A stretch of 64,000 nucleotides of DNA. It comes from Albidovulum sediminicola (lineage in GTDB: Bacteria > Pseudomonadota > Alphaproteobacteria > Rhodobacterales > Rhodobacteraceae). Below, piece after piece: positions 1-64,000 of this stretch. The position numbers and the translations under genes were made by a program. The notes beneath the pieces are model-generated. The model was not told the origin of the DNA. It saw nothing but the letters and a program-made list of their open reading frames with translations, and made no database searches. Position 1 is the stretch's first letter. Every line of letters begins with the position of its first letter. The stretch covers positions 1 to 64,000 of the forward strand of contig NZ_JAOWLA010000008.1 of assembly GCF_025751575.1 (NCBI RefSeq), in the 5' to 3' direction.

Positions 1-133
1 TCTCGCACTTGAAGAACAGCTGACAGCCCGCCAGCTCGTTCAGATAATCCGACGTCCGAACCGGCGTCCGACGAATGTGCGGCACAATCCGATCATGCGC
101 CAAAAGCATGTCCTCATAGCTCGGGATGTGCAT
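1..133 (-). CDS. Serine/threonine dehydratase-family PLP enzyme, N-terminal part only
   Basis: Partial gene running off the left window edge; only the first 44 codons are visible, beginning MHIPSYEDML. The order 'AH.RI.P.IRRTPV.TSDYLNEL.G.QLFFKCE' is the usual opening of fold-type II PLP ammonia-lyases (threonine/serine dehydratase, serine racemase, 3-hydroxyaspartate dehydratase). The start codon overlaps the stop of the upstream oxidoreductase as TGATG, and a GGGGGCG Shine-Dalgarno lies just before it, so translational coupling is likely. The active-site lysine is outside the window, so the substrate cannot be assigned. Hydroxyaspartate dehydratase is possible because the operon is headed by a glycine riboswitch. 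Confidence 0.8.
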   Translation of the reverse strand, partial: MHIPSYEDMLLAHDRIVPHIRRTPVRTSDYLNELAGCQLFFKCE

Positions 134-1416
134 CACATCGCCCCCTGCGGCTCGAGGGCAGAAGGTGCGCGCACCGATTCCCTGCTGTTGGTGTTGACCG
201 CCTTGGACCCGGCAATGGCCTCGGCGACCATTTCGGCGGTGACCGCCGACAAGGTCCAGCCCAGGTGCCCGTGACCGGTGTTGTAGAAGACGCGGTCGCG
301 CGCGCCTTGCCCGACCTTGGGCATCATGTTCGGCATCATCGGGCGCAAGCCTGCCCATGGGATGGCGTGTTCGGTGCTGACACCCGGAAAGAAGCGCTCG
401 CACCACTTGACCAGGGGGCGCACCCGGTCGTCGCGGATGTCGAGGTTGTAGCCGTTGAATTCGGCCGTCCCGGCGATCCGGAACCGGTCCTTGCCCAGAC
501 GGCTGGTCACGACCTTGGCCTCGTCGTCAAGCAGGCTGATCCAGGGCGCCGCGCGCTGGCTCTCCTCGTCATCGAGCCGCACGGTGATCGAGTACCCTTT
601 CACCGGATAGACGTTCACCCGGTCGCCCAGCCTCGCCCCGATCGCCCGGCTTTCGACGCCGGCACACACGACGATGGCATCAAAGCTTTCGACCTGGCTT
701 TCGTTGTTTCGGCTCCAGGTCACACGCACCGCGTTCCTGTCGACCTCCAGCGCCTCGACATCAGTTCCGAATCGGAGCACCGCGCCGCCCTTCTCGATGG
801 ATTTGGCCAGGCCGGTGGTGTAGCGGTGAATGTCGCCGGTGAAGTCGCTCTCGGTGTAGAAGCCGCCGTAGAAATCCCCGCTGAGGGCGGGCTCGATCTG
901 GCGGACTTCTTCGGGGGCCACGGCGCGGCGTTCCAGACCGCCCTCCGCCAACAGCTTGTTGACCTCGGCGGCGTGATCGAATTCCGCCTTGTTCGTGTAG
1001 ATGTGGAGGATGCCACGGTCCTCACAATCGAAGTCGAACCCGTGGCGCGCGGCCTTCTCTTTCAGCAGGCCGCGCGCGGCAATCGCCATGCGCGTCGTCT
1101 GAACCGTGTTGGTCCGATATTGCGGGATCGAGGCCACGAACTCGGCCATCCAGCTATATTTGTGCCAACTGGGCTTGGGATTGACCAGCAGTGGCGCGCC
1201 GCGGGTCATCATCCACTTCATCCCCTTGAACACCGTCGACCAACGGTTCCACGTCTCGGCATTCGAGGCTGACAGCTGCCCGCCATTGGCGAAAGAGGTC
1301 TGCATCGCCGCGTAGCGGTTGCGGTCGAACAGGGTGACCTCATAGCCCCGGTCCATCAAGCTTGACGCAGTGGTAACGCCGGTGATCCCGGCGCCGATAA
1401 CGGCAATTCTGGTCAT
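133..1416 (-). CDS. DadA-like FAD-dependent D-amino acid dehydrogenase / glycine oxidase-type enzyme
   Basis: Encodes 427 residues of the DAO superfamily. The N-terminal Rossmann motif is IAVIGAGITGVTTA, the C-terminal FAD-contact region is GHGHLGWTLS, and the size fits DadA (about 420-430 aa). Such enzymes oxidise D-amino acids, or glycine and sarcosine in related families, to 2-oxo acids and pass electrons to quinone or oxygen. The start at MTRIAVIG is chosen because GGGAGGA lies 6 bases upstream and the Rossmann strand begins at once; a longer frame reaches 1494 but enters the leader. The gene is preceded by a glycine riboswitch and overlaps the downstream dehydratase by one base, so glycine itself or a glycine-yielding substrate is a reasonable guess. 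Substrate is inferred, not shown. Confidence 0.85.
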   Translation of the reverse strand: MTRIAVIGAGITGVTTASSLMDRGYEVTLFDRNRYAAMQTSFANGGQLSASNAETWNRWSTVFKGMKWMMTRGAPLLVNPKPSWHKYSWMAEFVASIPQYRTNTVQTTRMAIAARGLLKEKAARHGFDFDCEDRGILHIYTNKAEFDHAAEVNKLLAEGGLERRAVAPEEVRQIEPALSGDFYGGFYTESDFTGDIHRYTTGLAKSIEKGGAVLRFGTDVEALEVDRNAVRVTWSRNNESQVESFDAIVVCAGVESRAIGARLGDRVNVYPVKGYSITVRLDDEESQRAAPWISLLDDEAKVVTSRLGKDRFRIAGTAEFNGYNLDIRDDRVRPLVKWCERFFPGVSTEHAIPWAGLRPMMPNMMPKVGQGARDRVFYNTGHGHLGWTLSAVTAEMVAEAIAGSKAVNTNSRESVRAPSALEPQGAM

Positions 1417-1524
1417 GGTTTCCTCCCGCGACCCAAGGTTTCGTCCTGCCGGATGGCAGGTCCAATCCCCTCTGTCGCAGGATGCGGATTTCAACCCGCA
1501 ACACGCTTCAGACGCCCGCGCCTT

Positions 1525-1596
1525 TCACAGTCCTTTTGCCTGAGAGGTTCCGGGGGGTTGCTCCTTCGGCGCCGAGGGTGTCGGCCTCTCCTGTGA
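1525..1596 (-). promoter_or_regulatory. Glycine riboswitch, single aptamer
   Basis: Read on the minus strand, the segment carries the glycine aptamer signature: GGAGAGGCC, then GCGCCGAAGGAGCAA, then a CTCTCAGGCAAAAGGAC box. The P1 helix TCACAG/CTGTGA is perfect at both ends (1591-1596 with 1525-1530). Only one aptamer is present, unlike the tandem form upstream of gcvT in this window. A CCTGCC/GGCAGG hairpin at 1445-1460, between aptamer and ribosome binding site, may belong to the expression platform. It would make the DadA-like/dehydratase operon respond to free glycine. The call rests on the conserved core; whether it is on or off with ligand cannot be read. Confidence 0.9.
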
Positions 1597-1616
1597 CGGC
1601 TTGGTAGGCTGATATT

Positions 1617-1645
1617 TATCTACACAAGAAATATTCTTATGTAAA
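1617..1645 (-). promoter_or_regulatory. Promoter of the riboswitch-headed operon with a MarR-type operator in its spacer
   Basis: On the minus strand TTTACA (1640-1645) and TAGATA (1617-1622) are separated by 17 bases and lie about 20 bases before the glycine aptamer. The motif CAAGAAATATTCTTA on the plus strand (1625-1639) lies wholly inside the spacer. A copy with one mismatch is at 2201-2215 in the marR-amidohydrolase intergenic region. A near-palindromic site between -35 and -10 is where a repressor would be expected. The -10 match is weak (3 of 6). Confidence 0.5.
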
Positions 1646-1652
1646 GACTATT

Positions 1653-2138
1653 TTAATTTTCCCGAATGGCGTCGTCATCGACCAATGCCTGGCGGTACTC
1701 GCTGGAGGTGACCCACTTGCCCAGGCGCGCGAGGATCTCGTTCAGGGCCTGCAACTCCTGCACCGACAAGGGGTCCGTCAGGATGATCTCCAAGCGGTCG
1801 GAAAGACGCCGTGCGACCTGACGCGTTTCCTTGCCCCTTTCGGTCGTCGACAGCAGAAACACCCGCGCATCTTCAGTCGAATTCTCGCGCGTTATCAGGC
1901 CGGCAGAAATCAGATTCTGAATGATGCGAGAGGTCAAACTCCGATCAAAACCTGTGATTTTTGCGATTTCTGCGAAGGTTGTCCCCGGGGTGTCGTCGAT
2001 CAGGCGCAAGACACGGAGGTCTCTGATTCGGCAGCCGGTCTCCCGCAGGAAGATCTCGTCGTTGGCCGCAATCGCTTCCTGCGCAACGATGTTCAGCCTG
2101 TAGGTCAGGCGTTCGTTCTTGAATGTTTTGTCCGACAT
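1653..2138 (-). CDS. MarR-family transcriptional regulator
   Basis: About 161 residues with the MarR winged-helix layout: N-terminal dimer helix, recognition region 'TTFAEIAKITGFDRSLTSRIIQNL' in two adjoining helices, wing 'GLITRENSTEDARVF', and C-terminal helices. The start MSDKTFKN is preferred over an upstream in-frame ATG at 2192 because a plausible promoter (TTGAGT, 17 bases, GATACT) lies between the two. The gene sits between two catabolic units and shares a 15-bp motif with the promoter regions on both sides, so it probably represses both and itself. MarR proteins often bind aromatic or acyl ligands; the ligand here is unknown. Confidence 0.88.
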   Translation of the reverse strand: MSDKTFKNERLTYRLNIVAQEAIAANDEIFLRETGCRIRDLRVLRLIDDTPGTTFAEIAKITGFDRSLTSRIIQNLISAGLITRENSTEDARVFLLSTTERGKETRQVARRLSDRLEIILTDPLSVQELQALNEILARLGKWVTSSEYRQALVDDDAIREN

Positions 2139-2175
2139 CTTCGCCGCTCGCCTTTCGCCCGCTTCGCGCAAAAAA

Positions 2176-2270
2176 GTATCACCTGATACCATGATTTACT
2201 CAAGAAATAATCTTAATCAGAAATCATCTTGCCAAACAAGTATCACTCTGCAACTATCTTACGATGATAC
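2176..2270. promoter_or_regulatory. Divergent regulatory region with MarR-type operator sites
   Basis: The region between marR and the amidohydrolase holds a perfect inverted repeat GTATCACCTGATAC (2176-2189), the 15-bp element CAAGAAATAATCTTA (2201-2215), and two further half-sites GTATCA (2240-2245) and TGATAC (2265-2270). A possible plus-strand promoter is TTGCCA (2229-2234) with AACTAT (2252-2257), 17 bases apart. The clustered palindromes fit autoregulation by the adjacent MarR protein, but no binding data exist. Confidence 0.5.
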
Positions 2271-2289
2271 ATGATGGAGCAACTCGACG

Positions 2290-3480
2290 ATGTTCGCAAA
2301 GTGGTATGAAGGACAGCGCCCCACCTCGGAAGCCTGGCTGAGGGATCTGCATCGACACCCGGAAACGGGTTTCGAAGAGGTGCGCACGGCGTCGTTCGTT
2401 GCCGAAACGCTACGCGCGCTCGGGTACCACGTAGATACCGGCATCGGCGGGACGGGCGTGGTCGGAACCCTGCGCGGCAAGAACGCCAGCCAGGATCGTC
2501 CCGGACGCTGCATTGCCTTTCGGGCCGAGCTTGATGCCCTGCCGATGACCGAAAAAGCAGGCCTGCCCTATGCATCGGAAAATCCCGAGCGCTTCCATGG
2601 CTGTGGTCACGACGGGCACAGCGTCACCGCCCTCACCGCAGCCGCCTACCTGGCTCAGAGCCGCGACTTCGAGGGCACCGTACGCTTCATCTTTCAGCCA
2701 GCGGAAGAACTGCTGACAGGCGCACGGGCAATGATTGCGGACGGTCTCTTCGATCGTTTCCCCTGTGACGAAATCTACGCCTTGCATAACCTCCCCGGTT
2801 TGCCTGCCGGAAAGGTGGGCGTTCCGCAGACCGCCGCCCTGTCCTCCGCCGACAATATCGACGTCACGATCCACGCCAATGGCGCGCACGGGTCGATGCC
2901 CCATACCGGAGAAGACGCTGTAGCCGCGGCGGCCCATTTCATCTCATCAGTGCAACAGGCCGCCACGCGGGTTACGGATGCGCGCGACGCGGGCGTGATC
3001 TCGTTCGGGCTGATCCAGGGGGGAACCGCGCGCAACATCCTGCCCGACACGGTTCGGATCGAGGGCACCATTCGCACGACCGCGGAGGCCGTCCGCGATC
3101 GCCTGGCAGACCTTCTGGAAAGCAGCGCGCGTGCCACCGAGCTTCTGTTCGGCGTCCGGATCGAGATCGACATCACCAAGGTTGCCCCGGTCACGCTGAA
3201 CCATCCTGCCTGTGTCGCCGCCGTCGTCGCATCGGCCGCCCGGATGATCGGCGAGGAGAACATCATCGAGAACGCCCGCAGCATCATGGCGTCCGAGGAT
3301 TTCTCCGAACTCTCACGCCGCGTTCCCGGTGCCTACTTCTTCGTCGGTCAGGACGGCCGCATGCCACACCACCCCGAATATGTCTTCGACATGGGCATCA
3401 TCCCGGTGGGGGCCGCCATCTTCGTCGACCTCGCGAAGCGCCGCACGCGCGAGGCGCTCGACTCTTTCCATCTCAACTGA
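2290..3480 (+). CDS. M20-family amidohydrolase (hippurate hydrolase / N-acyl amino acid amidohydrolase type)
   Basis: Encodes 396 residues of the M20D carboxypeptidase-like amidohydrolases. Visible landmarks are RDLHRHPETGFEE near the N-terminus, FRAELDALPM, the metal-binding HGCGHDGH, the catalytic FQPAEE, ALHNLPGLPAG, the dimerisation-domain motif AHGSMPH, and ASEDFS near the C-terminus. These enzymes release an amino acid from an N-acyl, N-aroyl or peptide-like substrate in the cytoplasm. No signal peptide is seen. It starts a unit with a TRAP transporter 31 bases downstream, suggesting that the imported compound is its substrate. Hippurate-like N-acylglycines are attractive because the divergent operon has a glycine riboswitch; this is inference. 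Confidence 0.9.
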   Translation: MFAKWYEGQRPTSEAWLRDLHRHPETGFEEVRTASFVAETLRALGYHVDTGIGGTGVVGTLRGKNASQDRPGRCIAFRAELDALPMTEKAGLPYASENPERFHGCGHDGHSVTALTAAAYLAQSRDFEGTVRFIFQPAEELLTGARAMIADGLFDRFPCDEIYALHNLPGLPAGKVGVPQTAALSSADNIDVTIHANGAHGSMPHTGEDAVAAAAHFISSVQQAATRVTDARDAGVISFGLIQGGTARNILPDTVRIEGTIRTTAEAVRDRLADLLESSARATELLFGVRIEIDITKVAPVTLNHPACVAAVVASAARMIGEENIIENARSIMASEDFSELSRRVPGAYFFVGQDGRMPHHPEYVFDMGIIPVGAAIFVDLAKRRTREALDSFHLN

Positions 3481-3511
3481 ACAACCAGACATCATCCACG
3501 GGAGGATCCAG

Positions 3512-4549
3512 ATGATCACCTTTACCAAGACCTTTCTCAATGGCGCCGTCGCCGCGGCGGCCATGATGGCCGGAACCCTTCAAATGGCCAGCGCAGATGT
3601 GCTGACCATGTCGTCCTGGGTTCCACCGACCCATTTCATCCATACCGACTTCCTGGTGCCGCTGACCGAGAAGATCGCCGAAGCGACCGAAGGCCGCGTC
3701 ACGGTCACGATCCTGCCCGCGCCCCTCGCCAGCCCGCCCCAGCACTGGGAACTTGCCCGCACCGGCGTCGCCGACATCACCTGGGGCAACTTCACCTATG
3801 AACCGGAGCGCTTCGTGTCGATGTGGTTCGCTGAGTTCCCGAACGCCGGCACCAAGGCAGAGGCGCAAAGCCGCGCCCTGTGGCAGACCTATGAGCAGTT
3901 CCTGGCCGACAATTCCGCCTTCGACGGCGTCAAGATGCTGGCGGTCGGCATGTTTGGCGGCGGCCAGCTGCATCATGGCGCGAAGGCCGTGACTTCGCCC
4001 GCCGACATTGCAAACCAGAAATTCCGCATGGGCGGCCCGATCCAGGAAAAGCTGCTGACAGCGCTGGGTTCCGTTCCCGTCGCAGCCCCCGCGACCAAGG
4101 CCTACGAGATGCTGGAAAGCGGCGTGGTCGATGGATCGCTGCACACGATGGAGTCGGTCGTCAACTTTCGGCTTGAGGATGTGCTGAAGCATCACACCGT
4201 GTTCCCGAACGGCCTTTATGACGCCACCTTCTTCGTGGCCATGAACGGTGCCAGGTGGGATGGGCTGAGCGACGCCGACAAGACCGCGATCGAGGGCGTC
4301 ATCGGCGAAGGACTCTCTGCCGCATGGGGCAAGAACTTCGACGATCAGAGCGTGGCAGCGGTGGAAAAGCTGACCGCCAGCGGGCACGAGGTCGTTGAAG
4401 CCTCGCCTGAACTGATCGCGGAAGTGGACCGGATCTATGGCGCCATGGTCGCCGACTGGATCGAGGCCGCCAAGGGGGCCGGCGTCTCGGACCCGCAAGC
4501 CATGCTCGATTTCTACAAAGAGACCTACAATTCGCTGGCCGGCGAATAG
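3512..4549 (+). CDS. TRAP transporter periplasmic substrate-binding protein (DctP family)
   Basis: A 345-residue protein with a Sec signal peptide ending in QMASA-D, followed by the DctP fold: 'LTMSSWVPPTHFIHTDFLVPL' region, 'TEGRVTVTILPAPLASP', 'FRMGGPIQEKLLTALGSVPV', and the ATKAYEMLESGVVDGSLHTMES segment typical of the ligand-contact arginine/hinge region. The start is set by GGGAGGATCCAG just before ATG. It captures an organic anion in the periplasm for the DctQM permease encoded downstream. The ligand cannot be read from sequence; linkage to an amidohydrolase suggests an acylated amino acid. Confidence 0.9.
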   Translation: MITFTKTFLNGAVAAAAMMAGTLQMASADVLTMSSWVPPTHFIHTDFLVPLTEKIAEATEGRVTVTILPAPLASPPQHWELARTGVADITWGNFTYEPERFVSMWFAEFPNAGTKAEAQSRALWQTYEQFLADNSAFDGVKMLAVGMFGGGQLHHGAKAVTSPADIANQKFRMGGPIQEKLLTALGSVPVAAPATKAYEMLESGVVDGSLHTMESVVNFRLEDVLKHHTVFPNGLYDATFFVAMNGARWDGLSDADKTAIEGVIGEGLSAAWGKNFDDQSVAAVEKLTASGHEVVEASPELIAEVDRIYGAMVADWIEAAKGAGVSDPQAMLDFYKETYNSLAGE

Positions 4550-4615
4550 CCACCGCGCCGTCGCGCAGGGGGGCGGCCGTCCGCTCCCCCGGTTTATCAG
4601 GGAGGAGACAAGATC

Positions 4616-5116
4616 ATGCTGTCCATGGCATGGAAAATCCGCCGCGGGGTCGAAACAGTCATGGCACTGTTCCTCTTGGCGATGGTGGCGCTGACCTTTG
4701 CTGATGTCATCGGGCGGCGCCTTATCGGCAAGCCGATATACGGCTCGAACGACATCACCGAACACTTGATGGCCCTGGTGGTCTTCGCGGGCCTGCCGCT
4801 GGTCACCGCAGCGGCCGCACACCTGACGATCGACCTCCTGGACAAGCTGGTCGGCCAATCCTGGATGGCCTGGTGGCGGGTTCTGGTGTCGGCGACTGTG
4901 GTCGTCGTTCTTGGCGTGATCGCCTGGCTCTTCGTCAAGCACGGACTGAACGCGGCGCGCATCTCTGAGGTCAGCCAGGCGCTGCGCGTGCCGCGCGGGC
5001 CGCTTTATTTCTTCATGGCCTTCAGTTGCGCGCTTTCGGCGCTCGCTGCGCTGGCCATCGCCTTCACCGGCCCAATGGTCGATCCGAACGACACACATGA
5101 GGAGGACGCGCTATGA
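4616..5116 (+). CDS. TRAP transporter small permease (DctQ family)
   Basis: A 166-residue integral membrane protein with four predicted hydrophobic segments and the DctQ motifs TFADVIGRRLIGKPIYGSND near residues 25-45 and 'LDKLVGQSWMAWWR'. It links the binding protein to the sodium-driven large subunit. A good Shine-Dalgarno (AGGGAGGAG) precedes the start. Its stop overlaps the dctM start by four bases (ATGA), so the two permease subunits are translationally coupled. Confidence 0.9.
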   Translation: MLSMAWKIRRGVETVMALFLLAMVALTFADVIGRRLIGKPIYGSNDITEHLMALVVFAGLPLVTAAAAHLTIDLLDKLVGQSWMAWWRVLVSATVVVVLGVIAWLFVKHGLNAARISEVSQALRVPRGPLYFFMAFSCALSALAALAIAFTGPMVDPNDTHEEDAL

Positions 5117-6405
5117 TCACCGGTTCAATCGCGATGGCCGTGGCCATCCTGCTTGCCTTCTTGCGCGTTCCACTCGCCTTCGCGCTGCTGGCCGTCTCGG
5201 TCGCCGGCATCGGCTTTGCCATCAACTGGAATATCGCCTTCCAGCTGCTTCCGCTGACGATATCGGATGCCGTCCTGTCCTACGACCTGGCGGTTGTGCC
5301 GATGTTCATCCTGATGGGGAACGTAATCTCGAAAACCGGGATCGCGGCCGACCTGTTCCGCGCCGCCTACGCCTTTGTCGGACACGTACGCGGCGGGCTG
5401 GCCCTGTCCACCATGGTCGCCTGTTCCGGCTTCTCGGCGGTTTGCGGGTCAAGCTACGCGACAGCGGCGACGATGGCCAAGGTCGCCTACCCCAGCATGC
5501 GGAAGTACCACTACTCCGACGAATTGGCCGCGGGCACCATCGCGGCGGGCGGCACCCTGGGCATTCTGATCCCGCCGTCGATCATCATGGTGGTCTACGG
5601 CATCCTGACCCAAACGAACATCGGAGATCTGTTCATCGCGGGTGTCGTTCCCGGTCTTCTGGGGCTGGGGTTCTACATGCTGGCCATTCGCCTCGTGGCG
5701 GCCCTTGATCCCAGCCATGCGCCGCAGGGCGAGAGGACCCCCTGGGCGGAGAAGCTCAAGACGCTTGCCGGCGTCTGGCCGTTCCTGCTGCTCTTCGGAC
5801 TGATCATCGGCGGGCTTTACGCCAAGCTCTTCACCCCGACTGAGGCCGCCGGCATGGGCGCGGGCCTCGCGATCCTCATTGCCACCTTCCACGGAAAACT
5901 GAACTGGTCCGTCCTGCGCACGATCGTCGTCGATACCGCCTACACGTCGGTGTCGCTTTACACTGTGCTGTTCGGCGCATTGATGCTGTCAAAGCTGTTG
6001 ACACTCTCCGGCCTGGCGGCGGGGGTCTTGTCGCTGGTTCAGTCCACCGGTCTGGAGGGAACGGCCCTGATCCTGGCGATCATGTGCGTCTTCCTTGTCC
6101 TGGGCTGCGTCATGGACTCGATGGCGATCATCCTGATCTTCGTGCCGCTCTTCGCGCCCATCGTCGTCGCGCAGGGATTCGATCTGGTCTGGTTCGGCAT
6201 CATCGTGATCGTCGTGACCGAGATCGCACTGATCACGCCGCCGGTCGGCATGAACGTCTTCGTGCTGAAGGCGGTTCTTCCGGATGTGCCGGTCGTTCGG
6301 ATATTCAAGGGGCTCATCCCCTTCATCGGGGTCGATATCGTCCGGTTAGCCATCCTGATTGCGTTTCCTGCCATCACGCTTTGGTTGGGAAGCACCGTGG
6401 GTTGA
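5113..6405 (+). CDS. TRAP transporter large permease (DctM family)
   Basis: A 430-residue polytopic membrane protein of the usual DctM length. Recognisable motifs are 'VVPMFILMGNVISKTGIAADLF', 'GGLALSTMVACSGFSAVCGSS', AAGGTLGILIPPSIIMVVYG and TEIALITPPVGMNVFVLKA. It is the sodium-coupled transport channel and completes the DctPQM system that begins at 3512. A GC hairpin follows directly after the stop codon. Confidence 0.93.
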   Translation: MITGSIAMAVAILLAFLRVPLAFALLAVSVAGIGFAINWNIAFQLLPLTISDAVLSYDLAVVPMFILMGNVISKTGIAADLFRAAYAFVGHVRGGLALSTMVACSGFSAVCGSSYATAATMAKVAYPSMRKYHYSDELAAGTIAAGGTLGILIPPSIIMVVYGILTQTNIGDLFIAGVVPGLLGLGFYMLAIRLVAALDPSHAPQGERTPWAEKLKTLAGVWPFLLLFGLIIGGLYAKLFTPTEAAGMGAGLAILIATFHGKLNWSVLRTIVVDTAYTSVSLYTVLFGALMLSKLLTLSGLAAGVLSLVQSTGLEGTALILAIMCVFLVLGCVMDSMAIILIFVPLFAPIVVAQGFDLVWFGIIVIVVTEIALITPPVGMNVFVLKAVLPDVPVVRIFKGLIPFIGVDIVRLAILIAFPAITLWLGSTVG

Positions 6406-6412
6406 AGCGCGC

Positions 6413-6446
6413 GTCGCACGCGAAGCGCCCGGGCTCCGCGTGCGAC
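6413..6446 (+). terminator. Hairpin downstream of dctM, probable terminator
   Basis: GTCGCACGCG and CGCGTGCGAC form a perfect 10-bp stem, with a further small stem in the loop, starting 8 bases after the dctM stop. There is no T-run, so Rho-independent action is uncertain. Confidence 0.5.
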
Positions 6447-6557
6447 CTCACCTGGAAAGCGGTTGGTGGGGCGTTTGATCTGGTCCTAATTGCCAAGTTT
6501 CAACCGATCGTCGGCTTTGGGAGAGCCGCGTCACAGCACCTGACAAGATCTGCATGG

Positions 6558-6887
6558 TCAGTTTTGGTGAAGGACTTTCGATGCGGGTCGCGGCGGAAGG
6601 AATGAACCGCACCGGGTTTGCCGGAGGCTCCACGTCCTGAGTAGGACGGAGTGTGTCCGTCGTCGTGAGGCAGCCGGGAAATTCCAGCTTCCAGAGATCC
6701 AAGGTCGGGGCTCAGAGCAGACGCGAACCGCCTCGATCCTCACGCGGATCAGCCCCTCGGCACGGTCCTTCGTGCGGAGCGAGAAGGTCTCTTCAACCCT
6801 ACCGTAGGTCTTAACGATGTCTTTGGGGACGGCAGCGCGGTGGTAGTAGGTAGCGCCACGGCGGTAGAGTCGAGTGTGCCCAGGCAT
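6558..6887 (-). pseudogene. Truncated tyrosine integrase, DUF6538-type N-terminal fragment
   Basis: The first 50 or so residues (MPGHTRLYRRGATYYHRAAV...TFSLRTKDRAEGLIRVR when read in pieces) match the N-terminal arm domain of phage-like integrases that begin with a 'RGATYYHRRAVPKDI' block. After about residue 55 the frame has no integrase character and stops at about 110 codons, whereas complete proteins run to several hundred. The fragment begins only 100 bases left of the att repeat at 6987 and points away from it. It is best read as the decayed integrase of an older element that used the same tRNA site. Confidence 0.6.
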
Positions 6888-6986
6888 CTTTTCCAGAGCC
6901 GACACTGTAACACCTTACCGTAACATCCTGACGAAACACCCCAATGAAGACAGGCATTTACTGAGAATGCAAGTACTTAGGGGGAT

Positions 6987-7001
6987 TTGGTGGAGCAGAG
7001 G
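6987..7001. repeat. Left attachment repeat
   Basis: TTGGTGGAGCAGAGG is identical to 24586-24600, where it is the 3' terminal CCTCTGCTCCACCA of tRNA-Ala plus one flanking base. The rest of the tRNA is absent here, as expected for the distal junction of an element inserted at a tRNA 3' end. Confidence 0.75.
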
Positions 7002-7120
7002 TCTGCCAAGCCACGTTCCGTCATCATCTGAGATTGTCCAGTGCGCCGTTGTATCAAATAGGTAATTCACAGTCACGATTCCTCAATATTCTTGCTTGTT
7101 CCGATCTGTTCTCCTATTAA

Positions 7121-7142
7121 TTGGGGGATATCTTGGGGGACA
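7121..7142. repeat. Integrase arm-type direct repeats, left end
   Basis: TTGGGGGATA followed by TCTTGGGGGACA gives two TTGGGGGA units 12 bases apart. The same pair recurs at 24510-24530. G-rich direct repeats of this kind are usual beside P4-type integrase genes. The second unit also overlaps the ribosome binding site of the integrase gene. Confidence 0.6.
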
Positions 7143-7144
7143 AA

Positions 7145-8341
7145 ATGACCCAGAGCCTTAATCGTCGTCCAGCGAAGGCCCTCACGGCCCAATTCGTGAA
7201 GACGGCGACCAAGCCAGGTAAGCATTTCGACGGGCACGGGCTTTATCTGCGGGTGGCAGAGAATGGATCGCGCTACTGGGTTCAGCGGATCGTGATCCGG
7301 GGGAAGCGGTGCGAACTGGGGCTTGGCAATGCGGATCTCGTGTCGCTGGCCGAGGCGAGGGAACTTGCCCTAACCAATCGCAAGCTTGCCCGCGCCGGCG
7401 GCGATCCATTGAGGGCACGGCACGAGGCGGCCGCAATCCTGACCTTCGAGGAGGCCGCCCGAAAGGTCCACGAACTTCACAGGCCGACTTGGCGGAACAA
7501 GAAGCACGCGCAGGACTTCATCGCTTCGCTGGAAACCTACGCGTTTCCCAAGTTGGGAAGACTGAGATCGACAGACGTGGCCACAGCCGATGTTCTGGCT
7601 GTCCTCATGCCAATCTGGACCGAGAAGGCCGAGACTGCACGCCGAGTGCGGCAACGGATCGGCACAGTCATGAAGTGGACAATCGCGCAGGGATGGCGTC
7701 AGGATAATCCAGCCGAAAACATATCGCAGGCGCTCCCAAGGGTGGCGAAGAGGCCTGAACATCGCAAGGCCCTGCCCTACGAAGAGGTGTCGGGCTGCAT
7801 CGCTGCCGTGTGGGCCTCCGGAGCGGGGATCTCGACCAAGCTTGCCATCGAGTTCCTGATCCTGACCGCCGCCAGATCCGGTGAGGTGCGGGAAGCACGC
7901 TGGGATGAAATCGATTTGAACGACAGGGTTTGGGAGGTTCCGGCCGCGCGCATGAAGATGAAGCGCCCGCATCGCGTCCCTCTGTCGCCGCGCGCGATGG
8001 CCATTCTTGCCGAAGCCATGGCTCTTAGCGGCGGATCAGGTCTCGTGTTTCCGGGCACGAAGCCGGGCCGACCACTGTCCGACATGACTCTGTCCAAACT
8101 GGTCAAGGAACTCGGCTTCAAGGCCGACGTCCACGGCTTTCGCACGTCCTTCCGCACATGGGCCCAGGAACGCAGCACTTTTCCCCGCGAGGTGGCCGAA
8201 GCGGCTTTGGCCCATCTTTCCGGCGATGCAGTCGAACGGGCTTACGCTCGATCGGATGTCTTTGACAAGCGCCGGAAGATGATGGGGGCATGGGACGCGT
8301 TTCTCGATGGCGAGGCGAGCAAGGTAGTGAGGATACGATGA
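7145..8341 (+). CDS. P4-type tyrosine recombinase (integrase) with DUF4102 arm domain
   Basis: Encodes 398 residues. Residues 5-90 form the arm-binding domain (KHFDGHGLYLRV, YWVQRIVIRGKRCELGLG, SLAEARE), 100-195 the SAM-like core-binding domain and 210-380 the catalytic domain. Catalytic residues visible are R244 (TAARSGE), a lysine around 271-273, H330-x-x-R333 (HGFR), H357 and the nucleophile Y367 (AYARSD). The set appears complete. ATG at 7145 is chosen because GGGGGA precedes it by 4 bases; an in-frame TTG at 7121 lies in the repeat. It should catalyse integration and excision of the 6987-24600 element at tRNA-Ala. Confidence 0.93.
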   Translation: MTQSLNRRPAKALTAQFVKTATKPGKHFDGHGLYLRVAENGSRYWVQRIVIRGKRCELGLGNADLVSLAEARELALTNRKLARAGGDPLRARHEAAAILTFEEAARKVHELHRPTWRNKKHAQDFIASLETYAFPKLGRLRSTDVATADVLAVLMPIWTEKAETARRVRQRIGTVMKWTIAQGWRQDNPAENISQALPRVAKRPEHRKALPYEEVSGCIAAVWASGAGISTKLAIEFLILTAARSGEVREARWDEIDLNDRVWEVPAARMKMKRPHRVPLSPRAMAILAEAMALSGGSGLVFPGTKPGRPLSDMTLSKLVKELGFKADVHGFRTSFRTWAQERSTFPREVAEAALAHLSGDAVERAYARSDVFDKRRKMMGAWDAFLDGEASKVVRIR

Positions 8342-8451
8342 TGAAATGGGGATGGTTCCTGGCCAGACCTCCTTGGGAGATCGGCCCGTCACTACCGAAA
8401 GAAGATGAGTGCCAGACGAACTCCGAAAGCTCGTATGCGAAGGAGACTCAT

Positions 8452-8769
8452 ATGAGTCGTGCTTACGAAGAACTCCTTTGGGCAATGGGAGGCGGGCCTC
8501 GTCCGAAGCGCGCGCGAGGGCGTCCGGCCGTGCCCCTATCGATCGACCTGCGCCGCGCCATTGTTGTGGAAAAATACATGTCTCTATTTAGGGGACTCGG
8601 GCGAACGCATTCCAGAAATCAGGTTGTTGCGTCGCTGCAAAGACTGGCACATTCGGGCGATCTGGGTGAAAGCGAAGCGCAACTGTTTCCCCATGGAAAC
8701 CTGGCGTCCTCCATAAGTAGAGGAATGCAGGAGCTGAGGAAGCTAAGGGCGACTTTTTTGAGATCCTGA
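8452..8769 (+). CDS. Small protein of unknown function
   Basis: 105 residues, basic, with a proline/arginine-rich stretch (GGGPRPKRARGRPAVP) followed by a helical region. Start ATG 8452 is supported by AAGGAG six bases upstream; an in-frame ATG at 8338 overlaps the integrase stop but lacks this signal. A good terminator-like hairpin follows the stop. No family recognised. Its place after the integrase and its basic charge would suit a DNA-binding accessory protein, but this is only inference. Confidence 0.55.
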   Translation: MSRAYEELLWAMGGGPRPKRARGRPAVPLSIDLRRAIVVEKYMSLFRGLGRTHSRNQVVASLQRLAHSGDLGESEAQLFPHGNLASSISRGMQELRKLRATFLRS

Positions 8770-8773
8770 CTCT

Positions 8774-8804
8774 CCCGCGTTGCGAAATATTCGCGGGGAT
8801 TTTT
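8774..8804 (+). terminator. Rho-independent terminator
   Basis: CCCGCG and CGCGGG form a stem around a loop containing GCGAA-ATA-TTCGC, followed by GATTTTT. It lies 5 bases after the stop of the small gene ending at 8769 and separates the integrase unit from the AlpA-like gene. Confidence 0.7.
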
Positions 8805-8875
8805 CCGCAAGTTACCCGGCCGGCGTCTTCGTTCATCGTGCTGCCATGTCCCGAAGCATTCCGAGAGGAAACGAC

Positions 8876-9112
8876 ATGGCCAGTGATCTCAACGCCACGC
8901 GCCAGGAATATTATAAGGCGCCGATCAAACTAGTTGCGGACAGGCACCTTCGCCGCTCTGCCGTCGAACAACTGACCGGGCTTTCCCGATCGACAATCTA
9001 CGATTTGATGGCCAAGGGGCAATTCCCGCGGCCAGTTCGCCTCACCGCCAAGGCCGTTGCATGGCCTGAAAGCTCGATCGTCGCGTGGCTGGCCGCGCGC
9101 ACGTCCGCGTGA
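8876..9112 (+). CDS. AlpA-family phage regulatory protein / excisionase-like
   Basis: 78 residues with a MerR/AlpA-type helix-turn-helix: RRSAVEQLTGLSRSTIYDLM, then the typical AlpA tail KGQFPRPVRL, VAWPESSIVAWLAART. AGAGGA lies 7 bases before ATG 8876. AlpA proteins act as excisionases or activators of integrase genes in P4-like and related elements, so it probably controls excision of this element. Confidence 0.85.
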   Translation: MASDLNATRQEYYKAPIKLVADRHLRRSAVEQLTGLSRSTIYDLMAKGQFPRPVRLTAKAVAWPESSIVAWLAARTSA

Positions 9113-9123
9113 GCAATCCGGGA

Positions 9124-9840
9124 ATGGCACAGCTTCCGGCACTTCAGCGCTTCAACAATGCCTGTCTCGGCGATGGCGGTCGCACGGCGCGCGCCAGTTG
9201 CAGGAACAGCGCCGACCGGGCGCGCGTTGACTGGGCGATCATCTCTTCGACGATGCCGTCGCTTTTCGCATATTGCGAATTGACGCGCCACGACAACAGC
9301 GCGATCAGCCCCGTGCTTTGCGTCGGGGTGAAAAGACGTAACGCTTATATTCCAACAGTTTGCGCTATTCTGAATTCTGGAATCGAGAGTGAGGAGCCGG
9401 AAGGCCGCTGCCACGAGGATGAGGAGTCCGAGGAATTCCAGGAAACTAGCGACGTCGAGGATGCCAGCCAGGAGCCGAAAGATAAGCGGGCCGCCCTGAC
9501 GCCGGCCCGCCCTACGGTCATTCCCAAGGCGGAACCGCTCGTGAAGTTAATGTTCGTTGGTTTCGAGCCGATCACCCAGCGCCCCGCAATGGAGCCAAGC
9601 CACCTCCCTCCAGCCGATCTCGGCGGGATCCTCAACGCGCTGGGCGTGGTCGAGGGCATGCGGGGCAGGATGTTCTGTTGTGGGCGCGAGCATAGGGCCG
9701 AACTAGCAGGCCTACTAGCCTGGCTGGGCGGGATCGCGCGGCCGACTTCCTTGCCTCATCAAGGCCAATGCGCTGCAAGCCTGCTCGCTGGAGCGCGTCT
9801 CCGCCATCTCGAAGCTGATCGGGTAGAGGGTAATGGCTGA
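9124..9840 (+). CDS. Doubtful open frame, hypothetical protein
   Basis: A 238-codon frame fills the gap between the alpA-like gene and the replication-like gene. No domain is recognised. The middle (HEDEESEEFQETSDVEDASQ) is very acidic. Near the 3' end a different frame reads as a more natural alpha-helical tail (ALQACSLERVSAISKLIG, then TAG), so the region may be a decayed gene with frameshifts. It contains a TTCGCA-TAT-TGCGAA palindrome near 9266-9280. Start and reality are uncertain. Confidence 0.25.
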   Translation: MAQLPALQRFNNACLGDGGRTARASCRNSADRARVDWAIISSTMPSLFAYCELTRHDNSAISPVLCVGVKRRNAYIPTVCAILNSGIESEEPEGRCHEDEESEEFQETSDVEDASQEPKDKRAALTPARPTVIPKAEPLVKLMFVGFEPITQRPAMEPSHLPPADLGGILNALGVVEGMRGRMFCCGREHRAELAGLLAWLGGIARPTSLPHQGQCAASLLAGARLRHLEADRVEGNG

Positions 9841-10705
9841 CCCCTGGCTCAAATTCTACACCTCCGACTGGCGCTCAGACCCGCGCCTGCGGATGTGTGG
9901 GATCGCCGCGCGCGGCTTGTGGATCGAGATGATCTGCATCATGCACGAGGCAACCCCTTACGGCCATCTTCTCGTCAGCGGCCAACGCCCGACTGATGCG
10001 CAACTCGCCGTACAGGTAGGAACGACACCGGATCAGATCACAGCATTGCTGGGTGAACTGGAATCCGCTGGCGTGTTCTCCCGCACGAGACAGGGTGTCA
10101 TCTACTCGCGCAGATTGACACGCATGGCGAAGAAGGCGGCAACCGCTCGCAATAATGGTCGTAAGGGGGGCAACCCAACACTCAGAAATAAAACAGAAAA
10201 TCTACGGCCGATTAAGGACTTGGATAACACTGGCGATAACACCCAGAAGCCAGAAGCCAGATACCAGAATATTAGTAGCAGCAGCCCTAGCGCGCGCGAG
10301 GAGCAGGGGCTGGCAGAATCGGTTGCGCCGCAATCCGTCGATGACGACATAACCAACCTCTATGATCGCGTCGTGGCCGCCGCCGGCCTGCAGGTGGGTA
10401 CCATCCCGACGTACTGGATGCCTCCCACTGCGATCTATCATGTCGCCCGCTGGCGCGATCTCGGCCTCTTCGACGACGAGATCGTCGAGATCGTCCGCAA
10501 CCAGCGCCGCAACCACGCCGAACCGCCATCAGGGCCAAAGGCGTTCGATCGGGCGATGCAGATCTGCTCGTCCACCAAATCCCTTCCGAAGCTCGAACCC
10601 ATCCAGCAGATAGGATACAGCCATGGCAGACCAGCAGGAACCCCCCACCCAAATCACGAACGTCTCAGACGCATTGCTGAAGCGGCTGCAAGAGGCACGA
10701 CGTAG
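9833..10705 (+). CDS. Phage replication-type protein with winged-helix N-terminus
   Basis: 290 residues. The N-terminal 110 residues (ADPWLKFYTSDWRSDPRLRM, ARGLWIEMICIMHEA, YGHLLVSGQ, QVGTTPDQITALLGELESAGVFSR) follow a pattern common to prophage replication-initiation or DUF1376-like proteins with a winged helix. A linker rich in Asn/Ser/Lys follows, then a C-terminal helical part (WRDLGLFDDEIVEIVRNQ). It overlaps the next gene by 83 bases in another frame. Its probable role is DNA replication of the element. Confidence 0.7.
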   Translation: MADPWLKFYTSDWRSDPRLRMCGIAARGLWIEMICIMHEATPYGHLLVSGQRPTDAQLAVQVGTTPDQITALLGELESAGVFSRTRQGVIYSRRLTRMAKKAATARNNGRKGGNPTLRNKTENLRPIKDLDNTGDNTQKPEARYQNISSSSPSAREEQGLAESVAPQSVDDDITNLYDRVVAAAGLQVGTIPTYWMPPTAIYHVARWRDLGLFDDEIVEIVRNQRRNHAEPPSGPKAFDRAMQICSSTKSLPKLEPIQQIGYSHGRPAGTPHPNHERLRRIAEAAARGTT

Positions 10706-11126
10706 GAAAGAGGAGCGGCGCAACCGCCTGAATCCTCGCCTCATGTCCATGCTGGGCCCGTTCTGGTCGAGGCAAGAGACACCAGACGCCATCTTGGCCA
10801 TCGACCTCGAATGCTGGCTCGATGTCCTCGAAGTCTATTCCGACGAGGAGATCAGGCGGGCCTGGGCGGAGTACCAGCGCAGCGGCCCCCGTTCGGCCCG
10901 CGGCGTCCTCTACAAGCCCGATCCTGGCGCGCTTTACCAGATCATCGAGCGCAACCGAGCCCCAGCACGCGAGGCCGAGTACCGAAAGATGATGGAGAGC
11001 ATCAAGACCGAGGAGGCGCAGGCTGAAGCCGAGCGCCGCGCCTCCCTGCCGACCTACGAGCGCGCCAAGGAGATACTGCGCGAGGTCGCGGCCGCCAAGA
11101 CCGACAAGCCGGATGGAGACGTCTAA
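10623..11126 (+). CDS. Phage-type hypothetical protein, replication-region partner
   Basis: 167 residues, highly charged and helical, with a core 'AILAIDLECWLDVLEVYSDEEIRRAWAEYQRSG' resembling small proteins found beside replication genes in alphaproteobacterial prophages, which fits its position. It overlaps the preceding gene by 83 bases and is followed at once by a GTG-started small frame. No enzyme motif is seen. Confidence 0.55.
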   Translation: MADQQEPPTQITNVSDALLKRLQEARRRKEERRNRLNPRLMSMLGPFWSRQETPDAILAIDLECWLDVLEVYSDEEIRRAWAEYQRSGPRSARGVLYKPDPGALYQIIERNRAPAREAEYRKMMESIKTEEAQAEAERRASLPTYERAKEILREVAAAKTDKPDGDV

Positions 11127-11282
11127 GTGAACCCGCGCTTCCAGCATGCGATCTTCAACACGGACGGCCTCTGCCAATGGCTGAAGGCCGCCGTGCCGGG
11201 GCAGATTTGCGTCTACCATGCGTCGAAGAGCGCTCGCCGTGTCGCCGCCGCCCGGTCGCACCTCTTGGGCGCGCAGCTGTAA
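11127..11282 (+). CDS. Small phage-type protein (51 aa)
   Basis: Starts at GTG immediately after the TAA of the upstream gene and runs 51 codons: NPRFQHAIFNTDGLCQWL, then PGQICVYHASKSARRVAAA. The aromatic/polar composition is protein-like, and the back-to-back spacing suggests translational reinitiation. Function unknown. Confidence 0.45.
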   Translation: MNPRFQHAIFNTDGLCQWLKAAVPGQICVYHASKSARRVAAARSHLLGAQL

Positions 11283-11446
11283 GCAACACCGCGATTGGCG
11301 CAAGGCATGAATACTGGGAACGACCAAGATCTGATTGATTTGGTCCGGCATGCCTCGGCAATGGAAGCGTGCTTGGAGAAGACATTTTGCGCCCTTTTGA
11401 CCTATTTTTCACATCCGAACACCTAGGGCTTTATTGGTGTCTAGCC

Positions 11447-11746
11447 GTGACCGGAGAACAGCAGAGAGGCGAAGGTGTTGAGCGGGGCGCGCCGACCATC
11501 GTTAAGCAGAACCAACATAGAACACATTCGGGCACTATCGTCGTGGGCACCGACCGCATCCGGGTTCGAGGCCCGACCACGCGCGGCGTTTGGACGACCA
11601 TCGAAATTCTCGTGTGCCCGGTGACATTCTCCCCTCACCCACAGCAGATCGAGTCTGCCCGACGAGCCTGCGATGACTGGCGCCAATCGCTGGGTTGGTT
11701 GCGAGACGGGCTCATCGAATGCGGGATGCTAGCGAGGTCGCGGTGA
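11447..11746 (+). CDS. Hypothetical phage-type protein
   Basis: The C-terminal two thirds (VGTDRIRVRG..GVWTTIEILVCPVTFSPHPQQIESARRACDDW in pieces) resembles short proteins near the replication/packaging region of Rhodobacterales prophages. The beginning is uncertain: a longer frame opens at 11369, and GTG 11447 is only a guess. The preceding 160 bases hold no convincing gene. A small AGCCG/CGGCT hairpin follows at about 11791-11807. Confidence 0.35.
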   Translation: MTGEQQRGEGVERGAPTIVKQNQHRTHSGTIVVGTDRIRVRGPTTRGVWTTIEILVCPVTFSPHPQQIESARRACDDWRQSLGWLRDGLIECGMLARSR

Positions 11747-11868
11747 CAGAGGTCAAACCGAGGGTGCGGTCGTGTGAACGAACCCCACCAAGCCGCTGTT
11801 AACGGCTGGATTTCACCCTGCGGCTGCAATACCGTTTCAAAAAGATTTTTCGGGGGGCAGATTCACCA

Positions 11869-13402
<1,534 letters not shown>

Positions 13403-13410
<8 letters not shown>

Positions 13411-14692
13411 TTTCGTTCCCTTGGCTGACCTGTGCCTGAAGATCACGAAAGGCACGACGCCGAATGCGAAGGACGGCGGCTTTGCCGACAGCGGAATTAA
13501 CTATATCAAGTCCGAAAGCCTTTCTTATGACGGCTCGATTGATGCCACCAAGTTTGCGTTCATCTCTGAGGAAACGAACCAACGATTGAAGCGGTCCATC
13601 ATTCAGGATGGAGATATTCTTTACTCGATTGCTGGCGCGAACCTCGGAAAATGCGGGATCGCCCGCTCGGAATACTTGCCCGCAAACACCAATCAAGCTG
13701 TAGCAATTATTCGCGTTGATGAGCGGCGCGCTTCGAGCCGCTTTGTTAGTCTCTGCCTTCGCAACCCGAGCTTCGTTCAATCCGTTCTCGGCGGGGTAGC
13801 ACAATCAGCACAGCCAAATGTGAACCTCGCTGATATTGGCCGCTTCAGAATCCCGAACCTGCCCCTCCCCGAGCAACGCGCCATTGCTGCCACCCTCGGG
13901 GCGCTGGATGACAAGATCGAGTTGAACCGGAAGATGAACGCCACGCTGGAGGCCATGGCGCGGGCGCTGTTCCGCGACTGGTTCGTCGATTTCGGCCCCA
14001 CCCGCGCCAAGGCCGAAGGCCGCCCCCCCTACCTCTCCCCCGACCTCTGGCCCCTCTTCCCCGCCCGCCTCGACGCCGAGGGCAAGCCGGAGGGGTGGGC
14101 GGCTGGAACCCTGGGTGCTGTCGCCACAGCGCGGAACGAGGGAGTCGACCCCTCGGCGATCAGCCCCGACACGCCCTACATCGGCCTTGAGCACATGCCG
14201 CGTGGGTCAATCGCGTTGGCCGACTGGGAAGGAGCGGGTAAGGTTTCCTCAAACAAGGCCGCTTTTGCCGCAGGAGATTTCCTGTTTGGCAAGTTGCGCC
14301 CCTACTTTCATAAGGTCGGTATCGCCCCGGTCGCAGGTATCTGCTCCACTGACATTGTCGTTGCGCGCCCGAAATCTGCGGCTTGGGCCGGATTCGTCCT
14401 CGCTTGTATTTCGGACGAGGAGTTTGTCGCCTATACCGACAAGACCTCCACAGGCACGAAAATGCCCCGGACAAGCTGGTCGATCATGGCCAAGTATCCC
14501 GTGACACTGCCGCCCGCCGCGCTAGCCCAAGCATTCAACGATACCGTCTCTGCGATGTTTGAGCGGATCAAGGCCAACATCCACGAATCCCGCACCCTCG
14601 CCCAGACTCGCGACCTCCTTCTGCCGCGCCTGATGTCAGGGGAGTTGCTGGTGGCCAAAATCAGCGCATCCAACCCAAAGGGTATCGCATGA
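13403..14692 (+). CDS. hsdS: Type I restriction-modification system, specificity subunit
   Basis: 429 residues starting at GTG inside the hsdM 3' end. It contains two target-recognition domains (about 1-150 and 230-370) separated by conserved helical spacers ([20 protein letters not shown] and [20 protein letters not shown]). TRD1 is clearly richer in AT than the spacers, as expected when target domains are exchanged between strains. The protein selects a bipartite DNA target for HsdM and HsdR. It overlaps the next gene by four bases (ATGA). Confidence 0.95.
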
Positions 14693-15090
14693 ATCTCACA
14701 GTGCACTCCAAGAACGCCATGCTGCTGGGTAACGGCCTGATCGCCCATGTCCGTCGGTTGCAGGACTATCTCAAGAAACACGGCAAGCTGCCGACGAGTC
14801 CTTATCTGACCTACACCCAATTGGTCGAACAGACTGGGGCGCGGCTGGCGATGATGGGCATCGGAAATCCGCTCGACGAGGCGATGCAGGCGGTGCACGC
14901 GCCCGGCGTGCCGGAAAAGATGCGCGGCCTGACCATGTTTGTCCGTCCGAAAAGTGGTGAAATCGCCTATGGCGCTGGCAAGCATGATTGGCACGGCATC
15001 AACGCCAAGAACGTCATGCAATACCGGAAAGATGTTCTCGAACAGGATTGGTCGGGCGTGGCGTTCACGTCTGCAGATAGTGAGGTCTGA
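14689..15090 (+). CDS. Unknown accessory protein within the type I R-M operon
   Basis: 133 residues, not recognised. The protein begins [18 protein letters not shown] and contains YLTYTQLVEQTG and a C-terminal KHDWHGINAKNVMQYR stretch with several His/Trp/Asp residues. The segment 'YTQLVEQTG...GNPLDEAMQAV' looks like a small helical DNA-related or regulatory module. It is coupled to hsdS by an ATGA overlap and sits 2 bases before the next gene, so it is made with the R-M subunits. Its role could be modulation of restriction, but no evidence of function is visible. Confidence 0.7.
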   Translation: MNLTVHSKNAMLLGNGLIAHVRRLQDYLKKHGKLPTSPYLTYTQLVEQTGARLAMMGIGNPLDEAMQAVHAPGVPEKMRGLTMFVRPKSGEIAYGAGKHDWHGINAKNVMQYRKDVLEQDWSGVAFTSADSEV

Positions 15091-15092
15091 AA

Positions 15093-15989
15093 TTGCGGAC
15101 CTTGCTTCACACATTCCTGGAGCTCGGGGACGCGGTATCGCGGAACCTGGCCTTCGCACATGCCAATGACGGCAAGATAAGCTATGGCGAAGAGACCGTA
15201 ACAGAAACCAATCTGCTGGAAATCCTGCGTTGGCACTCCGATCGCGGCACACAATTGACTGCCATCTCAAAAGGTCAGGAAGCCAAGATCGGCGCCGATT
15301 GGGAGTGGGTAGTCGTCGGGCGGAAATACAGCCTTTTCATGCGTGTGCAAGCCAAGCGCACGAAGAAAAACGATCGCTTGACGATCAAGCACAAAGTCGG
15401 CAAGGCACCCAATATCCAAGAGCAGATCGACATTCTCATAAACAACTGTCCTGCAGCCACTCCTGACGAAATAACCTGGAAGCCTGTGTATTGCTTCTAT
15501 TCGAAGAACTCGGAGCGAAAGCTCTGGAAGTCTGCTGGAGGAAAAACCCCTTGGCGCCCTTACGAATATGGGTGCCTCATTGCAGACGCGACCGATATCA
15601 AGAAGAAGACCAGCATCAAGACGATTCAGGATGTCGAAGACGTATCAGTTCCATGGCACATCTTCTTTGCGCCGATAGGCTTCAAGACCCGGTACTTTTT
15701 TGCAGAATGGGCCGAAGGTAGCGACGGCACCTTGGGTTTCTTGATGTCAGAAGGTGTCATGGCAGTTTCGCCTGACCTTACTGATGACCGCAAGTCGCCA
15801 ACAAATGGCTTTCCAACCATCGAACAACTTAACGGCGAGATGGCAATCGACAAGGACATGGTCGGCGTCAGAGAAACTAACCCCGAGGAGCTGGAGCGCG
15901 TTCGCACTCGGGATCGTCGGGACGGAGTTGATGCTCCTCGATTCCTGATCCTCAATGTAAAGGATGAACCGAGCAGGAGGCGCGGATGA
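15093..15989 (+). CDS. DUF6615-like putative nuclease accessory protein
   Basis: 298 residues from a TTG start with GAGG upstream. The N-terminal half carries GEETVTETNLLEI, then GADWEW (67-72) and RVQAKR (84-89). This arrangement matches DUF6615-type proteins and looks like a PD-(D/E)xK-like nuclease core: an early Glu, an Asp of the DWEW motif and a Q-A-K as the third motif. The C-terminal half (YCFYSKNSE, YGCLIADATDIK, PWHIFFAP) is alpha/beta with unknown role. No ATPase motif. It is co-translated with hsdMS and overlaps the hsdR remnant by four bases. A defence-linked DNA-cutting role is inferred from motif and context. Confidence 0.65.
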   Translation: MRTLLHTFLELGDAVSRNLAFAHANDGKISYGEETVTETNLLEILRWHSDRGTQLTAISKGQEAKIGADWEWVVVGRKYSLFMRVQAKRTKKNDRLTIKHKVGKAPNIQEQIDILINNCPAATPDEITWKPVYCFYSKNSERKLWKSAGGKTPWRPYEYGCLIADATDIKKKTSIKTIQDVEDVSVPWHIFFAPIGFKTRYFFAEWAEGSDGTLGFLMSEGVMAVSPDLTDDRKSPTNGFPTIEQLNGEMAIDKDMVGVRETNPEELERVRTRDRRDGVDAPRFLILNVKDEPSRRRG

Positions 15990-16141
15990 CCACATTGCCA
16001 GAAGGCAAAGTTGAAGCAGTCCTCCTCGATCCACTTGCTGCGCTGGGTTACTGCTGCATAAGTGACGTGGGTTCAGGCCTAGATGGCACGACACCTGAGC
16101 CGATGACCAAGGCCAGACAGATGTCGGAGGCGGTGTTGTGA
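15986..16141 (+). pseudogene. Truncated hsdR, first ~50 codons only
   Basis: A strong AGGAGG precedes ATG 15986, which overlaps the upstream stop (ATGA). The 51-codon product starts MTTLPEGKVEAVLLD and aligns over its first 39 residues with the intact HsdR at 16935 (24 identical by eye: shared TL, VEAVLLD, ALGY, DG, PE). It then ends in TGA. This is the start of the original operon hsdR, cut off after about 50 codons. The divergence from the intact copy argues for replacement by a different hsdR allele rather than simple duplication. Confidence 0.85.
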
Positions 16142-16165
16142 CCCGCCCGCCCCTAACCCCGATGC

Positions 16166-16182
16166 GTTGCGTTTTTCGCAAC
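16166..16182. promoter_or_regulatory. Perfect palindrome upstream of the NYN gene
   Basis: GTTGCGTTTTTCGCAAC has 6-bp arms around a T5 loop. It lies between the hsdR remnant and the NYN gene, just before a TTGACC sequence at about 16190 that could be a -35 box. It could be an operator or a weak terminator for the hsdMS operon; orientation does not decide. Confidence 0.4.
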
Positions 16183-16298
16183 TGGACTCTTGACCTGGTG
16201 GAGAAAATGTCCACTTATGCGTTCATATCTCCCTCGGTGCTTCGGTGCCGGGGCGCGCGGCGGCCCCAGTGGCCGCTGCTGCTTTTTCGGGGGTTCGC

Positions 16299-16925
16299 AT
16301 GAGAACCCATGTCTATGTCGACGGTTACAACCTCTACTTTGGTTGCCTCAAGAAGACTCCGCACAAGTGGTTGAATCTGCACGCGCTTTGTAGCGCGCTG
16401 ATGCCGCAGAACGACATCCGTGCCATCCGCTATTTCACCGCGCAGGTCAGCGGCACCCCGCATGATCCCGACCAGCCGACCCGCCAGCAGACCTATTTCC
16501 GGGCTCTGCGCACCTTGCCGCAGGTCAGCATCCACCTCGGCCATTTCCTGACCCACGAGGTCAGCATGCCCGACGCCGCCGACTGGCAGCGCGGAAGATA
16601 CACCCCGCGGCGGGTGATGAAGACCGAGGAGAAGGGCTCGGACGTCAACATCGCCACGCATCTGTTGATCGACGCCTTCGATGATGCGTTCGACGTGGCC
16701 GTGATCGTCAGCAACGACAGTGACCTCAAGGAACCTATCTCGGTGGTTCGCAACCGGTTCGGCAAGACAATCGGGATTCTCAACCCCCAAGCCAAGGTCA
16801 GCCGCGCCCTGCAACCGCTGGCGCATTTCATCAAGCCGATCCGGCCAGGCGCCTTGGCGAACGCGCAGTTTCCGGCCGTAATGCACGACGGCAGGGGCCA
16901 GTTTCACAAACCGGCGCGGTGGTAG
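16299..16925 (+). CDS. NYN/LabA-like PIN-domain putative ribonuclease
   Basis: 208 residues. The NYN fold is clear: THVYVDGYNLYFG (D8, N11) at the first strand, EKGSDVNIATHLLIDA (D115) and VIVSNDSDLKEPI (D140, D142). These acidic residues form the metal site expected of an active nuclease, followed by GKTIGILNP. The start at MRTHVYVD is preferred over an in-frame ATG at 16245. The gene lies alone between a truncated and an intact hsdR, 9 bases before the latter, so both are probably co-transcribed. NYN proteins usually cut RNA; a role in defence or regulation is inferred. Confidence 0.88.
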   Translation: MRTHVYVDGYNLYFGCLKKTPHKWLNLHALCSALMPQNDIRAIRYFTAQVSGTPHDPDQPTRQQTYFRALRTLPQVSIHLGHFLTHEVSMPDAADWQRGRYTPRRVMKTEEKGSDVNIATHLLIDAFDDAFDVAVIVSNDSDLKEPISVVRNRFGKTIGILNPQAKVSRALQPLAHFIKPIRPGALANAQFPAVMHDGRGQFHKPARW

Positions 16926-16934
16926 GAGTCGGGA

Positions 16935-19900
16935 ATGGCAACACTGAGCGAAGCCGAAGTCGAAGCTGTCCTGCTCGATCAGTTGGGCGCGCTTGGCTAT
17001 GCCTGTCTGAACGATGCGGTTTCGGGCCCCGATGGTTCGTCACCTGAGCGCGAAGCCTATTCGGACACGATCCTTGCGGGGCGCCTGCGCGAGGCGATGG
17101 CCCGGCTGAACCCGCAGATCCCCGAGGATGTGCGCGAGGATGCGCTGCGCCGCGTGTTGGCCAGCGACCGCCCCTCCCTGATCGAGGAGAACCGCCGCCT
17201 GCATCGGTTCATGGGCGAAGGCGTGCCGGTGGAGTATCGTGCTGACGACGGCACAATCCGGGGCGATGCCGTGCGGTTTGTGGACTCTGAGGACCAGCAG
17301 AACGACTGGCTGGCCATCTCGCAGTTCACCGTAATCGAGAACGGGGCCAACCGCCGCCCGGATGTGGTGGTGTTCTTGAACGGTCTTCCGGTGGGCGTTA
17401 TCGAGGTGAAGAAGCCGGGGGCCGAGACCGCAACGCTTAGCGCGGCCTTCAACCAGTTGCAGACCTACAAGGCGCAAGTCCCGTCTCTCTTCCGCGCAAA
17501 TGCCGTGCTGGTCACAACCGATGGCATCCAGGCCCGGGTGGGCTCGCTCACCGCTGATCTGGAACGCTTCATGCCCTGGCGCACCACCGATGGAGCCGAA
17601 GTAGCGCCCAAGGGCGCGCCGGAAATGCCGGTGTTGGTCGAGGGCGTATTCGCGCGGTCGCGCCTTTTGTCGCTGATGCGGGATTTCACGGTCTTCGGCG
17701 ACACCTCCGGCGGCATCGCCAAAATCATCGCGGGCTATCATCAGTTCCACGCCGTGAAGCGGGCGGTGGCCAGAACGGTCGAGGCAAGCCGGTCGGAGGG
17801 CGACCGCAAAGCCGGGGTGATCTGGCACACGCAGGGTTCGGGCAAGAGCCTCCTCATGGCATTCTACGCGGGGCAGCTTGTGCGCGAACCGGCGATGGAA
17901 AACCCGACCATCGTCGTCATCACCGACCGTAACGACTTGGACGACCAGCTATTCGGCACCTTCTCGATGTGCCGCGACCTGATCCGCCAGGCGCCGATTC
18001 AGGCCGACAGTCGCGAGGATCTTCGGAAGGCTTTGTCGCGCGCCTCGGGCGGGGTGGTGTTCAGCACTATCCAGAAATTCGCACCGGAGAAGGGCGGGGC
18101 CTATCCGCTGCTCACGGATAGGCGAAACGTCGTGGTGATCGCTGATGAGGCACACCGCAGCCAATACGGGTTCAAGGCCCGCGTCGAGAAGACCGGCGAT
18201 ATCGCCTACGGCTTCGCCAAGCACCTGCGCGACGCCCTGCCGAACGCCTCCTTCATCGGCTTCACGGGCACGCCGATTGAACAGGACGACGTGAATACGC
18301 CCGCTGTGTTCGGCCATTACATCGACATCTACGACATCAGCCGCGCGGTTGAAGATGGGGCGACGGTGCCGATCTATTACGAAAGCCGCCTCGCGCGGAT
18401 CGAGCTGCCAAATGAGGAAAAGCCAAAGGTCGATGCCGAGATCGAAGAGCTGACCGAGGATGAGGCGGTCAGCGAACAGGAACGGCTGAAGCGGAAGTGG
18501 TCCACCGTTGAGGCGCTTGTCGGTGCCGAAAAGCGGCTGCGCATGGTTGCCGAGGACCTCGTCGCCCATTTCGAGGCCCGGGTGCAGGCGATGGACGGCA
18601 AGGCCATGGTGGTCTGCATGAGCCGCCGGATCTGCGTCGACCTCTACAACCAGATCGTCGCGCTGCGTCCCGACTGGCATTCCGACGACGACAGCGCCGG
18701 TCTGGTAAAAATCGTGATGACAGGATCAGCCTCGGACCCCGAGGCCTGGCAGCCCCATATCGGCGGCAAGGCCCGCCGCGATCTGCTGGCCAAACGGGCG
18801 AAGGATCCGAAGGACCACCTTAAACTGGTGATCGTTCGGGACATGTGGCTGACCGGCTTCGACAGTCCCTCCATGCACACGATGTACATCGACAAGCCGA
18901 TGCGCGGTCATGGGCTGATGCAGGCCATCGCCCGGGTGAACCGGGTGTTCCGCGACAAACCTGCCGGGCTGATCGTCGACTATATCGGAATTGCACAGAA
19001 CCTGAAGTCGGCCCTAGGCCAATATTCCAAGGCGGACCAGGAACAGGCAGGGATCGACGAGGGCGAAGCCGTCGCAGTTCTTTTGGAACGCCTAGATGTC
19101 GTGCGCGCCTTGTTCCACGGCTTCGACTACTCGGCCGGATTGACTGGCACCCCGCACCAACGACTTGTCGCGCTGGCAGAGGCGCTGAACTGGGTTCTGG
19201 CTAGACAGGACGAAGCAGCGCAGCGCGAAACCGACAGAGAGGCCAAGAAGGCGGCGCATCGCCGATACACGGATGCGGTTCTCGCCCTCTCAAAAGCGTT
19301 CGCACTTTGCTCAGCCAGCGACACTGCCCGCGATGTCCGCGACGAGGTCGGCTTCTTCCAGACGGTGCGCGCAGCCATGGTAAAGACTGCCGACACGTCC
19401 GGTCGGTCGGCCGCGGACCGCGATCTTGCCATTCGTCAGATTGTGAATGATGCCGTCGCCTCGACCGAAATCGTCGACATATTGTCGGCAGCCGGACTGT
19501 CGTCGCCCGATATTTCCATCCTGTCAGACGATTTCTTGGCCGAAGTCGACAAAATGGAAAAGAAGAATCTCGCCCTAGAGGCACTCAGGAAACTGCTCAA
19601 CGACGAGATCCGGTCGCGCAGTAGGTCGAATGTTATCGAGACCCGAAAGTTCTCGGAGCGGCTCGAAGAAGCCATCGCGCGCTACCACACCAATGCCATC
19701 AGCACTGTTGAGGTTCTTCAGGAGTTAATCGCACTGGCCAAAGACGTTCGCGACGCACGAAGCCGCGGTGAAGAGACTGGCCTGACACCCGAAGAGATCG
19801 CCTTCTACGACGCGCTGGCCGACAACCGGAGCGCGGTTGACGTGCTCGGCAACGACCAGTTGAAAGTCATCGCCCATGAACTACTGACAGGACTCAAGGC

Positions 19901-20066
19901 CAACGTCAGCATCGACTGGGCGCACCGCGACAGCGCCAGGGCGCGTCTGAGGGTCCTCGTCAAGCGTATCCTTCGGAAGTACGGCTATCCCCCGGACCTT
20001 GAGGAAGCGGCAGTGCGAGGCGTTCTGGCACAGGCAGAAGCGATGCTCTCCGAGACGGTGCTGTGA
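16935..20066 (+). CDS. hsdR: Type I restriction-modification system, restriction/translocase subunit
   Basis: 1043 residues. The N-terminal PD-(D/E)xK nuclease has RRPDVVVF (D143) and VIEVKKP (E157, K159). It is followed by a superfamily 2 motor with Walker A TQGSGKS (299-305), [18 protein letters not shown] box [13 protein letters not shown] (404-407), GFTGTPI, and later [20 protein letters not shown], and a helical C-terminal domain. It translocates and cuts unmethylated DNA together with HsdM and HsdS. All catalytic motifs are present. It is separated from hsdMS by two accessory genes, a truncated hsdR and a NYN gene, which is unusual. Confidence 0.96.
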
Positions 20067-20108
20067 CGTGGGATTGTCCACGAGGATTCGGAAAGGCGGG
20101 TAGTTGAG

Positions 20109-20492
20109 GTGGTCCACAATCAAGAACAAATCTCAAACGGTCGAAGCCTATTCCAGTGCGTTCCCCGTGCTTTCCTTTCAACCGCTCTTCTCGCCGTTGC
20201 CGCATTGGCGGGCCCCGCTACGGCCGAGACGTACCAGTTGGTCTGCGAAAACTCTCGCCAAGAATACCTGGTGCGATTCAGCGATGGCGATACAAACATC
20301 CATCTGGATGTACCGGAGGGAACCACGCTCTATCGCGTCCTCGCGGTGGAGGAAACAGAGGCGCGACATGTGGTGGTGGCACTGACTATGAATGATGGCC
20401 CCACTGTCAGGCTTTCGCTGCGACCCTATCTGCGGATGGAATACTGGAGTGGAAACGAGGTATTTCAAACTGATGCTTGCCGAACACAATAG
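20109..20492 (+). CDS. Small exported protein of unknown function
   Basis: 127 residues from a GTG start 42 bases after hsdR. A hydrophobic stretch AFLSTALLAVAALAGPATA-E is a good Sec signal peptide, giving a mature protein of about 90 residues with a beta-rich look (YQLVCENSRQEYLVRFSDGD, HVVVALTMNDGPTVRLSLRP) and two cysteines. The start may be later than GTG 20109, since the signal peptide begins about 15 residues in. No family recognised. Confidence 0.6.
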   Translation: MVHNQEQISNGRSLFQCVPRAFLSTALLAVAALAGPATAETYQLVCENSRQEYLVRFSDGDTNIHLDVPEGTTLYRVLAVEETEARHVVVALTMNDGPTVRLSLRPYLRMEYWSGNEVFQTDACRTQ

Positions 20493-20573
20493 ACGGTCGC
20501 ACCAACAGGAGCCCCCCCCCTTCGGCGTGGTTCCTCTCTGCCCCCGAACGTATGCGGGCGGGGGCAGCGCTGC

Positions 20574-20675
20574 GGCGCGGTGCCACTGGACCCGGTCTAT
20601 TGCGACGTTGCCGTGCGCCGGTGGTAGTTGGCGACGGGGAGTAAGGCGGTACCGGCGACTTCTTCATGTCGATAA
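20574..20675 (+). pseudogene. Remnant of a phage-type DNA methyltransferase C-terminus
   Basis: In one frame the sequence reads LDPVYCDVAVRRW, stop, LATGSKAVPATS. The block 'LDPVYCDVAVRRW-x-LATG-x-KAV' is the usual C-terminal end of phage N4/N6 DNA methylases, with TAG at 20625 where a CAG glutamine codon is expected. Nothing else of the gene is seen. The rest of 20493-20834 holds no convincing gene; a minus-strand frame there is low in protein character. Confidence 0.35.
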
Positions 20676-20834
20676 AGTAAGCTGACGTTTCCGTCGGCAA
20701 ATCCGTCATCCTTGGATCCAAAGTGTAAAACTCAGAGCAGCAACGACGGAGCCGCAGTCACATCTTGGTTGCGTGATCATGTCGCCTGCGCATAGCCTTG
20801 ACTGGCATGCTAAAGGCGAGAGAGGCACGCGGCA

Positions 20835-21584
20835 ATGAATGTATTTCGGAAAGCATTTGCAAGAGAACCTTTGGGAATGTTCGCAGCAATTACTTCTCTG
20901 ATCACCGCCGTGGTGGCTGTTGCGCCTATAATATTCGACGATGACTTCACTGTAATATCGGAATGCTCACCCGTTACACCGGAGAGCCGTGTTATCGGCG
21001 GCGCCGGCGGCCTTGCCGGGGCAGGAAGCCTCTATATTGAGGGCACATGCAGACTAATTAATGCTGAGAGATTCGACATTGGCGTTATTGACATAACAAC
21101 CATTCCGATATGGTACTCAGGAAACGACAACCCAAGAACCGTAGATGATACTCGGCGGCATCAAATCGCAAATAATGCAGATTTCTTTGATAACCCCCCT
21201 ATCCTAAACGCGCTATCAGCCATGGAGATCCACGTGATCTTCGAAGTTGATCACTCGGCGCGTTTCTCTTGGCTTGCTGTAGGAATTGGGAAGTACGCGG
21301 CCTCCTTGTCGGACGCGGGGCCACTCAAATTGAACGATCTTTACCTTTCTGCACTAAAATCTGATATGGAGTGCTATCGAGAAGGTATGCCGATAGAGCG
21401 GGCAATCCGGGAAGTTTTTGAGGGTGAGCCCGGATACTCACTCGTAAGTATTCGACTCGCCAATGATCAGAGAATAGAAATTTATCCAAATTTTGAAGGA
21501 TTCTTTGACAGTAACGGCCTGCCGATGGTTGGAACTCCCGCCTGCCCAGAACTCTCAGAATACTACTTAGACGCCGATAACTAG
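20835..21584 (+). CDS. Membrane-anchored protein of unknown function
   Basis: 249 residues. An N-terminal segment (MFAAITSLITAVVAVAPIIF, about residues 15-34) is a membrane anchor or uncleaved signal, followed by a soluble domain with C44, C72, C180 and C238 and acidic, AT-rich coding sequence unlike the GC-rich flanks. Protein features include GGAGGLAGAGSLYIEGTCRL and a C-terminal 'IEIYPNFEGFFDSNG'. No family recognised. The low GC points to recent acquisition with the element. Location facing the periplasm is inferred from the anchor. Confidence 0.7.
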   Translation: MNVFRKAFAREPLGMFAAITSLITAVVAVAPIIFDDDFTVISECSPVTPESRVIGGAGGLAGAGSLYIEGTCRLINAERFDIGVIDITTIPIWYSGNDNPRTVDDTRRHQIANNADFFDNPPILNALSAMEIHVIFEVDHSARFSWLAVGIGKYAASLSDAGPLKLNDLYLSALKSDMECYREGMPIERAIREVFEGEPGYSLVSIRLANDQRIEIYPNFEGFFDSNGLPMVGTPACPELSEYYLDADN

Positions 21585-21585
21585 G

Positions 21586-21761
21586 TGTTTGATCCCATGG
21601 TTTGATGGTGCGATCCTTTCGCAGGAATGGAAGGAACCCGTATGGGACAGATACGTCACGGCTGCGCCACGACTACGTGCGCCGTCAGAGCGGCAATACT
21701 GGGATCGAAAGCTTCGACCGCGGCGCTGAGACGCGAGTTGGGCAGTGACAAGGATCAGTAA
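21586..21761 (+). pseudogene. IS481-type transposase, 5' fragment
   Basis: From 21586 the sequence TGTTTGATCCCATGGTTTGA resembles an IS481 terminal repeat and leader. ATG 21642 opens a 39-codon frame beginning MGQIRHGCATTTCAVRAAI, the recognised start of IS481-family transposases, ending at TAA 21759-21761. The rest of the transposase is missing. Confidence 0.65.
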
Positions 21762-21769
21762 CCGATCCA

Positions 21770-21970
21770 GTGGATCATTTCCCCGACGAACCCGAAGACT
21801 GTAATGCCCCCGCTGAAGTTGCGCCGCCCTGGCCGCCCTTGGTTGACTACACCGTCGGAGAGCAGGCCCGCGCAGCCGACGAGGTCGAGGCGCTGCCGGA
21901 AGGCGCCGCAATCGTCAAGATGCTGAGCGACTCCGCGGTTCTGCGCGACCGAGCGCGCGCGTGCCGATGA
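21770..21970 (+). CDS. Small hypothetical protein (66 aa)
   Basis: 66 codons, with VDYTVGEQARAADEVEALPE and a C-terminal 'IVKMLSDSAVLRDRARACR'. The pattern resembles small proteins of alphaproteobacterial mobile elements with a helical 'ML.DYAVLRDQ' tail, but no function is known. It follows the IS481 fragment closely and may have lost its own upstream signals. Confidence 0.4.
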   Translation: MDHFPDEPEDCNAPAEVAPPWPPLVDYTVGEQARAADEVEALPEGAAIVKMLSDSAVLRDRARACR

Positions 21971-22078
21971 CAGGCCCTGGGGCGAGAGCGGTCGTTCAAG
22001 CAGAGCAATTAGACCTCCAAAGTGCAATCGGCCGCCTTAGCCGGCGGCCGAGCATCAATGAACTGCTTAGCAGAGCTG

Positions 22079-22288
22079 TTAGCTAGCAATGGCCAATGAC
22101 TGCACGTAGCCCGCACGCAGTTTTGCGAGAAGCTTGTCATTCCCACCGTACACCTCTGCTGCGTTCGGGTTAACGTGCAGCATATTCTTAAGGCTTTGGC
22201 GCGCCATCCAGTCGACGGTACGCTCAAGAGCGGCATCCGCTTCGACAGAAGTCGCCTCAAGCATCTCCTCGGTGTAATAACTCGACAT
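22079..22288 (-). CDS. Small hypothetical protein (69 aa)
   Basis: Starts at ATG 22288 with AAGGAAGG six bases upstream, a better signal than that of most genes in this region. Product begins MSSYYTEEMLEATSVEADAA and is acidic and helical with a conserved-looking 'ERTVDWMARQSLKNML'. It is divergent from the nitrilase-fold gene and overlaps only its unlikely upstream extension. No family recognised; the divergent placement would suit an antitoxin or regulator, though no HTH is seen. Confidence 0.5.
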   Translation of the reverse strand: MSSYYTEEMLEATSVEADAALERTVDWMARQSLKNMLHVNPNAAEVYGGNDKLLAKLRAGYVQSLAIAS

Positions 22289-22462
22289 AGTAGAGCCTTC
22301 CTTGGTCTGGACCCAACTGACAGCACTTCTCGGCTCCCACGTCAAGCCAGAACGACCCGTTCGGTTCTCGGACCACCCTTGCAATCAAAGATTGAGGCAT
22401 GGTTATCATCGCGTGCTGCCCTAGCGGGCTTCTGTAAAATTTTCAAGGCGGAGTCTGCCTTC

Positions 22463-24247
22463 ATGAAGACATCAGCTGCGCAGTCTCCGCAGACTAACAA
22501 CTACCGCTCCGTATTTGCCGAACTTCAAAATGTTCTACCACACGGCACTCAGCCCCTGATTAGCGCAGACGGTGATGTGTCAGCTGAACCTAGATGGGAT
22601 GTGCTGCCGGCTTTGCCAACAGACGTCTTCGGCGCAGTCGCGCACTTGTTACGGGTAAGTGGTGTGATGGGCTGGTTCGAGCCTGCTCCAGAGTGTGACG
22701 ATCCTGCCTTGTCTGTACACATCACCATGGAAGAAAGAGCTTTGTTGAGGGACTGGGCCTTCAAGTGGCGAACTGGCGACGACGCTGGGCCGATTCAAGA
22801 CCTTTGGACTGCACTCGTCATCAACCACGGGTCCGATTGCCTCCGACCAAGGCTGCTGTCTCAGAATCGCCAAGGTTCACTCGAATGGTGTAGGGTAGCC
22901 TTGAAACTCCTCGTCGTTGCCGACCTTGCTGCTGAAGGCTTGGCTCGGCCGCTTCCACAGGATGAGGAAAGCGCAAACGTCATGCGCGATCTGCTGAAAG
23001 CAAAGAACAAACCTGATAGGGACGGCGAAACTGAGCTTACGATCGCTGGGAGCGCCCTCAAGCGCCGACATCGGCATCCAGCCTCAATGACGACGCTAAT
23101 TGATACCGACGTGGCATGCGTTCTTCCCAAGAGCAGGGTGGCACAGGTCGGATGTACTCTGCGCAGCCTTTCTGCAAATCTCGCGCTGTTGCCGCCAAGG
23201 GCGTCTGTTAGGTGCCAGTGGGCAGAGCCAGTCGCGCAGCTTCGGGATGATGATCGGGCTACACTGGATATCTTGCTGATTCCGGCCCCTTTTGAGATCA
23301 ATGGGGTCGACTTCCAGGAGCGGCCCTCCAGGGGCGAATCTAAGGGTAGGCGCCCATGGGGAAATTTCTCTCTCCATCAAAGCTGGCTAAAAGAGGCGTC
23401 TCAACTCGAAGAAACAACGCAGAAGCTAATCGAAGCCGCCAAAAGGCAGACCAGATCTCTGAATGCCATAATGTTCCCCGAGTTTGCACTGGACTGGGAA
23501 AGTTTCGATCGCATCTGCAAGGCTGCTTGGAGCGCGGACCCTTCGTTGGAGTTTATCATAGCTGGCTCCTCTAGGAACTGCGAAGGTCACGAAGGCAACC
23601 ACGTTCTAACCGCCCTTCGTCACGACAGCGCGACGTCCACCGCAACCACGCGGCCCTGGATTTCTGCTGTGAGCCGAAGAAAGCACCATCGCTGGCGCCT
23701 CGATGCGCGCCAGATTTCTGATTACGCGCTAGCGAGTGCCTTGAATCCTGCGGTCGACTGCTGGTGGGAGAGCCACCAGATCAGGACCCCGGAATTGTAC
23801 TTTCATCGCTTCAGGCAATCTTCCACGTTCGTAACGATGATCTGTGAGGACCTCGCGAGGAGTGACCCCTGTCATGAAATTATTCGCTCGGTAGGGCCAA
23901 ACCTTGTGTTCGCTCTGTTGATGGATGGTCCCCAACTTCCCGGACGTTGGGGCGCAAGATATGCCTCCAGCCTCGCGGACGACCCTGGTTGCAGCGTTCT
24001 GACGTTTACGTCTTGGGGGCTGGTCAAGCGAACCAACCAAAGCGGAAAGTACGATCCGTCGCGCTCAGTTGCGCTTTGGAAAGACGAAACCGGAAACGTG
24101 GAACAGATATTGATGCCCGCTGGCGATGGCCCGGCCGGAATTCTGGTTTCATTGGCAGGAAAGACCACCCGCGACTGGACTATCGACGGAAGAGGTGTCG
24201 AGAACTGGTCATGGAGATTTCACGGCCAGCAGCCGATCCTGCCCTAG
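22463..24247 (+). CDS. Nitrilase-fold (carbon-nitrogen hydrolase-like) protein with unknown N-terminal domain
   Basis: 594 residues from ATG 22463 (GGCGGAG nine bases upstream). An upstream extension to 22175 is rejected because a small minus-strand gene with a good ribosome site covers it. Residues 1-260 are unrecognised and helical. From about 265 a carbon-nitrogen hydrolase fold appears: LDILLIPAPFEI, IMFPEFALDW (E340), EFIIAGSS, RRKHHRW (K407), STFVTMICEDLAR (C461), and GPNLVFALLMDGPQLPGRWG. E340, K407 and C461 fit the catalytic triad, so it is probably active or a binder of an amide/nitrile. The AT-richer coding and island location suggest a defence or signalling role; function is not shown. 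Confidence 0.7.
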   Translation: MKTSAAQSPQTNNYRSVFAELQNVLPHGTQPLISADGDVSAEPRWDVLPALPTDVFGAVAHLLRVSGVMGWFEPAPECDDPALSVHITMEERALLRDWAFKWRTGDDAGPIQDLWTALVINHGSDCLRPRLLSQNRQGSLEWCRVALKLLVVADLAAEGLARPLPQDEESANVMRDLLKAKNKPDRDGETELTIAGSALKRRHRHPASMTTLIDTDVACVLPKSRVAQVGCTLRSLSANLALLPPRASVRCQWAEPVAQLRDDDRATLDILLIPAPFEINGVDFQERPSRGESKGRRPWGNFSLHQSWLKEASQLEETTQKLIEAAKRQTRSLNAIMFPEFALDWESFDRICKAAWSADPSLEFIIAGSSRNCEGHEGNHVLTALRHDSATSTATTRPWISAVSRRKHHRWRLDARQISDYALASALNPAVDCWWESHQIRTPELYFHRFRQSSTFVTMICEDLARSDPCHEIIRSVGPNLVFALLMDGPQLPGRWGARYASSLADDPGCSVLTFTSWGLVKRTNQSGKYDPSRSVALWKDETGNVEQILMPAGDGPAGILVSLAGKTTRDWTIDGRGVENWSWRFHGQQPILP

Positions 24248-24585
24248 GGCGTTCCAACTGGGCGGCTAGCGTTGTAGGAGCAGTTGCGCGTGACTGCCTG
24301 CCTGTGCACGCCGTTGCGGTTCTTCTGGATCGGTGTTGATGTGGCGTCGATGTAGACGGTAACGCCGAATGCCCAACGCCTTATGTTGGGTAGTAACTTT
24401 CTGATTCATTTCGAAACTTTTGTTTCGGCGCTAGGACTTGAGGCAGCGAACTTCAGGTTATGTGACTGAAGGCGAGGAACTCAGAGATTCCGGCTATTTC
24501 GAATTTTGATTGGGGGATAATTGGGGGGATTAGAAAATCTATCTATGACAATATTGTAATTTTTTCAAATTCTTAGTGAAATAAA
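24248..24585. other. Right end of the element, no convincing gene
   Basis: 338 bases between the nitrilase-fold gene and the att repeat. On the minus strand around 24260-24360 a short stretch reads DATSTPIQKNRNGVHRQAV and could be transposase or integrase debris, but it is too short to name. The last 80 bases are AT-rich and contain the arm-type repeats at 24510-24530. Confidence 0.5.
24510..24530. repeat. Integrase arm-type direct repeats, right end
   Basis: TTGGGGGATA followed by ATTGGGGGGAT, matching 7121-7142 in sequence, order and orientation. In the joined circular form these would lie about 55-75 bases on one side of the core repeat, with the left-end copies about 120 bases on the other. 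Confidence 0.6.
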
Positions 24586-24662
<77 letters not shown>

Positions 24663-24735
24663 GCACCGGGGGCGTATTTGGCCGAAGCGCAGGAGGTTGT
24701 CAAGCGATCCGCCGGCCGTCGGGCAAGATTTTTCT

Positions 24736-25182
24736 TCAGGCCGGCGCCGGTGCGTTCTGGCGCACGAAAGCCTCGATCTCGGCGGCCGGGCGGGCACCGG
24801 CAAGGCGCGCGACCTCGCGCCCCTTCGCATAGAGGATCAGGAGCGGAATGCCCCGGATTCCAAGGCGCTGGGAGATCTGGGGATGGTCCTCGGTGTTGAT
24901 CTTGGCCAGCCGCGCACGGCCCTTGAGCGCCATGCTGGCCTGAGCGAATTGCGGCGCCATCATCCGGCAAGGCCCGCACCACGGCGCCCAGTAATCGACC
25001 AGTAACGGCAAGGTATCGCCGCGCACCATCTTGTCATGCACTGCGGGGTCCAGTGCCGCAACCTTGCCGCCCGCCAGCGGGTCACCGCAGGTGCCGCATT
25101 TGGGGCTCTGCGCGATCCGCTCGGCGGGCACGCGGTTCGTCTGGCCGCAGGTGGCGCAGGTGAGTTTGAAGCTCTCGGTCAT
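24736..25182 (-). CDS. trxC: Thioredoxin 2-type protein with N-terminal zinc finger
   Basis: 148 residues. The N-terminal 35 residues hold two CxxC pairs (TCATCGQ and KCGTCGD) that bind zinc in TrxC. The thioredoxin fold follows with active site [14 protein letters not shown] and cis-proline RGIPLLILY. It reduces protein disulfides in the cytoplasm, and the TrxC type is often linked to oxidative stress. ATG 25182 is preferred over the adjacent in-frame GTG because GAGGG is better spaced. It lies 73 bases from the tRNA and outside the island. Confidence 0.93.
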
Positions 25183-25244
25183 CACACCCTCAAATTCGTT
25201 ATTTCGAATATATTGTGCGTGACAGGTATCGCCGCAAGAGCCGG

Positions 25245-25562
25245 TCAGAGAAGATCTTCCTCTTCCCCGGTCACGTCGATGTCCAGCGCCTCCAGCCCCG
25301 CTTCGAGATTCTCGGCCAGATGCGGCATGCCCATCAGATAGTCCTCGGTCGGAATGGTCGCCTCCGTCATCGCGGTTGTCACGGCCTCATCGAAGTCCTC
25401 GGCGTCGAAGCTGCCGCGCCCGATCCAGGCGACAGCGGTCAGTTCCGCCTTTTCGTCGGCGTTCAACCCTTCGATGAATTCATGCAGCTCCACCCGGGCG
25501 ACGTTGCCTTCGCGGGCAAGGAAGACCACCTGGACGGCAGTGGCGGGGGCTAGCTCTTTCAT
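25245..25562 (-). CDS. DUF3775 domain-containing protein
   Basis: 105 residues, very acidic, resembling DUF3775 proteins: EFIEGLNADEKAELTAVAWI, GRGSFDAEDFDEAV, and HLAENLEAGLEALDIDV. AGGAAAGG precedes ATG 25562. The function of this family is unknown; it lies between gcvP and trxC in the same direction. Confidence 0.8.
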   Translation of the reverse strand: MKELAPATAVQVVFLAREGNVARVELHEFIEGLNADEKAELTAVAWIGRGSFDAEDFDEAVTTAMTEATIPTEDYLMGMPHLAENLEAGLEALDIDVTGEEEDLL

Positions 25563-25727
25563 GGCGCGACCTTTCCTGTTCTGCGTCCAGTGATCATGCC
25601 ACGATTGATCCTACCTTGTCCGAAATCAAATCTTCCGACCAAAAGCAGCCGAAATGCGGCCGCGCCCGGTCAGGTGGCACCGAAGGCGATCGCGGACTAT
25701 CTAAAGACGATGGACGCCAAGGCCACG

Positions 25728-25755
25728 CGTCCGGCCGCGATATCGCGGCCGGACG
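25728..25755 (-). terminator. Perfect 12-bp stem hairpin after gcvP
   Basis: CGTCCGGCCGCG and CGCGGCCGGACG flank an ATAT loop, 33 bases past the gcvP stop. It probably ends the gcvTHP transcript. There is no strong T-run on the minus strand. Confidence 0.6.
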
Positions 25756-25787
25756 GTCAACTGGTTATGGCGCAAACCAGGTTTCTG

Positions 25788-28637
25788 TCACTCGGCCGCC
25801 TCGGCGTAGCTTTCGACGGGCGGACAGATGCAGACCAGGTGGCGGTCCCCATAGACGTTGTCGACACGGCCCACCGGCGGCCAGTACTTGTCGACCCGGA
25901 AGGCACCCGGCGGGAAGCAGCCCTGTTCACGCGAATAGGGGCGGTCCCAGTCGCCGATCAACGCGTTCACCGTGTGGGGGGCGTGCTTCAGCGGGTTGTT
26001 TTCGCGATCGATCTCGCCCGCCTCGACGGCCGCGATCTCGTCCCGGATCGAGAGCATCGCGGTCACGAAGCGGTCCAGCTCGGCCTTGGTCTCGGATTCC
26101 GTCGGCTCCACCATCAGCGTCCCGGCAACCGGCCAGCTCATCGTGGGGGCGTGGAAGCCGTTGTCGATCAGGCGCTTGGCGATGTCATCCACGGTGATGC
26201 CCGCCGTGTCGGCGAAGGCGCGGGTGTCGAGGATGCATTCATGCGCAACCCGGCCCGCCTTGCCCTTGAAGAGGATCGGGTAGGCGCCTTCCAGGCGCTT
26301 GGCGATGTAGTTGGCGTTCAGGATCGCCACCTTGGTTGCCTGGGTCAGCCCCTGCCCGCCCATCATCAGGATATAGGCCCAGCTGATCGGCAGGATCGAG
26401 GCCGAACCCCAGGGCGCGGCCGAGACCGGCCCCTCCGACCCGTTCGTCATGGGATGACCGGGCAGATGCGGCGCCAGATGCGCCTTGACCCCGATCGGCC
26501 CCATGCCCGGACCGCCGCCGCCATGGGGAATGCAAAAGGTCTTGTGCAGGTTGAGGTGGCTGACATCTCCCCCCAGATCACCCGGCCGCACAAGGCCCAC
26601 CATGGCGTTCATGTTGGCCCCGTCGATATAGACCTGGCCGCCGTACTCATGGGTGATCTTGCAGACCTCGCGCACGGTCTCCTCGAAGACGCCGTGGGTG
26701 GAGGGGTAGGTGATCATGCAGGCGGCAAGGTTCGCGCCCGCGGCCTCGGCCTTGGCGCGGAAATCCGCCACGTCGATGTCGCCGTTTTCCGCCGACTTCA
26801 CCACCACGACCTTCATACCCGCCATCTGGGCGGAGGCCGGGTTGGTGCCATGCGCCGAAACCGGGATCAGGCAGATGTCGCGATGCCCCTCACCGCGCGC
26901 GCGGTGATAGGCCTGGATCGTCAGAAGCCCCGCGTATTCCCCCTGCGCGCCGGAGTTGGGCTGAAGGCTCATCGCGTCATAGCCGGTGATGGTGCAGAGT
27001 TTCTCCGACAGGTCGCGGAACAGTTCGGCATAGCCCAGCGCCTGGTCCGAGGGCGCGAAGGGATGGAGGTTGCAGAACTCCGGCCAGGTGATCGGCATCA
27101 TCTCGGCGGCGGCGTTCAGCTTCATCGTGCAAGAGCCCAGCGGGATCATCGCGCGGTCCAGCGCCAGGTCGCGGTCGGCCAGGCGGCGCATGTAGCGCAT
27201 CATCTCGGTCTCGGCCCGGTTCATGTGGAAGACCGGGTGGGCGAGGTAATCGCTGTCGCGCAACAGGCCGTCCGGGATGCGATAGCCCGGCGTGACGCGG
27301 TCGTCCTTCTGGTCGATGCCGAAGGCGCGCCAGAGCCGCTCGATCGTCTCGGAGCGGGTGGTTTCGTCGAGGGCAACGCCGACCTTGGTCGCGCCGACCT
27401 TGCGCAGGTTGATGCGCTCCTTCCGGGCGGCCTTGAGGATGATGCCCTGCATCGGACCGACCTCGACCGTGAACGTGTCGAAGAAGTGCTTCGGCTCGAC
27501 CTTGTAGCCGGCGCGCTCCAGCCCCGCGACGGTGCGCACGGCCTTGCGGTGGATCCGCTGGCCGATGGCCTTCAACCCCTCAGGCCCGTGATAGACCGCG
27601 TAGAAGGAGGCCATGTTGGCCAGAAGCGCCTGCGCCGTGCAGACGTTGGAGGTCGCCTTTTCGCGGCGGATGTGCTGTTCGCGCGTCTGCAGGGACAGCC
27701 GGTAGGCCTTGCCACCCTGCGCGTCGATCGAGACGCCGACGATGCGGCCGGGCATCTGGCGCTTGTGGGCGTCCTTGCAGGCCATGTAGGCGGCGGACGG
27801 CCCGCCATAGCCCATCGGCACGCCGAAACGCTGGGTCGAACCCACGGCGATATCGGCGCCCATCGCGCCCGGCTCTTTCATGATCGTCAGCGCCATGATG
27901 TCGGCGATCACGATGCCGACGGCGTTCGCGGCGTGCAGCTTCGCGATATGGGGCGCGAAATCGGTCAGATGGCCATTGGTGCCGGGATACTGGAAGATCG
28001 CGCCGAAGACCTTGTCGGCATCGATCGCCTCCGGGTCGCCGACGATGATCTCGATCCCCATCGGCGCGGCACGGACCTTCATCACCTCGATGTTCTGCGG
28101 GTGGCAGTTTTCATCGATGAAGAAGGCCGGGGCCTTCGACTTCGCCACGCGCTGCGCCATGGTCATGGCTTCCGCCGCCGCCGTCGCCTCGTCCAGAAGC
28201 GAGGCATTGGCAATTTCAAGCCCCGTCATGTCGCAGACCATGGTCTGGTAGTTCAAGAGCGCCTCAAGCCGGCCCTGGGAAATCTCCGGCTGGTAGGGCG
28301 TGTAGGCGGTGTACCAGGCAGGATTTTCCAGGATGTTGCGCTGGATGGCGGGCGGGCAGACGGTGCCGTAGAACCCCTGCCCGATCATCGAGGTGAAGAC
28401 CTTGTTCTTCTTCGCGACCTGCCGCATGAACCACAGGAGTTCCCGTTCGGACTTGGGCTTACCGAAGTCGAGCGGTGTTTCCTGGCGCAGCGATTGCGGG
28501 ACGGTCTGATCGATCAGTTCGTCGAGGTCCTTCACCCCCAACACCTGGAACATCTCCTCCATCTCTGCCGGAGAGGGGCCGATGTGGCGGCGGTTGGCAA
28601 AGTCATAGGGCCTGTAGTCGGTGGGGGTGAAGGTCAT
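25788..28637 (-). CDS. gcvP: Glycine dehydrogenase (decarboxylating), P protein of the glycine cleavage system
   Basis: 949 residues, the full length for the homodimeric P protein. It has the N-terminal half ([18 protein letters not shown] when allowing for [17 protein letters not shown]) and the C-terminal half with the PLP lysine in [20 protein letters not shown]. It decarboxylates glycine and passes the aminomethyl group to lipoyl-GcvH. AAGGAA precedes the start. It is the last gene of gcvTHP, 12 bases after gcvH, behind a tandem glycine riboswitch. Confidence 0.98.
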
Positions 28638-28649
28638 TTCCTTGCGTCC

Positions 28650-29009
28650 TTATCCGATCATCTCGTTATAGGCGGCCTCGTCCATCATCGCGTCGAGCGC
28701 GGACAGATCGGCCACCTTCATCTTGAAAAACCAGGCCTTTCCGCTCGGGTCCTCGTTCACGAGGCCCGGGTTGTCGGCCACCTCGGCGTTGACCTCGACA
28801 ATTTCCCCGTCCAGCGGCGCGCGGATGTCAGAGGCGGCCTTGACGCTTTCGATCACGCAGATCTCGTCATCCTTCGACACCGAGGTGCCAGGTTCGGGCA
28901 GTTCGACGAAGACGACATCGCCCAGCTGCTCGGAGGCGTGGGCCGTGATGCCCACAACGACCACATCGCCATCGACGCGCAGCCATTCGTGATCTTCGGT
29001 ATATTTCAT
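28650..29009 (-). CDS. gcvH: Glycine cleavage system H protein (lipoyl carrier)
   Basis: 119 residues with the full H-protein pattern: [34 protein letters not shown] and lipoylation site ESVKAASDI. It shuttles the aminomethyl group between GcvP and GcvT. CAGGAGA is at good distance from ATG. It lies between gcvT and gcvP with short gaps. Confidence 0.98.
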
Positions 29010-29027
29010 CGGGGTTTCTCCTGTTGG

Positions 29028-30155
29028 TCAGCGTTTGTAACGGTTGGGAAGGAAAGGCATGGGCACGATCGCGGCCGGAAGGCGCTTGCCGCGCACATCG
29101 CCGTAGACGGTCGCGCCCTCGGCGAGGTTGGAAGGCAGGTAGGCCATCGCCATCGGCCCCTCGATCGACGGGCCGAACCCGCCCGAGGTGATGGTCCCGA
29201 TGGGCTCGCCCCCCTCGGTCGCGGCAAAGACCTGCGTGCCCTCGCGCATCGGCGCGCGACCCTCGGGCTTCAGCCCGACGCGGCGGCGGGCCGGCCCTTC
29301 GGCCAGTTCGCGCAGGATACGCTCCGCCCCGGGGAAGCCGCCAGCCCGCGCGCCGCCGGCGCGCCGAGCCTTCTGGATCGCCCAGGTCAGGTTCGCCTCG
29401 ACAGGAGAGGTCGTGGTATCGATGTCATGCCCGTAAAGGCACATGCCCGCCTCAAGCCTGAGGGAATCGCGCGCGCCAAGGCCGATGGGCGCGACCTCCT
29501 CCATCGCCAGAAGCGCCTCGCAGAAGGCTCGCGCCTGCGCATCGGGGACCGAGATTTCGTAGCCGTCCTCACCCGTGTAGCCCGAGCGCGAGATCCAAAG
29601 CTCGCTGCCCTCCCAGGGCAGGATCGCGACCTGCATGAAGCTCATCCCTGCCGCCCCCGGCACCAGCCGCGCCAGCGCCGCCTCCGCCGCCGGGCCTTGC
29701 AGGGCGACCAGCGCGCGGTCGGTGATCTCCTCGACCTCGCAGGCGTCGGACAGATGGGCGCGCATGTGGGCCACGTCCTGGCCCTTGCAGGCGGCGTTCA
29801 CGACGACGAACAGGTGATCGCCGCGGTTGGCGAACATCAGGTCATCGAGGATCCCGCCCGCGTCATTGGTGAAAAGCCCGTAGCGCTGCTTGCCCTCGGC
29901 AAGGCCCAGGACATCGACCGGCATCAACTGCTCAAAGGCCAGCGCCGCGTCGGCGACGTTGCCCGACTTCGGCCTGAGGATCACCTGGCCCATATGGCTG
30001 ACATCGAAAAGCCCGGCCTGCGCGCGGGTATGGAGATGTTCCTTCAGCACACCCATCGGGTATTGCACCGGCATCTCGTAGCCCGCGAAGGGCACCATCT
30101 TGCCGCCAAGCGCGATATGCAGATCATAGAGAACCGTGCGTTGCAGGTCGGCCAT
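29028..30155 (-). CDS. gcvT: Glycine cleavage system T protein (aminomethyltransferase)
   Basis: 375 residues. Typical features are TVLYDLHIALGGKMVPFAGY, GLFDVSHMGQ, SRSGYTGEDGYEI, LGARDSLRLEAGMCLYGHD and 'GTITSGGFGPSIEGPMAMAYL'. It releases ammonia and forms methylene-tetrahydrofolate from the H-bound intermediate. GAGAGGGAGAGG precedes ATG. It is the first gene of the operon, about 70 bases after the riboswitch. Confidence 0.97.
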   Translation of the reverse strand: MADLQRTVLYDLHIALGGKMVPFAGYEMPVQYPMGVLKEHLHTRAQAGLFDVSHMGQVILRPKSGNVADAALAFEQLMPVDVLGLAEGKQRYGLFTNDAGGILDDLMFANRGDHLFVVVNAACKGQDVAHMRAHLSDACEVEEITDRALVALQGPAAEAALARLVPGAAGMSFMQVAILPWEGSELWISRSGYTGEDGYEISVPDAQARAFCEALLAMEEVAPIGLGARDSLRLEAGMCLYGHDIDTTTSPVEANLTWAIQKARRAGGARAGGFPGAERILRELAEGPARRRVGLKPEGRAPMREGTQVFAATEGGEPIGTITSGGFGPSIEGPMAMAYLPSNLAEGATVYGDVRGKRLPAAIVPMPFLPNRYKR

Positions 30156-30227
30156 GCCGCCTCTCCCTCTCGCCGGTTTGCAGGTTCCGGCACCGTTCAG
30201 GGCGGACCCATTCCACCCTTGCGATGC

Positions 30228-30400
30228 CCCCTCTGTCCTTTCGCCTGAGATCGTTATCCCTTCGGCGCCCCCGTTTTCGCGGGGGACTCTCCAGAGTCTT
30301 TGGTCATCAGGACGGTCCTTGCGCCTGAGAGTTTACCGGGGCGGTTGCTCCTTCGGCACCGGTCGGGGCCAAGCCCCTGCCGGATTCTCCCGATCCTGAC
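30228..30400 (-). promoter_or_regulatory. Tandem glycine riboswitch upstream of gcvTHP
   Basis: Two glycine aptamers on the minus strand. The first to be transcribed (about 30307-30399) has TCAGGA/TCCTGA as P1, GGTGCCGAAGGAGCAA and AACTCTCAGGCGCAAGGACC. The second (about 30228-30298) has CTCTG/CAGAG as P1, GGCGCCGAAGGGATAA and TCTCAGGCGAAAGGAC. Tandem forms bind glycine cooperatively and usually switch gcv genes on. The second aptamer ends about 70 bases before gcvT. Confidence 0.95.
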
Positions 30401-30527
30401 GGCATATCAATAGCCGGGCGACGGGGGGGCTGGCAAGTGTGTATGCAACGGGATACTTTGTTGCGCGGCGCGCTGTCCGGGCGAAATTCCCTTGCGCACC
30501 GACCGGAAGGCACGCATCTCTCGGGTC

Positions 30528-31094
30528 ATGGGAACCGACCGCCACCCCGCCTTTTTCGGCTACGGATCGCTTGTGAACCTGGCCACCCACGACCACGCGC
30601 CCAATACGCCGGTCAGGCTCGACGGTTGGCGGCGGGTTTGGCGCCAGACGGTGCTGCGGCCCTATGCCTTCCTGTCGGCGGAGCCGGCCCCGGGCGCGAT
30701 CGACGGAATTGTGGCCGCGGTGCCAGGCCGGAACTGGGCGGCGCTCGACGCGCGCGAGGGCGCCTACCGCCGCCACCGGCTGGGCGCGGGCGCACTCACA
30801 GTACCGGAATGGGCCGACACGGTGGAAATCTACGCCATCGACCCCGCCCACCACGCGCCCGACGTGGCGCATCCGATCCTGCTGAGCTATCTCGACGTGG
30901 TGGTGCAGGGCTTCCTGCACCAGTTCGGCGCAGAGGGCGCGCGCCGGTTCTTCGCGACGACGGCGGGCTGGAGCGCGATCCACGACGATCGCGCGGCGCC
31001 GCTCTACCCCCGCCATCAGGTCCTGACGGGGGCGGAACGGCGCCTTGTCGATGACTGCCTGGAGGAATGGGGCGTGCAACGCCTGCCGGGCTGA
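30528..31094 (+). CDS. Gamma-glutamylcyclotransferase-like family protein
   Basis: 188 residues with the family N-terminus AFFGYGSLVN (residues about 8-17) and a later 'DGIVAAVPGRNWAALDARE' region whose Asp/Glu could correspond to the catalytic acid. Such proteins act on gamma-glutamyl or related amide bonds by internal cyclisation; the substrate is unknown. ATG 30528 is preferred since the fold begins right after; an in-frame TTG at 30492 is possible. It is divergent from gcvTHP and convergent with the small oxygenase-like gene. Confidence 0.78.
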   Translation: MGTDRHPAFFGYGSLVNLATHDHAPNTPVRLDGWRRVWRQTVLRPYAFLSAEPAPGAIDGIVAAVPGRNWAALDAREGAYRRHRLGAGALTVPEWADTVEIYAIDPAHHAPDVAHPILLSYLDVVVQGFLHQFGAEGARRFFATTAGWSAIHDDRAAPLYPRHQVLTGAERRLVDDCLEEWGVQRLPG

Positions 31095-31101
31095 GCGGCC
31101 C

Positions 31102-31389
31102 CTAGCCGCGCAGCGGGAACATCATTTCGTAGATCTGGACATCCGGGGCGCCCACGACCTTGTAGGCGGCGGGGATCGTTCGCGCCATCTCGCTCTGGCG
31201 GAACTCCGCGATCGCCTCGGCCGAGTCCCACAGGTAAAAGCCGCCATAGTGGTTGGGCTTGGTCGATTTCAGGTAGAACTTCTGCACCAGCGAGGGCAGC
31301 GCGCGAAACGCAGGGGCGCGCTCATGTGCGACCTGGAGGGCCTCGCGCTCGGTGAGGGTCGTTTCGAACTGGACGAATTGAGCGAACAT
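31102..31389 (-). CDS. Small YdhR/antibiotic-monooxygenase-like protein
   Basis: 95 residues, starting MFAQFVQFETTLTEREA with AGGAGA upstream. The pattern 'FVQKFYLKSTKPNHYGGFYLWDSAEAIAEFRQSE' resembles dimeric alpha/beta-barrel YdhR-type or antibiotic biosynthesis monooxygenase-like proteins ('GGFYLW' strand). The function is unclear; these are often small cofactor-free oxygenases or binders. It is divergent from a LysR regulator that probably controls it. Confidence 0.75.
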   Translation of the reverse strand: MFAQFVQFETTLTEREALQVAHERAPAFRALPSLVQKFYLKSTKPNHYGGFYLWDSAEAIAEFRQSEMARTIPAAYKVVGAPDVQIYEMMFPLRG

Positions 31390-31455
31390 CTTCTTCTCCT
31401 GTCTGCGGTGGGGTCCGGATCGGGTCATCCGATCTGGGTTCAGAGTGCCCTGTTC

Positions 31456-31471
31456 ATTTCCGCAATGAAAT
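31456..31471. promoter_or_regulatory. Possible LysR-binding palindrome
   Basis: ATTTCCGCAATGAAAT has 5-bp arms ATTTC/GAAAT around six bases and fits the loose T-N11-A form. It lies midway in the 125-base gap between the YdhR-like gene and the lysR gene. Confidence 0.4.
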
Positions 31472-31514
31472 TCGCTAATCTTGAAAGATATACTTGCAAA
31501 AACGGACAGGTGAG

Positions 31515-32468
31515 ATGTCGTCGGACACGGGTGCGCCCTCTTCACGGCTCGACTGGAACGACCTAGAACTGATCCTCGCGATCTGCCGGGCGGAAAGCCT
31601 TTCAGGCGCGGCGCGGATACTTGGCCAGACCCATTCGACGATCTTCCGCCGGATCAACGCCGCCGAGGCCCGCACCGGGGTGCGCTTCTTCGACCGCTTC
31701 CCGCACGGCTACGTCATGACCGACGCCGGCCGCGCCGCGATGGCCCATGCGGAGCGGATCGAGAACGAGGTACACGCGCTTGGCCGCGAGATCCTGGGGC
31801 GCGACGAAAGCCTGAGCGGGCGCATCCGAATGACCTGCCCCGAATCCTTCGCCGAGGAACATGCCCCCGGTATCCTCGCCCGGTTCTGCCACAAGCACCC
31901 GGACATCCAGATCGACCTTGCCCCCGGCCATGGCGCTGCAGACCTGAACCGGCGCGAGGCCGAGGTGGCGATACGCGCGACCCGCGCGGCACCCGACAGC
32001 GCCTTCGGCCGCAAGATCTGCGAATTTCGCTTCGCGCTCTATTCCAGCCCCGATTACCTCGCGCGCGAGGGGCACAAGACCCTGCCAGAGCACAACTTCT
32101 GCCTGATCGAAGGGACAATGGGCTGGCTCGTGCCGCGGGTGTGGAAAACGCCCGAGCAGGGCGACCAGCGCACCGTGTTCCAATGCCGTGCGTCGCGCGC
32201 GGTTCAGAACGCGGCGGCGGAGGGCCTGGGGTTGACCCTCCTGCCCTGCTACGTAGGCGATGCCGACGACCGGCTTCTGCGGGTGTCCGATCCGATCGCC
32301 TGGCTCGACCTCGACCTATGGGTGCTGACACACCGGGACCTGACCAACACCGCGCGGGTGCGGGCGCTGATGACCCACCTTTACGGGGAGTTGAGCGCCC
32401 GCGCCTACTATTTCGGCGGCGACATGAAGCAGACCCACAAGGTGAACTACCTCAGGCGCGGCGCCTGA
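31515..32468 (+). CDS. LysR-family transcriptional regulator
   Basis: 317 residues. The N-terminal HTH reads LDWNDLELILAICRAESLSG, AARILGQTHSTIFRRI and FFDRFPHGYVMTDAG, followed by a LysR substrate-binding domain. The N-terminus is of the subtype with 'HSTIFRRINAAE', common to regulators of divergently transcribed small oxygenases. Start ATG 31515 follows AGGTGAG closely; an in-frame TTG at 31494 is possible. It probably controls the divergent YdhR-like gene through the palindrome at 31456. Confidence 0.88.
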   Translation: MSSDTGAPSSRLDWNDLELILAICRAESLSGAARILGQTHSTIFRRINAAEARTGVRFFDRFPHGYVMTDAGRAAMAHAERIENEVHALGREILGRDESLSGRIRMTCPESFAEEHAPGILARFCHKHPDIQIDLAPGHGAADLNRREAEVAIRATRAAPDSAFGRKICEFRFALYSSPDYLAREGHKTLPEHNFCLIEGTMGWLVPRVWKTPEQGDQRTVFQCRASRAVQNAAAEGLGLTLLPCYVGDADDRLLRVSDPIAWLDLDLWVLTHRDLTNTARVRALMTHLYGELSARAYYFGGDMKQTHKVNYLRRGA

Positions 32469-32484
32469 GGCGGCCTAGCCCCGC

Positions 32485-33807
32485 CTAGCCCCGCGCGCGG
32501 ATCTTTTGCAGAAGCGGCATCAGATCGGCCATCTCGGGCCCGTGCGCCTGTCCGGTCAGGGCAAGGCGAAGCGGCATGAAAAGGCCCTTGCCCTTGCGCC
32601 CGGTCTTTTCCTTGACCGCGCCGGTCCATTCGGCCCAGGTCGCCTCGGTGAACGGCGGTTCAGGCAGCAGCGCCATCGCTTGCGCGACGAACTCCGCGTC
32701 CTCGGGGGCGATCACAGGCTCCGCACCGTCGCGGCACAGATCCCACCATCCCGCCAGATCGTCGAGCTTGGTGATGTTCTTCGACGCCACCGCCCAGAAG
32801 CGTTCGGCCTTGTCCGCCGGAACGCCCAGGGCCGCAATCCGGTCCTTGACCGCCTCGTAGGGCAGCGCCTGGTTGCGGGCGCGGGTCAGTGGCCAGAGGT
32901 CCTCGGCGTCGAACTTGGTCGGCGCGGCGCCGAATTGCGACAGGTCGAACCCCTCGGCGATTTCATCCAGCGACATCTTCAACTCGACCGGCTGGGACGA
33001 TCCAAGCCGCGCCATCAGACTCAACAGCGCCTCTTTCGCGACGCCCTGCGCACGCAGGTCGCGCAAGGACAGCGTGCCGAGGCGTTTCGACAGCCCCTCA
33101 CCCTGCGGGCCGGTCAGCAGCGAGTGGTGCGCGAAGGCGGGCGGCGTGCCGCCGATGGCCTGCATGATCTGGATCTGGGTCGCGGTGTTGGTCACATGGT
33201 CCGCGCCGCGCACGATATGGGTGATGCCCATGTCCACGTCATCGACCGACGAGGCGAAGGTATAAAGCACCTGCCCGTCGGCGCGGATCAGGACCGGGTC
33301 CGAGACCGAGGCGGTGTCGATCGACACCGCGCCGAGGATCCCGTCCTCCCACTCGGTCCGCTTCTGGTCGAGCAGGAAGCGCCAGTAACCCTCACGCTCG
33401 CCGCGAAGACGGGTCTTGTCATCGTCCGACAGCTTCAGCGCCGCACGGTCGTAGACCGGGGGCTTGCCCATGTTCAGAAGCTTCTTGCGCTTCAGGTCCA
33501 GTTCGGTCGGCGTCTCGAAGCATTCGTAGAACACGTCCTTCGCCCGCAGCTCCTCGGCCACCGCGGCGTAGCGGTCCAGCCGGTCGGACTGCCGCTCGAC
33601 CCGGTCCCAGGTGAGGCCCAGCCACTCCAGGTCCTGCTTGATCCCGTCGGCATATTCCTGCTTCGACCGTTCCCGGTCGGTGTCGTCCAGGCGCAGGATG
33701 AAGCTGCCGCCGGTCTTGCGGGCGATCAGGTAGTTCATCAGCGCGGTGCGCAGGTTGCCCACGTGGATATAGCCGGTCGGCGAGGGCGCGAAACGGGTGA
33801 CGGTCAT
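32485..33807 (-). CDS. gltX: Glutamyl-tRNA synthetase
   Basis: 440 residues. Class I motifs are visible: HIGH equivalent in FAPSPTGYIHVGNLRTAL, the RLDDTDRERS segment, and KMSKS equivalent LSKRLG in QGEGLSKRLGTLSL. It charges tRNA-Glu (and perhaps tRNA-Gln in this lineage). CAGGAGG lies directly before ATG 33807; a much longer frame upstream is spurious. The sequence HHSLLTGPQGEG and the 440-residue length are typical of the shorter alphaproteobacterial GluRS form; these genomes may carry a second gltX elsewhere. Confidence 0.95.
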   Translation of the reverse strand: MTVTRFAPSPTGYIHVGNLRTALMNYLIARKTGGSFILRLDDTDRERSKQEYADGIKQDLEWLGLTWDRVERQSDRLDRYAAVAEELRAKDVFYECFETPTELDLKRKKLLNMGKPPVYDRAALKLSDDDKTRLRGEREGYWRFLLDQKRTEWEDGILGAVSIDTASVSDPVLIRADGQVLYTFASSVDDVDMGITHIVRGADHVTNTATQIQIMQAIGGTPPAFAHHSLLTGPQGEGLSKRLGTLSLRDLRAQGVAKEALLSLMARLGSSQPVELKMSLDEIAEGFDLSQFGAAPTKFDAEDLWPLTRARNQALPYEAVKDRIAALGVPADKAERFWAVASKNITKLDDLAGWWDLCRDGAEPVIAPEDAEFVAQAMALLPEPPFTEATWAEWTGAVKEKTGRKGKGLFMPLRLALTGQAHGPEMADLMPLLQKIRARG

Positions 33808-33885
33808 CGGAAAGCCTCCTGTTGGCGCCCCCTCTTTCACAGGACGCGCATTTTGTCCATATGAGGGCGGTTGAAGGAGAGCGGC

Positions 33886-34293
33886 ATGAACGACTGGCTG
33901 GGGCGCGCGGCGCCCGACCTCGAGGCGATCGAACTTATGGCCCACGCCACGGTGGCCGATCTGCCCGCGCAGTTCGCGGAGCCCGCGCGCGGCGTGCTGA
34001 TCCGGGTTGAGGACTTCGCGCCCGAGGAGATCCTGGACGAGATGTCGGTCGAGGACCCGTTCGAACTGACCGGCCTTTATGAAGGCATCCCGATGACCGA
34101 GAAGTCGGTGATGGATGTCGTGGACCGGCCCGACACGATCTGGCTGTTCCGACGCCCCATCCTGGATGAATGGGCCGAACGGGGTGACGTCACGCTGGGC
34201 CAGATGGTGGCCCATGTCATGATCCACGAACTGGCCCACCATTTCGGCTGGTCGGACGAGGAGATCGCCGAAATCGACCGCTGGTGGGAATAG
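33886..34293 (+). CDS. Zinc metallopeptidase-like protein (DUF1025/minimal gluzincin type)
   Basis: 135 residues. The C-terminal HVMIHELAHHFGWSDEEIAEID carries HExxH followed by a downstream acidic residue, as in the small zincin family. Earlier motifs are VRVEDFAPEEIL-like 'LIRVEDFAPEEI' and LTGLYEGIPMTEKSV. GAAGGAG lies before ATG 33886. The cellular role of this family is not known. It is divergent from gltX. Confidence 0.85.
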   Translation: MNDWLGRAAPDLEAIELMAHATVADLPAQFAEPARGVLIRVEDFAPEEILDEMSVEDPFELTGLYEGIPMTEKSVMDVVDRPDTIWLFRRPILDEWAERGDVTLGQMVAHVMIHELAHHFGWSDEEIAEIDRWWE

Positions 34294-34354
34294 GGCCGCT
34301 TGGCCAGGGGGGCGCTTCGGCCTAGTCTTTGCCCGACGTGACCGGAGCGCCGCC

Positions 34355-34708
34355 ATGATCCACGCCCTTCTTGCCCTGCTGACCTGCCAGCTTGCCGGAG
34401 AGGCGATCGGGCGCGCCCTGGCGGTTCCCCTGCCCGGCCCGGTGATCGGGATGCTCATGATGGTGGGCCTGTTCCTGGCCGTGCCCCGGTTCGCCGAATT
34501 CATGCGCCCCACGACGCAAGGCATCCTTGGGAACCTTTCGCTGCTCTTCGTGCCGGCGGGCGTGGGCGTGGTCGGCCATATCTCAACCCTTGGGGCGCAG
34601 GCGGTATCGCTGCTGATCGCGGTGGTGGTCTCGACCGTGCTCTCCATCGCGGTGGGCGCCGGGGTCTTCGTGGCCGTGGCGCGGCTGACGGGGGCCGGGG
34701 ATGAGTGA
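34355..34708 (+). CDS. CidA/LrgA family membrane protein
   Basis: 117 residues with four hydrophobic segments. The pattern 'LLTCQLAGEAIGRALAVPLPGPVIGML' is the LrgA/CidA signature. This holin-like family works with an LrgB partner in murein hydrolase control or as a small-metabolite exporter. It overlaps the LrgB gene by eight bases. Confidence 0.9.
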   Translation: MIHALLALLTCQLAGEAIGRALAVPLPGPVIGMLMMVGLFLAVPRFAEFMRPTTQGILGNLSLLFVPAGVGVVGHISTLGAQAVSLLIAVVVSTVLSIAVGAGVFVAVARLTGAGDE

Positions 34709-35417
34709 GCTTGCCGCATTCTGGAGCTATCTGTCCGAAGGCCCGCTCCTTTGGCTCGCGCTAACGCTGGCGGCCTATGTCGTGGGCGACGCCTGTTTCC
34801 GCTGGTCGGGGCGCAAGCCTTGGGTCAACTCCGTCCTGATCGCGGTCGCGATCCTGGCGGCGATCCTCTGGGGCACGGGCACCCCCTACGGCACCTATTT
34901 CGAGGGGGCGCAGTTCGTTCACTTCCTGCTGGGCCCCGCGACGGTGGCCCTGTCGCTGCCGCTTTTCGACAACCTCAACCGGCTTCGGCGCGCGACGCTG
35001 CCAGTGGTCGCGGCGCTGATCGCGGGCTCCGCCACCGCCACGGGTTCCGCGGTGGCCATTGCCTGGGCCCTGGGCGCGGGACCGACCCAGCTTGCCTCCA
35101 TCGCGCCGAAATCGGCCACCGCCCCCGTCGCCATCGGCATCGCCGAGCGCGTGGGTGGCGCGCCGACGCTGACGGCCGTGCTCGTCATCCTGACGGGGAT
35201 CGTGGGCGCGGTGGCCGCAACGCCCCTGCTCGACGCGCTCGGCATCCGCGACTGGCGGGCGCGGGGGCTGGCCGTCGGCATCGCGAGCCACGGGATCGGC
35301 ACCGCGCGCGCCTTTCAGGTCAACACCACGGCCGGCGCCTTCGCCGGGCTTGGCATGGCGCTGAACGCCATCGCCACGGCCTTCGTCGCGCCCCTGGTGC
35401 TTTGGCTGTTCCTCTGA
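34701..35417 (+). CDS. LrgB family membrane protein
   Basis: 238 residues, multi-spanning, with LrgB landmarks FLLGPATVALSLPL, IAPKSATAPVAIGIAERVGG, and ASHGIGTARAFQ. It forms a pair with the preceding LrgA-like protein; the related plant PLGL transporter moves glycolate/glycerate, and bacterial pairs can export pyruvate or related acids. The direction and substrate here are unknown. Confidence 0.92.
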   Translation: MSELAAFWSYLSEGPLLWLALTLAAYVVGDACFRWSGRKPWVNSVLIAVAILAAILWGTGTPYGTYFEGAQFVHFLLGPATVALSLPLFDNLNRLRRATLPVVAALIAGSATATGSAVAIAWALGAGPTQLASIAPKSATAPVAIGIAERVGGAPTLTAVLVILTGIVGAVAATPLLDALGIRDWRARGLAVGIASHGIGTARAFQVNTTAGAFAGLGMALNAIATAFVAPLVLWLFL

Positions 35418-35503
35418 TCCCCCGGCGTGACACGGCATTGTGAACCGCCATCGCCACCAAGCGCCCTAGACTGCCCCGATCAGAAGAACATGGGGAGAGA
35501 AAC

Positions 35504-36433
35504 ATGACCGTCAGGACCGGACTGTCCCGCCGTCAGGCGCTGCTTTCCGCTGCGGCCCTGCCGCTGGCCGCCGCCCTTCCCGGCCGCGCCTCGGCCGGGG
35601 CCGAAAAGCAGGGGATGAGCGTGCCGACCTTCAAACGCTTCACGCTGGGCGAGTTTGAGGTAACGACGCTTCTGGCCGGAACCCGCGCGGTCGAAAACCC
35701 CCATGACATCTTCGGCCTGAACGTCGGCGCCGAGGAGTTCGCCGCCGCCTCCGACGCGGCCTTCCTTCCGTCCGATGTCGTGCAATTCTTCTTCACGCCC
35801 ACGCTGGTGAACACGGGCGGATCGCTGATCCTGTTCGATACCGGCCTGAACCCGGAGGGCATCACCACCGCCCTTGCCGCCGCGGGCCATAGCCCCGACC
35901 AGATCGACACGGTCGTGATCACCCACATGCATGGCGACCATATCGGCGGGCTGATGGGCGAGGGCGGCGCGACCTTCGCCAATGCTTCCTTTGTGACCGG
36001 GGCCACCGAGCACAACCACTGGATGGGCGCGGGCAATGAAACCTTCGACGCCAAGGTCCGCCCGCTGAACGAGCGTTTCAGCTTCCTCGACGACGGCGGC
36101 CAGGTCGCCCCCGGCGTGACCGCGCTCGCGGCGCATGGCCATACGCCCGGGCACATGGCCTATCGCATCGAAAGCGGCGGCAAGGCGCTGATCGTGATCG
36201 CGGACGCGGCAAACCACCCCGTCTGGTCGCTGGCCCGCCCCGACTGGGAGGTGAAGTTCGACATGGACAAGGCCATGGCGGCGGCCACCCGCAAGAGCCT
36301 TTTCGGCATGATCGCCGCCGATCGACTGCCCTTCATCGGTTACCACATGCCCTTCCCCGCCACAGGCTTCATCGAGGCGGCGGGCGAGGGTTTTCGTTAT
36401 GTACCCACCTCCTACCAGCTGATGCTGGGCTGA
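35504..36433 (+). CDS. Exported metallo-beta-lactamase fold hydrolase
   Basis: 309 residues. The N-terminus has a Tat-type signal (SRRQALLSAAALPLAAALPG). The metallo-beta-lactamase motif THMHGDHIGG is at 140-149 (H141, H143, D145, H146), with GATEHNHW, AAHGHTPGHMAY and VIADAANHPV as the further metal-binding parts. It belongs to the lactonase-like MBL branch (AttM/quorum-quenching or thiol-hydrolase like) and probably acts in the periplasm; substrate unknown. Confidence 0.88.
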   Translation: MTVRTGLSRRQALLSAAALPLAAALPGRASAGAEKQGMSVPTFKRFTLGEFEVTTLLAGTRAVENPHDIFGLNVGAEEFAAASDAAFLPSDVVQFFFTPTLVNTGGSLILFDTGLNPEGITTALAAAGHSPDQIDTVVITHMHGDHIGGLMGEGGATFANASFVTGATEHNHWMGAGNETFDAKVRPLNERFSFLDDGGQVAPGVTALAAHGHTPGHMAYRIESGGKALIVIADAANHPVWSLARPDWEVKFDMDKAMAAATRKSLFGMIAADRLPFIGYHMPFPATGFIEAAGEGFRYVPTSYQLMLG

Positions 36434-36505
36434 AGTGCGCCCGGCCACCCTTGGCCGGGCCGCATGTTCGCGGCACACTGGCAGCGGTTCCTCGGAGTCC
36501 CGCCC

Positions 36506-37450
36506 TTGACGCCAATCGTGACGCTGACCCTGAACCCGGCCCTCGACCTTGCGGTGGAGACCAGGCGCGTCCTGCCCGGGCCGAAGCTGCGCTGCACCGC
36601 GCCGCGCATCGATCCCGGTGGCGGCGGGGTCAATGTATCCCGCGTCGTGGCCCGACTGGGGGGCGAGACGCTTGCCCTGGTCGCGGTGGGCGGCGGCAAC
36701 GGCGCCCGGCTTTGTGCCGCACTTGCGACCGAGAATGTGCCGTTCCGCCCCCTGCCCTCGCCGGGCGAGACCCGCGAAGGCCTGACGGTCACGGAGCGGA
36801 GCACGGGCGAGCAGTACCGCTTCGCCCTGCCCGGCCCCAAGTGGCGCGCCAGCGATGTCGCCAGCGCGCTGCGGAGTACCGTTCAGGCCGTGGCGCGCGG
36901 GCAGTTCCTCGTCATGTCGGGAAGCCTGCCGCCGGGCGTCCCGGCCGATGTCGCAGCGCGCCTTGCACGCCGGATCGCGCGGGCGGGCGGGCGCATGGGC
37001 GCCGACACTTCCGGTGCCGCGCTGGCGGAGCTTGCCGGGGGGCCATCGGGGCTTGACCTTCTCAGGATGAACGGGGCGGAGGCCGAAGAGCTTGCCGGCC
37101 ATCCGCTGCCCCTAGCGGCGGACAGCGCCGACTTTGCGCAGGCACTTGTGCACCGGGGTGTGGCGCGGCTGGTGATCGTGGCGCGCGGCGCGGAAGGGTC
37201 GGTGCTGGCCAGTCCCGAAGGGCGCTTCCTCGCCCGCGCGGCGGAGGTGCCGGTCAAGAGCCGCATCGGCGCCGGCGACAGTTTCATGGGGGCGATGGTG
37301 CTTGCCCTGGCGCGCGGCCTGCGGCCCGAACGCGCGCTTCAAGAAGGCACCGCCGCCGCCTGCGCTGCCGTCATGACCGACGCCACAGAGCTTTGCCGCG
37401 CGCGCGAGGCCCGACGCCTGATCCGGGATTGCCCGGTCCAGCCGGTGTGA
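36506..37450 (+). CDS. PfkB-family sugar kinase (1-phosphofructokinase / 6-phosphofructokinase II-like)
   Basis: 314 residues from TTG 36506 with GGAG upstream; family members start with 'TPIVTLTLNPALDL', found right after this codon. An in-frame ATG at 36464 would add 14 residues. Features include DPGGGGVNVSRVVARLGG, and the active-site signature KSRIGAGDSFMGAMVLAL, in which the GAGDS aspartate is the catalytic base. It phosphorylates a sugar phosphate such as fructose-1-P or tagatose-6-P. Confidence 0.88.
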   Translation: MTPIVTLTLNPALDLAVETRRVLPGPKLRCTAPRIDPGGGGVNVSRVVARLGGETLALVAVGGGNGARLCAALATENVPFRPLPSPGETREGLTVTERSTGEQYRFALPGPKWRASDVASALRSTVQAVARGQFLVMSGSLPPGVPADVAARLARRIARAGGRMGADTSGAALAELAGGPSGLDLLRMNGAEAEELAGHPLPLAADSADFAQALVHRGVARLVIVARGAEGSVLASPEGRFLARAAEVPVKSRIGAGDSFMGAMVLALARGLRPERALQEGTAAACAAVMTDATELCRAREARRLIRDCPVQPV

Positions 37451-37455
37451 CGGCG

Positions 37456-38079
37456 ATGGCGGGACGTATCCACATCATCCATCGCGCTCCGGAGCCGCCT
37501 CGGCCTGGCCGGTCCCGGTGCCTTGCAGCCGTTCTGATCCTTGGCCTCGGATCGGCCCCTGCCCTTGCGGCGCCGCTCGACTACCGGCTCGATGCCGAAG
37601 GGTCGGTGGTCGGCTTCGAGGTGACCATGAACGAGGGGCTTATCCGCGGCACGATGCCGGTCGCAGCGGCCGAGATCACGCTCGATTTCGAAAATGCCGC
37701 GAACAGCCACGCCGAGGTGGTGCTGGACGCCTCGGGCGCGCGGGCGAACCTGCCCTTCGCGACACTGGCGATGAAAAGCGGCAACGTGCTCGACACCGCC
37801 GAGTTCCCGACGATCACCTTCCAAGGCGCGCAGTTTCGCCGCGACGGCGATGCCGCGAGCGTCACCGGAACCGTCACGCTGCGCGGCCAGAGCCGGCCAA
37901 TGACGCTTGCCGCGCAGATCTTCCGCCCGCAGGGCACGCCGGCGGGCTACCGGGACCGCCTCGCGGTACAGCTCACCGGCACGCTGAGACGGTCGGACTT
38001 CGGGGCCACAGGTTTTGCCGACCAGGTGGGCGACGAGGTGCGGCTGAAGATCCTCGCCCGTCTGGTCCTGGGGCCCTAG
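37456..38079 (+). CDS. YceI-family periplasmic protein
   Basis: 207 residues with an N-terminal hydrophobic signal (CLAAVLILGLGSAPALAA) and the YceI lipocalin-like fold: LDAEGSVVGFEVTMN, AEITLDFENAANSHAEVVLD, LDTAEFPTITFQGAQF, VTGTVTLRGQSRPMTL and FGATGFADQVGDEV. Family members bind isoprenoids such as polyprenyl quinone precursors. It begins 5 bases after the PfkB stop, so they may be co-transcribed. Confidence 0.9.
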   Translation: MAGRIHIIHRAPEPPRPGRSRCLAAVLILGLGSAPALAAPLDYRLDAEGSVVGFEVTMNEGLIRGTMPVAAAEITLDFENAANSHAEVVLDASGARANLPFATLAMKSGNVLDTAEFPTITFQGAQFRRDGDAASVTGTVTLRGQSRPMTLAAQIFRPQGTPAGYRDRLAVQLTGTLRRSDFGATGFADQVGDEVRLKILARLVLGP

Positions 38080-38157
38080 TTTCAGCGGCGGCCGTTTTTG
38101 CTCTGGGCTTTCCTTGCGGCAGGCGACAAGGTGTCGGCGTTTGCCAGAGCCCCGACG

Positions 38158-39381
38158 ATGCGCCTTCTGATCTCTTTCGCCGCCCTCTTCCTCTCCGTCT
38201 TCCTGCTGCAGCTCGGCACCGGGTCGGTTGCCCCCTTGGACGCGATTTCCGGTGTGCAACTGGGGTTCACGAAGTCCGAGATCGGGACGATGGGTTCGGC
38301 CCATTTCCTGGGCTTCTTCATCGGCTGCTGGTGGGCGCCGCGGCTCATGGGGGCGGTCGGGCATTCGCGCGCCTTCGCGGCCTTCACCGCCTCGGGGACG
38401 ATCGGGGTCATCGCCCATATGATGATCGTCGATCCGGTCGCCTGGGCCGGGCTGAGGATGCTTTCGGGTCTTTGCGTCGCCGGGGCCTATACGGTGATCG
38501 AGGCCTGGCTTCAGGCCAAGGTGACCAACGCGACGCGTGGACGGGCGATGGGTGTCTACCGGGTTGTTGATACCGGCGGGTCGCTCGCCGCCCAACTGGT
38601 GATCGGCGTGCTGACGCCCGCGGCCTATTTTTCCTACAACATGCTGGCGCTGCTGTGCTGCGCGGCGCTTTTTCCGATGCTGGTGTCGAAGGCGGAGGAG
38701 CCGGCCATGAACGCCGCCCCGCGTCTGCGGCCATGGCTGGCCTGGCAGCGGTCGCCGCTGGGCGCGCTGGGGGTTGTCGTCTCGGGCGTGACCTCGGCCG
38801 CGTTCCGGATGGTGGGGCCGGTTTACGGGATCGAGGTGGGGCTGACCCAGGACACGATCGCGATCTTTCTTGCGGCCTTCGTGATCGGCGGTGTGGTGGT
38901 GCAGTTTCCGCTGGGCTGGCTGGCGGACCGCTACGACCGCCGCCATGTCCTGATCGGCCTCTCCGCCGCTGCGATCCTGTCCTGCGGGGTCACGATCGGG
39001 GTCGAGGGGCTGGGCGATGCCGCGGTCTTCGCCGCCGCCGCCTTCTTTGGTGCGACAACCCTGCCGATCTATTCACTTTCGACCGCGCATGCGCATGACT
39101 TCGGACAGGACGACGAGCGGGTGGAGCTTTCCGCGGCGCTCATGTTCCTTTATGCGGTCGGCGCCATCGCTTCGCCCCTGGCGGCCTCCTGGCTCATCGA
39201 GGCACATGGGCCCTCGGCGATGTTCATCTTCCTTTCGGTGATCCATCTGCTCCTGATCGGCTTCGGCGTCGTCAGGATGCGCGCGCGCCCCTCGGTCGGC
39301 CCGCGCACCCCCTACATCTTCACGCCGCGCACCTCCTTCATCGCGGGGCGCCTGTTCCGGCGGTCGCGGCGGGACGGCTAG
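38158..39381 (+). CDS. Major facilitator superfamily transporter
   Basis: 407 residues with about 12 membrane segments. The conserved loop motif between helices 8 and 9 ([15 protein letters not shown]) fits the MFS 'DRxGRR' signature. The N-terminal '[22 protein letters not shown]' and a soluble tail near the C-terminus ([16 protein letters not shown]) resemble YcaD-like permeases in alphaproteobacteria. The substrate is unknown. ATG 38158 is chosen over an in-frame TTG at 38098. Confidence 0.9.
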
Positions 39382-39402
39382 CACGCGCCCGCCGCGACCC
39401 GT

Positions 39403-39455
39403 GCCGGGGGGCCGTCTGCCCCCCGCACCCCCCGAGGATATTTGCGAAAAGAAGA
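39403..39455. repeat. Rhodobacterales-type intergenic repeat with GC hairpin
   Basis: GGGGGGC (39406-39412) and GCCCCCC (39418-39424) form a 7-bp stem, followed by CACCCCCCGAGGATATTT and an AAAAGAAGAAG stretch. From memory this composite is common between genes in Rhodobacteraceae and may act as terminator or processed RNA end. It separates the MFS gene from metG. Only one copy was noticed in the window. Confidence 0.55.
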
Positions 39456-39544
39456 AGAGGGGGTGGTGGGCACGGTCCCGTGCCCTCTGGCCCTTCGCGC
39501 GCGCAGGCGCTAAACGGGCCGGGACACAAGGCAGAGGCGCGCGC

Positions 39545-41263
39545 ATGGCCCGGATTCTCATCACCTCCGCGATTCCCTATATCAACGGGATCAAGCACCT
39601 CGGGAATCTGGTCGGCTCGCAACTGCCGGCCGATCTATACGCCCGCTACAACCGGATGCGCGGGAACGAGGTCATGTTCATCTGCGCGACCGACGAGCAC
39701 GGGACGCCGGCCGAACTGGCCGCCGCCAAGGCGGGCAAGCCGGTGGCGGAATATTGCGCCGAGATGCACGAGGTCCAGTCCGGGATCGCGCGCGGCTTCC
39801 GTCTGTCCTTCGACCATTTCGGCCGGTCGTCCTCGGCGCGCAACCATGCGCTGACCCAGCACATGGCGCGCAAGCTGGGCGAGAACGGCCTGATCGCCGA
39901 GGTCGTCGAGAAACAGGTTTTCTCGGTCGCCGACAACCGCTTCCTGCCCGACCGCTACATCGAGGGCACCTGCCCCAACTGCGGGTACGAGAAGGCCCGC
40001 GGCGACCAGTGCGAGAACTGCACCAAGCAGCTTGATCCGACCGACCTGATCAACCCGCGCTCCGCCGTTTCCGGCTCGACCGAGCTGGAGGTGCGCGAGA
40101 CCAAGCACCTTTACCTGCGGCAGAGAACCCTCAAGGACAAGCTGGGCGCGTGGATCGACAGCAAGGCCGGTTGGCCGGTGCTGACGACCTCCATCGCGAA
40201 GAAATGGCTGAACGACGGCGAAGGGCTCCAGGATCGCGGGATCACGCGCGACCTGGCCTGGGGCGTGCCGGCGCAGTTCGAGGGCGCGCCCTGGAGGGGC
40301 ATGGAGGGCAAGGTCTTCTACGTCTGGTTCGACGCGCCGATCGAATATATCGCCGGGACTGCCGAATGGGCCGATGCCAACGGCTTGGACGACGCTGCCT
40401 GGGAACGCTGGTGGCGGACCGACAAGGGCGCGGATGACGTGACCTATGTCCAGTTCATGGGCAAGGACAACGTGCCCTTCCACACGCTTTCTTTCCCGGC
40501 CACGATCATCGGCTCGGGCGAGCCGTGGAAGCTGGTGGATTACATCAAGTCCTTCAACTACCTGAACTATGACGGCGGGCAGTTTTCGACCAGCCAGGGG
40601 CGTGGGGTCTTCATGGACCAGGCCCTGTCGATCCTTCCGGCGGATTACTGGCGCTGGTGGTTGCTCAGCCATGCGCCCGAGAACTCCGACAGCGAGTTCA
40701 CCTGGGAAAACTTCCAGGCGAGTGTGAACAAGGACCTGGCCGATGTGCTGGGCAACTTCGTCAGCCGCATCACCAAGTTCTGTCGGTCGAAATTCGGCGA
40801 GGTGGTGCCCGAGGGCGGCATCGCGGGGGAGCGTGCCGACGCGCTGGTCGCGGAGCTTGAGACCCGCGTGCGCGCCTACGAAGGCCACATGGAGGCCATG
40901 GATGTCCGCAAGGCCGCAACGGAGCTGCGCGCGATCTGGGTTGCGGGGAATGAGTACCTTCAGGCGGCGGCCCCCTGGTCGGTCTTCAAGGAGGACCCCG
41001 CGCAGGCGGCGGCGATGGTGCGGCTGGGGCTGAACCTGATCCGGCTTTACGCGGTCCTGTCGGAGCCGTTCATCCCGGACGCCGCCGAAACCATGCTTGC
41101 CGCATTGGGAACGAAGGACCGCACCTGGCCCGGCCCCATCGCGGAGGCCCTGGCCGTGCTGCCGGCGGGCCACGCGTTCCAGACGCCGGATGTCCTGTTC
41201 CGCAAGATCGCGGACGAGGAGCGCGAGGACTGGCAAGCGCGTTTCGCAGGCGTCAGAAGCTGA
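39545..41263 (+). CDS. metG: Methionyl-tRNA synthetase
   Basis: 572 residues. The start at [20 protein letters not shown] carries the HIGH-like HLGN. The connective-peptide zinc knuckle is [18 protein letters not shown], four cysteines in two CxxC pairs. The KMSKS equivalent is [10 protein letters not shown], the variant typical of this alphaproteobacterial lineage. C-terminal anticodon-binding helical domain; no C-terminal dimerisation domain. It charges tRNA-Met. ATG 39545 is the first codon giving the conserved start; longer upstream frame is not used. Confidence 0.96.
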
Positions 41264-41278
41264 GCCCGGCGGGTGGCC

Positions 41279-41743
41279 TTAGTCCCCGGCCGCCAGGGGG
41301 ACGGCGAAGCCGACCTTCACCCGATCCATCACGACGCTGGTGCGAAACCGGGTGATGTTGTCCTCGGCGAAGAAATGACGGCGCGTGAAGCGTTCGTAAT
41401 CCGCCATGTCCACGGCCGACAGGATCATGATGAAATCGCTGTTCCCGGTGACGTAGTAGCACTGCATCACCTCGGACGCCGCGCGCATCCGGGCGCGGAA
41501 CAGGTCCAGTTCGGCCGGACGTTCCGAGTTCAGCGTGACCTCGACAATCAGGATCAGGCCGCGGCCCGCCTTCTGCGGGTCAAGGATCGCGACATCGGCC
41601 TCCACATAGCCCTCGGCGCGCAGCCGGGCCAGCCGCTTGCGGCAGGCGTCGGGCGACAGGTTGACCTGCTGCGACAGCGCCTCGGCCGTCAGGCGGTTGT
41701 TGGTCTGGATGGCGTCAAGGATGAGGGCGTCGAATCTGTCCAT
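41279..41743 (-). CDS. Lrp/AsnC-family transcriptional regulator
   Basis: 154 residues: N-terminal HTH (LDAIQTNNRLTAEALSQQVN, LSPDACRKRLARLRAEG) and a C-terminal RAM ligand domain (ILIVEVTLNSE, VMQCYYVTGNSDFIMIL, FRTSVVMDRVKVGFAVPL). Lrp-type proteins sense amino acids. It is divergent from the PLP lyase-M24-EutA-like cluster and probably regulates it. Confidence 0.93.
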   Translation of the reverse strand: MDRFDALILDAIQTNNRLTAEALSQQVNLSPDACRKRLARLRAEGYVEADVAILDPQKAGRGLILIVEVTLNSERPAELDLFRARMRAASEVMQCYYVTGNSDFIMILSAVDMADYERFTRRHFFAEDNITRFRTSVVMDRVKVGFAVPLAAGD

Positions 41744-41917
41744 GCCCCGTTTCTGGCGGAAAATCGGCCTGAGTCACAGCGAAAGAGTTCTAACGGGCCG
41801 AATTTCCGCTCATAGAAGCCATCCTACTCCGAAAATCAGCCAAGCGGGCGCAAAGTTGTCCGGGAAGTCCGACGGCCATAGCGGGTAGATTCAGACGGAA
41901 GCCGGCCGGGAGGGCAC

Positions 41918-42964
41918 ATGACACAGGCAATCGACAATCCGTTCCGTGGGGCGGGGCTGCCCGACCTGCCGCGCACTCCTGGGGCCGATGCGAAGGCCGT
42001 GGCCGCCCTGTTGGCCCAATGTCCGGCACATGCGGTCACGCCGCTCATTGAGCGCCCCGACCTCGCCCGGCGCGCGGGCATCGCGGCGCTTTCCATCAAG
42101 GATGAGCGCGCCCGCATGGGGCTGGGCAGCTTCAAGGCGCTTGGCGCGGCCTATGCCATCGCCCGCGAGGCGTCGCTGACCGGGGCACAGGACCTGGCGA
42201 CGGCGCTGGAAGGCCGGACCTTTGTCACCGCCAGCGCGGGCAATCACGGCCTGTCGGTCGCCGCGGGGGCACGAGTCTTCGGCGCCCGGGCCGTTGTCTA
42301 CCTGTCGCATGCCGTGCCGGAGTCCTTTGCCGAACGGCTGGCCGCGCGCGGCGCGCAGGTCGTCCGGGCCGGCGCGGATTACGAGGCCAGCATGCAGGCC
42401 GCGGCCCGGGCGGCGGAGGACAACGGCTGGACGCTGCTGTCGGACAGTTCCTGGCCGGGCTACATGGACCTGCCGTTCCGGGTGATGGAAGGCTACCGCC
42501 AGATGGCGGCGGAAATCGCAGGGCAGATGCCGGAGCCGCCCTCGCATATCCTGCTTCAGGCCGGCGTCGGCGGTCTTGCTGCCGCCATTGCCGCCGAACT
42601 GCGCCGGGCCTGGGGTGCCGCGCCCCAAGTGATCGTCGTCGAACCCGAGGCGGCGCCCGCTCTTTTCGAGAGCATTCGCGCCGGACGCCCGGTCACGACC
42701 AGCGGCCCGGAATCTTCGATGGGGCGGCTCGACTGCAAGACGCCCTCCTACCTCGCGCTGGCCGATCTGGCCTGCGACGCGGACCGTTTCGTCACGCTGT
42801 CGGAGGAAGAGGCCGCAGCAGGTACGGCCGAACTGGCCGACGCGGGGCTTGCGACGACGCCTTCGGGTGGCGCAGGGCTGGCAGCCCTGCTGGCGGGGAT
42901 CGCGGGGATCGGGCCGGATGCGCATGTGCTTTGCATCCTGAGCGAGGGGCCGGCCGATGCCTGA
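41918..42964 (+). CDS. PLP-dependent ammonia-lyase, diaminopropionate ammonia-lyase-like
   Basis: 348 residues, fold-type II. The PLP lysine motif is MGLGSFKALGAAYA, preceded by AVTPLIERPDLARR and ALSIKDERARM. The substrate/phosphate loop is TASAGNHGLSVA, followed by LLQAGVGGLAAAIAAELRR. It resembles diaminopropionate ammonia-lyase in these blocks and in being followed by degradation genes, but is shorter than the 400-residue enzymes. It eliminates ammonia from an amino acid. It overlaps the M24 gene by eight bases. Confidence 0.8.
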   Translation: MTQAIDNPFRGAGLPDLPRTPGADAKAVAALLAQCPAHAVTPLIERPDLARRAGIAALSIKDERARMGLGSFKALGAAYAIAREASLTGAQDLATALEGRTFVTASAGNHGLSVAAGARVFGARAVVYLSHAVPESFAERLAARGAQVVRAGADYEASMQAAARAAEDNGWTLLSDSSWPGYMDLPFRVMEGYRQMAAEIAGQMPEPPSHILLQAGVGGLAAAIAAELRRAWGAAPQVIVVEPEAAPALFESIRAGRPVTTSGPESSMGRLDCKTPSYLALADLACDADRFVTLSEEEAAAGTAELADAGLATTPSGGAGLAALLAGIAGIGPDAHVLCILSEGPADA

Positions 42965-44127
42965 AACCTCGCTCATCTTTCCGGCGGACGAATACCGCCG
43001 CCGCGTCGCAGCGCTTCAGGCGGAGATGGCCAAGCACGGGCAGGATGCGCTTCTTCTCACGACGCCGCCCGATGTGTTCTACGTCACGGGCTTCCTGACG
43101 CGGTTCTGGGAAAGCCCGGCGCGGCCCTGGTTCATCGCGATCCCGGCCAAGGGCGACCCCGTGGCCGTCATTCCGGCCATCGGCGCCGAGTTGATGGGGC
43201 GTTGCTGGCTTAACGATATCCGCACCTGGGACGCGCCCGATCCGGCCGATGACGGCGTGAGCCTGCTGGCGGAGACGCTGGCCTCCCTCGTCGCCGAGAC
43301 CGGACGGATCGGCCTGCCGATGGGGCTTGAGACGCATCTGCGGATGCCGGTGGCCGACTTCGCCCGGCTGCACGAACGGCTTGCGCCCCGCGCCTTCACC
43401 GACGCCACCGCGACCGTCCAGCGGGTCCGCGAAATCAAGTCCGAGGCCGAGATCGCCAAGATCCGTGCCAGCTGCGCGGTGGCCGACGCGGCCTTCGACC
43501 GCGTGCCGGACTTCGCCCGCCCCGGCGCGCCGCTGGCCCGTGTCTTCCGCGACTTCCAGGTGGCGCTGCTGCAAGAGGGCGCCGACTGGGTCAGCTACGT
43601 CGCGGGCGGCGCGGGGCCCGGGGGCTACGGGGACGTAATCTCCCCCGCCGACGACCGCCCGCTGAGTGCGGGCGATGTCCTGATGCTGGACACCGGTGCG
43701 GTGCGGGACGGCTATTTCTGCGACTTCGACCGCAACTTCGCGATCGGTCGCGCCTCGGACGCCGCCCGGCGCGCCCACGCCGCGCTTTACGCGGCGACAG
43801 AGGTGGCGCTGGACCGGCTGCGCCCGGGCATGCATGCTGGCCTGTGATCTGCACCGGACGCTGACCGAGGCGCTCGCCCGCGAAGACGCCACGCCCGGCG
43901 GCGGGCGGCTTGGCCATGGCCTGGGTCTGACGCTGACGGAATGGCCCTCGTTCACCCCCAAGGACAGGACCGAACTGCGCGAGGGCATGGTGCTGACGCT
44001 CGAACCCGGGGTGGAGATCGCTCCCGGCCGCATCATGGTTCACGATGAAAACATCGTCCTGCGCGCCAGCGGGCCGGAGCTTCTGTCGCGCCGGGCGCCA
44101 GCCGAACTGCCGGAGATCCTGGAATGA
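42957..44127 (+). pseudogene. M24-family metallopeptidase (ectoine hydrolase/prolidase-like), frameshifted
   Basis: The first frame (42957-43847) gives the N-terminal domain and much of the pita-bread domain (VREIKSEAEIAKIRASCAVA, GDVLMLDTGAVRDGYFCDFD with two metal-binding Asp) and ends at LRPGMHAG-L-stop. From about 43846 a second frame continues GDLHRTLTEAL-like sequence and the remaining metal ligands HGLGLTLTEWP and TLEPGVEIAPG up to 44127. The expected join is MHAG-DLHRT; the DNA has four extra bases CTGT at 43842-43845. The intact protein would be about 390 residues. Either a real inactivating insertion or an assembly/sequencing error. Confidence 0.85.
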
Positions 44128-44870
44128 AGACCGTCAGCTTCGACCTGATCGGCCCGATCGGACAGAAGGCCACGCTGGGGCTGGTCGTGCTTCAGGCGGA
44201 CGAGACGCTGGAACAGGACTTCCGCCGGCTCTTCCAGGACCGGGATGTCGCGCTTTACGTCAGCCGAATCCCCTCGGGCGAGGAACTTTCGACCGATTCC
44301 ATCGCCGCGATGGAGGCGGAATTGCCGCGCGGCGCCTGGCTTCTGCCGCGTGCGGCACGGTTCGACGCGCTGGGATACGGCTGCACCTCTGGCACCACGC
44401 TGATCGGGGCGGAGGCGGTGGCGCGCCTGGTGCGCCGCGGGGTCGAAACGCCGGTCGTCACTGATCCCTTGACCGCGGCGCTGGCCGCGCTTGCCGCGCT
44501 TGGTGTCGGACGCCTCGGCCTCGTCACACCCTATGTCGAGGAGATCGCCGCCCCCGTCCGCGACGCGTTCGAGGCCGCAGGCTTCCCCGTCGCCGCCGCC
44601 GTGACCTTCGGGGAGGAGGTCGAGGCGCGGGTGGCCCGCATCGCCCCGGACTCGATCCGCGCCGCCGCGCGCGCGGTCGCCGCCGCCCCGGGGGTGGAGG
44701 CGGTGTTCCTGTCCTGCACCAATCTGCGCACGCTCGACCTGATCGACGATCTGGAGGCGGAACTGGGCATCCCGGTCCTGTCCAGCAACCAGGTCCTGGC
44801 CTGGCATATGGCCCGCAGCACCGGTGCACCCCTTGCCGTCGACGCGCCGGGGCGGCTCTTCCGGGTCTGA
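44124..44870 (+). CDS. Aspartate/glutamate racemase-fold protein, EutA / maleate isomerase-like
   Basis: 248 residues. Two cysteines in the right places for the Asp/Glu racemase superfamily: GYGCTSGTTLIG (near residue 92) and AVFLSCTNLRTLD (near 199). 'RIPSGEELSTDSIAAMEAEL' and 'TPYVEEI' resemble EutA and arylmalonate decarboxylase/maleate isomerase proteins. It overlaps the M24 gene by four bases, so despite the frameshift it belongs to the same operon. The likely role is isomerisation or racemisation of a small dicarboxylic amino acid intermediate. Confidence 0.8.
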   Translation: MKTVSFDLIGPIGQKATLGLVVLQADETLEQDFRRLFQDRDVALYVSRIPSGEELSTDSIAAMEAELPRGAWLLPRAARFDALGYGCTSGTTLIGAEAVARLVRRGVETPVVTDPLTAALAALAALGVGRLGLVTPYVEEIAAPVRDAFEAAGFPVAAAVTFGEEVEARVARIAPDSIRAAARAVAAAPGVEAVFLSCTNLRTLDLIDDLEAELGIPVLSSNQVLAWHMARSTGAPLAVDAPGRLFRV

Positions 44871-44978
44871 CGGCCCGGCCCTTGGCGGCCGCGATTCGGC
44901 GGTGGCGCCCGCCGCCGTCCTGTGCATAGTCGCGCTCGGGTCCAGACGAACCAAGGGCCCGCCAAGGGGACCGATCCG

Positions 44979-46826
44979 GTGGACCGAACGAACGGCGATC
45001 GCTTCAAGACGCTTTTCCTGCTGGTGGGCCTGACGGGCCTGGTGACGGGTCTTGCCCTCTGGATCGCCGGGCGCGGGGATGCGGCCGGTCTGGTTTGGAC
45101 GCTCGGCGTATTGCCCGTGCTCTTCGCGCTGGCGGCAGAGATCGTGCAAAGCCTGCGCCGGGGGGAAGTCGGGCTTGACATCGTCGCGGCGCTCTCGATG
45201 TCCGCGGCGCTGACCTTCGGCGAGACATTGGCCGCCGCCGTGGTCGCGGTCATGTATTCCGGCGGCACCTTCCTGGAAAGCTTCGCCGAGGGCCGCGCGC
45301 GGCGCGAGATGCACGAATTGCTGTCGCGCGTCCCCCGCACCGCCACACGCCATCGCGACGGCGCGCTGGAGGAGGTGCCGCTTGACGCGATCGCCCCCGG
45401 GGACCGGCTGCTGATCCGGCAGGGGGACACGGTGCCGGTGGACGGGCGCATCCTGTCGGCCTCCGCCTTCCTCGATACCGCCGCGCTGACCGGAGAGCCG
45501 CTTCCCGTCAAGCTTGCCCGGGGGGCAGAGGCGCTCAGCGGCTCGACCAACGCGGGCGAGGCCTTCGATCTTGCCGCGACGCGGATCGCGCAGGACAGCA
45601 CCTATGCCGGGATCGTCCGGCTGGTTGAGGCCGCCCAACGGTCCAAGGCGCCGATGTCACGGCTGGCCGACCGCTGGTCGCTGGGCTTTCTGGGGGTAAC
45701 AATCGCCATCGCGCTGGCGGCGTGGTGGCAGACCGGCGATCCGATCCGCGCGGTGGCGGTGCTGGTGGTGGCGACGCCCTGCCCGCTCATCCTGGCAGTT
45801 CCCGTGGCGCTGGTCGCGGGCCTGTCAAGGGCCGCCCATTACGGTGTGCTGATCAAGGGTGCCCGGCCGCTGGAGACGATGGCGCGCATCCGGACACTGA
45901 TCCTCGACAAGACCGGCACGCTGACGGACGGACGGCCACGGATCGTCGCGATCGACAGCCATGGCACGGTTTCCCAGACCGATGTCCTGCGGCTGGCTGC
46001 GGCGCTTGACCAGGCGTCGAAGCACCCTGTGGCGCAGGCCATCGTCAATGCCGCGCAGGAACGGGGGCTGGCGTTGCCCGTCCCGACAGGCGTGGCAGAG
46101 CTTCCCGGCGAGGGCGTCATCGGAACGGTCGCGGGTCACGAGGTGATCGTCGGGGGGGACGACTTCGTGGCGCGCCGGGTCGGGCGCATGCCGGGCACCG
46201 ACCCGCATATCGCGGCGGGTTCGGTCCTTGTCGCCGTCGCGCTGGACGGGCAGATGGCCGGGCATCTCATCATGTCCGACCCGCTGCGCGCCGAGGCGCC
46301 CGACATGCTGCAGCGACTTCGGCACGAGGGGATCGGGCGCATCCTTCTGGCCACCGGCGACCGGGCGGAGGTCGCGGAGACCGTGACCCAGGGGCTTGGG
46401 CTCGACGGGGTGCGGGCGGGGCTGACGCCGGATCAGAAGGTGCTGCTGGTGCTGAGCGAACGCAAGAACGGTCCTGTCATGATGGTCGGCGACGGAGTCA
46501 ACGACGCCCCGGCGCTGGCCGCAGCGGATGTCGGCGTCGCGATGGGCGCACGCGGCGCCGCGGCCTCGGCCGAGGCCGCGGACGTGGTGCTTCTGGTCGA
46601 TCGGATCGACCGCCTGGGCCCGGGGCTCGAAATCGCCCGGCGGGCGCGGCTGATCGCCATTCAAAGCGTCGTCGCCGGGATTGGCCTGTCGGTCCTGGGC
46701 ATGATCGCCGCCGCGTTGGGCTACCTGACGCCGGTCGAGGGCGCGCTGCTTCAGGAAGTGATTGACGTCGCGGTCATCCTGAACGCCCTGCGGGCCCTGC
46801 GCATCTCTCCGGCCGGGGTGGCCTAG
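44979..46826 (+). CDS. Heavy-metal P1B-type ATPase lacking an N-terminal metal-binding domain
   Basis: 615 residues from GTG 44979 (AGGGG upstream). It has the transmembrane and actuator parts (LTGEPLPV), the phosphorylation motif DKTGTLTDGRP, the HP locus SKHPVAQAI and the hinge GDGVNDAPALAAADVGVAMG. The metal-binding membrane motif reads VVATPCPLILAVP, i.e. TPCPL rather than CPC. There is no HMA domain. It should pump a divalent metal across the inner membrane. An in-frame GTG at 44922 is also possible. Confidence 0.9.
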   Translation: MDRTNGDRFKTLFLLVGLTGLVTGLALWIAGRGDAAGLVWTLGVLPVLFALAAEIVQSLRRGEVGLDIVAALSMSAALTFGETLAAAVVAVMYSGGTFLESFAEGRARREMHELLSRVPRTATRHRDGALEEVPLDAIAPGDRLLIRQGDTVPVDGRILSASAFLDTAALTGEPLPVKLARGAEALSGSTNAGEAFDLAATRIAQDSTYAGIVRLVEAAQRSKAPMSRLADRWSLGFLGVTIAIALAAWWQTGDPIRAVAVLVVATPCPLILAVPVALVAGLSRAAHYGVLIKGARPLETMARIRTLILDKTGTLTDGRPRIVAIDSHGTVSQTDVLRLAAALDQASKHPVAQAIVNAAQERGLALPVPTGVAELPGEGVIGTVAGHEVIVGGDDFVARRVGRMPGTDPHIAAGSVLVAVALDGQMAGHLIMSDPLRAEAPDMLQRLRHEGIGRILLATGDRAEVAETVTQGLGLDGVRAGLTPDQKVLLVLSERKNGPVMMVGDGVNDAPALAAADVGVAMGARGAAASAEAADVVLLVDRIDRLGPGLEIARRARLIAIQSVVAGIGLSVLGMIAAALGYLTPVEGALLQEVIDVAVILNALRALRISPAGVA

Positions 46827-46849
46827 CGCCGCGCCTTCTGGCCGCACCC

Positions 46850-47275
46850 TCATTCCAGCGCCAATTGCCTCAACCCGCGCCCAGCGGGCGCTTTGTGTTC
46901 ACCCGGTTGCAGAGGTTTCACTACATATGCATGTGCAAATGTGGGTAGCCCGATCTGACTGATCCGATCTGTTTGTTGGTGCATGACATGCGCGGGGTCC
47001 ATCTGGACGACAGTTTCCGGCACCGGTGGTCGGTACCCCAAGGCGCTGTGGAGTCGCTTGATGTTGGAGCGCTTTCTCCAGCCCTCGATGAGGATCTGTG
47101 CTGCCCTGAGCGAGTAGAAGATTTCCCTGTACAGCAGCGCGTCGCGCAGCCAGGCATTGAAGCTCTCGGCATAGCCATTCACCCACGGGCTCCCCCGCTC
47201 GATGAAGGCCGTCCTGGCGCCGACGGCTGCGATCCGGTCCCGAGCCGCTTGAGCGGCGAACGCGGGGCCATAGCA
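46850..47275 (-). pseudogene. IS3-family transposase orfB, C-terminal fragment
   Basis: Reads in one frame CYGPAFAAQAARDRIAAVG then ARTAFIERGSPWVNGYAESF, LRDALLYREIFYSL and HSALGYRPPVP. This is the rve integrase core C-terminal end, with DNG replaced by CYG and part of the catalytic set missing. It is cut at about 47276 by foreign sequence. Confidence 0.8.
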
Positions 47276-47405
47276 CGTCAGGAAGCTGGTGGTTTCAGAA
47301 GGCTCTGGCTGCCTGGGCGGCCCCCAATTTGCGCGGCCGGTGGCGATAGCCGGATCTCAGGTCTCTAAAGTGGTTTTGCGAACCGCGCGGCAAAGGAGAC
47401 CGGCC

Positions 47406-47515
47406 ATGACCGCCCCCAAAACTACCCCTGTTCCGCCCCTTCTTGTCGCCATCTACATCTCGAAGTACCGGCACGAGGTTCTGCTCGGCGCTCCCGGAAA
47501 AGCACGCCGACGGGC
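47406..47515 (+). pseudogene. IS110-family transposase, N-terminal fragment
   Basis: ATG 47406 opens MTAPKTTPVPPLLVAIYISK then YRHEVLLGAPGKARRR, matching the usual start 'LLVAIDISKHRHEVL' of IS110 DEDD transposases, with the first catalytic Asp changed to Tyr (IYISK). It breaks off at the IS3 orfA junction near 47516. Confidence 0.7.
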
Positions 47516-47520
47516 GGGGT

Positions 47521-47820
47521 TCAGAGGTTTTGCTGACGCCGTCCTACAGCTTCCCGGGCAGCCTCCGCGAGGATCAGCTTGTTCAGCGTCAGATCCGGGA
47601 CGGCCTTTCCAAGCCGCACATTCTCCTTCTGCAGCCGTTTGAGTTCCTTCAGTTGGTCAATTCCCTTTCCGCCATTGTGCTTGCGCCACCGGCAATCGGT
47701 CTGCTCGGTTTTGCAAACCGCTCGGATCGCATCCACACGTTGCATCCCCTGGCCGACAGGCAGATCGACCTGGGGCAGATTCTGAGAGTATCCCTCGGGC
47801 TTGTGGCGCTTGTTCGCCAT
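47521..47820 (-). pseudogene. IS3-family transposase orfA, degenerate
   Basis: About 99 codons beginning MANKRHKPEGYSQNLPQVD and ending VPDLTLNKLILAEAAREAVG. The N-terminal HTH and leucine-zipper tail of OrfA are recognisable, but several conserved positions are changed. Its partner orfB is disrupted, so transposition is unlikely. Confidence 0.7.
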
Positions 47821-47967
47821 TCTCAGTCCTCCGTTTCCCAAACATAGCGTCGGACCAGTTCGGAGGAGGCATTCCAGTCGATCGTCCCTCGCAGATTGCG
47901 GCCATCGAAAGTGCCCTGGGGCTTTGATCCAGCGTGGCCGCCCGTACCCTGCGGGGCGCGCGTTGTG

Positions 47968-50631
47968 TCAGGCGCGCATCGCGCGGAGTTGATCGGCCTG
48001 CCCCAGCGTCTCGGTGATCGCGGCCTTGGTGGCCTGCCAGGTCGCGACGAGCGCGGGATCGTGGGCGTGCAATTCAGCCTCACCGCCGTCCGCCCCGGCC
48101 AGAAGATGTTCCAGCGCGACAAGATGTTCCCTGACGGCGGCCGCCCCCACCAGCGCGACCGCCCCGGCAAGCTTGTGCGCCTCCTCCGACAGGCCGTCCG
48201 CGACCGCGCGTTCAGTGGCCCGCCCGGCCAGGGCATCGGCGAAACGCGCGACGGCGGCGTCAACCTCGGTCACAAGCCGGGTGACACGCTCGGGACCAAG
48301 CGCATCGATCAGGTCCGTCAGCGTATCCCGATCGACAAGCGCGCCCCGGTCCTTCGGGCCGGGCACCGAGAGGATGTCGGGACTGGCCAGCGCCTGGCGC
48401 AGGCGCGCCCGCGACACCGGCTTGACGATGGTGGCCGTCATCCCCGCCCGCAGGAACTTGTCGATCTCGGACTGCTGCGCATGCGCGGTCACGGCCAGGA
48501 TAGGGACTTGCTTGCAGGGACCGTCGCCTTCGCGGATGAGCTTGGTCGCCTCGACCCCGTTCTGACGCGGCATGCTGATGTCCATAAGGATGACGTCGAA
48601 GGCGCGCGCCTGCGCGCGCTCGACCGCCTCCTGTCCGTCCCTTGCGCAATAGACCCGATGGCCGTCCGAGGTGAGCATGTCGCTCAGGATTTCCATGTTG
48701 ATCGGGTTGTCCTCCGCCAGAAGGACCTTGAGCGACCTGGGCAGAACCTGCGGCGCGGCGGGACCTTCGGGCGACGGCACCGCCCCCAGGGAGGCGCTTT
48801 CCGGCCCCAGCGGAACCAGCGGCAGCGTCAGGCGAAAGACGCTTCCCTGGCCGATCTCGCTTTCGACGGTCAGGGTACCGTCCATCATCGCCGCCAGGCG
48901 GCGGCAAAGCCCCAGACCAAGCCCGGTGCCTTCCGTGCGCCGCTCATAGCTCGTGTCGATGGTCACGAAGTCCTCGAAGATCCGTTCGAGGTTTTCCTCG
49001 GCAATGCCCATACCGGTATCGCAGACCTCGATCCGGGCAAGCCCCGCTTCATCCCCCACCTCCCCCGTGCGCAGGCGGATCCTGATCTCGCCGGCCTGGG
49101 TGAACTTGTTGGCATTGCTGACGAGGTTGATCAGGATCTGACGAATACGCTTGGCATCCCCCAGGAACTGCATGGTCATCCCGGACATGTCGTCAATCAC
49201 CAGCACGTTCTCGCGGCTCCTTGCGGCGTGGATCTGGTTTTCCACCACCTGCTGCGCCACCTCTTTCAGATCGAAGGGTTCATGCGCCGAGGACAGGTTG
49301 CCCGCGTCGATCTGGGAGATTTCGAGAACCGAGTTGACGTGGTTGAGCAGGATCTCGCTGGACGTGTTCATCGTACCGACGATCTTGCGCTGGCGGGCGG
49401 TCAGGATCGTATCGTCCAGAACCTGCAGGGCCCCGATCAGGCCGTTGAGCGGCGTCCGGACCTCATGGCTCATGACATTGAGCATCCGGGCCTTGGCGGT
49501 TTCGCCCGCAACCGCCCGTTCCAGCGCCTCGTTCAATTGCTGCTCGCGGCGTAAGCGCGGGGTGATATCGGTGACCCAGACCAGCACGCTGCGCCCGGCC
49601 GGGCTCTCGATCACGGACATGGACACCTCGACCGGGAACTGGCTTCCATCGGCACGGGTCGCGTATTTGAGGCTTTCGGCCAACGCCTCGCCGGTCTCGT
49701 CGGGGTCCGGCGAGCCTGACAGGAGCCGCCCGATCGCACGCTTGATCCCGGGGTCAAGCGGAACCTGGCCTAGGGCCCGGCCCAGGACCTCGCCCCGCGG
49801 CAGGCCGAACATTCCTTCGGCGGCGAGGTTGAAGTCGAGGACCGCCCCCTGATTGTCCACCGTGATGACCGCCCGGTTGGTGCGCGACAAGATCTCCTCG
49901 ATGCGGGAGTTCGTCTCGCCGATGCGCTGCGCGCGCTGGTCGGCACTGCGCGACAACCGCAGCACGAACAATGTGCTGAGCAGGAGCGCGGCGATCAGCA
50001 GCACCGCGAAGCCCCCGAGCCGGAGCAGCGTGGTCACCAGCTGCGCGCGAATGCCGTCGGCAAAGACCGTGCGGTTACGCACCGTGTCGAGCGACATCTG
50101 CCGCACATAGCGTCGCACCTCCTCGGTCATTATCTCAAGCGCCGGCAGCGACGCGATCAGATCCTCGTTCGGGGAATCGATGAGCCGCACAGCGGTCGCG
50201 ACATATTTCCGGGCCTGCGCCAACCCAAGCGCGAACTGCGGGTCCTTGCGCAGGTCGGCAAACCCCGTCCCTTCCTCCACCGTCGACACCCGTGCGTAGA
50301 AGATGTCGAACGCCCGGCGCAGCTGCGTCAGGCGGGCGGCGTCGGGGGTTTTCATGCTGTTCGCGATCGCCAGTTGAAGCGTCGTCATCTCCACCTCGCT
50401 TTGCGAGATGTTCCACAGCACGCGGTCCTCCACGGCGGAGCGGTGCTGTTCGAGGTCCAGCACGACGCTCTGGATCAGGAAGGCGATGACCAACGCGCAA
50501 AGGATCACCACCGAGGCGGCCCAGAGCGTGACGTTGTGGAAACAGGCGCGCACGAAGCGGGCCATCCGCCAGACGAAACCCATCGGGACAGGAGGCGGTG
50601 ATGGTTTCTGGTCCATGGCGCCCTGTGTCAT
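47968..50631 (-). CDS. Hybrid sensor histidine kinase with PAS, receiver and HPt domains
   Basis: 887 residues. Two membrane segments (VVILCALVIAFLIQSVVL and VLLIAALLLSTLFVLRL) enclose a periplasmic sensor of about 150 residues. Then come PAS (about 250-370), HisKA with phospho-His in SHEVRTPLNGLIG, HATPase with LVSNANKFT, DTGMGI and TGLGLGLCR, a receiver with LMDISMPRQNG, and a C-terminal HPt with EEAHKLAGAVALVGA. GAGGAAG precedes ATG 50631. It should run a multi-step phosphorelay, probably ending in the NarL-type regulator at 51420. Confidence 0.93.
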   Translation of the reverse strand: MTQGAMDQKPSPPPVPMGFVWRMARFVRACFHNVTLWAASVVILCALVIAFLIQSVVLDLEQHRSAVEDRVLWNISQSEVEMTTLQLAIANSMKTPDAARLTQLRRAFDIFYARVSTVEEGTGFADLRKDPQFALGLAQARKYVATAVRLIDSPNEDLIASLPALEIMTEEVRRYVRQMSLDTVRNRTVFADGIRAQLVTTLLRLGGFAVLLIAALLLSTLFVLRLSRSADQRAQRIGETNSRIEEILSRTNRAVITVDNQGAVLDFNLAAEGMFGLPRGEVLGRALGQVPLDPGIKRAIGRLLSGSPDPDETGEALAESLKYATRADGSQFPVEVSMSVIESPAGRSVLVWVTDITPRLRREQQLNEALERAVAGETAKARMLNVMSHEVRTPLNGLIGALQVLDDTILTARQRKIVGTMNTSSEILLNHVNSVLEISQIDAGNLSSAHEPFDLKEVAQQVVENQIHAARSRENVLVIDDMSGMTMQFLGDAKRIRQILINLVSNANKFTQAGEIRIRLRTGEVGDEAGLARIEVCDTGMGIAEENLERIFEDFVTIDTSYERRTEGTGLGLGLCRRLAAMMDGTLTVESEIGQGSVFRLTLPLVPLGPESASLGAVPSPEGPAAPQVLPRSLKVLLAEDNPINMEILSDMLTSDGHRVYCARDGQEAVERAQARAFDVILMDISMPRQNGVEATKLIREGDGPCKQVPILAVTAHAQQSEIDKFLRAGMTATIVKPVSRARLRQALASPDILSVPGPKDRGALVDRDTLTDLIDALGPERVTRLVTEVDAAVARFADALAGRATERAVADGLSEEAHKLAGAVALVGAAAVREHLVALEHLLAGADGGEAELHAHDPALVATWQATKAAITETLGQADQLRAMRA

Positions 50632-50687
50632 CAGCTTCCTCGCCCCTTGGGTCCTCACGGGGCCCCCGCGGTCGCTTCCGGACGAGC

Positions 50688-51212
50688 CTATTCGCGCACT
50701 TCCATGCTGACAAGCTGCCAGACGCTGCGGGAATAGATGAGGTCGGACCGGAACTTGCTATCATGATCATAGGGATAGATCACCCAGAGCGGTCCCATGT
50801 CACGCAACGACATCTCCTCGTTGTTGAGCATATAGGCTAGGATCGGGCCATCCTCGGTCGCGTCGGTCACGGGAATGTCGGCGCCATAATCGTTGGCCGC
50901 GCTCGCCCACACGGACTTGCCCTGCGCGCCCACCCGCTGGAGCAGATCCTTCAGCCGCACGCCGTCGAAACGCTGAACGCCCTCGGTCCAGATCGTCGAG
51001 GTTTCCAGGTGCACATGGCCGATGGCCTTCAGCGTTTCCACGTCGAAGACGGCGCAATCCCCCTGATTGTGTACCGTGATGTTCCCGCAAACCTCCAGAA
51101 TCACCTCACCCGTCGGCACTTCCAGCGGCGCCGGGATGTCCGCAGAGGCGATCTGAGCTGCGCCGAACGCGAAAAACCCACAACATAGCAAGCGTGGAAC
51201 AGCCATGTTCAT
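50688..51212 (-). CDS. Periplasmic molybdopterin oxidoreductase-like domain protein
   Basis: 174 residues with a Sec signal (LLCCGFFAFGAAQIASA). The rest looks like a small Oxidored_molyb fold: VQRFDGVRLKDLLQRVGAQG, AANDYGADIPVTDA, LAYMLNNEEMSLRDMGPLWV, and 'SKFRSDLIYSRSVWQLVSMEVRE'. A cofactor-binding Cys is not clear, so it may be a sensor or chaperone-like partner, not an enzyme. It lies directly before the histidine kinase in the same direction and may feed it a signal. AAGGAG precedes the start. Confidence 0.8.
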   Translation of the reverse strand: MNMAVPRLLCCGFFAFGAAQIASADIPAPLEVPTGEVILEVCGNITVHNQGDCAVFDVETLKAIGHVHLETSTIWTEGVQRFDGVRLKDLLQRVGAQGKSVWASAANDYGADIPVTDATEDGPILAYMLNNEEMSLRDMGPLWVIYPYDHDSKFRSDLIYSRSVWQLVSMEVRE

Positions 51213-51419
51213 GACGGTTTCTCCTTCCAAGGCTGGAGAAATTGGGTGTTTACCCTGCGGAACATTTTCCATTCGTGAAAGCAACACCTCTTAAGTATAG
51301 TATTTATCGATACTGACGGTGCGGCAATCCGGACGCATGCTTGCATCCAGCATAAGAACAAACGCATTGTAACGAATAGTCGAACGACCACCCACGCCGA
51401 GCCAGCAAGCGCAAAAGTC

Positions 51420-52028
51420 ATGAAGATCATTATTGCAGACGACCACGCCCTTGTCCTTGAGACGCTTGCTGCCTTCATCGCCGGCCATGACGACATGGAT
51501 GTTCGCGCCGCCAGCGACCTTGAAGCGGCGCTGGGGTTGATCGCCACCGAGGGGACCTTCGATTGCGTTCTGCTGGACTACAACATGCCGGGCATGAACG
51601 GGCTTGAGGGGCTGGAGCGTGTGATCGCGGCCAACCGGGATGGCGCCGTCGCGCTGATGTCCGGCAACGTGTCGCGCCATACGGTCGAAGCGGCGATCGC
51701 TTCGGGCGCCTCCGGCTTCGTGCCCAAGACGCTCAGCGCGAAATCCCTGGTGCAAGCCATCCGGTTCATGGCCGCGGGCGAGGTCTATGCGCCCTTCGAT
51801 TTCATGACCCAGGAAAACCAGGCTGGCAGCGACATCTTCTCGCCACGGGAACTCAGCGTTCTCAGATGCGTGTGCGACGGCAAGCCGAACAAGATCATCG
51901 CGCTGGAACTCGGCGTGCAGGAAGTCACCATCAAGGCGCATGTGAAAAGCATCTGCCGCAAGCTTGACGCCAACAATCGCACCCATGCGGCGATGATCGC
52001 CCGCGACAGGGGCCTCTTCGCCTTCTGA
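51420..52028 (+). CDS. NarL/FixJ-type response regulator
   Basis: 202 residues. Receiver domain (KIIIADDHALVLETL; phosphoacceptor D53 in VLLDYNMPGMNG; FVPKTLSAKSL with the conserved Lys), then a LuxR-type HTH (FSPRELSVLRCVCDGKPNKI, ALELGVQEVTIKAHVKSICR). It is divergent from the molybdo-protein/kinase pair, which suggests they form one signalling system. A TRAP transporter follows on the same strand. Confidence 0.92.
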   Translation: MKIIIADDHALVLETLAAFIAGHDDMDVRAASDLEAALGLIATEGTFDCVLLDYNMPGMNGLEGLERVIAANRDGAVALMSGNVSRHTVEAAIASGASGFVPKTLSAKSLVQAIRFMAAGEVYAPFDFMTQENQAGSDIFSPRELSVLRCVCDGKPNKIIALELGVQEVTIKAHVKSICRKLDANNRTHAAMIARDRGLFAF

Positions 52029-52297
52029 TCGGTCATGCGCCGGGCCAGTCCCGGCGCCCACAAACCTTTCCAATCCGGCCCGGACGGGTCCTGACGCCCT
52101 TTAGCTGCGGCGAGGGCAAGTTCTTGGCGGCCTCCGCCTCGGCGCGACATACCATCGCAACGCGATAAAATATGCCGGATGCCGAATTTGAGTGGTAGAC
52201 AAATGGTAAAGTAATGTTACCAATACCGGAGGGCGACACAAGCCGGAGTCCTTGACGACCACGACAGAACTTGAAGGCAACAACGGGAGGAAAGAGG

Positions 52298-53398
52298 ATG
52301 ACCATCAAGACCACCACTCGCAGAGGCGCGCTTCGGGCCTTCGCTGCGGCTGGCGCTTCGACACTGGCCGCACCCCACATCGCCTCGGCGCAAGCCAACG
52401 GCACGACCTGGAAGATCCAGACATCGTGGCCTGGCGGTGCGGGTCTGCAGATCTTCAAGGACTGGTGCGCGACCATCGTCGAAAAGACCGGGGGAGAGCT
52501 GGCATTCCAGCCCTTCGGCGCGAACGACGTCGTCGGCGACTTCCAGCTTTACGACGCGGTGAAGAACGGCGTGCTTGACGCCGTGAACCCCTTCACGATC
52601 TACGCGCAGGGCATCATTCCGGCGGCGACGTTCCTGACGTCCTATCCGCTCGGCCTGCGCAATCCGCATGAATTCGACGTGTTCTACTACGGGCTCGGCG
52701 GGCTTGAGATCGCGCGCGAGCTTTACAAGGCGCAGGGCATGCATTTCGTCGGCCCCGTGCACCACGGGCCGAACATCATTCACTCGAAAGTGCCGATCCG
52801 CTCGATCGACGACTTCCGCGGCCGCAAGATGCGCCTTCCGGGCGGCATGGTTGCTGATGTCTTTACCGAGATCGGGGCAGAAACCACGGTTCTTCCGGGC
52901 TCGGAGATCTTCCCCGCGCTGGAGAAGGGCACGATCGACGTGGCCGACTATGTGGGCCCGGCGGTGAACTACGCGCTCGGCTTCAGCCAGGTGACGAAAT
53001 ACATCTCGATGGGGCCTCCGGGCTTCATGTCGGTCTACCAGCCGGTCGACATCATGGACATCACCGTGTCGCAATCGTCCTGGGACGCGCTGTCGCCCGC
53101 GATGCAGCAGTTCGTGGAGATGGAAACCCACGTCTACTCCGACATGCATCACGCCGCGATCCAGAAGGCCGACCAGGAAGCCTGGGCGAAGTTCGCCGCC
53201 GACGGGACCGAGGTCACGCGCCTGACCCAGGACGACGTGGAGCTTCTGACCGAGGTGGCCGTGCCGATCTGGTTCAAATACGCCAACCGTGACAAGGACG
53301 CGGCCCGGGTCTTTAAGATCCAGCTTGACTACATGATGTCCGGCTCGCTCGGCTACGTCACGCCGGAACAGATCGAGGGCCTGACGCTCGATCTCTGA
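52298..53398 (+). CDS. TRAP transporter substrate-binding protein (TakP-like DctP family)
   Basis: 366 residues with a Tat-type signal (TRRGALRAFAAAGASTLAAP). The mature part starts TTWKIQTSWPGGAGLQIFKD, and has GLRNPHEFDVFYYGLGG, RKMRLPGGMVADVFTEIGAE and LEKGTIDVADYVGPAVNY, as in TakP-type proteins that bind 2-oxo acids as metal complexes. GGGAGGAAAGAGG precedes ATG 52298. The preceding 269 bases hold no gene and probably the promoter. Confidence 0.92.
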   Translation: MTIKTTTRRGALRAFAAAGASTLAAPHIASAQANGTTWKIQTSWPGGAGLQIFKDWCATIVEKTGGELAFQPFGANDVVGDFQLYDAVKNGVLDAVNPFTIYAQGIIPAATFLTSYPLGLRNPHEFDVFYYGLGGLEIARELYKAQGMHFVGPVHHGPNIIHSKVPIRSIDDFRGRKMRLPGGMVADVFTEIGAETTVLPGSEIFPALEKGTIDVADYVGPAVNYALGFSQVTKYISMGPPGFMSVYQPVDIMDITVSQSSWDALSPAMQQFVEMETHVYSDMHHAAIQKADQEAWAKFAADGTEVTRLTQDDVELLTEVAVPIWFKYANRDKDAARVFKIQLDYMMSGSLGYVTPEQIEGLTLDL

Positions 53399-53479
53399 TC
53401 CCCAAGCATAGCGGCCGGGCCGGGCGGGAACGCCGCGGCCCGGCCTTGCCATATGGCGGCCCAGCATCAGGACACCGCA

Positions 53480-54805
53480 ATGCCCAACATCGACTTCACC
53501 CTGCCCCACTGGGCCTATTGGCTCGGGCTGCTCCTTTTCCCCATAGCGGGAATGATCCTGGCGCGGCGCACCCGCCAAACGCAGAAGAATTACAGCAGCG
53601 CGCTGGCCTATCTGATCCTCGTGACCGGGGGCATCCTCGGGTTACACAGGTTCTACCTGCGCAGCCTGCTCGGCCTTGTCTTCATCCCCGTCTTCCTCTT
53701 CGTGCTGTGGAGCAACGCGGCCGAACGCGACGCGCGGGCGGCCCTGTCGGACGCGACCAACCACGTCCGCATCGCCGAGCGCGTGATTGAGCGCGAAGCC
53801 CCTCGCGTCGAGGCCGCGGAGGCCGACATCGCCGCGCTGAAGGCCGAGGTGGAGGCCGCGGAGCCCGACTCCTTCGCCAAGAAAAGCGCCGAGCGCCGGC
53901 TGAAGCGGGCCGAGGACGCGATTGCGACCGGGCGCGACCGGATCGTCGCGGCAGAGGAAGAACTGGCAGAGGCCCAGCCCATCGCCGTGGCGGCGACCGA
54001 CAAGCGGGCCTTCTGGGCCAACGCGGCGCGCTACACCTTCTACCTGATCCTCGCCTTCGTGGCGTTGGACGCGCTGCTGATCCCCGGTCTCGTGCGCAAG
54101 GCCAACGAAGCGGTGGCCCTTGAACTGCCCGAGGAAACCATCATCGACGCCGAGACCGCCGCAAAGGCCGCGCAGATCGACCCCGACGCGCGCAAGCCCG
54201 ACCATGAGTGGGCGGAAAACTGGATCGACAAGCTGTCGCTCTATGCCGGTGAGTTCGTCAGCTACTGGGCGGTGATCGCAGTCTTCGTCTACTATTTCGA
54301 GGTCATCAGCCGCTATGTCTTCAACTCCCCCACGAACTGGGCGCATGAATCGATGTACCTGATGTTCGGGATGCAGTACCTGATCGCCGGGTCCTACGCG
54401 ATGATGACCGAGGGCCATGTGCGGGTCGACATCTTCTATGCGCCGATGTCGCCGCGCCGGAAGGCCTGGACCGATCTCTTCACCTCGATCTTCTTCTTCA
54501 TCTTCGCCGGTACGCTTCTGGTGACCTCCTACATCTTCGCCTTCGACGCCATCGCGGTACCCTCGGGCAACTCGGTCGTGTCGGACTGGGCGCGGGGCCA
54601 GATCGGCTTCGGCGAGATGCTGGGCGGGTTGTCGCTGCGCGACTGGACCGATCCGGCGATCCGCTGGGGTGAAATCAGCTTCAACGAATGGGAAGTGCCG
54701 CTCTGGCCGATGAAATGGATGATGTTCGTGGGCGGCGTTCTGCTGGTCCTCCAGGGCGTCTCCAAGCTTTCCAAAGACATCCGCGTGATCGCGAAAGGGG
54801 CCTGA
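53480..54805 (+). CDS. TRAP small permease (DctQ) fused to an N-terminal TM2/coiled-coil module
   Basis: 441 residues, more than double a normal DctQ. Residues 11-75 hold two membrane segments with a TM2-type motif (GGILGLHRFYLRSLLGLVF). Residues 82-165 form a charged coiled coil (ALKAEVEAAE, AERRLKRAEDAIATGRDRIV). Residues 180-205 form another membrane segment, followed by an acidic linker, and from about 255 the DctQ domain (VISRYVFNSPTNWAHESMYL, EGHVRVDIFYAPMSPRRKAW). ATG 53480 has AGGA upstream; an in-frame ATG at 53453 is possible. It sits between dctP and dctM as expected. Confidence 0.88.
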   Translation: MPNIDFTLPHWAYWLGLLLFPIAGMILARRTRQTQKNYSSALAYLILVTGGILGLHRFYLRSLLGLVFIPVFLFVLWSNAAERDARAALSDATNHVRIAERVIEREAPRVEAAEADIAALKAEVEAAEPDSFAKKSAERRLKRAEDAIATGRDRIVAAEEELAEAQPIAVAATDKRAFWANAARYTFYLILAFVALDALLIPGLVRKANEAVALELPEETIIDAETAAKAAQIDPDARKPDHEWAENWIDKLSLYAGEFVSYWAVIAVFVYYFEVISRYVFNSPTNWAHESMYLMFGMQYLIAGSYAMMTEGHVRVDIFYAPMSPRRKAWTDLFTSIFFFIFAGTLLVTSYIFAFDAIAVPSGNSVVSDWARGQIGFGEMLGGLSLRDWTDPAIRWGEISFNEWEVPLWPMKWMMFVGGVLLVLQGVSKLSKDIRVIAKGA

Positions 54806-54808
54806 GGC

Positions 54809-56164
54809 ATGGGACTGGACATTTCAATCGAGCTCCTCACGCTCATCATGTTCGGCTCGCTGCTGGTGCTGCTGATGGCGGGGCTGCCCCTTGCCTTCGT
54901 CACCGGCGGCCTGGCCTGCGTCTTCCTCTTCATCCTGGGGGACGCGCGCGCGCTGAACATCGTGCCAAGCCGGATCTTCCCGCTGATGACGAACTATCAG
55001 CTTTCGGCCATTCCCCTGTTCATATTCATGGCCGCCATGCTCGAACGAGCAGGGATCATCAACGACATGTTCGACGTGATCTACAAGGTGCTTGGCGGCG
55101 TGAAGGGGGGGCTGGCCTCCGCCACGATCCTCGCCTCGACGATCCTTGCCGCGATGGTCGGCGTGATCGGCGCGGCGGTCGTGACCATGGGCATCATCGC
55201 GCTTCCGGCGATGCTCAAGCGCGGTTACGATCCCAAGATCGCCATGGGCGCGATCATGGCGGGCGGCACGCTCGGCATCCTGATCCCGCCCTCGATCCTG
55301 GCCATCATCTACGCGGTCGTGGCCGAGCAGTCGGTGGGCGAGTTGTTCATCGGCGCGGTCATCCCCGGCCTGATGCTGTCGGGGCTCTATATCCTCTACG
55401 TGACCATCCGCAGCTACATCAACCCGCGCCTCGGCCCGCCGATCCCGATCGAGGAGCGGGTCAGCACGCGGGAGAAGTTCCACCTCCTGGGCAAGATGTC
55501 GGCGCCGATCAGCCTGATCGTCGTGGTGCTGGGGGTGATCTTCTCGGGCGTGGCGACGCCCGTGGAGGCCGCCGGCATCGGCACCTTCGGCGCCTTCATC
55601 GTCGCGGCCATCCACCGCCGGCTTGACTGGGCCACCATCCGCGAGGCCTGCCTGACCACGCTCAAGGCCAGCGCCATGGTGATCTGGATCATGTTCGGCG
55701 CGACCATCTTCGTCGGGCTCTACGTGCTGGAAGGCGGGCAGGAGTTCGTGCAGGAGACCATGCAGGGCATGGGCCTAGGCCCCTGGGGCATCCTGATCGT
55801 GATGCAGATCATCCTGATCGTGCTGGGCATGTTCCTCGACTGGGTGGGGATCCTGCTGCTCTGCGTGCCGATCTTCGTGCCAATCATCAAGTCGCTGGGC
55901 GCGGCCGCCTTCGGCTTCGACAACACCGACGACCTGGTGCTGTGGTTCGGGGTGCTTTACCTCGTGAACATGCAGATGAGCTTCCTGTCGCCGCCCTTCG
56001 GCTATGCGCTCTTCTACCTGCGCGGGGTGGCCCCGGACTCGATCCCGATGAGCGACATCTTCCGCTCGGCGATCCCCTTCCTGCTCCTGCAGATCCTGGG
56101 GCTCCTGATCTGCATGTTCTTCCCGCAGGTCATCACATTCCTGCCAAACCTAGTCTACGGCTAG
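54809..56164 (+). CDS. TRAP transporter large permease (DctM family)
   Basis: 451 residues, polytopic. Recognised motifs are AIPLFIFMAAMLERAGIIND, GGLASATILASTILAAMVGV, MAGGTLGILIPPSILAIIYA and FLSPPFGYALFYLRGVAPDS. It is the transport subunit for the system begun at 52298, three bases after its small permease. It belongs to the TakM-like branch, consistent with the binding protein. Confidence 0.93.
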   Translation: MGLDISIELLTLIMFGSLLVLLMAGLPLAFVTGGLACVFLFILGDARALNIVPSRIFPLMTNYQLSAIPLFIFMAAMLERAGIINDMFDVIYKVLGGVKGGLASATILASTILAAMVGVIGAAVVTMGIIALPAMLKRGYDPKIAMGAIMAGGTLGILIPPSILAIIYAVVAEQSVGELFIGAVIPGLMLSGLYILYVTIRSYINPRLGPPIPIEERVSTREKFHLLGKMSAPISLIVVVLGVIFSGVATPVEAAGIGTFGAFIVAAIHRRLDWATIREACLTTLKASAMVIWIMFGATIFVGLYVLEGGQEFVQETMQGMGLGPWGILIVMQIILIVLGMFLDWVGILLLCVPIFVPIIKSLGAAAFGFDNTDDLVLWFGVLYLVNMQMSFLSPPFGYALFYLRGVAPDSIPMSDIFRSAIPFLLLQILGLLICMFFPQVITFLPNLVYG

Positions 56165-56254
56165 GCCCAGCGCACGAATGCGGGCGACATTCCCCCGGCG
56201 CAGGCAGTACCCTGCGCCGGGGTTTTCGTTTCAGGGGCCAAGGGGGCGCGTAAA

Positions 56255-57271
56255 ATGAGCATGACCGAGCGGCTCGCGACCCTGCCCGACGGCAGCCCGG
56301 TTGAGCGGGCGGTCCTGCACGGCGGCGGGCTCAGCGCCTCGGTCCTCAGCTTTGGCGCGATCCTGCAGGACCTGCGGTTGGAGGGGCACAGTCCCCCGCT
56401 TGTCCTGGGCTTCGCGCGGATCGAGGATTACCTGGCCTATTCCCCCTATTTCGGTGCCATCGCGGGACGTTGCGCGAACCGGATCGCGGGCGCGGCCTTC
56501 ACGCTCGACGGGGTCACGCATCAGCTGGACGCGAACTTCCTGGGAAAGCACCAGCTTCACGGCGGGAAACTTGGGACGAGCCACCGCCTTTGGTCGTTCG
56601 AGGAGGTCGGGACGAGCCACGCCACCCTGACGCTCTTGCTGCCGGACGGGGACATGGGCTATCCGGGGGCGCTGACGGCGCGCGTCCGCTTCACGCTGGA
56701 GCCGGGGGGCGTGCTCGACATCCGCATCACGGCCACGACGGACCGGCCGACGCTGTGCAACCTCGCGCATCACAGCTACTTCAACCTCTCGGGCGAGGCC
56801 GACATCCTGAACCACCAACTGCGTCTGGCGGCCGATCACTACCTGCCCGTCGATGCGGAGTTGATTCCGTCCGGGCAAGTCGCGTCAGTGGCCGGCACAC
56901 GCTTCGACTTCCGCACCCCGCAGCGTCTGGGCGATGCCTGCGCGCGGGGACCCATCGACCACAACCTCTGCCTCGCCCCGGCTCGGGGTCCGCTGCGCGA
57001 GGTCGGGGAGCTGCGGGGTGGCGATCTGTCCATGCGGATCCGGACGACCGAACCCGGCCTCCAGGTCTTCGACGGCGCACCACTCGCGGTGCCGGTGCCG
57101 GGCCTTGACGGCCGCGCGATGGGCGCATTCCCCGGCATCGCGCTGGAGCCGCAGGTCTGGCCCGACGCGATCCATCATCCCGACTGGCCGCAACCGGTAC
57201 TCAGGCCCGAAGAGATCTACGAGCAGCACACGCAATTCGTCTTCGCCCGCGTCGCCGCGCCGGGCAGCTAG
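56255..57271 (+). CDS. galM: Aldose 1-epimerase (mutarotase)
   Basis: 338 residues. The pattern is galactose mutarotase: FGAILQDLRLEG, GRCANRIAGAAFTLDGVTHQ, NFLGKHQLHGG, the catalytic His in LAHHSYFNLSGE, and the catalytic Glu near EEIYEQHTQFVF. It interconverts alpha and beta anomers of hexoses. It overlaps the convergent TrmO-like gene by four bases. Confidence 0.92.
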   Translation: MSMTERLATLPDGSPVERAVLHGGGLSASVLSFGAILQDLRLEGHSPPLVLGFARIEDYLAYSPYFGAIAGRCANRIAGAAFTLDGVTHQLDANFLGKHQLHGGKLGTSHRLWSFEEVGTSHATLTLLLPDGDMGYPGALTARVRFTLEPGGVLDIRITATTDRPTLCNLAHHSYFNLSGEADILNHQLRLAADHYLPVDAELIPSGQVASVAGTRFDFRTPQRLGDACARGPIDHNLCLAPARGPLREVGELRGGDLSMRIRTTEPGLQVFDGAPLAVPVPGLDGRAMGAFPGIALEPQVWPDAIHHPDWPQPVLRPEEIYEQHTQFVFARVAAPGS

Positions 57272-57771
57272 GCGCCGTCCACCAAGCCCTCCGAACCCGG
57301 CGGCACATCGACGGAGGCGAGCCAGGGCTTGATGTCCAGCAAGGGCGTCCCGTCGAAGGCGTCCATCGCATCGAAGCGCAAGATGCCCGTGACCGGGTCG
57401 ACCGCCAGAAGCCGCACGACCGCCAGCGCGACCGGGTTCGGCCGGGCGGGCGAGCGCAGCGCAAAGACCCCCTGCGGCACCGGGCGGTGCGAGGGGGCCT
57501 GCACGATCAGGTCGCGCGCGGCATCGGCCATCCAGTAAAGGACGACCACCGGATCGCCCGCCGCAAGCCCGGCAAGCCCCGGTCGATAGGGCTCCGCGAC
57601 CACCGCCCCGAAAGCACCGCCGCGCGCGCGCGCCTCGCGCAAGTTCTTCGGGCATTCCCCTCGCCGCCAGGGCGAGGTGATGCGGCCGATGAAGCACAGC
57701 CCTGCATCGGGATGCGCCGCCGGATCGAAATCCAGCGCACGTTCGCCCGCGCGGGCCCCTTTGGTCGCCAT
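57268..57771 (-). CDS. TsaA/TrmO-family tRNA methyltransferase-like protein
   Basis: 167 residues of the TsaA (YaeB/TrmO) domain: CFIGRITSPWRRGECPKN near the N-terminus, GDPVVVLYWMADAARDLI, FALRSPARPNPVALAVVRLL and DAFDGTPLLDIKPW. TrmO uses S-adenosylmethionine to methylate t6A37 in tRNA-Thr; the paralogue here lacks the C-terminal extension and could have another substrate. GGAGG precedes ATG 57771. Confidence 0.82.
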   Translation of the reverse strand: MATKGARAGERALDFDPAAHPDAGLCFIGRITSPWRRGECPKNLREARARGGAFGAVVAEPYRPGLAGLAAGDPVVVLYWMADAARDLIVQAPSHRPVPQGVFALRSPARPNPVALAVVRLLAVDPVTGILRFDAMDAFDGTPLLDIKPWLASVDVPPGSEGLVDGA

Positions 57772-57865
57772 GATCGTCCCTCCGGTCTCGGCAACTCTGC
57801 CATCTTGGCGGGAAAGGGACCTCGCCCTTGGCGCGGTTGTCAAGCGGGCAGTCGCTGTGCCCGTG

Positions 57866-58624
57866 TCAGGACCGCGCCTGCGCCGCCAGGTGCCGGTAGA
57901 ACGGCCGGTGATGGTCCAGAAGGTCACGAAGACGCGGCTCTTGCCGCGCCAGCGCGTCGAAATCGCTTTCGCGCTTGGCCAGTTCGTCCGCATCGAGGGG
58001 GCGGATGCCGCTGGACCGGCTGACCTCTCCGTGCCAGCCGCCGACCTGGGCCCAGTCCTTTGGCGTCTCGCGCTGCCAGTCGAAGGCAGCGGGACAGGGG
58101 GCAAGCCCGATCCGCGCCCAGAGCGCGCCGATCACGCCCTCCGCATCGGCGCGAACGTCTTCGGCCACGATGACGGGCGGCGACTTCCCGGCAGCGACCA
58201 GGGCGTCGAAATGGCGGGCCTGTGCCTCCAGCCCCACCTCCTCAAGCGTCAGGCCGGGGTCGAGCCGAAAGTAGGAGGGGATCGAGGCGACCGGGTCGCG
58301 CACCAGGAACACATCGGTCAGCCGTTCGGCAAAAGCCCTGTCCTTCAGGATCTGCGGATAGACGTAGTAGGACATGTCCTTGAAGAAGACCGGGGCCCGT
58401 TCGGCGCGCTCCAGGATCATGTCACGGATGGCACCGTAGCTTGTCGGGTGATCGGCCTGCACCTCGAAATGCGGCATGGTGCGGACCTGCCGGTGCACGT
58501 AGTAGTCATACATGAAGGGTTCGTGCAGGCAGTCCAGATCGCCGCGTTCACGCATGATCCGTTCCATCGCCGTGGACATCGAGCGCGGATGCGACCAGAG
58601 CGCGATGATCGGATGACCGCTCAT
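57866..58624 (-). CDS. Sulfotransferase-family P-loop protein
   Basis: 252 residues. The PAPS-binding P-loop-like motif is ALWSHPRSMSTAMERIM, followed by LHEPFMYDYYV and a 3'-phosphate-binding region VFLVRDPVASIPSYFRL. It resembles small sulfotransferases found near amine-oxidation genes, but the acceptor is unknown. It overlaps the downstream-located oxidoreductase gene (stop of 58621-61038) by four bases, giving one operon. Confidence 0.82.
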   Translation of the reverse strand: MSGHPIIALWSHPRSMSTAMERIMRERGDLDCLHEPFMYDYYVHRQVRTMPHFEVQADHPTSYGAIRDMILERAERAPVFFKDMSYYVYPQILKDRAFAERLTDVFLVRDPVASIPSYFRLDPGLTLEEVGLEAQARHFDALVAAGKSPPVIVAEDVRADAEGVIGALWARIGLAPCPAAFDWQRETPKDWAQVGGWHGEVSRSSGIRPLDADELAKRESDFDALARQEPRLRDLLDHHRPFYRHLAAQARS

Positions 58625-61038
58625 GCCTTGAGCCTTTCATTCGCGGGGTCGTAGGGCGCGGCCTCCAGCACCGTCGCGGCGCAGGACCGGCCGAGGATCG
58701 AGACGCTGAGGCCGTCCCGCAGGCCCCGCTCCCGCAGATAGGCCAGCGCCAGCGCCTTTCCGGTCCGGTGCCCCCAGGCGCCTGAGGTCACGACGCCGAC
58801 CGGCCGGCCGGCATGAAGGACGGTGTGGCTGTAGAACGGGTCCACCCCGTCGGCCTCAATCGCCAGCAGCACCGTTTCCCATCGATCCGGCGCCTCCATC
58901 CGCCGTGCGAGCGCCTCGCGTCCGACGAAATCCCGGCCCTCGGCCCGGATCAGCGGCCCGGCCCCGCTTTCCGCCGGGGTCCGTTCGGTCGTGAAATCCG
59001 CCCCCCAGGCCCGGTAGCCCTTTTCCAGCCGCATGGAATTCATCGCGTAGGCCCCGAAAAGGCCCAGCCCATGCGGCCGTCCCGCGGCCTCCAGCGCGTC
59101 GAAAAGCGCCGCGCAATCGGCGCGCGGCGCGTGAAGCTCCCACCCCAGCTCGCCGATGTAGGATACGCGGAGCGCTCGCAGGGGAATGTCGGCCACCGTG
59201 ATCTCCCGCACACCAAGCCAGGGGAAACCGGCACCCAGGTCGGCGTCCGTCAGCCCGGACAGGATCGCGCGGGACTTCGGCCCCATCAGGGCGATCACGC
59301 CGAGACTTTCGGTCACATTGGCGATCTGGACATCGAAGCCGGAGGCGCGGGCGCGCAGAAGGTCTTCGTCCATCTCTTCCGCCGCCGCGGCGGAGGTCAG
59401 GTAGAAGCGGTCCCCCGGCAGCGCGCTGACAGTGAATTCCGAAGCCGTGCCCCCAGCGGGCGTCAGCGCATGGAGGAGACCGACGCGCCCCACCTTGGGC
59501 GCCCGGTTGGCCCCCAATGCGTCGACGAAAGCGCGCGCATCTGGTCCCGTGACCTCGAACTTGGAAAAGACCGAGAGGTCGGCGAGGCCCGCGGCCTCGC
59601 TCACCGTCTGGACCTCGCGCGCGACATGGGGAAACCAATTGGCCCGGCGGAAGGTCGGCACGGCCTCGTCCCCGGTGCGGTCGGAAAACCAGTTCGGCCG
59701 TTCCCAGCCATGGGCCGCACCCATGACCGCCCCGCGCGCCAGCATCCGGTCGTGGAGGGGCGAGAGGCGCTTGCCACGCGCTGCCGGACGTTCCTCATAG
59801 GGATAATGCACACCGAACTGGAGCCCGAAACATTCGACCGCCTTCTGCACCCGGTAGTCACGGTCGGCCCAGGCGCCGAAACGGCGGCTGTCGACCGCAA
59901 GCGCGTCCATGGGGGGCGCGCCGTGCGTCATCCAGTGGGCCAGGAACCAGCCCGCGCCGCCGCCCTCCATCACCCCCATCGAGGACCCGGTCAGAAGCCA
60001 GGCGTCCGGCAGGCCATGGACCGGGCCGATCAGCGGGTTCGCATCCGGGGTGAAGGTGATCGGCCCGTTCACGACCGACTTCACGCCCCCGGTTTCCAGC
60101 GCCGGGATCCGCGCCATGGCCGCCACGATGATATGTTCCACCCGGTCCAGATCGGGCGCCATCAGCTCGGCCCCGAAGTCGGGCGGGACGCCGTCGATGG
60201 ACCAGGGCTGGGCGTTCTTTTCATAGGGACCGAGGATCAACCCGTCGCGTTCCTGGCGAACATACCAGCTTTCCTCCGGGTCGCGGATCATCGGCAGTTC
60301 GGGCAGACCCGCCGCGATGCGCCCGGCCACGGCGGGGATGGTGTCGGTGACAAGATACTGGTGAAGGACCGGGACCGAGGGGATGTTGAGCCCCATCATG
60401 TGCCCCACCTCCCAGCCCCAGGTGCCGGCGGCATTGACGATGTGGCGGGCGCGGATCACCTCGCGCAGGGTTTCGACCATCCAGTGACCGCCCTCGCGCC
60501 GGATCGCGCGGACGGGGTTCTGCCGCAGGATCGTGGCGCCGCCAGCCCGCGCGACCTGCGCCATCGCGTTGGTGGCAAGGGTCGGGTCCACATGGCCGTC
60601 GTCGGGCTCGTAGATGCCGCCTAGGATGCCCTCGGTCCGCGCCAGTGGATGCAGCGCCGCGACCTCCTCGGGCGAGGTGAGAAGCCGCAGGTCATAGCCC
60701 GTGAACCGCGACAGCCCCGCGACATGGGCGAATTCATCCATCCGGTCGGGGTTTGAGGTGATGCGCATGGCGCCCGACCGGTGGAAACCGCAGGTGCCGC
60801 CCGTCTCCTCCGGCAGGATGTCGCGGTAAAGCCGGACGGAGGTCGCGCGCAACTCCTGGATCGTGGGGTTGTGCGCGAAATGCGTGCACAGCCCCGCCGC
60901 ATGCCAGGTGGAGCCATGGGTCAGGTCGTTCTTCTCGGTCAGGACGACATCGCTCCAGCCGGCCTTGACCAGGTGGTACATCAGCGACACGCCCATCGCG
61001 CCGCCGCCGATGATCAGGACCTGAGCGTTCAATGTCAT
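58621..61038 (-). CDS. FAD-dependent oxidoreductase with C-terminal GcvT domain (dimethylglycine/sarcosine dehydrogenase-like), copy 1
   Basis: 805 residues: FAD domain (VLIIGGGAMGVSLMYHLVKA at the start), then GSTWHAAGLCTHF with the His that in this family carries covalent FAD, and a C-terminal GcvT-like folate domain from about residue 420 (LADLSVFSKFEVTGPDARAF, YIGELGWELHAP, AYAMNSMRLEKGYRAWGADF). Such enzymes demethylate N-methyl amines, passing the carbon to tetrahydrofolate. It overlaps copy 2 by four bases (ATGA). Confidence 0.92.
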   Translation of the reverse strand: MTLNAQVLIIGGGAMGVSLMYHLVKAGWSDVVLTEKNDLTHGSTWHAAGLCTHFAHNPTIQELRATSVRLYRDILPEETGGTCGFHRSGAMRITSNPDRMDEFAHVAGLSRFTGYDLRLLTSPEEVAALHPLARTEGILGGIYEPDDGHVDPTLATNAMAQVARAGGATILRQNPVRAIRREGGHWMVETLREVIRARHIVNAAGTWGWEVGHMMGLNIPSVPVLHQYLVTDTIPAVAGRIAAGLPELPMIRDPEESWYVRQERDGLILGPYEKNAQPWSIDGVPPDFGAELMAPDLDRVEHIIVAAMARIPALETGGVKSVVNGPITFTPDANPLIGPVHGLPDAWLLTGSSMGVMEGGGAGWFLAHWMTHGAPPMDALAVDSRRFGAWADRDYRVQKAVECFGLQFGVHYPYEERPAARGKRLSPLHDRMLARGAVMGAAHGWERPNWFSDRTGDEAVPTFRRANWFPHVAREVQTVSEAAGLADLSVFSKFEVTGPDARAFVDALGANRAPKVGRVGLLHALTPAGGTASEFTVSALPGDRFYLTSAAAAEEMDEDLLRARASGFDVQIANVTESLGVIALMGPKSRAILSGLTDADLGAGFPWLGVREITVADIPLRALRVSYIGELGWELHAPRADCAALFDALEAAGRPHGLGLFGAYAMNSMRLEKGYRAWGADFTTERTPAESGAGPLIRAEGRDFVGREALARRMEAPDRWETVLLAIEADGVDPFYSHTVLHAGRPVGVVTSGAWGHRTGKALALAYLRERGLRDGLSVSILGRSCAATVLEAAPYDPANERLKA

Positions 61039-63428
61039 CCCCGCATCCGTTCGCCTTGGGGATCGAAGGGGGCCCGTTCCAGCACTTTCGCCGGATAAAG
61101 CCGCCCCGCGATCTCGATTTCAAACTGCCGCGCCGCCGTTTGGGCGGTCTTTTCGCCGGGACCGACCGAGATCAGGCCCAAGGCGAGTGTCCTGCGCGTC
61201 CGCGCCCCCCGACCGCCGGAGGTCGTCATGCCCACGACCGCGCCGCCCTCCCGGATCGGCTCGTCATGCAGGACCAGCGGGCGCCCCTCGACCTCAAACA
61301 GGTGCAGGCGGCGCGTCAGCCCCGCAGCCCTTTGCCGTTCGAGCGCCGGTTTGCCGAGGAAGTCCTTGCCCCAGTCCACCGTGAAGCCCAGGCCCGCCTC
61401 AAGCGGCGTGATCTCGGGGCCGAGATCGTGGCCCCAGTGGCGGAACCCCTTCTCGATCCGGCAAGCGTCCAGCGCATAGTGGCCAAGGGGGCACGCGCCC
61501 CAGCGCCGAAGCGCATCGAAGACCGGGCCGCCGTGGGCAGCGGGGATGGACAATTCCCAGCCAAGCTCGCCCACGAAGCTGACGCGGGTCGCGCGGCAGG
61601 GCTGGCCTGCCACGGTAACGTCCCGGGCGGTCGCGAACGGGAAATCCTGCCAGCCGTCAGGGGAAAGCCCAGCCAGAAGCCTTCGCGACCCCGCGCCCAT
61701 CACGCCGATCACGACCTCCGTCTCGGTCACGTCGCGGATCGTCAGGTCGCGCCCCGCCATGTTTCGCCGAAGCCAGGCCAGGTCGCGCCAACGCGTCGCG
61801 GCCCCTGACGTCAGGCGGAACAGATCGGTGCCGAGGCGGGTGATGGTCACGTCGGCCTCGATCCCGCCCCTGGCGTTCAGAAGCGGCGTATAGACTGCCC
61901 GCCCGGTTTCGACATCGACATTGCCCGCCGCCAGGAACTGCAAGGCCGAAAGCGCGTCCGGCCCCGCGATATCGAACTTGCCGAAGGGCGACAGGTCGAT
62001 CAGCGCCGCGCCGCGCTCCATCGCCGCGGCCTCCCGGTGGACGATCTCTTGCCAGGGTTGCTCAGTGACCGAGTAGGGCAAGCGGCGCTCATCATCGTTC
62101 GCCGCGTACCACAGCCCCCGTTCCCATCCCGCCGTCAGGCCAAAGACCGCGCCCGCCTCCGCCCAACGGTCGTGGAGAGCCGAACGGCGCAGGCCCCGGC
62201 CCGCCTTGGGCTGCTTGTAGGGCCAGTGGATCGCAAAGACATCGGCCACCGCCTCCTCCATCCGTGCCTCCACATGCGCGGCGGCGGCGGTCAGCGGATC
62301 GGCACGGGCCACGTCGATGGGCCAGAGATCGAGCGGCGCGGCGCCCTCCATCATCCAGTCCGCCAGCACCCGCCCCACCCCGGCCGAGGACATGACGCCG
62401 ACCGAGTTCATTCCGGCGGCGACGAACAGCCCATCGACCTCATTGGTCTGACCGATAAGAGGCCGGCTGTCGGTGGTAAAGCTTTCCGGCCCGTTCATGA
62501 AATGCTGGATGCCCGTGCGCTCAAGCGCGGGGATCAGGGCTAGGGCCGCCTCCATGAAGGGGGCGAACTGGTCCCAGTCCTCCGGCAGTTCGAGGAAGGG
62601 GCGGCTGCCCTCCGGCCCGTAGGGGTTCCAGCACTTGGCCCCCGGCTCGAAACCGCCGATCACCAGCTTCCCGGCGTCGCCTTTCACGTAGATGCCCCGG
62701 TCCAGGTCGCGCAGCACCGGATAGGGCTGCGGCAGGCCGGCCATCGGCTCGGTGACGATATACATGTGCTCCACCGCCTGAAGCGGCAGCGCCACGCCTG
62801 CCGCCTCCGCCAGCCGTTTCGACCAGGCCCCGGCGCAGAGCGCCACGCGATCCGCCCGGATCTCGGAGCCGTCCGCAAGCCGCGCGCCGCGCGCCACACC
62901 GCCTTCGACGATCAGCGCGGCGACCGCCGTGTGTTCCCGGATCTCGGCCCCCAGCGTTCGAGCCGCCTTGGCATAGGCCATACAGAGGTCGACGGGATTG
63001 ACGTTCGCGTCCTCCTCGACCCGGAGCGCGCCGAGGATGCCCGCCGTCTCCAGCCCCGGAACCCGCACCTCCTCGCCCGGAACAATCGAAGGCGTCAGGC
63101 CGAAATGCCGCCCCAGCGCGGCGATGCGGCGCAGCTCGTCCATCCGCGCCGGGTCGCGCGCCAGCCAGTAGCCGCCAGTCCGGCGGTAGCCGGTGGACAG
63201 GCCGCATTCAGCCTCAAGTCGCGGGAAAAGTTCGCCCGCGTACATCGCAAGCCGCGTCATGTTGGGCGTGGCGCGCAGCGGCCCGACGATGCCCGCCGCA
63301 TGCCAGCTGGTGCCGGAGGTCAGCCGATCGCGTTCGACCAGCAGGACCTCGCGCTCGCCCCTTCGCGCCAGGTGATAGGCGAGGCTGAGCCCGATCGCGC
63401 CGCCGCCGATGATGAGTGTTCCTGCCAT
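61035..63428 (-). CDS. FAD-dependent oxidoreductase with C-terminal GcvT domain, copy 2
   Basis: 797 residues, organised as copy 1: LIIGGGAIGLSLAYHLARRG, TSGTSWHAAGIVGPLR with the covalent-FAD His, and a GcvT domain (LIDLSPFGKFDIAGPDALSA, SFVGELGWELSIPA, YALDACRIEKGFRHWGHDLG). ATG 63428 is chosen over an in-frame start at 63476 because the Rossmann motif follows at once. The two copies clearly differ in sequence, which suggests two related substrates, e.g. dimethylglycine and sarcosine. It starts the operon and is divergent from a LysR gene. Confidence 0.92.
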   Translation of the reverse strand: MAGTLIIGGGAIGLSLAYHLARRGEREVLLVERDRLTSGTSWHAAGIVGPLRATPNMTRLAMYAGELFPRLEAECGLSTGYRRTGGYWLARDPARMDELRRIAALGRHFGLTPSIVPGEEVRVPGLETAGILGALRVEEDANVNPVDLCMAYAKAARTLGAEIREHTAVAALIVEGGVARGARLADGSEIRADRVALCAGAWSKRLAEAAGVALPLQAVEHMYIVTEPMAGLPQPYPVLRDLDRGIYVKGDAGKLVIGGFEPGAKCWNPYGPEGSRPFLELPEDWDQFAPFMEAALALIPALERTGIQHFMNGPESFTTDSRPLIGQTNEVDGLFVAAGMNSVGVMSSAGVGRVLADWMMEGAAPLDLWPIDVARADPLTAAAAHVEARMEEAVADVFAIHWPYKQPKAGRGLRRSALHDRWAEAGAVFGLTAGWERGLWYAANDDERRLPYSVTEQPWQEIVHREAAAMERGAALIDLSPFGKFDIAGPDALSALQFLAAGNVDVETGRAVYTPLLNARGGIEADVTITRLGTDLFRLTSGAATRWRDLAWLRRNMAGRDLTIRDVTETEVVIGVMGAGSRRLLAGLSPDGWQDFPFATARDVTVAGQPCRATRVSFVGELGWELSIPAAHGGPVFDALRRWGACPLGHYALDACRIEKGFRHWGHDLGPEITPLEAGLGFTVDWGKDFLGKPALERQRAAGLTRRLHLFEVEGRPLVLHDEPIREGGAVVGMTTSGGRGARTRRTLALGLISVGPGEKTAQTAARQFEIEIAGRLYPAKVLERAPFDPQGERMRG

Positions 63429-63498
63429 GCGCCACCCGGTTGTGCCTGACGCCACCTGATCCCGTGCCCGGGGCATTGATCAAGCCCGCGCAAACACT

Positions 63499-63513
63499 AT
63501 TAAACTTTCTAAT
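63499..63513. promoter_or_regulatory. LysR-type binding site between divergent genes
   Basis: ATTAAACTTTCTAAT, an ATTA-N7-TAAT inverted repeat with the T-N11-A form of LysR boxes, in the 156-base gap between the oxidoreductase operon and the lysR gene. It stands in an unusually AT-rich stretch. Confidence 0.55.
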
Positions 63514-63584
63514 GAAAGACAGAACCTTCGCCGGATTCGGGCCGCGCGGGCGAAGGCCGCTTTCCGGCCCGGCAGGTGAAACAG

Positions 63585-64000
63585 ATGCGAAACCCCAAGG
63601 ATTCTGACCCGAAGTCAAACCAGACGCCGGATTTCAACCTCTTCCGGGCGGTCGAGATCTTCATGGCCGTGGCCGAGATGCAGCAGGTCACGACCGCGGC
63701 GCGTGCGTTGGGGATGACGCAGTCCGCGGCCTCCCAACATCTCAAAAACCTCGAAACCGCCTTTGGGGTGAAGTTCATAGACCGGTCGCACCGGCCTGTG
63801 ACACTCACCCATGCGGGCGGCATCCTGCAACGCCACGGATACCGCATCCTGAACGAGATCGAGGACCTGAAGGCCAATATCCGGCGGCTGAACGCGACCT
63901 CTCTGCCGGTCCTCAGGATGGGGCTCCTGGCCTCGATCGCGACGACGCTGACGCCGGGCCTCTTCGACTTCGCGGTGGAGGAGCTGGGCGTGCCGGAACT
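63585..64000 (+). CDS. LysR-family transcriptional regulator, N-terminal part
   Basis: Open to the right window edge; 138 codons seen without a stop. HTH is visible: FNLFRAVEIFMAVAEMQQVT, TAARALGMTQSAASQHLKNL, ETAFGVKFIDRSHRPVTLT. The substrate-binding domain begins at LRMGLLASIAT and is cut. ATG 63585 follows AGGTGAAACAG. It is divergent from the tandem FAD/GcvT operon and probably controls it via the site at 63499. Confidence 0.9.
   Translation, partial: MRNPKDSDPKSNQTPDFNLFRAVEIFMAVAEMQQVTTAARALGMTQSAASQHLKNLETAFGVKFIDRSHRPVTLTHAGGILQRHGYRILNEIEDLKANIRRLNATSLPVLRMGLLASIATTLTPGLFDFAVEELGVPE

Follow-up and report, generated by a model that had tools for sequence, protein, structure and literature searches.

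PrrC, in EcoprrI, is a defence gene embedded in a type I restriction-modification (R-M) operon. Embedded genes that have antiphage activity of their own are described in one report (PMC11411939), and another treats the hsdS-hsdR site as a potential recombination hotspot (PMC12255303). DarTG2 in EPEC and TgvAB in V. cholerae VPI-2, as far as the consulted excerpts describe them, stand inside an hsd operon, as the putative defence genes reported here do. For type III toxin-antitoxin systems (ToxIN, CptIN), the accessible part of the source gives a layout of promoter, small RNA, Rho-independent terminator and ribonuclease gene (PMC5086642). Here we describe a type I R-M operon in a window of 64,000 nucleotides from Albidovulum sediminicola (NZ_JAOWLA010000008.1, positions 1 to 64,000), in which the slot for embedded genes appears to have been doubled and a structured RNA adjoins an embedded NYN-domain gene.

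Results

Layout of the operon and its embedded genes

By gene content the operon is a predicted type I R-M system, with family domains of HsdM, HsdS and HsdR (in the last HSDR_N, SWI2_SNF2, T1R_D3-like and T1RH-like_C) lying within one operon (Table 1). The ATGA coupling that the earlier note had seen along the whole chain occurs at the hsdS/133-aa ORF and DUF6615 gene/short frame junctions but not at the remaining ones: there is an 8-base overlap between hsdM and hsdS, and 2 bases separate the stop of the 133-aa ORF from the TTG start of the DUF6615 gene. Past about 14656, the hsdS tail of the window differs from the usual tails of its relatives (tails of 23 loci compared).

Table 1. Features of the hsd operon in the window
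Feature	Coordinates	Strand	Evidence
hsdM, type I methylase subunit	11869..13410	+	Pfam N6_Mtase 3.3e-105, HsdM_N 1.8e-23
hsdS, specificity subunit	13403..14692	+	Pfam Methylase_S 3.5e-17
X133, 133-aa ORF, cassette gene of no assigned family	14689..15090	+	
DUF6615 gene, 298 aa	15093..15989	+	Pfam DUF6615 1.7e-8
Scar left part, ~39 codons from an hsdR start	15986..16102	+	
Scar right part, former hsdS end (~12 codons and stop)	16103..16141	+	
Promoter-like site TTGACC-17-ACTTAT ahead of RNA, 8/12 matches	16190..16218	+	
Structured RNA, transcript ends inferred	16225..16287	+	
NYN-domain protein, 208 aa, PADLOC HEC-09	16299..16925	+	Pfam NYN 8.5e-12, HEC-09 1.1e-44
hsdR, full-length restriction subunit	16935..20066	+	Pfam, PADLOC REase_I, NCBIfam hsdR

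X133 had no match in Pfam, PADLOC or NCBIfam; its homologs were found in two relatives (L059, L060) and in a Paracoccus plasmid copy adjoining a truncated DUF6615 gene, and its structure prediction (pLDDT 39.5) was too weak to use. The DUF6615 protein carries an EETVTET / KIGADWEW / VQAK pattern, invariant in five sequences, which we take to resemble a PD-(D/E)XK nuclease core. It had no PDB sequence match below E 0.14, and its AlphaFold model (pLDDT 31.6) was likewise too weak to use.

The hsdS-hsdR gap measures 445-4868 bases in 17 of 20 relatives and 29-47 bases in the other 3, and it holds unrelated genes that differ among relatives. This interval is already known to house embedded defence genes, which can be exchanged; an antiphage role of the genes that it holds in the window is putative.

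The 51-codon frame is a chimera of hsdR and hsdS sequence

The frame that follows the DUF6615 gene (15986-16141, 51 codons) has a good Shine-Dalgarno sequence (AGGAGG at 15975-15980), and an intact-looking hsdR starts 793 bases past its end. The two N termini are 62% identical over 39 residues, and since this match had an E value of 3.7e-7 in a whole-genome search, the likeness is not due to chance. The earlier note had taken all 51 codons for hsdR, which proved right for codons 1 to about 39; codons about 40-51 and the stop are an hsdS 3′ end. Comparison with a scar-free relative traced these last 12 or so codons, the stop and the following DNA to an hsdS 3′ end and the hsdS-NYN spacer: from about 16099 the window aligns unbroken to L035 across its hsdS end with the stop, the spacer and the NYN gene, and less closely to the same parts of L039. 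Anchored at the stop, the seam tail is identical to the hsdS ends of L035 and L039 at 27 of 39 nucleotides, whereas the best of 23 hsdR ends reached 19/39 and the best of 23 hsdM ends 21/39. An internal deletion that would make the tail MTKARQMSEAVL an hsdR 3′ end had also been considered (18/39 nucleotides end-anchored, with a local score matched by 8 of 500 shuffles) and was dropped once L035 showed an hsdS end there.

The seam junction is common to five loci, namely the window, L059, L060, L083 and L084, ahead of which two different cassettes stand. L083 and L084 keep CCT GAG CGG at the junction and carry other ORFs (192 and 148 aa) ahead of it; their frames are two codons shorter and 40-42% identical to that of the window. 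No direct repeats of 16 bases or more were present in 6300-25200. As the earlier note had proposed, recombination left the short frame behind as a footprint of hsdR; it is no recent duplication of the neighbouring gene.

Relatives point to a resident NYN-hsdR and an inserted upstream cassette

The scar-free layout hsdM-hsdS-NYN-hsdR is found in L035. Window hsdS (13862-14656) is 83% identical to L035 in DNA, and the displaced hsdS tail and window 16160-20054 match L035 again; in L035 the matching segments (7342-8136 and 8188-12089) adjoin, with the hsdS stop at 8169. The pattern resembles an insertion of about 1.45 kb into hsdS, just short of the stop codon. HsdM and HsdR identities agree (r = 0.987, 190 pairs of 20 loci, 3 of 23 loci being left out as broken). 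This correlation owes its height to the broad range of the set and has little power inside the clade (88-96%). These comparisons make NYN-hsdR look like the resident part and the upstream cassette like the insertion, opposite to the earlier view, in which the native hsdR had been cut when NYN-hsdR came in. In a version of that view, the resident operon was hsdM-hsdS-X133-DUF6615-hsdR, and its hsdR, beyond codon 39, gave way to an incoming hsdS tail-NYN-hsdR. It predicts an identical final sequence, and L042, L044 and L046 do have DUF6615 in the hsdS-hsdR slot without NYN, with a further gene before hsdR; given that both the window hsdS and the displaced tail match scar-free L035 and that HsdM agrees with HsdR, we consider it improbable. 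The direction of insertion is nevertheless less certain than the seam itself; clade members are 88-96% alike, so an exchange among close relatives may have occurred.

A quite different view would make the short frame a kept small protein, for example a regulator or an HsdR piece that acts as a competitor. All five seam loci still have the frame open, which counts against a relic, and its Shine-Dalgarno sequence and overlap with the preceding gene are retained in the window, L059 and L060, the overlap also in L083. Relatives keep the short gene in form, four further loci having an open frame, but not in substance, as dN/dS was about 1 among the three sequences compared: 1.25 for the window versus L059 (7.2 synonymous changes over 30.9 sites and 23.8 nonsynonymous over 86.1) and 1.08 for the window versus L060, against 0.04-0.21 in the other genes of the operon. 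Moreover, all 23 functional HsdR starts listed have a proline at about position 32 that the window, L059 and L060 have lost, and the L083/L084 frames have diverged in length and sequence. A kept peptide is thus highly improbable, and we read this truncated, chimeric hsdR homolog as a probable relic free of protein constraint, because of the dN/dS contrast in this small sample of three sequences. Constraint is loose in the functional hsdR starts too (dN/dS 0.13-0.64 for pairs within the clade), and the fragment compared with them gave 0.20-0.69, as expected from, though not proof of, a late loss of constraint. A fast-evolving peptide was also considered and rejected, the changes per site in the fragment (0.28-0.35) lying inside the synonymous range of the operon genes (0.10-0.97). 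Between the window and L059, identity is 73% in the fragment and 96% in DUF6615, and the spacer behind the seam is almost the same; neutral decay can suffice for the divergence of the fragment but does not account for the conserved spacer (16142-16230). The hsdR fragment is roughly as distant from the functional hsdR starts of the clade (63-72% DNA identity) as from the L059 fragment (73%), so that it points to no particular donor.

Distribution of the cassette

A donor with the 133-aa ORF, DUF6615 and a full hsdR without NYN was found in none of 295 family genomes or 389 relatives. DUF6615 relatives occurred in 5 of the 295, own genome included, the four others being at most 35% identical, and in 3 of the 389, again including the own genome. 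A cassette search over genome contigs returned L059, L060 and two distant loci; L083 and L084 were reached later through NYN searches. No cassette copies were present in the genera of G207 (1 genome) and G121 (4 genomes), and a DNA search of 22 genomes of the own genus gave the own copy plus three matches of 31-84 bases outside DUF6615. Among viral contigs, none had the 133-aa ORF, the DUF6615 protein or the exact scar pattern.

A two-hairpin RNA adjoins HEC-09-type NYN genes

The NYN protein matches HEC-09 (PADLOC) along its length, query residues 1-207 aligning to model positions 3-202 of 203. Its likely start is ATG 16299 rather than GTG 16245, because MRTHVYVDGYN and the preceding leader are conserved. 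Acidic residues D7, D114, D139 and D141 (numbered without Met) are invariant in an alignment of nine sequences (A1), and a PDB search at E up to 0.01 gave no matching chain. HEC-05 and HEC-06 are reported to be Hma-embedded. HEC-09, we presume, shares this origin.

An RNA of about 65 nt with two hairpins adjoins such NYN genes in three phyla or more: the model finds it in Pseudomonadota, Actinomycetota and Spirochaetota, and it was seen by eye in Acidobacteriota. In the window it comprises hairpin 1 (16233-16252), hairpin 2 (16255-16282) and a T-run (16283-16287), with a terminator-like stem at 16257-16279; covariation analysis forms part of the evidence for the structure. Model R1 scored 68.9 bits at 16216-16304, the window being one of the model's own sequences. 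A second model, R2, found more NYN-linked copies, but because it also scored 31.2 bits at L174, which has no NYN, our counts rest on R1. On L082, a small E. coli plasmid with NYN, R1 had no match, and R2 had none on L082, L185 or L187; similar hairpins were seen on L082 by eye only. A promoter-like site lies at the same place in 34 of the 37 RNA units scored, and a strict promoter scan did not find one ahead of the window RNA. Two units in a row occur by model only in G400 (L151, L154) and by eye in L101.

Discussion

We put at roughly three in four the probability that the 51-codon frame marks the seam of a slot duplication, in which an operon hsdM-hsdS-NYN-hsdR received an upstream cassette. 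That operon would have taken in about 1.45 kb inside the last hsdS codons, which supplied a replacement hsdS tail together with the 133-aa ORF, the DUF6615 gene and, from a different hsdR, the 5′ end. The original hsdS tail would have been pushed downstream and fused to this hsdR 5′ end, perhaps by microhomology at a shared CGGG, with homologous joining on the left side. The outcome would be two slots in a row, a proximal one from hsdS to the dead hsdR start and a distal one with RNA and NYN before the working hsdR, and the scar may have acted as a homology arm during the change of the proximal cassette. The seam would then be a readable record of a defence slot that grew not through clean replacement but by taking in cargo from a neighbour along with fragments of the genes beside it, and hsdR-start/hsdS-tail chimeras offer a concrete signature searchable in other operons.

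The NYN-RNA pair is more novel than the slot finding. From its layout, which resembles that of type III toxin-antitoxins, we read the RNA as a putative partner of the NYN nuclease. It is possible, and we suggest it tentatively, that the two form a two-part module in which the nuclease is bound and held in check by the RNA, or uses it as a cofactor. The RNA might instead be only a cis attenuator or terminator setting NYN expression, a reading to which we also give less than an even chance. R1 matches lie just ahead of the NYN start on the same strand, with a T-run, in 44 of 54 cases; the lowest-energy window fold pairs CCCUCG with the G-rich stretch ahead of the NYN start, and this fold is not unusually stable (z -1.46, 17 of 200 shuffles as stable). 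Against this, the RNA lies on the opposite strand in three lineages (a Mycobacterium prophage type, L091/L186; a Paenarthrobacter plasmid, L183; and the metagenomic L088), keeping its promoter-like site at the same distance, and therefore cannot be a 5′ leader of NYN there. A partnership, if true, would constitute a new RNA-controlled nuclease system, working like type III toxin-antitoxins with a different nuclease fold and RNA; here, inside a type I R-M operon, it would form a second defensive line. It would explain how plasmids, prophages and R-M operons can carry a NYN ribonuclease safely, and the defence inventory would gain an RNA-controlled module.

The consulted parts of the literature on hsd-embedded genes describe no doubled slot with a chimeric hsdR/hsdS seam; compared with the genes described there, the window slot appears to be doubled and the seam to record how. 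HEC-09 with an accompanying RNA was likewise not found in the published literature searched, within the text available. The type III toxin-antitoxins have a ToxN toxin and tandem short repeats, whereas here NYN is the only Pfam match of the protein, mostly one RNA unit is present (one in the window), the RNA is modelled as two hairpins by a model without pseudoknots, and opposite-strand layouts exist. The type III layout fits 44 of the 54 matches but not the three opposite-strand lineages, and of its two signals the window has the terminator while the strict promoter scan was negative. What the window shares with ToxIN and CptIN is an RNA with a promoter-like site and a terminator-like stem, followed by a putative ribonuclease gene.

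The short frame joins an hsdR start to an hsdS end

Domain searches directly established the gene content of the operon, with family domains present in HsdM, HsdS, HsdR, and NYN. As the earlier note had claimed, the short frame resembles an hsdR start (62% identity across 39 residues); a second, distant HsdR (31%) is encoded elsewhere in the genome on contig C55. The integrase and the AlpA-like regulator 5′ of the operon suggest an integrated element, and no direct repeat of at least 16 bases was present in window 6300-25200.

Features of the operon and its surroundings in the window
Feature	Position	Basis or remark
Tyrosine integrase	7121-8341	5′ of operon
AlpA-like small regulator	8780-9112	by eye; 5′ of operon
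hsdM	11869-13410	family domain
hsdS	13403-14692	family domain
133-aa ORF	14689-15090	
DUF6615 gene	15093-15989	family domain
Short frame (scar)	15986-16141	followed by spacer
Spacer, scar to RNA	16142-16230	
Two-hairpin RNA with promoter-like site and terminator	16216-16304	before NYN
NYN gene	16299 (ATG)-16925	family domain
hsdR	16935-20066	family domain
tRNA-Ala	24587-24662	

The scar-free relative L035 (genome G207) has the order hsdM-hsdS-NYN-hsdR, and its proteins are 94.5% (hsdM), 65% (hsdS), 92.5% (NYN), and 90% (hsdR) identical to those of the window. From about position 16099, the window aligned unbroken to the hsdS end of L035, its stop codon, and the spacer, into NYN; L039 (G143) gave the same alignment, less closely, these two being the NYN carriers among 20 fetched relatives. 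When anchored at the stop, the window tail was identical to the hsdS ends of L035 and L039 at 27 of 39 bases, versus at best 19 of 39 for 23 hsdR ends and 21 of 39 for 23 hsdM ends. At the DNA level, L035 7342-8136, within hsdS, matched window 13862-14656 at 83%, the L035 hsdS stop lies at 8169, and L035 8188-12089 matched window 16160-20054. In these alignments the window looks like L035 carrying an insertion of ~1.45 kb in the last hsdS codons. Of the earlier claim that an hsdR had been cut to 51 codons, the hsdR start thus stands, whereas the tail and stop are those of an hsdS. We give this reading of the short frame as a seam a probability of about 90%. Furthermore, hsdS tails in many of the 23 loci carry SGE-x-R(V/I/L)..AE, hsdR starts carry PER, and the seam in two IMG/VR contigs, L083 and L084, still reads CCT GAG CGG GA. 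This is consistent with a join at a common CGGG, and the seam may have been formed by such microhomology.

The cassette was likely inserted beside a resident NYN-hsdR pair

HsdM and HsdR identities were correlated at 0.987 (190 pairs, 20 loci; L043, L048, and L050 were left out because of broken frames), and the window and L035 shared 94.3% identity in HsdM and 89.7% in HsdR. This agreement, together with the hsdS match to L035 on either side of the insert, makes NYN-hsdR look resident and speaks against the earlier proposal that recombination had brought it in. Insertion of the cassette is therefore the likely direction, a correlation of this kind being blind to swaps among relatives so close. 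No donor operon was found among the family genomes and relatives searched. DUF6615 relatives occurred in 5 of 295 family genomes and 3 of 389 relatives, each count including the own genome, and the 133-aa ORF had none outside its own genome among the 295.

The seam is common to the window, L059 (a Rhodobacteraceae MAG), L060 (Tabrizicola soli), L083, and L084. It is preceded by the 133-aa ORF and the DUF6615 gene in the first three and by ORFs of 192 and 148 aa in L083, where the latter overlaps the scar ATG; L084 was 76-100% identical to L083 per 100 bases over the cargo stretch. The scar is absent from L085, probably the same record as the G143 contig bearing L039. Given a common seam with different cargo, a single seam event followed by proximal cargo change is the best explanation, and the dead hsdR start may have provided the homology arm for that change. 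The window, L059, and L060 have almost the same spacer sequence between scar and RNA, its conservation exceeding that of synonymous sites in the flanking genes.

Over the hsdR fragment, the window and L059 differed by 7.2 changes at 30.9 synonymous sites and 23.8 at 86.1 nonsynonymous sites (dN/dS 1.25); the ratio was 1.08 for window versus L060 and 1.79, from 6 changes, for L059 versus L060. Over the same three pairs it was 0.07-0.09 for hsdM, 0.13-0.21 for the 133-aa ORF, 0.10-0.19 for DUF6615, 0.02-0.05 for NYN, and 0.04-0.06 for hsdR. Pairwise comparison of functional hsdR starts within the clade over the same 38 codons gave 0.13-0.64, with one synonymous difference between L059 and L060, and fragment versus functional starts gave 0.20-0.69. 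The L083 and L084 fragments lack two codons. At the sequence level, in three sequences and 39 codons, the hsdR fragment shows no protein constraint.

On Paracoccus aminovorans plasmid p_IV (L079, 9001-9485), the 133-aa ORF is accompanied by a DUF6615 gene of which only some 26 initial codons are present, and tblastn found no hsd gene in the 18 kb of sequence covered; by its make-up this is another, separate remnant of the cassette. On a Martelella lutilitoris plasmid (L067, 4299-9858), a DUF6615 gene is divergent from a 4.4-kb gene, and no R-M gene is annotated nearby.

The interval between hsdS and hsdR carries varied cargo

All full-length HsdR matches of the family other than our own gave 20 loci, partial and weaker matches being excluded. 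The hsdS-to-hsdR distance was 445-4868 bases in 17 of them and 29-47 in 3. A Pfam scan of 19 ORFs from these intervals, a subset, identified SIR2_2 (L036, L053), Abi_C and Peptidase_M78 (L037), DUF4411 (L040), a DEAD helicase (L041), DUF6615 (L042, L044, L046), DUF4268 (L044, L046, L048), DUF3800 (L047), and DUF6978 and DUF1828/1829 (L043); four ORFs (L034, L040, L041, L045) had no Pfam match, and L035 and L039 carry NYN. These contents agree with the cases in excerpts of two published accounts, namely, DarTG2 between hsdS and hsdR in EPEC, at a site termed a potential recombination hotspot (PMC12255303), and TgvAB inside a type I R-M operon (PMC11411939). With its scar, the window adds a variation to this known pattern of embedded cargo.

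A conserved two-hairpin RNA precedes NYN genes

The RNA before NYN recurs next to NYN genes from three or more phyla. The 68 bases preceding the NYN ATG differed once from L035 and once from L039, whereas 16163-16928 overall was only 81% identical to L039, and a comparable layout is seen ahead of NYN genes in other contexts. In an alignment of 25 of 67 upstream regions, chosen by eye for showing this layout, RNAalifold predicted two hairpins with two-sided change in 12 of 17 pairs. Compared with shuffles, which ignore relatedness of the sequences, paired cells were 90.8% versus 73.9%, cells with two-sided change 86 versus 28.6 (sd 5.3; 0/500), the covariation score 0.568 versus 0.244 (0/500), further pair types 37 versus 31.9 (5/500), and pairs with two-sided change 12 versus 10.3 (matched by 88/500). 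Slid structures scored 0.07-0.21, and 51 model-fitted matches, a set biased to structure, scored 0.708 versus 0.239. The RNA of the window itself folds with unremarkable stability (z -1.46). Rfam gave no match at gathering score in window 11000-21000. For 10 NYN loci, a permissive Rfam search (E up to 1) recovered only tRNAs plus four weak matches, all of them away from the RNA.

At E up to 0.05, R1, one of two models of the RNA, matched 46 of the 73 NYN loci; the model had been built from 24 of these, and 22 of the 49 outside it, some near-duplicates, were matched. Over 181 class genomes, with fast filters and up to 24 candidates evaluated in each, R1 gave at least 26 matches at E up to 0.01. 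All nine at 29 bits or more directly precede an NYN gene (seven supplied the model; G351 and G400:C68 are independent), and such matches occurred in 8 of 13 NYN-positive genomes, the G500 RNA being found in the locus-level search only. Among 17 weaker matches, 3 lie beside G400 NYN genes and 14 have no NYN within ~1.5 kb on each side; the latter (L164-L175, L177, L178; 19.7-27.1 bits, L174 31.2 bits by the second model, R2) are perhaps chance terminators.

Within NYN loci, 44 of 54 R1 matches sit immediately ahead of the NYN start in the same orientation, 3 are 140-249 bases farther upstream, 2 fall past the start on the same strand, and 1 is unplaced. The other four map to the opposite strand (L091 and L186, of the same Mycobacterium prophage type; L183, a Paenarthrobacter plasmid; L088), an arrangement spanning three lineages. 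The usual layout was found in Leptospira L184 and, by eye, in acidobacterial L182 (R2 weak, 14.2 bits). L072 (G201) has two tandem NYN genes, each with its own RNA, and two consecutive RNA units precede one NYN in L151 and L154 of G400 by model and in L101 by eye.

Promoter scoring covered 37 of the RNA units among the 54 matches, leaving out near-duplicates and certain weak or tandem units. A hexamer pair with at least 9 of 12 matches preceded 23 of 37, versus 4.1 expected from shuffles, and in 34 of 37 units, among them the three opposite-strand cases scored, the second hexamer began no more than 6 bases ahead of the model start. The window's site scored 8/12; strict scans found no promoter in the window, L183, or L186, but a terminator in each of the three. 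That the RNA retains a promoter-like site and terminator of its own even in places that preclude a leader role points to it as a putative separate partner of NYN.

Proposed mechanism and comparison with known systems

The gene content, the seam, the conserved fold of the RNA, and the association of this RNA with NYN are observed; the roles that follow are proposals. HsdMSR would restrict unmodified DNA. The DUF6615 protein, whose EETVTET/GADWEW/VQAK pattern resembles that of a PD-(D/E)XK nuclease, may act as another effector, possibly partnered by the 133-aa protein. Anantharaman and Aravind reportedly predicted in 2006 that NYN domains are RNases with a PIN-like fold. By analogy with type III toxin-antitoxins, NYN would be a ribonuclease restrained by the RNA and freed once the balance is upset; its expression, toxicity, and RNA binding are putative. 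Wider-family NYN genes also lie on ~3.5 kb plasmids, where R1 and R2 detect no RNA; such placement would suit a module that is either selfish or protective. Against the analogy with the type III layout, as outlined in an excerpt of PMC5086642, the system mostly has one RNA unit, and the NYN fold differs from that of ToxN. In the literature covered, which excluded preprints and most subscription papers, we found no account of the RNA with NYN/HEC-09, no match for DUF6615, and none joining type III toxin-antitoxins with NYN; an earlier description is possible.
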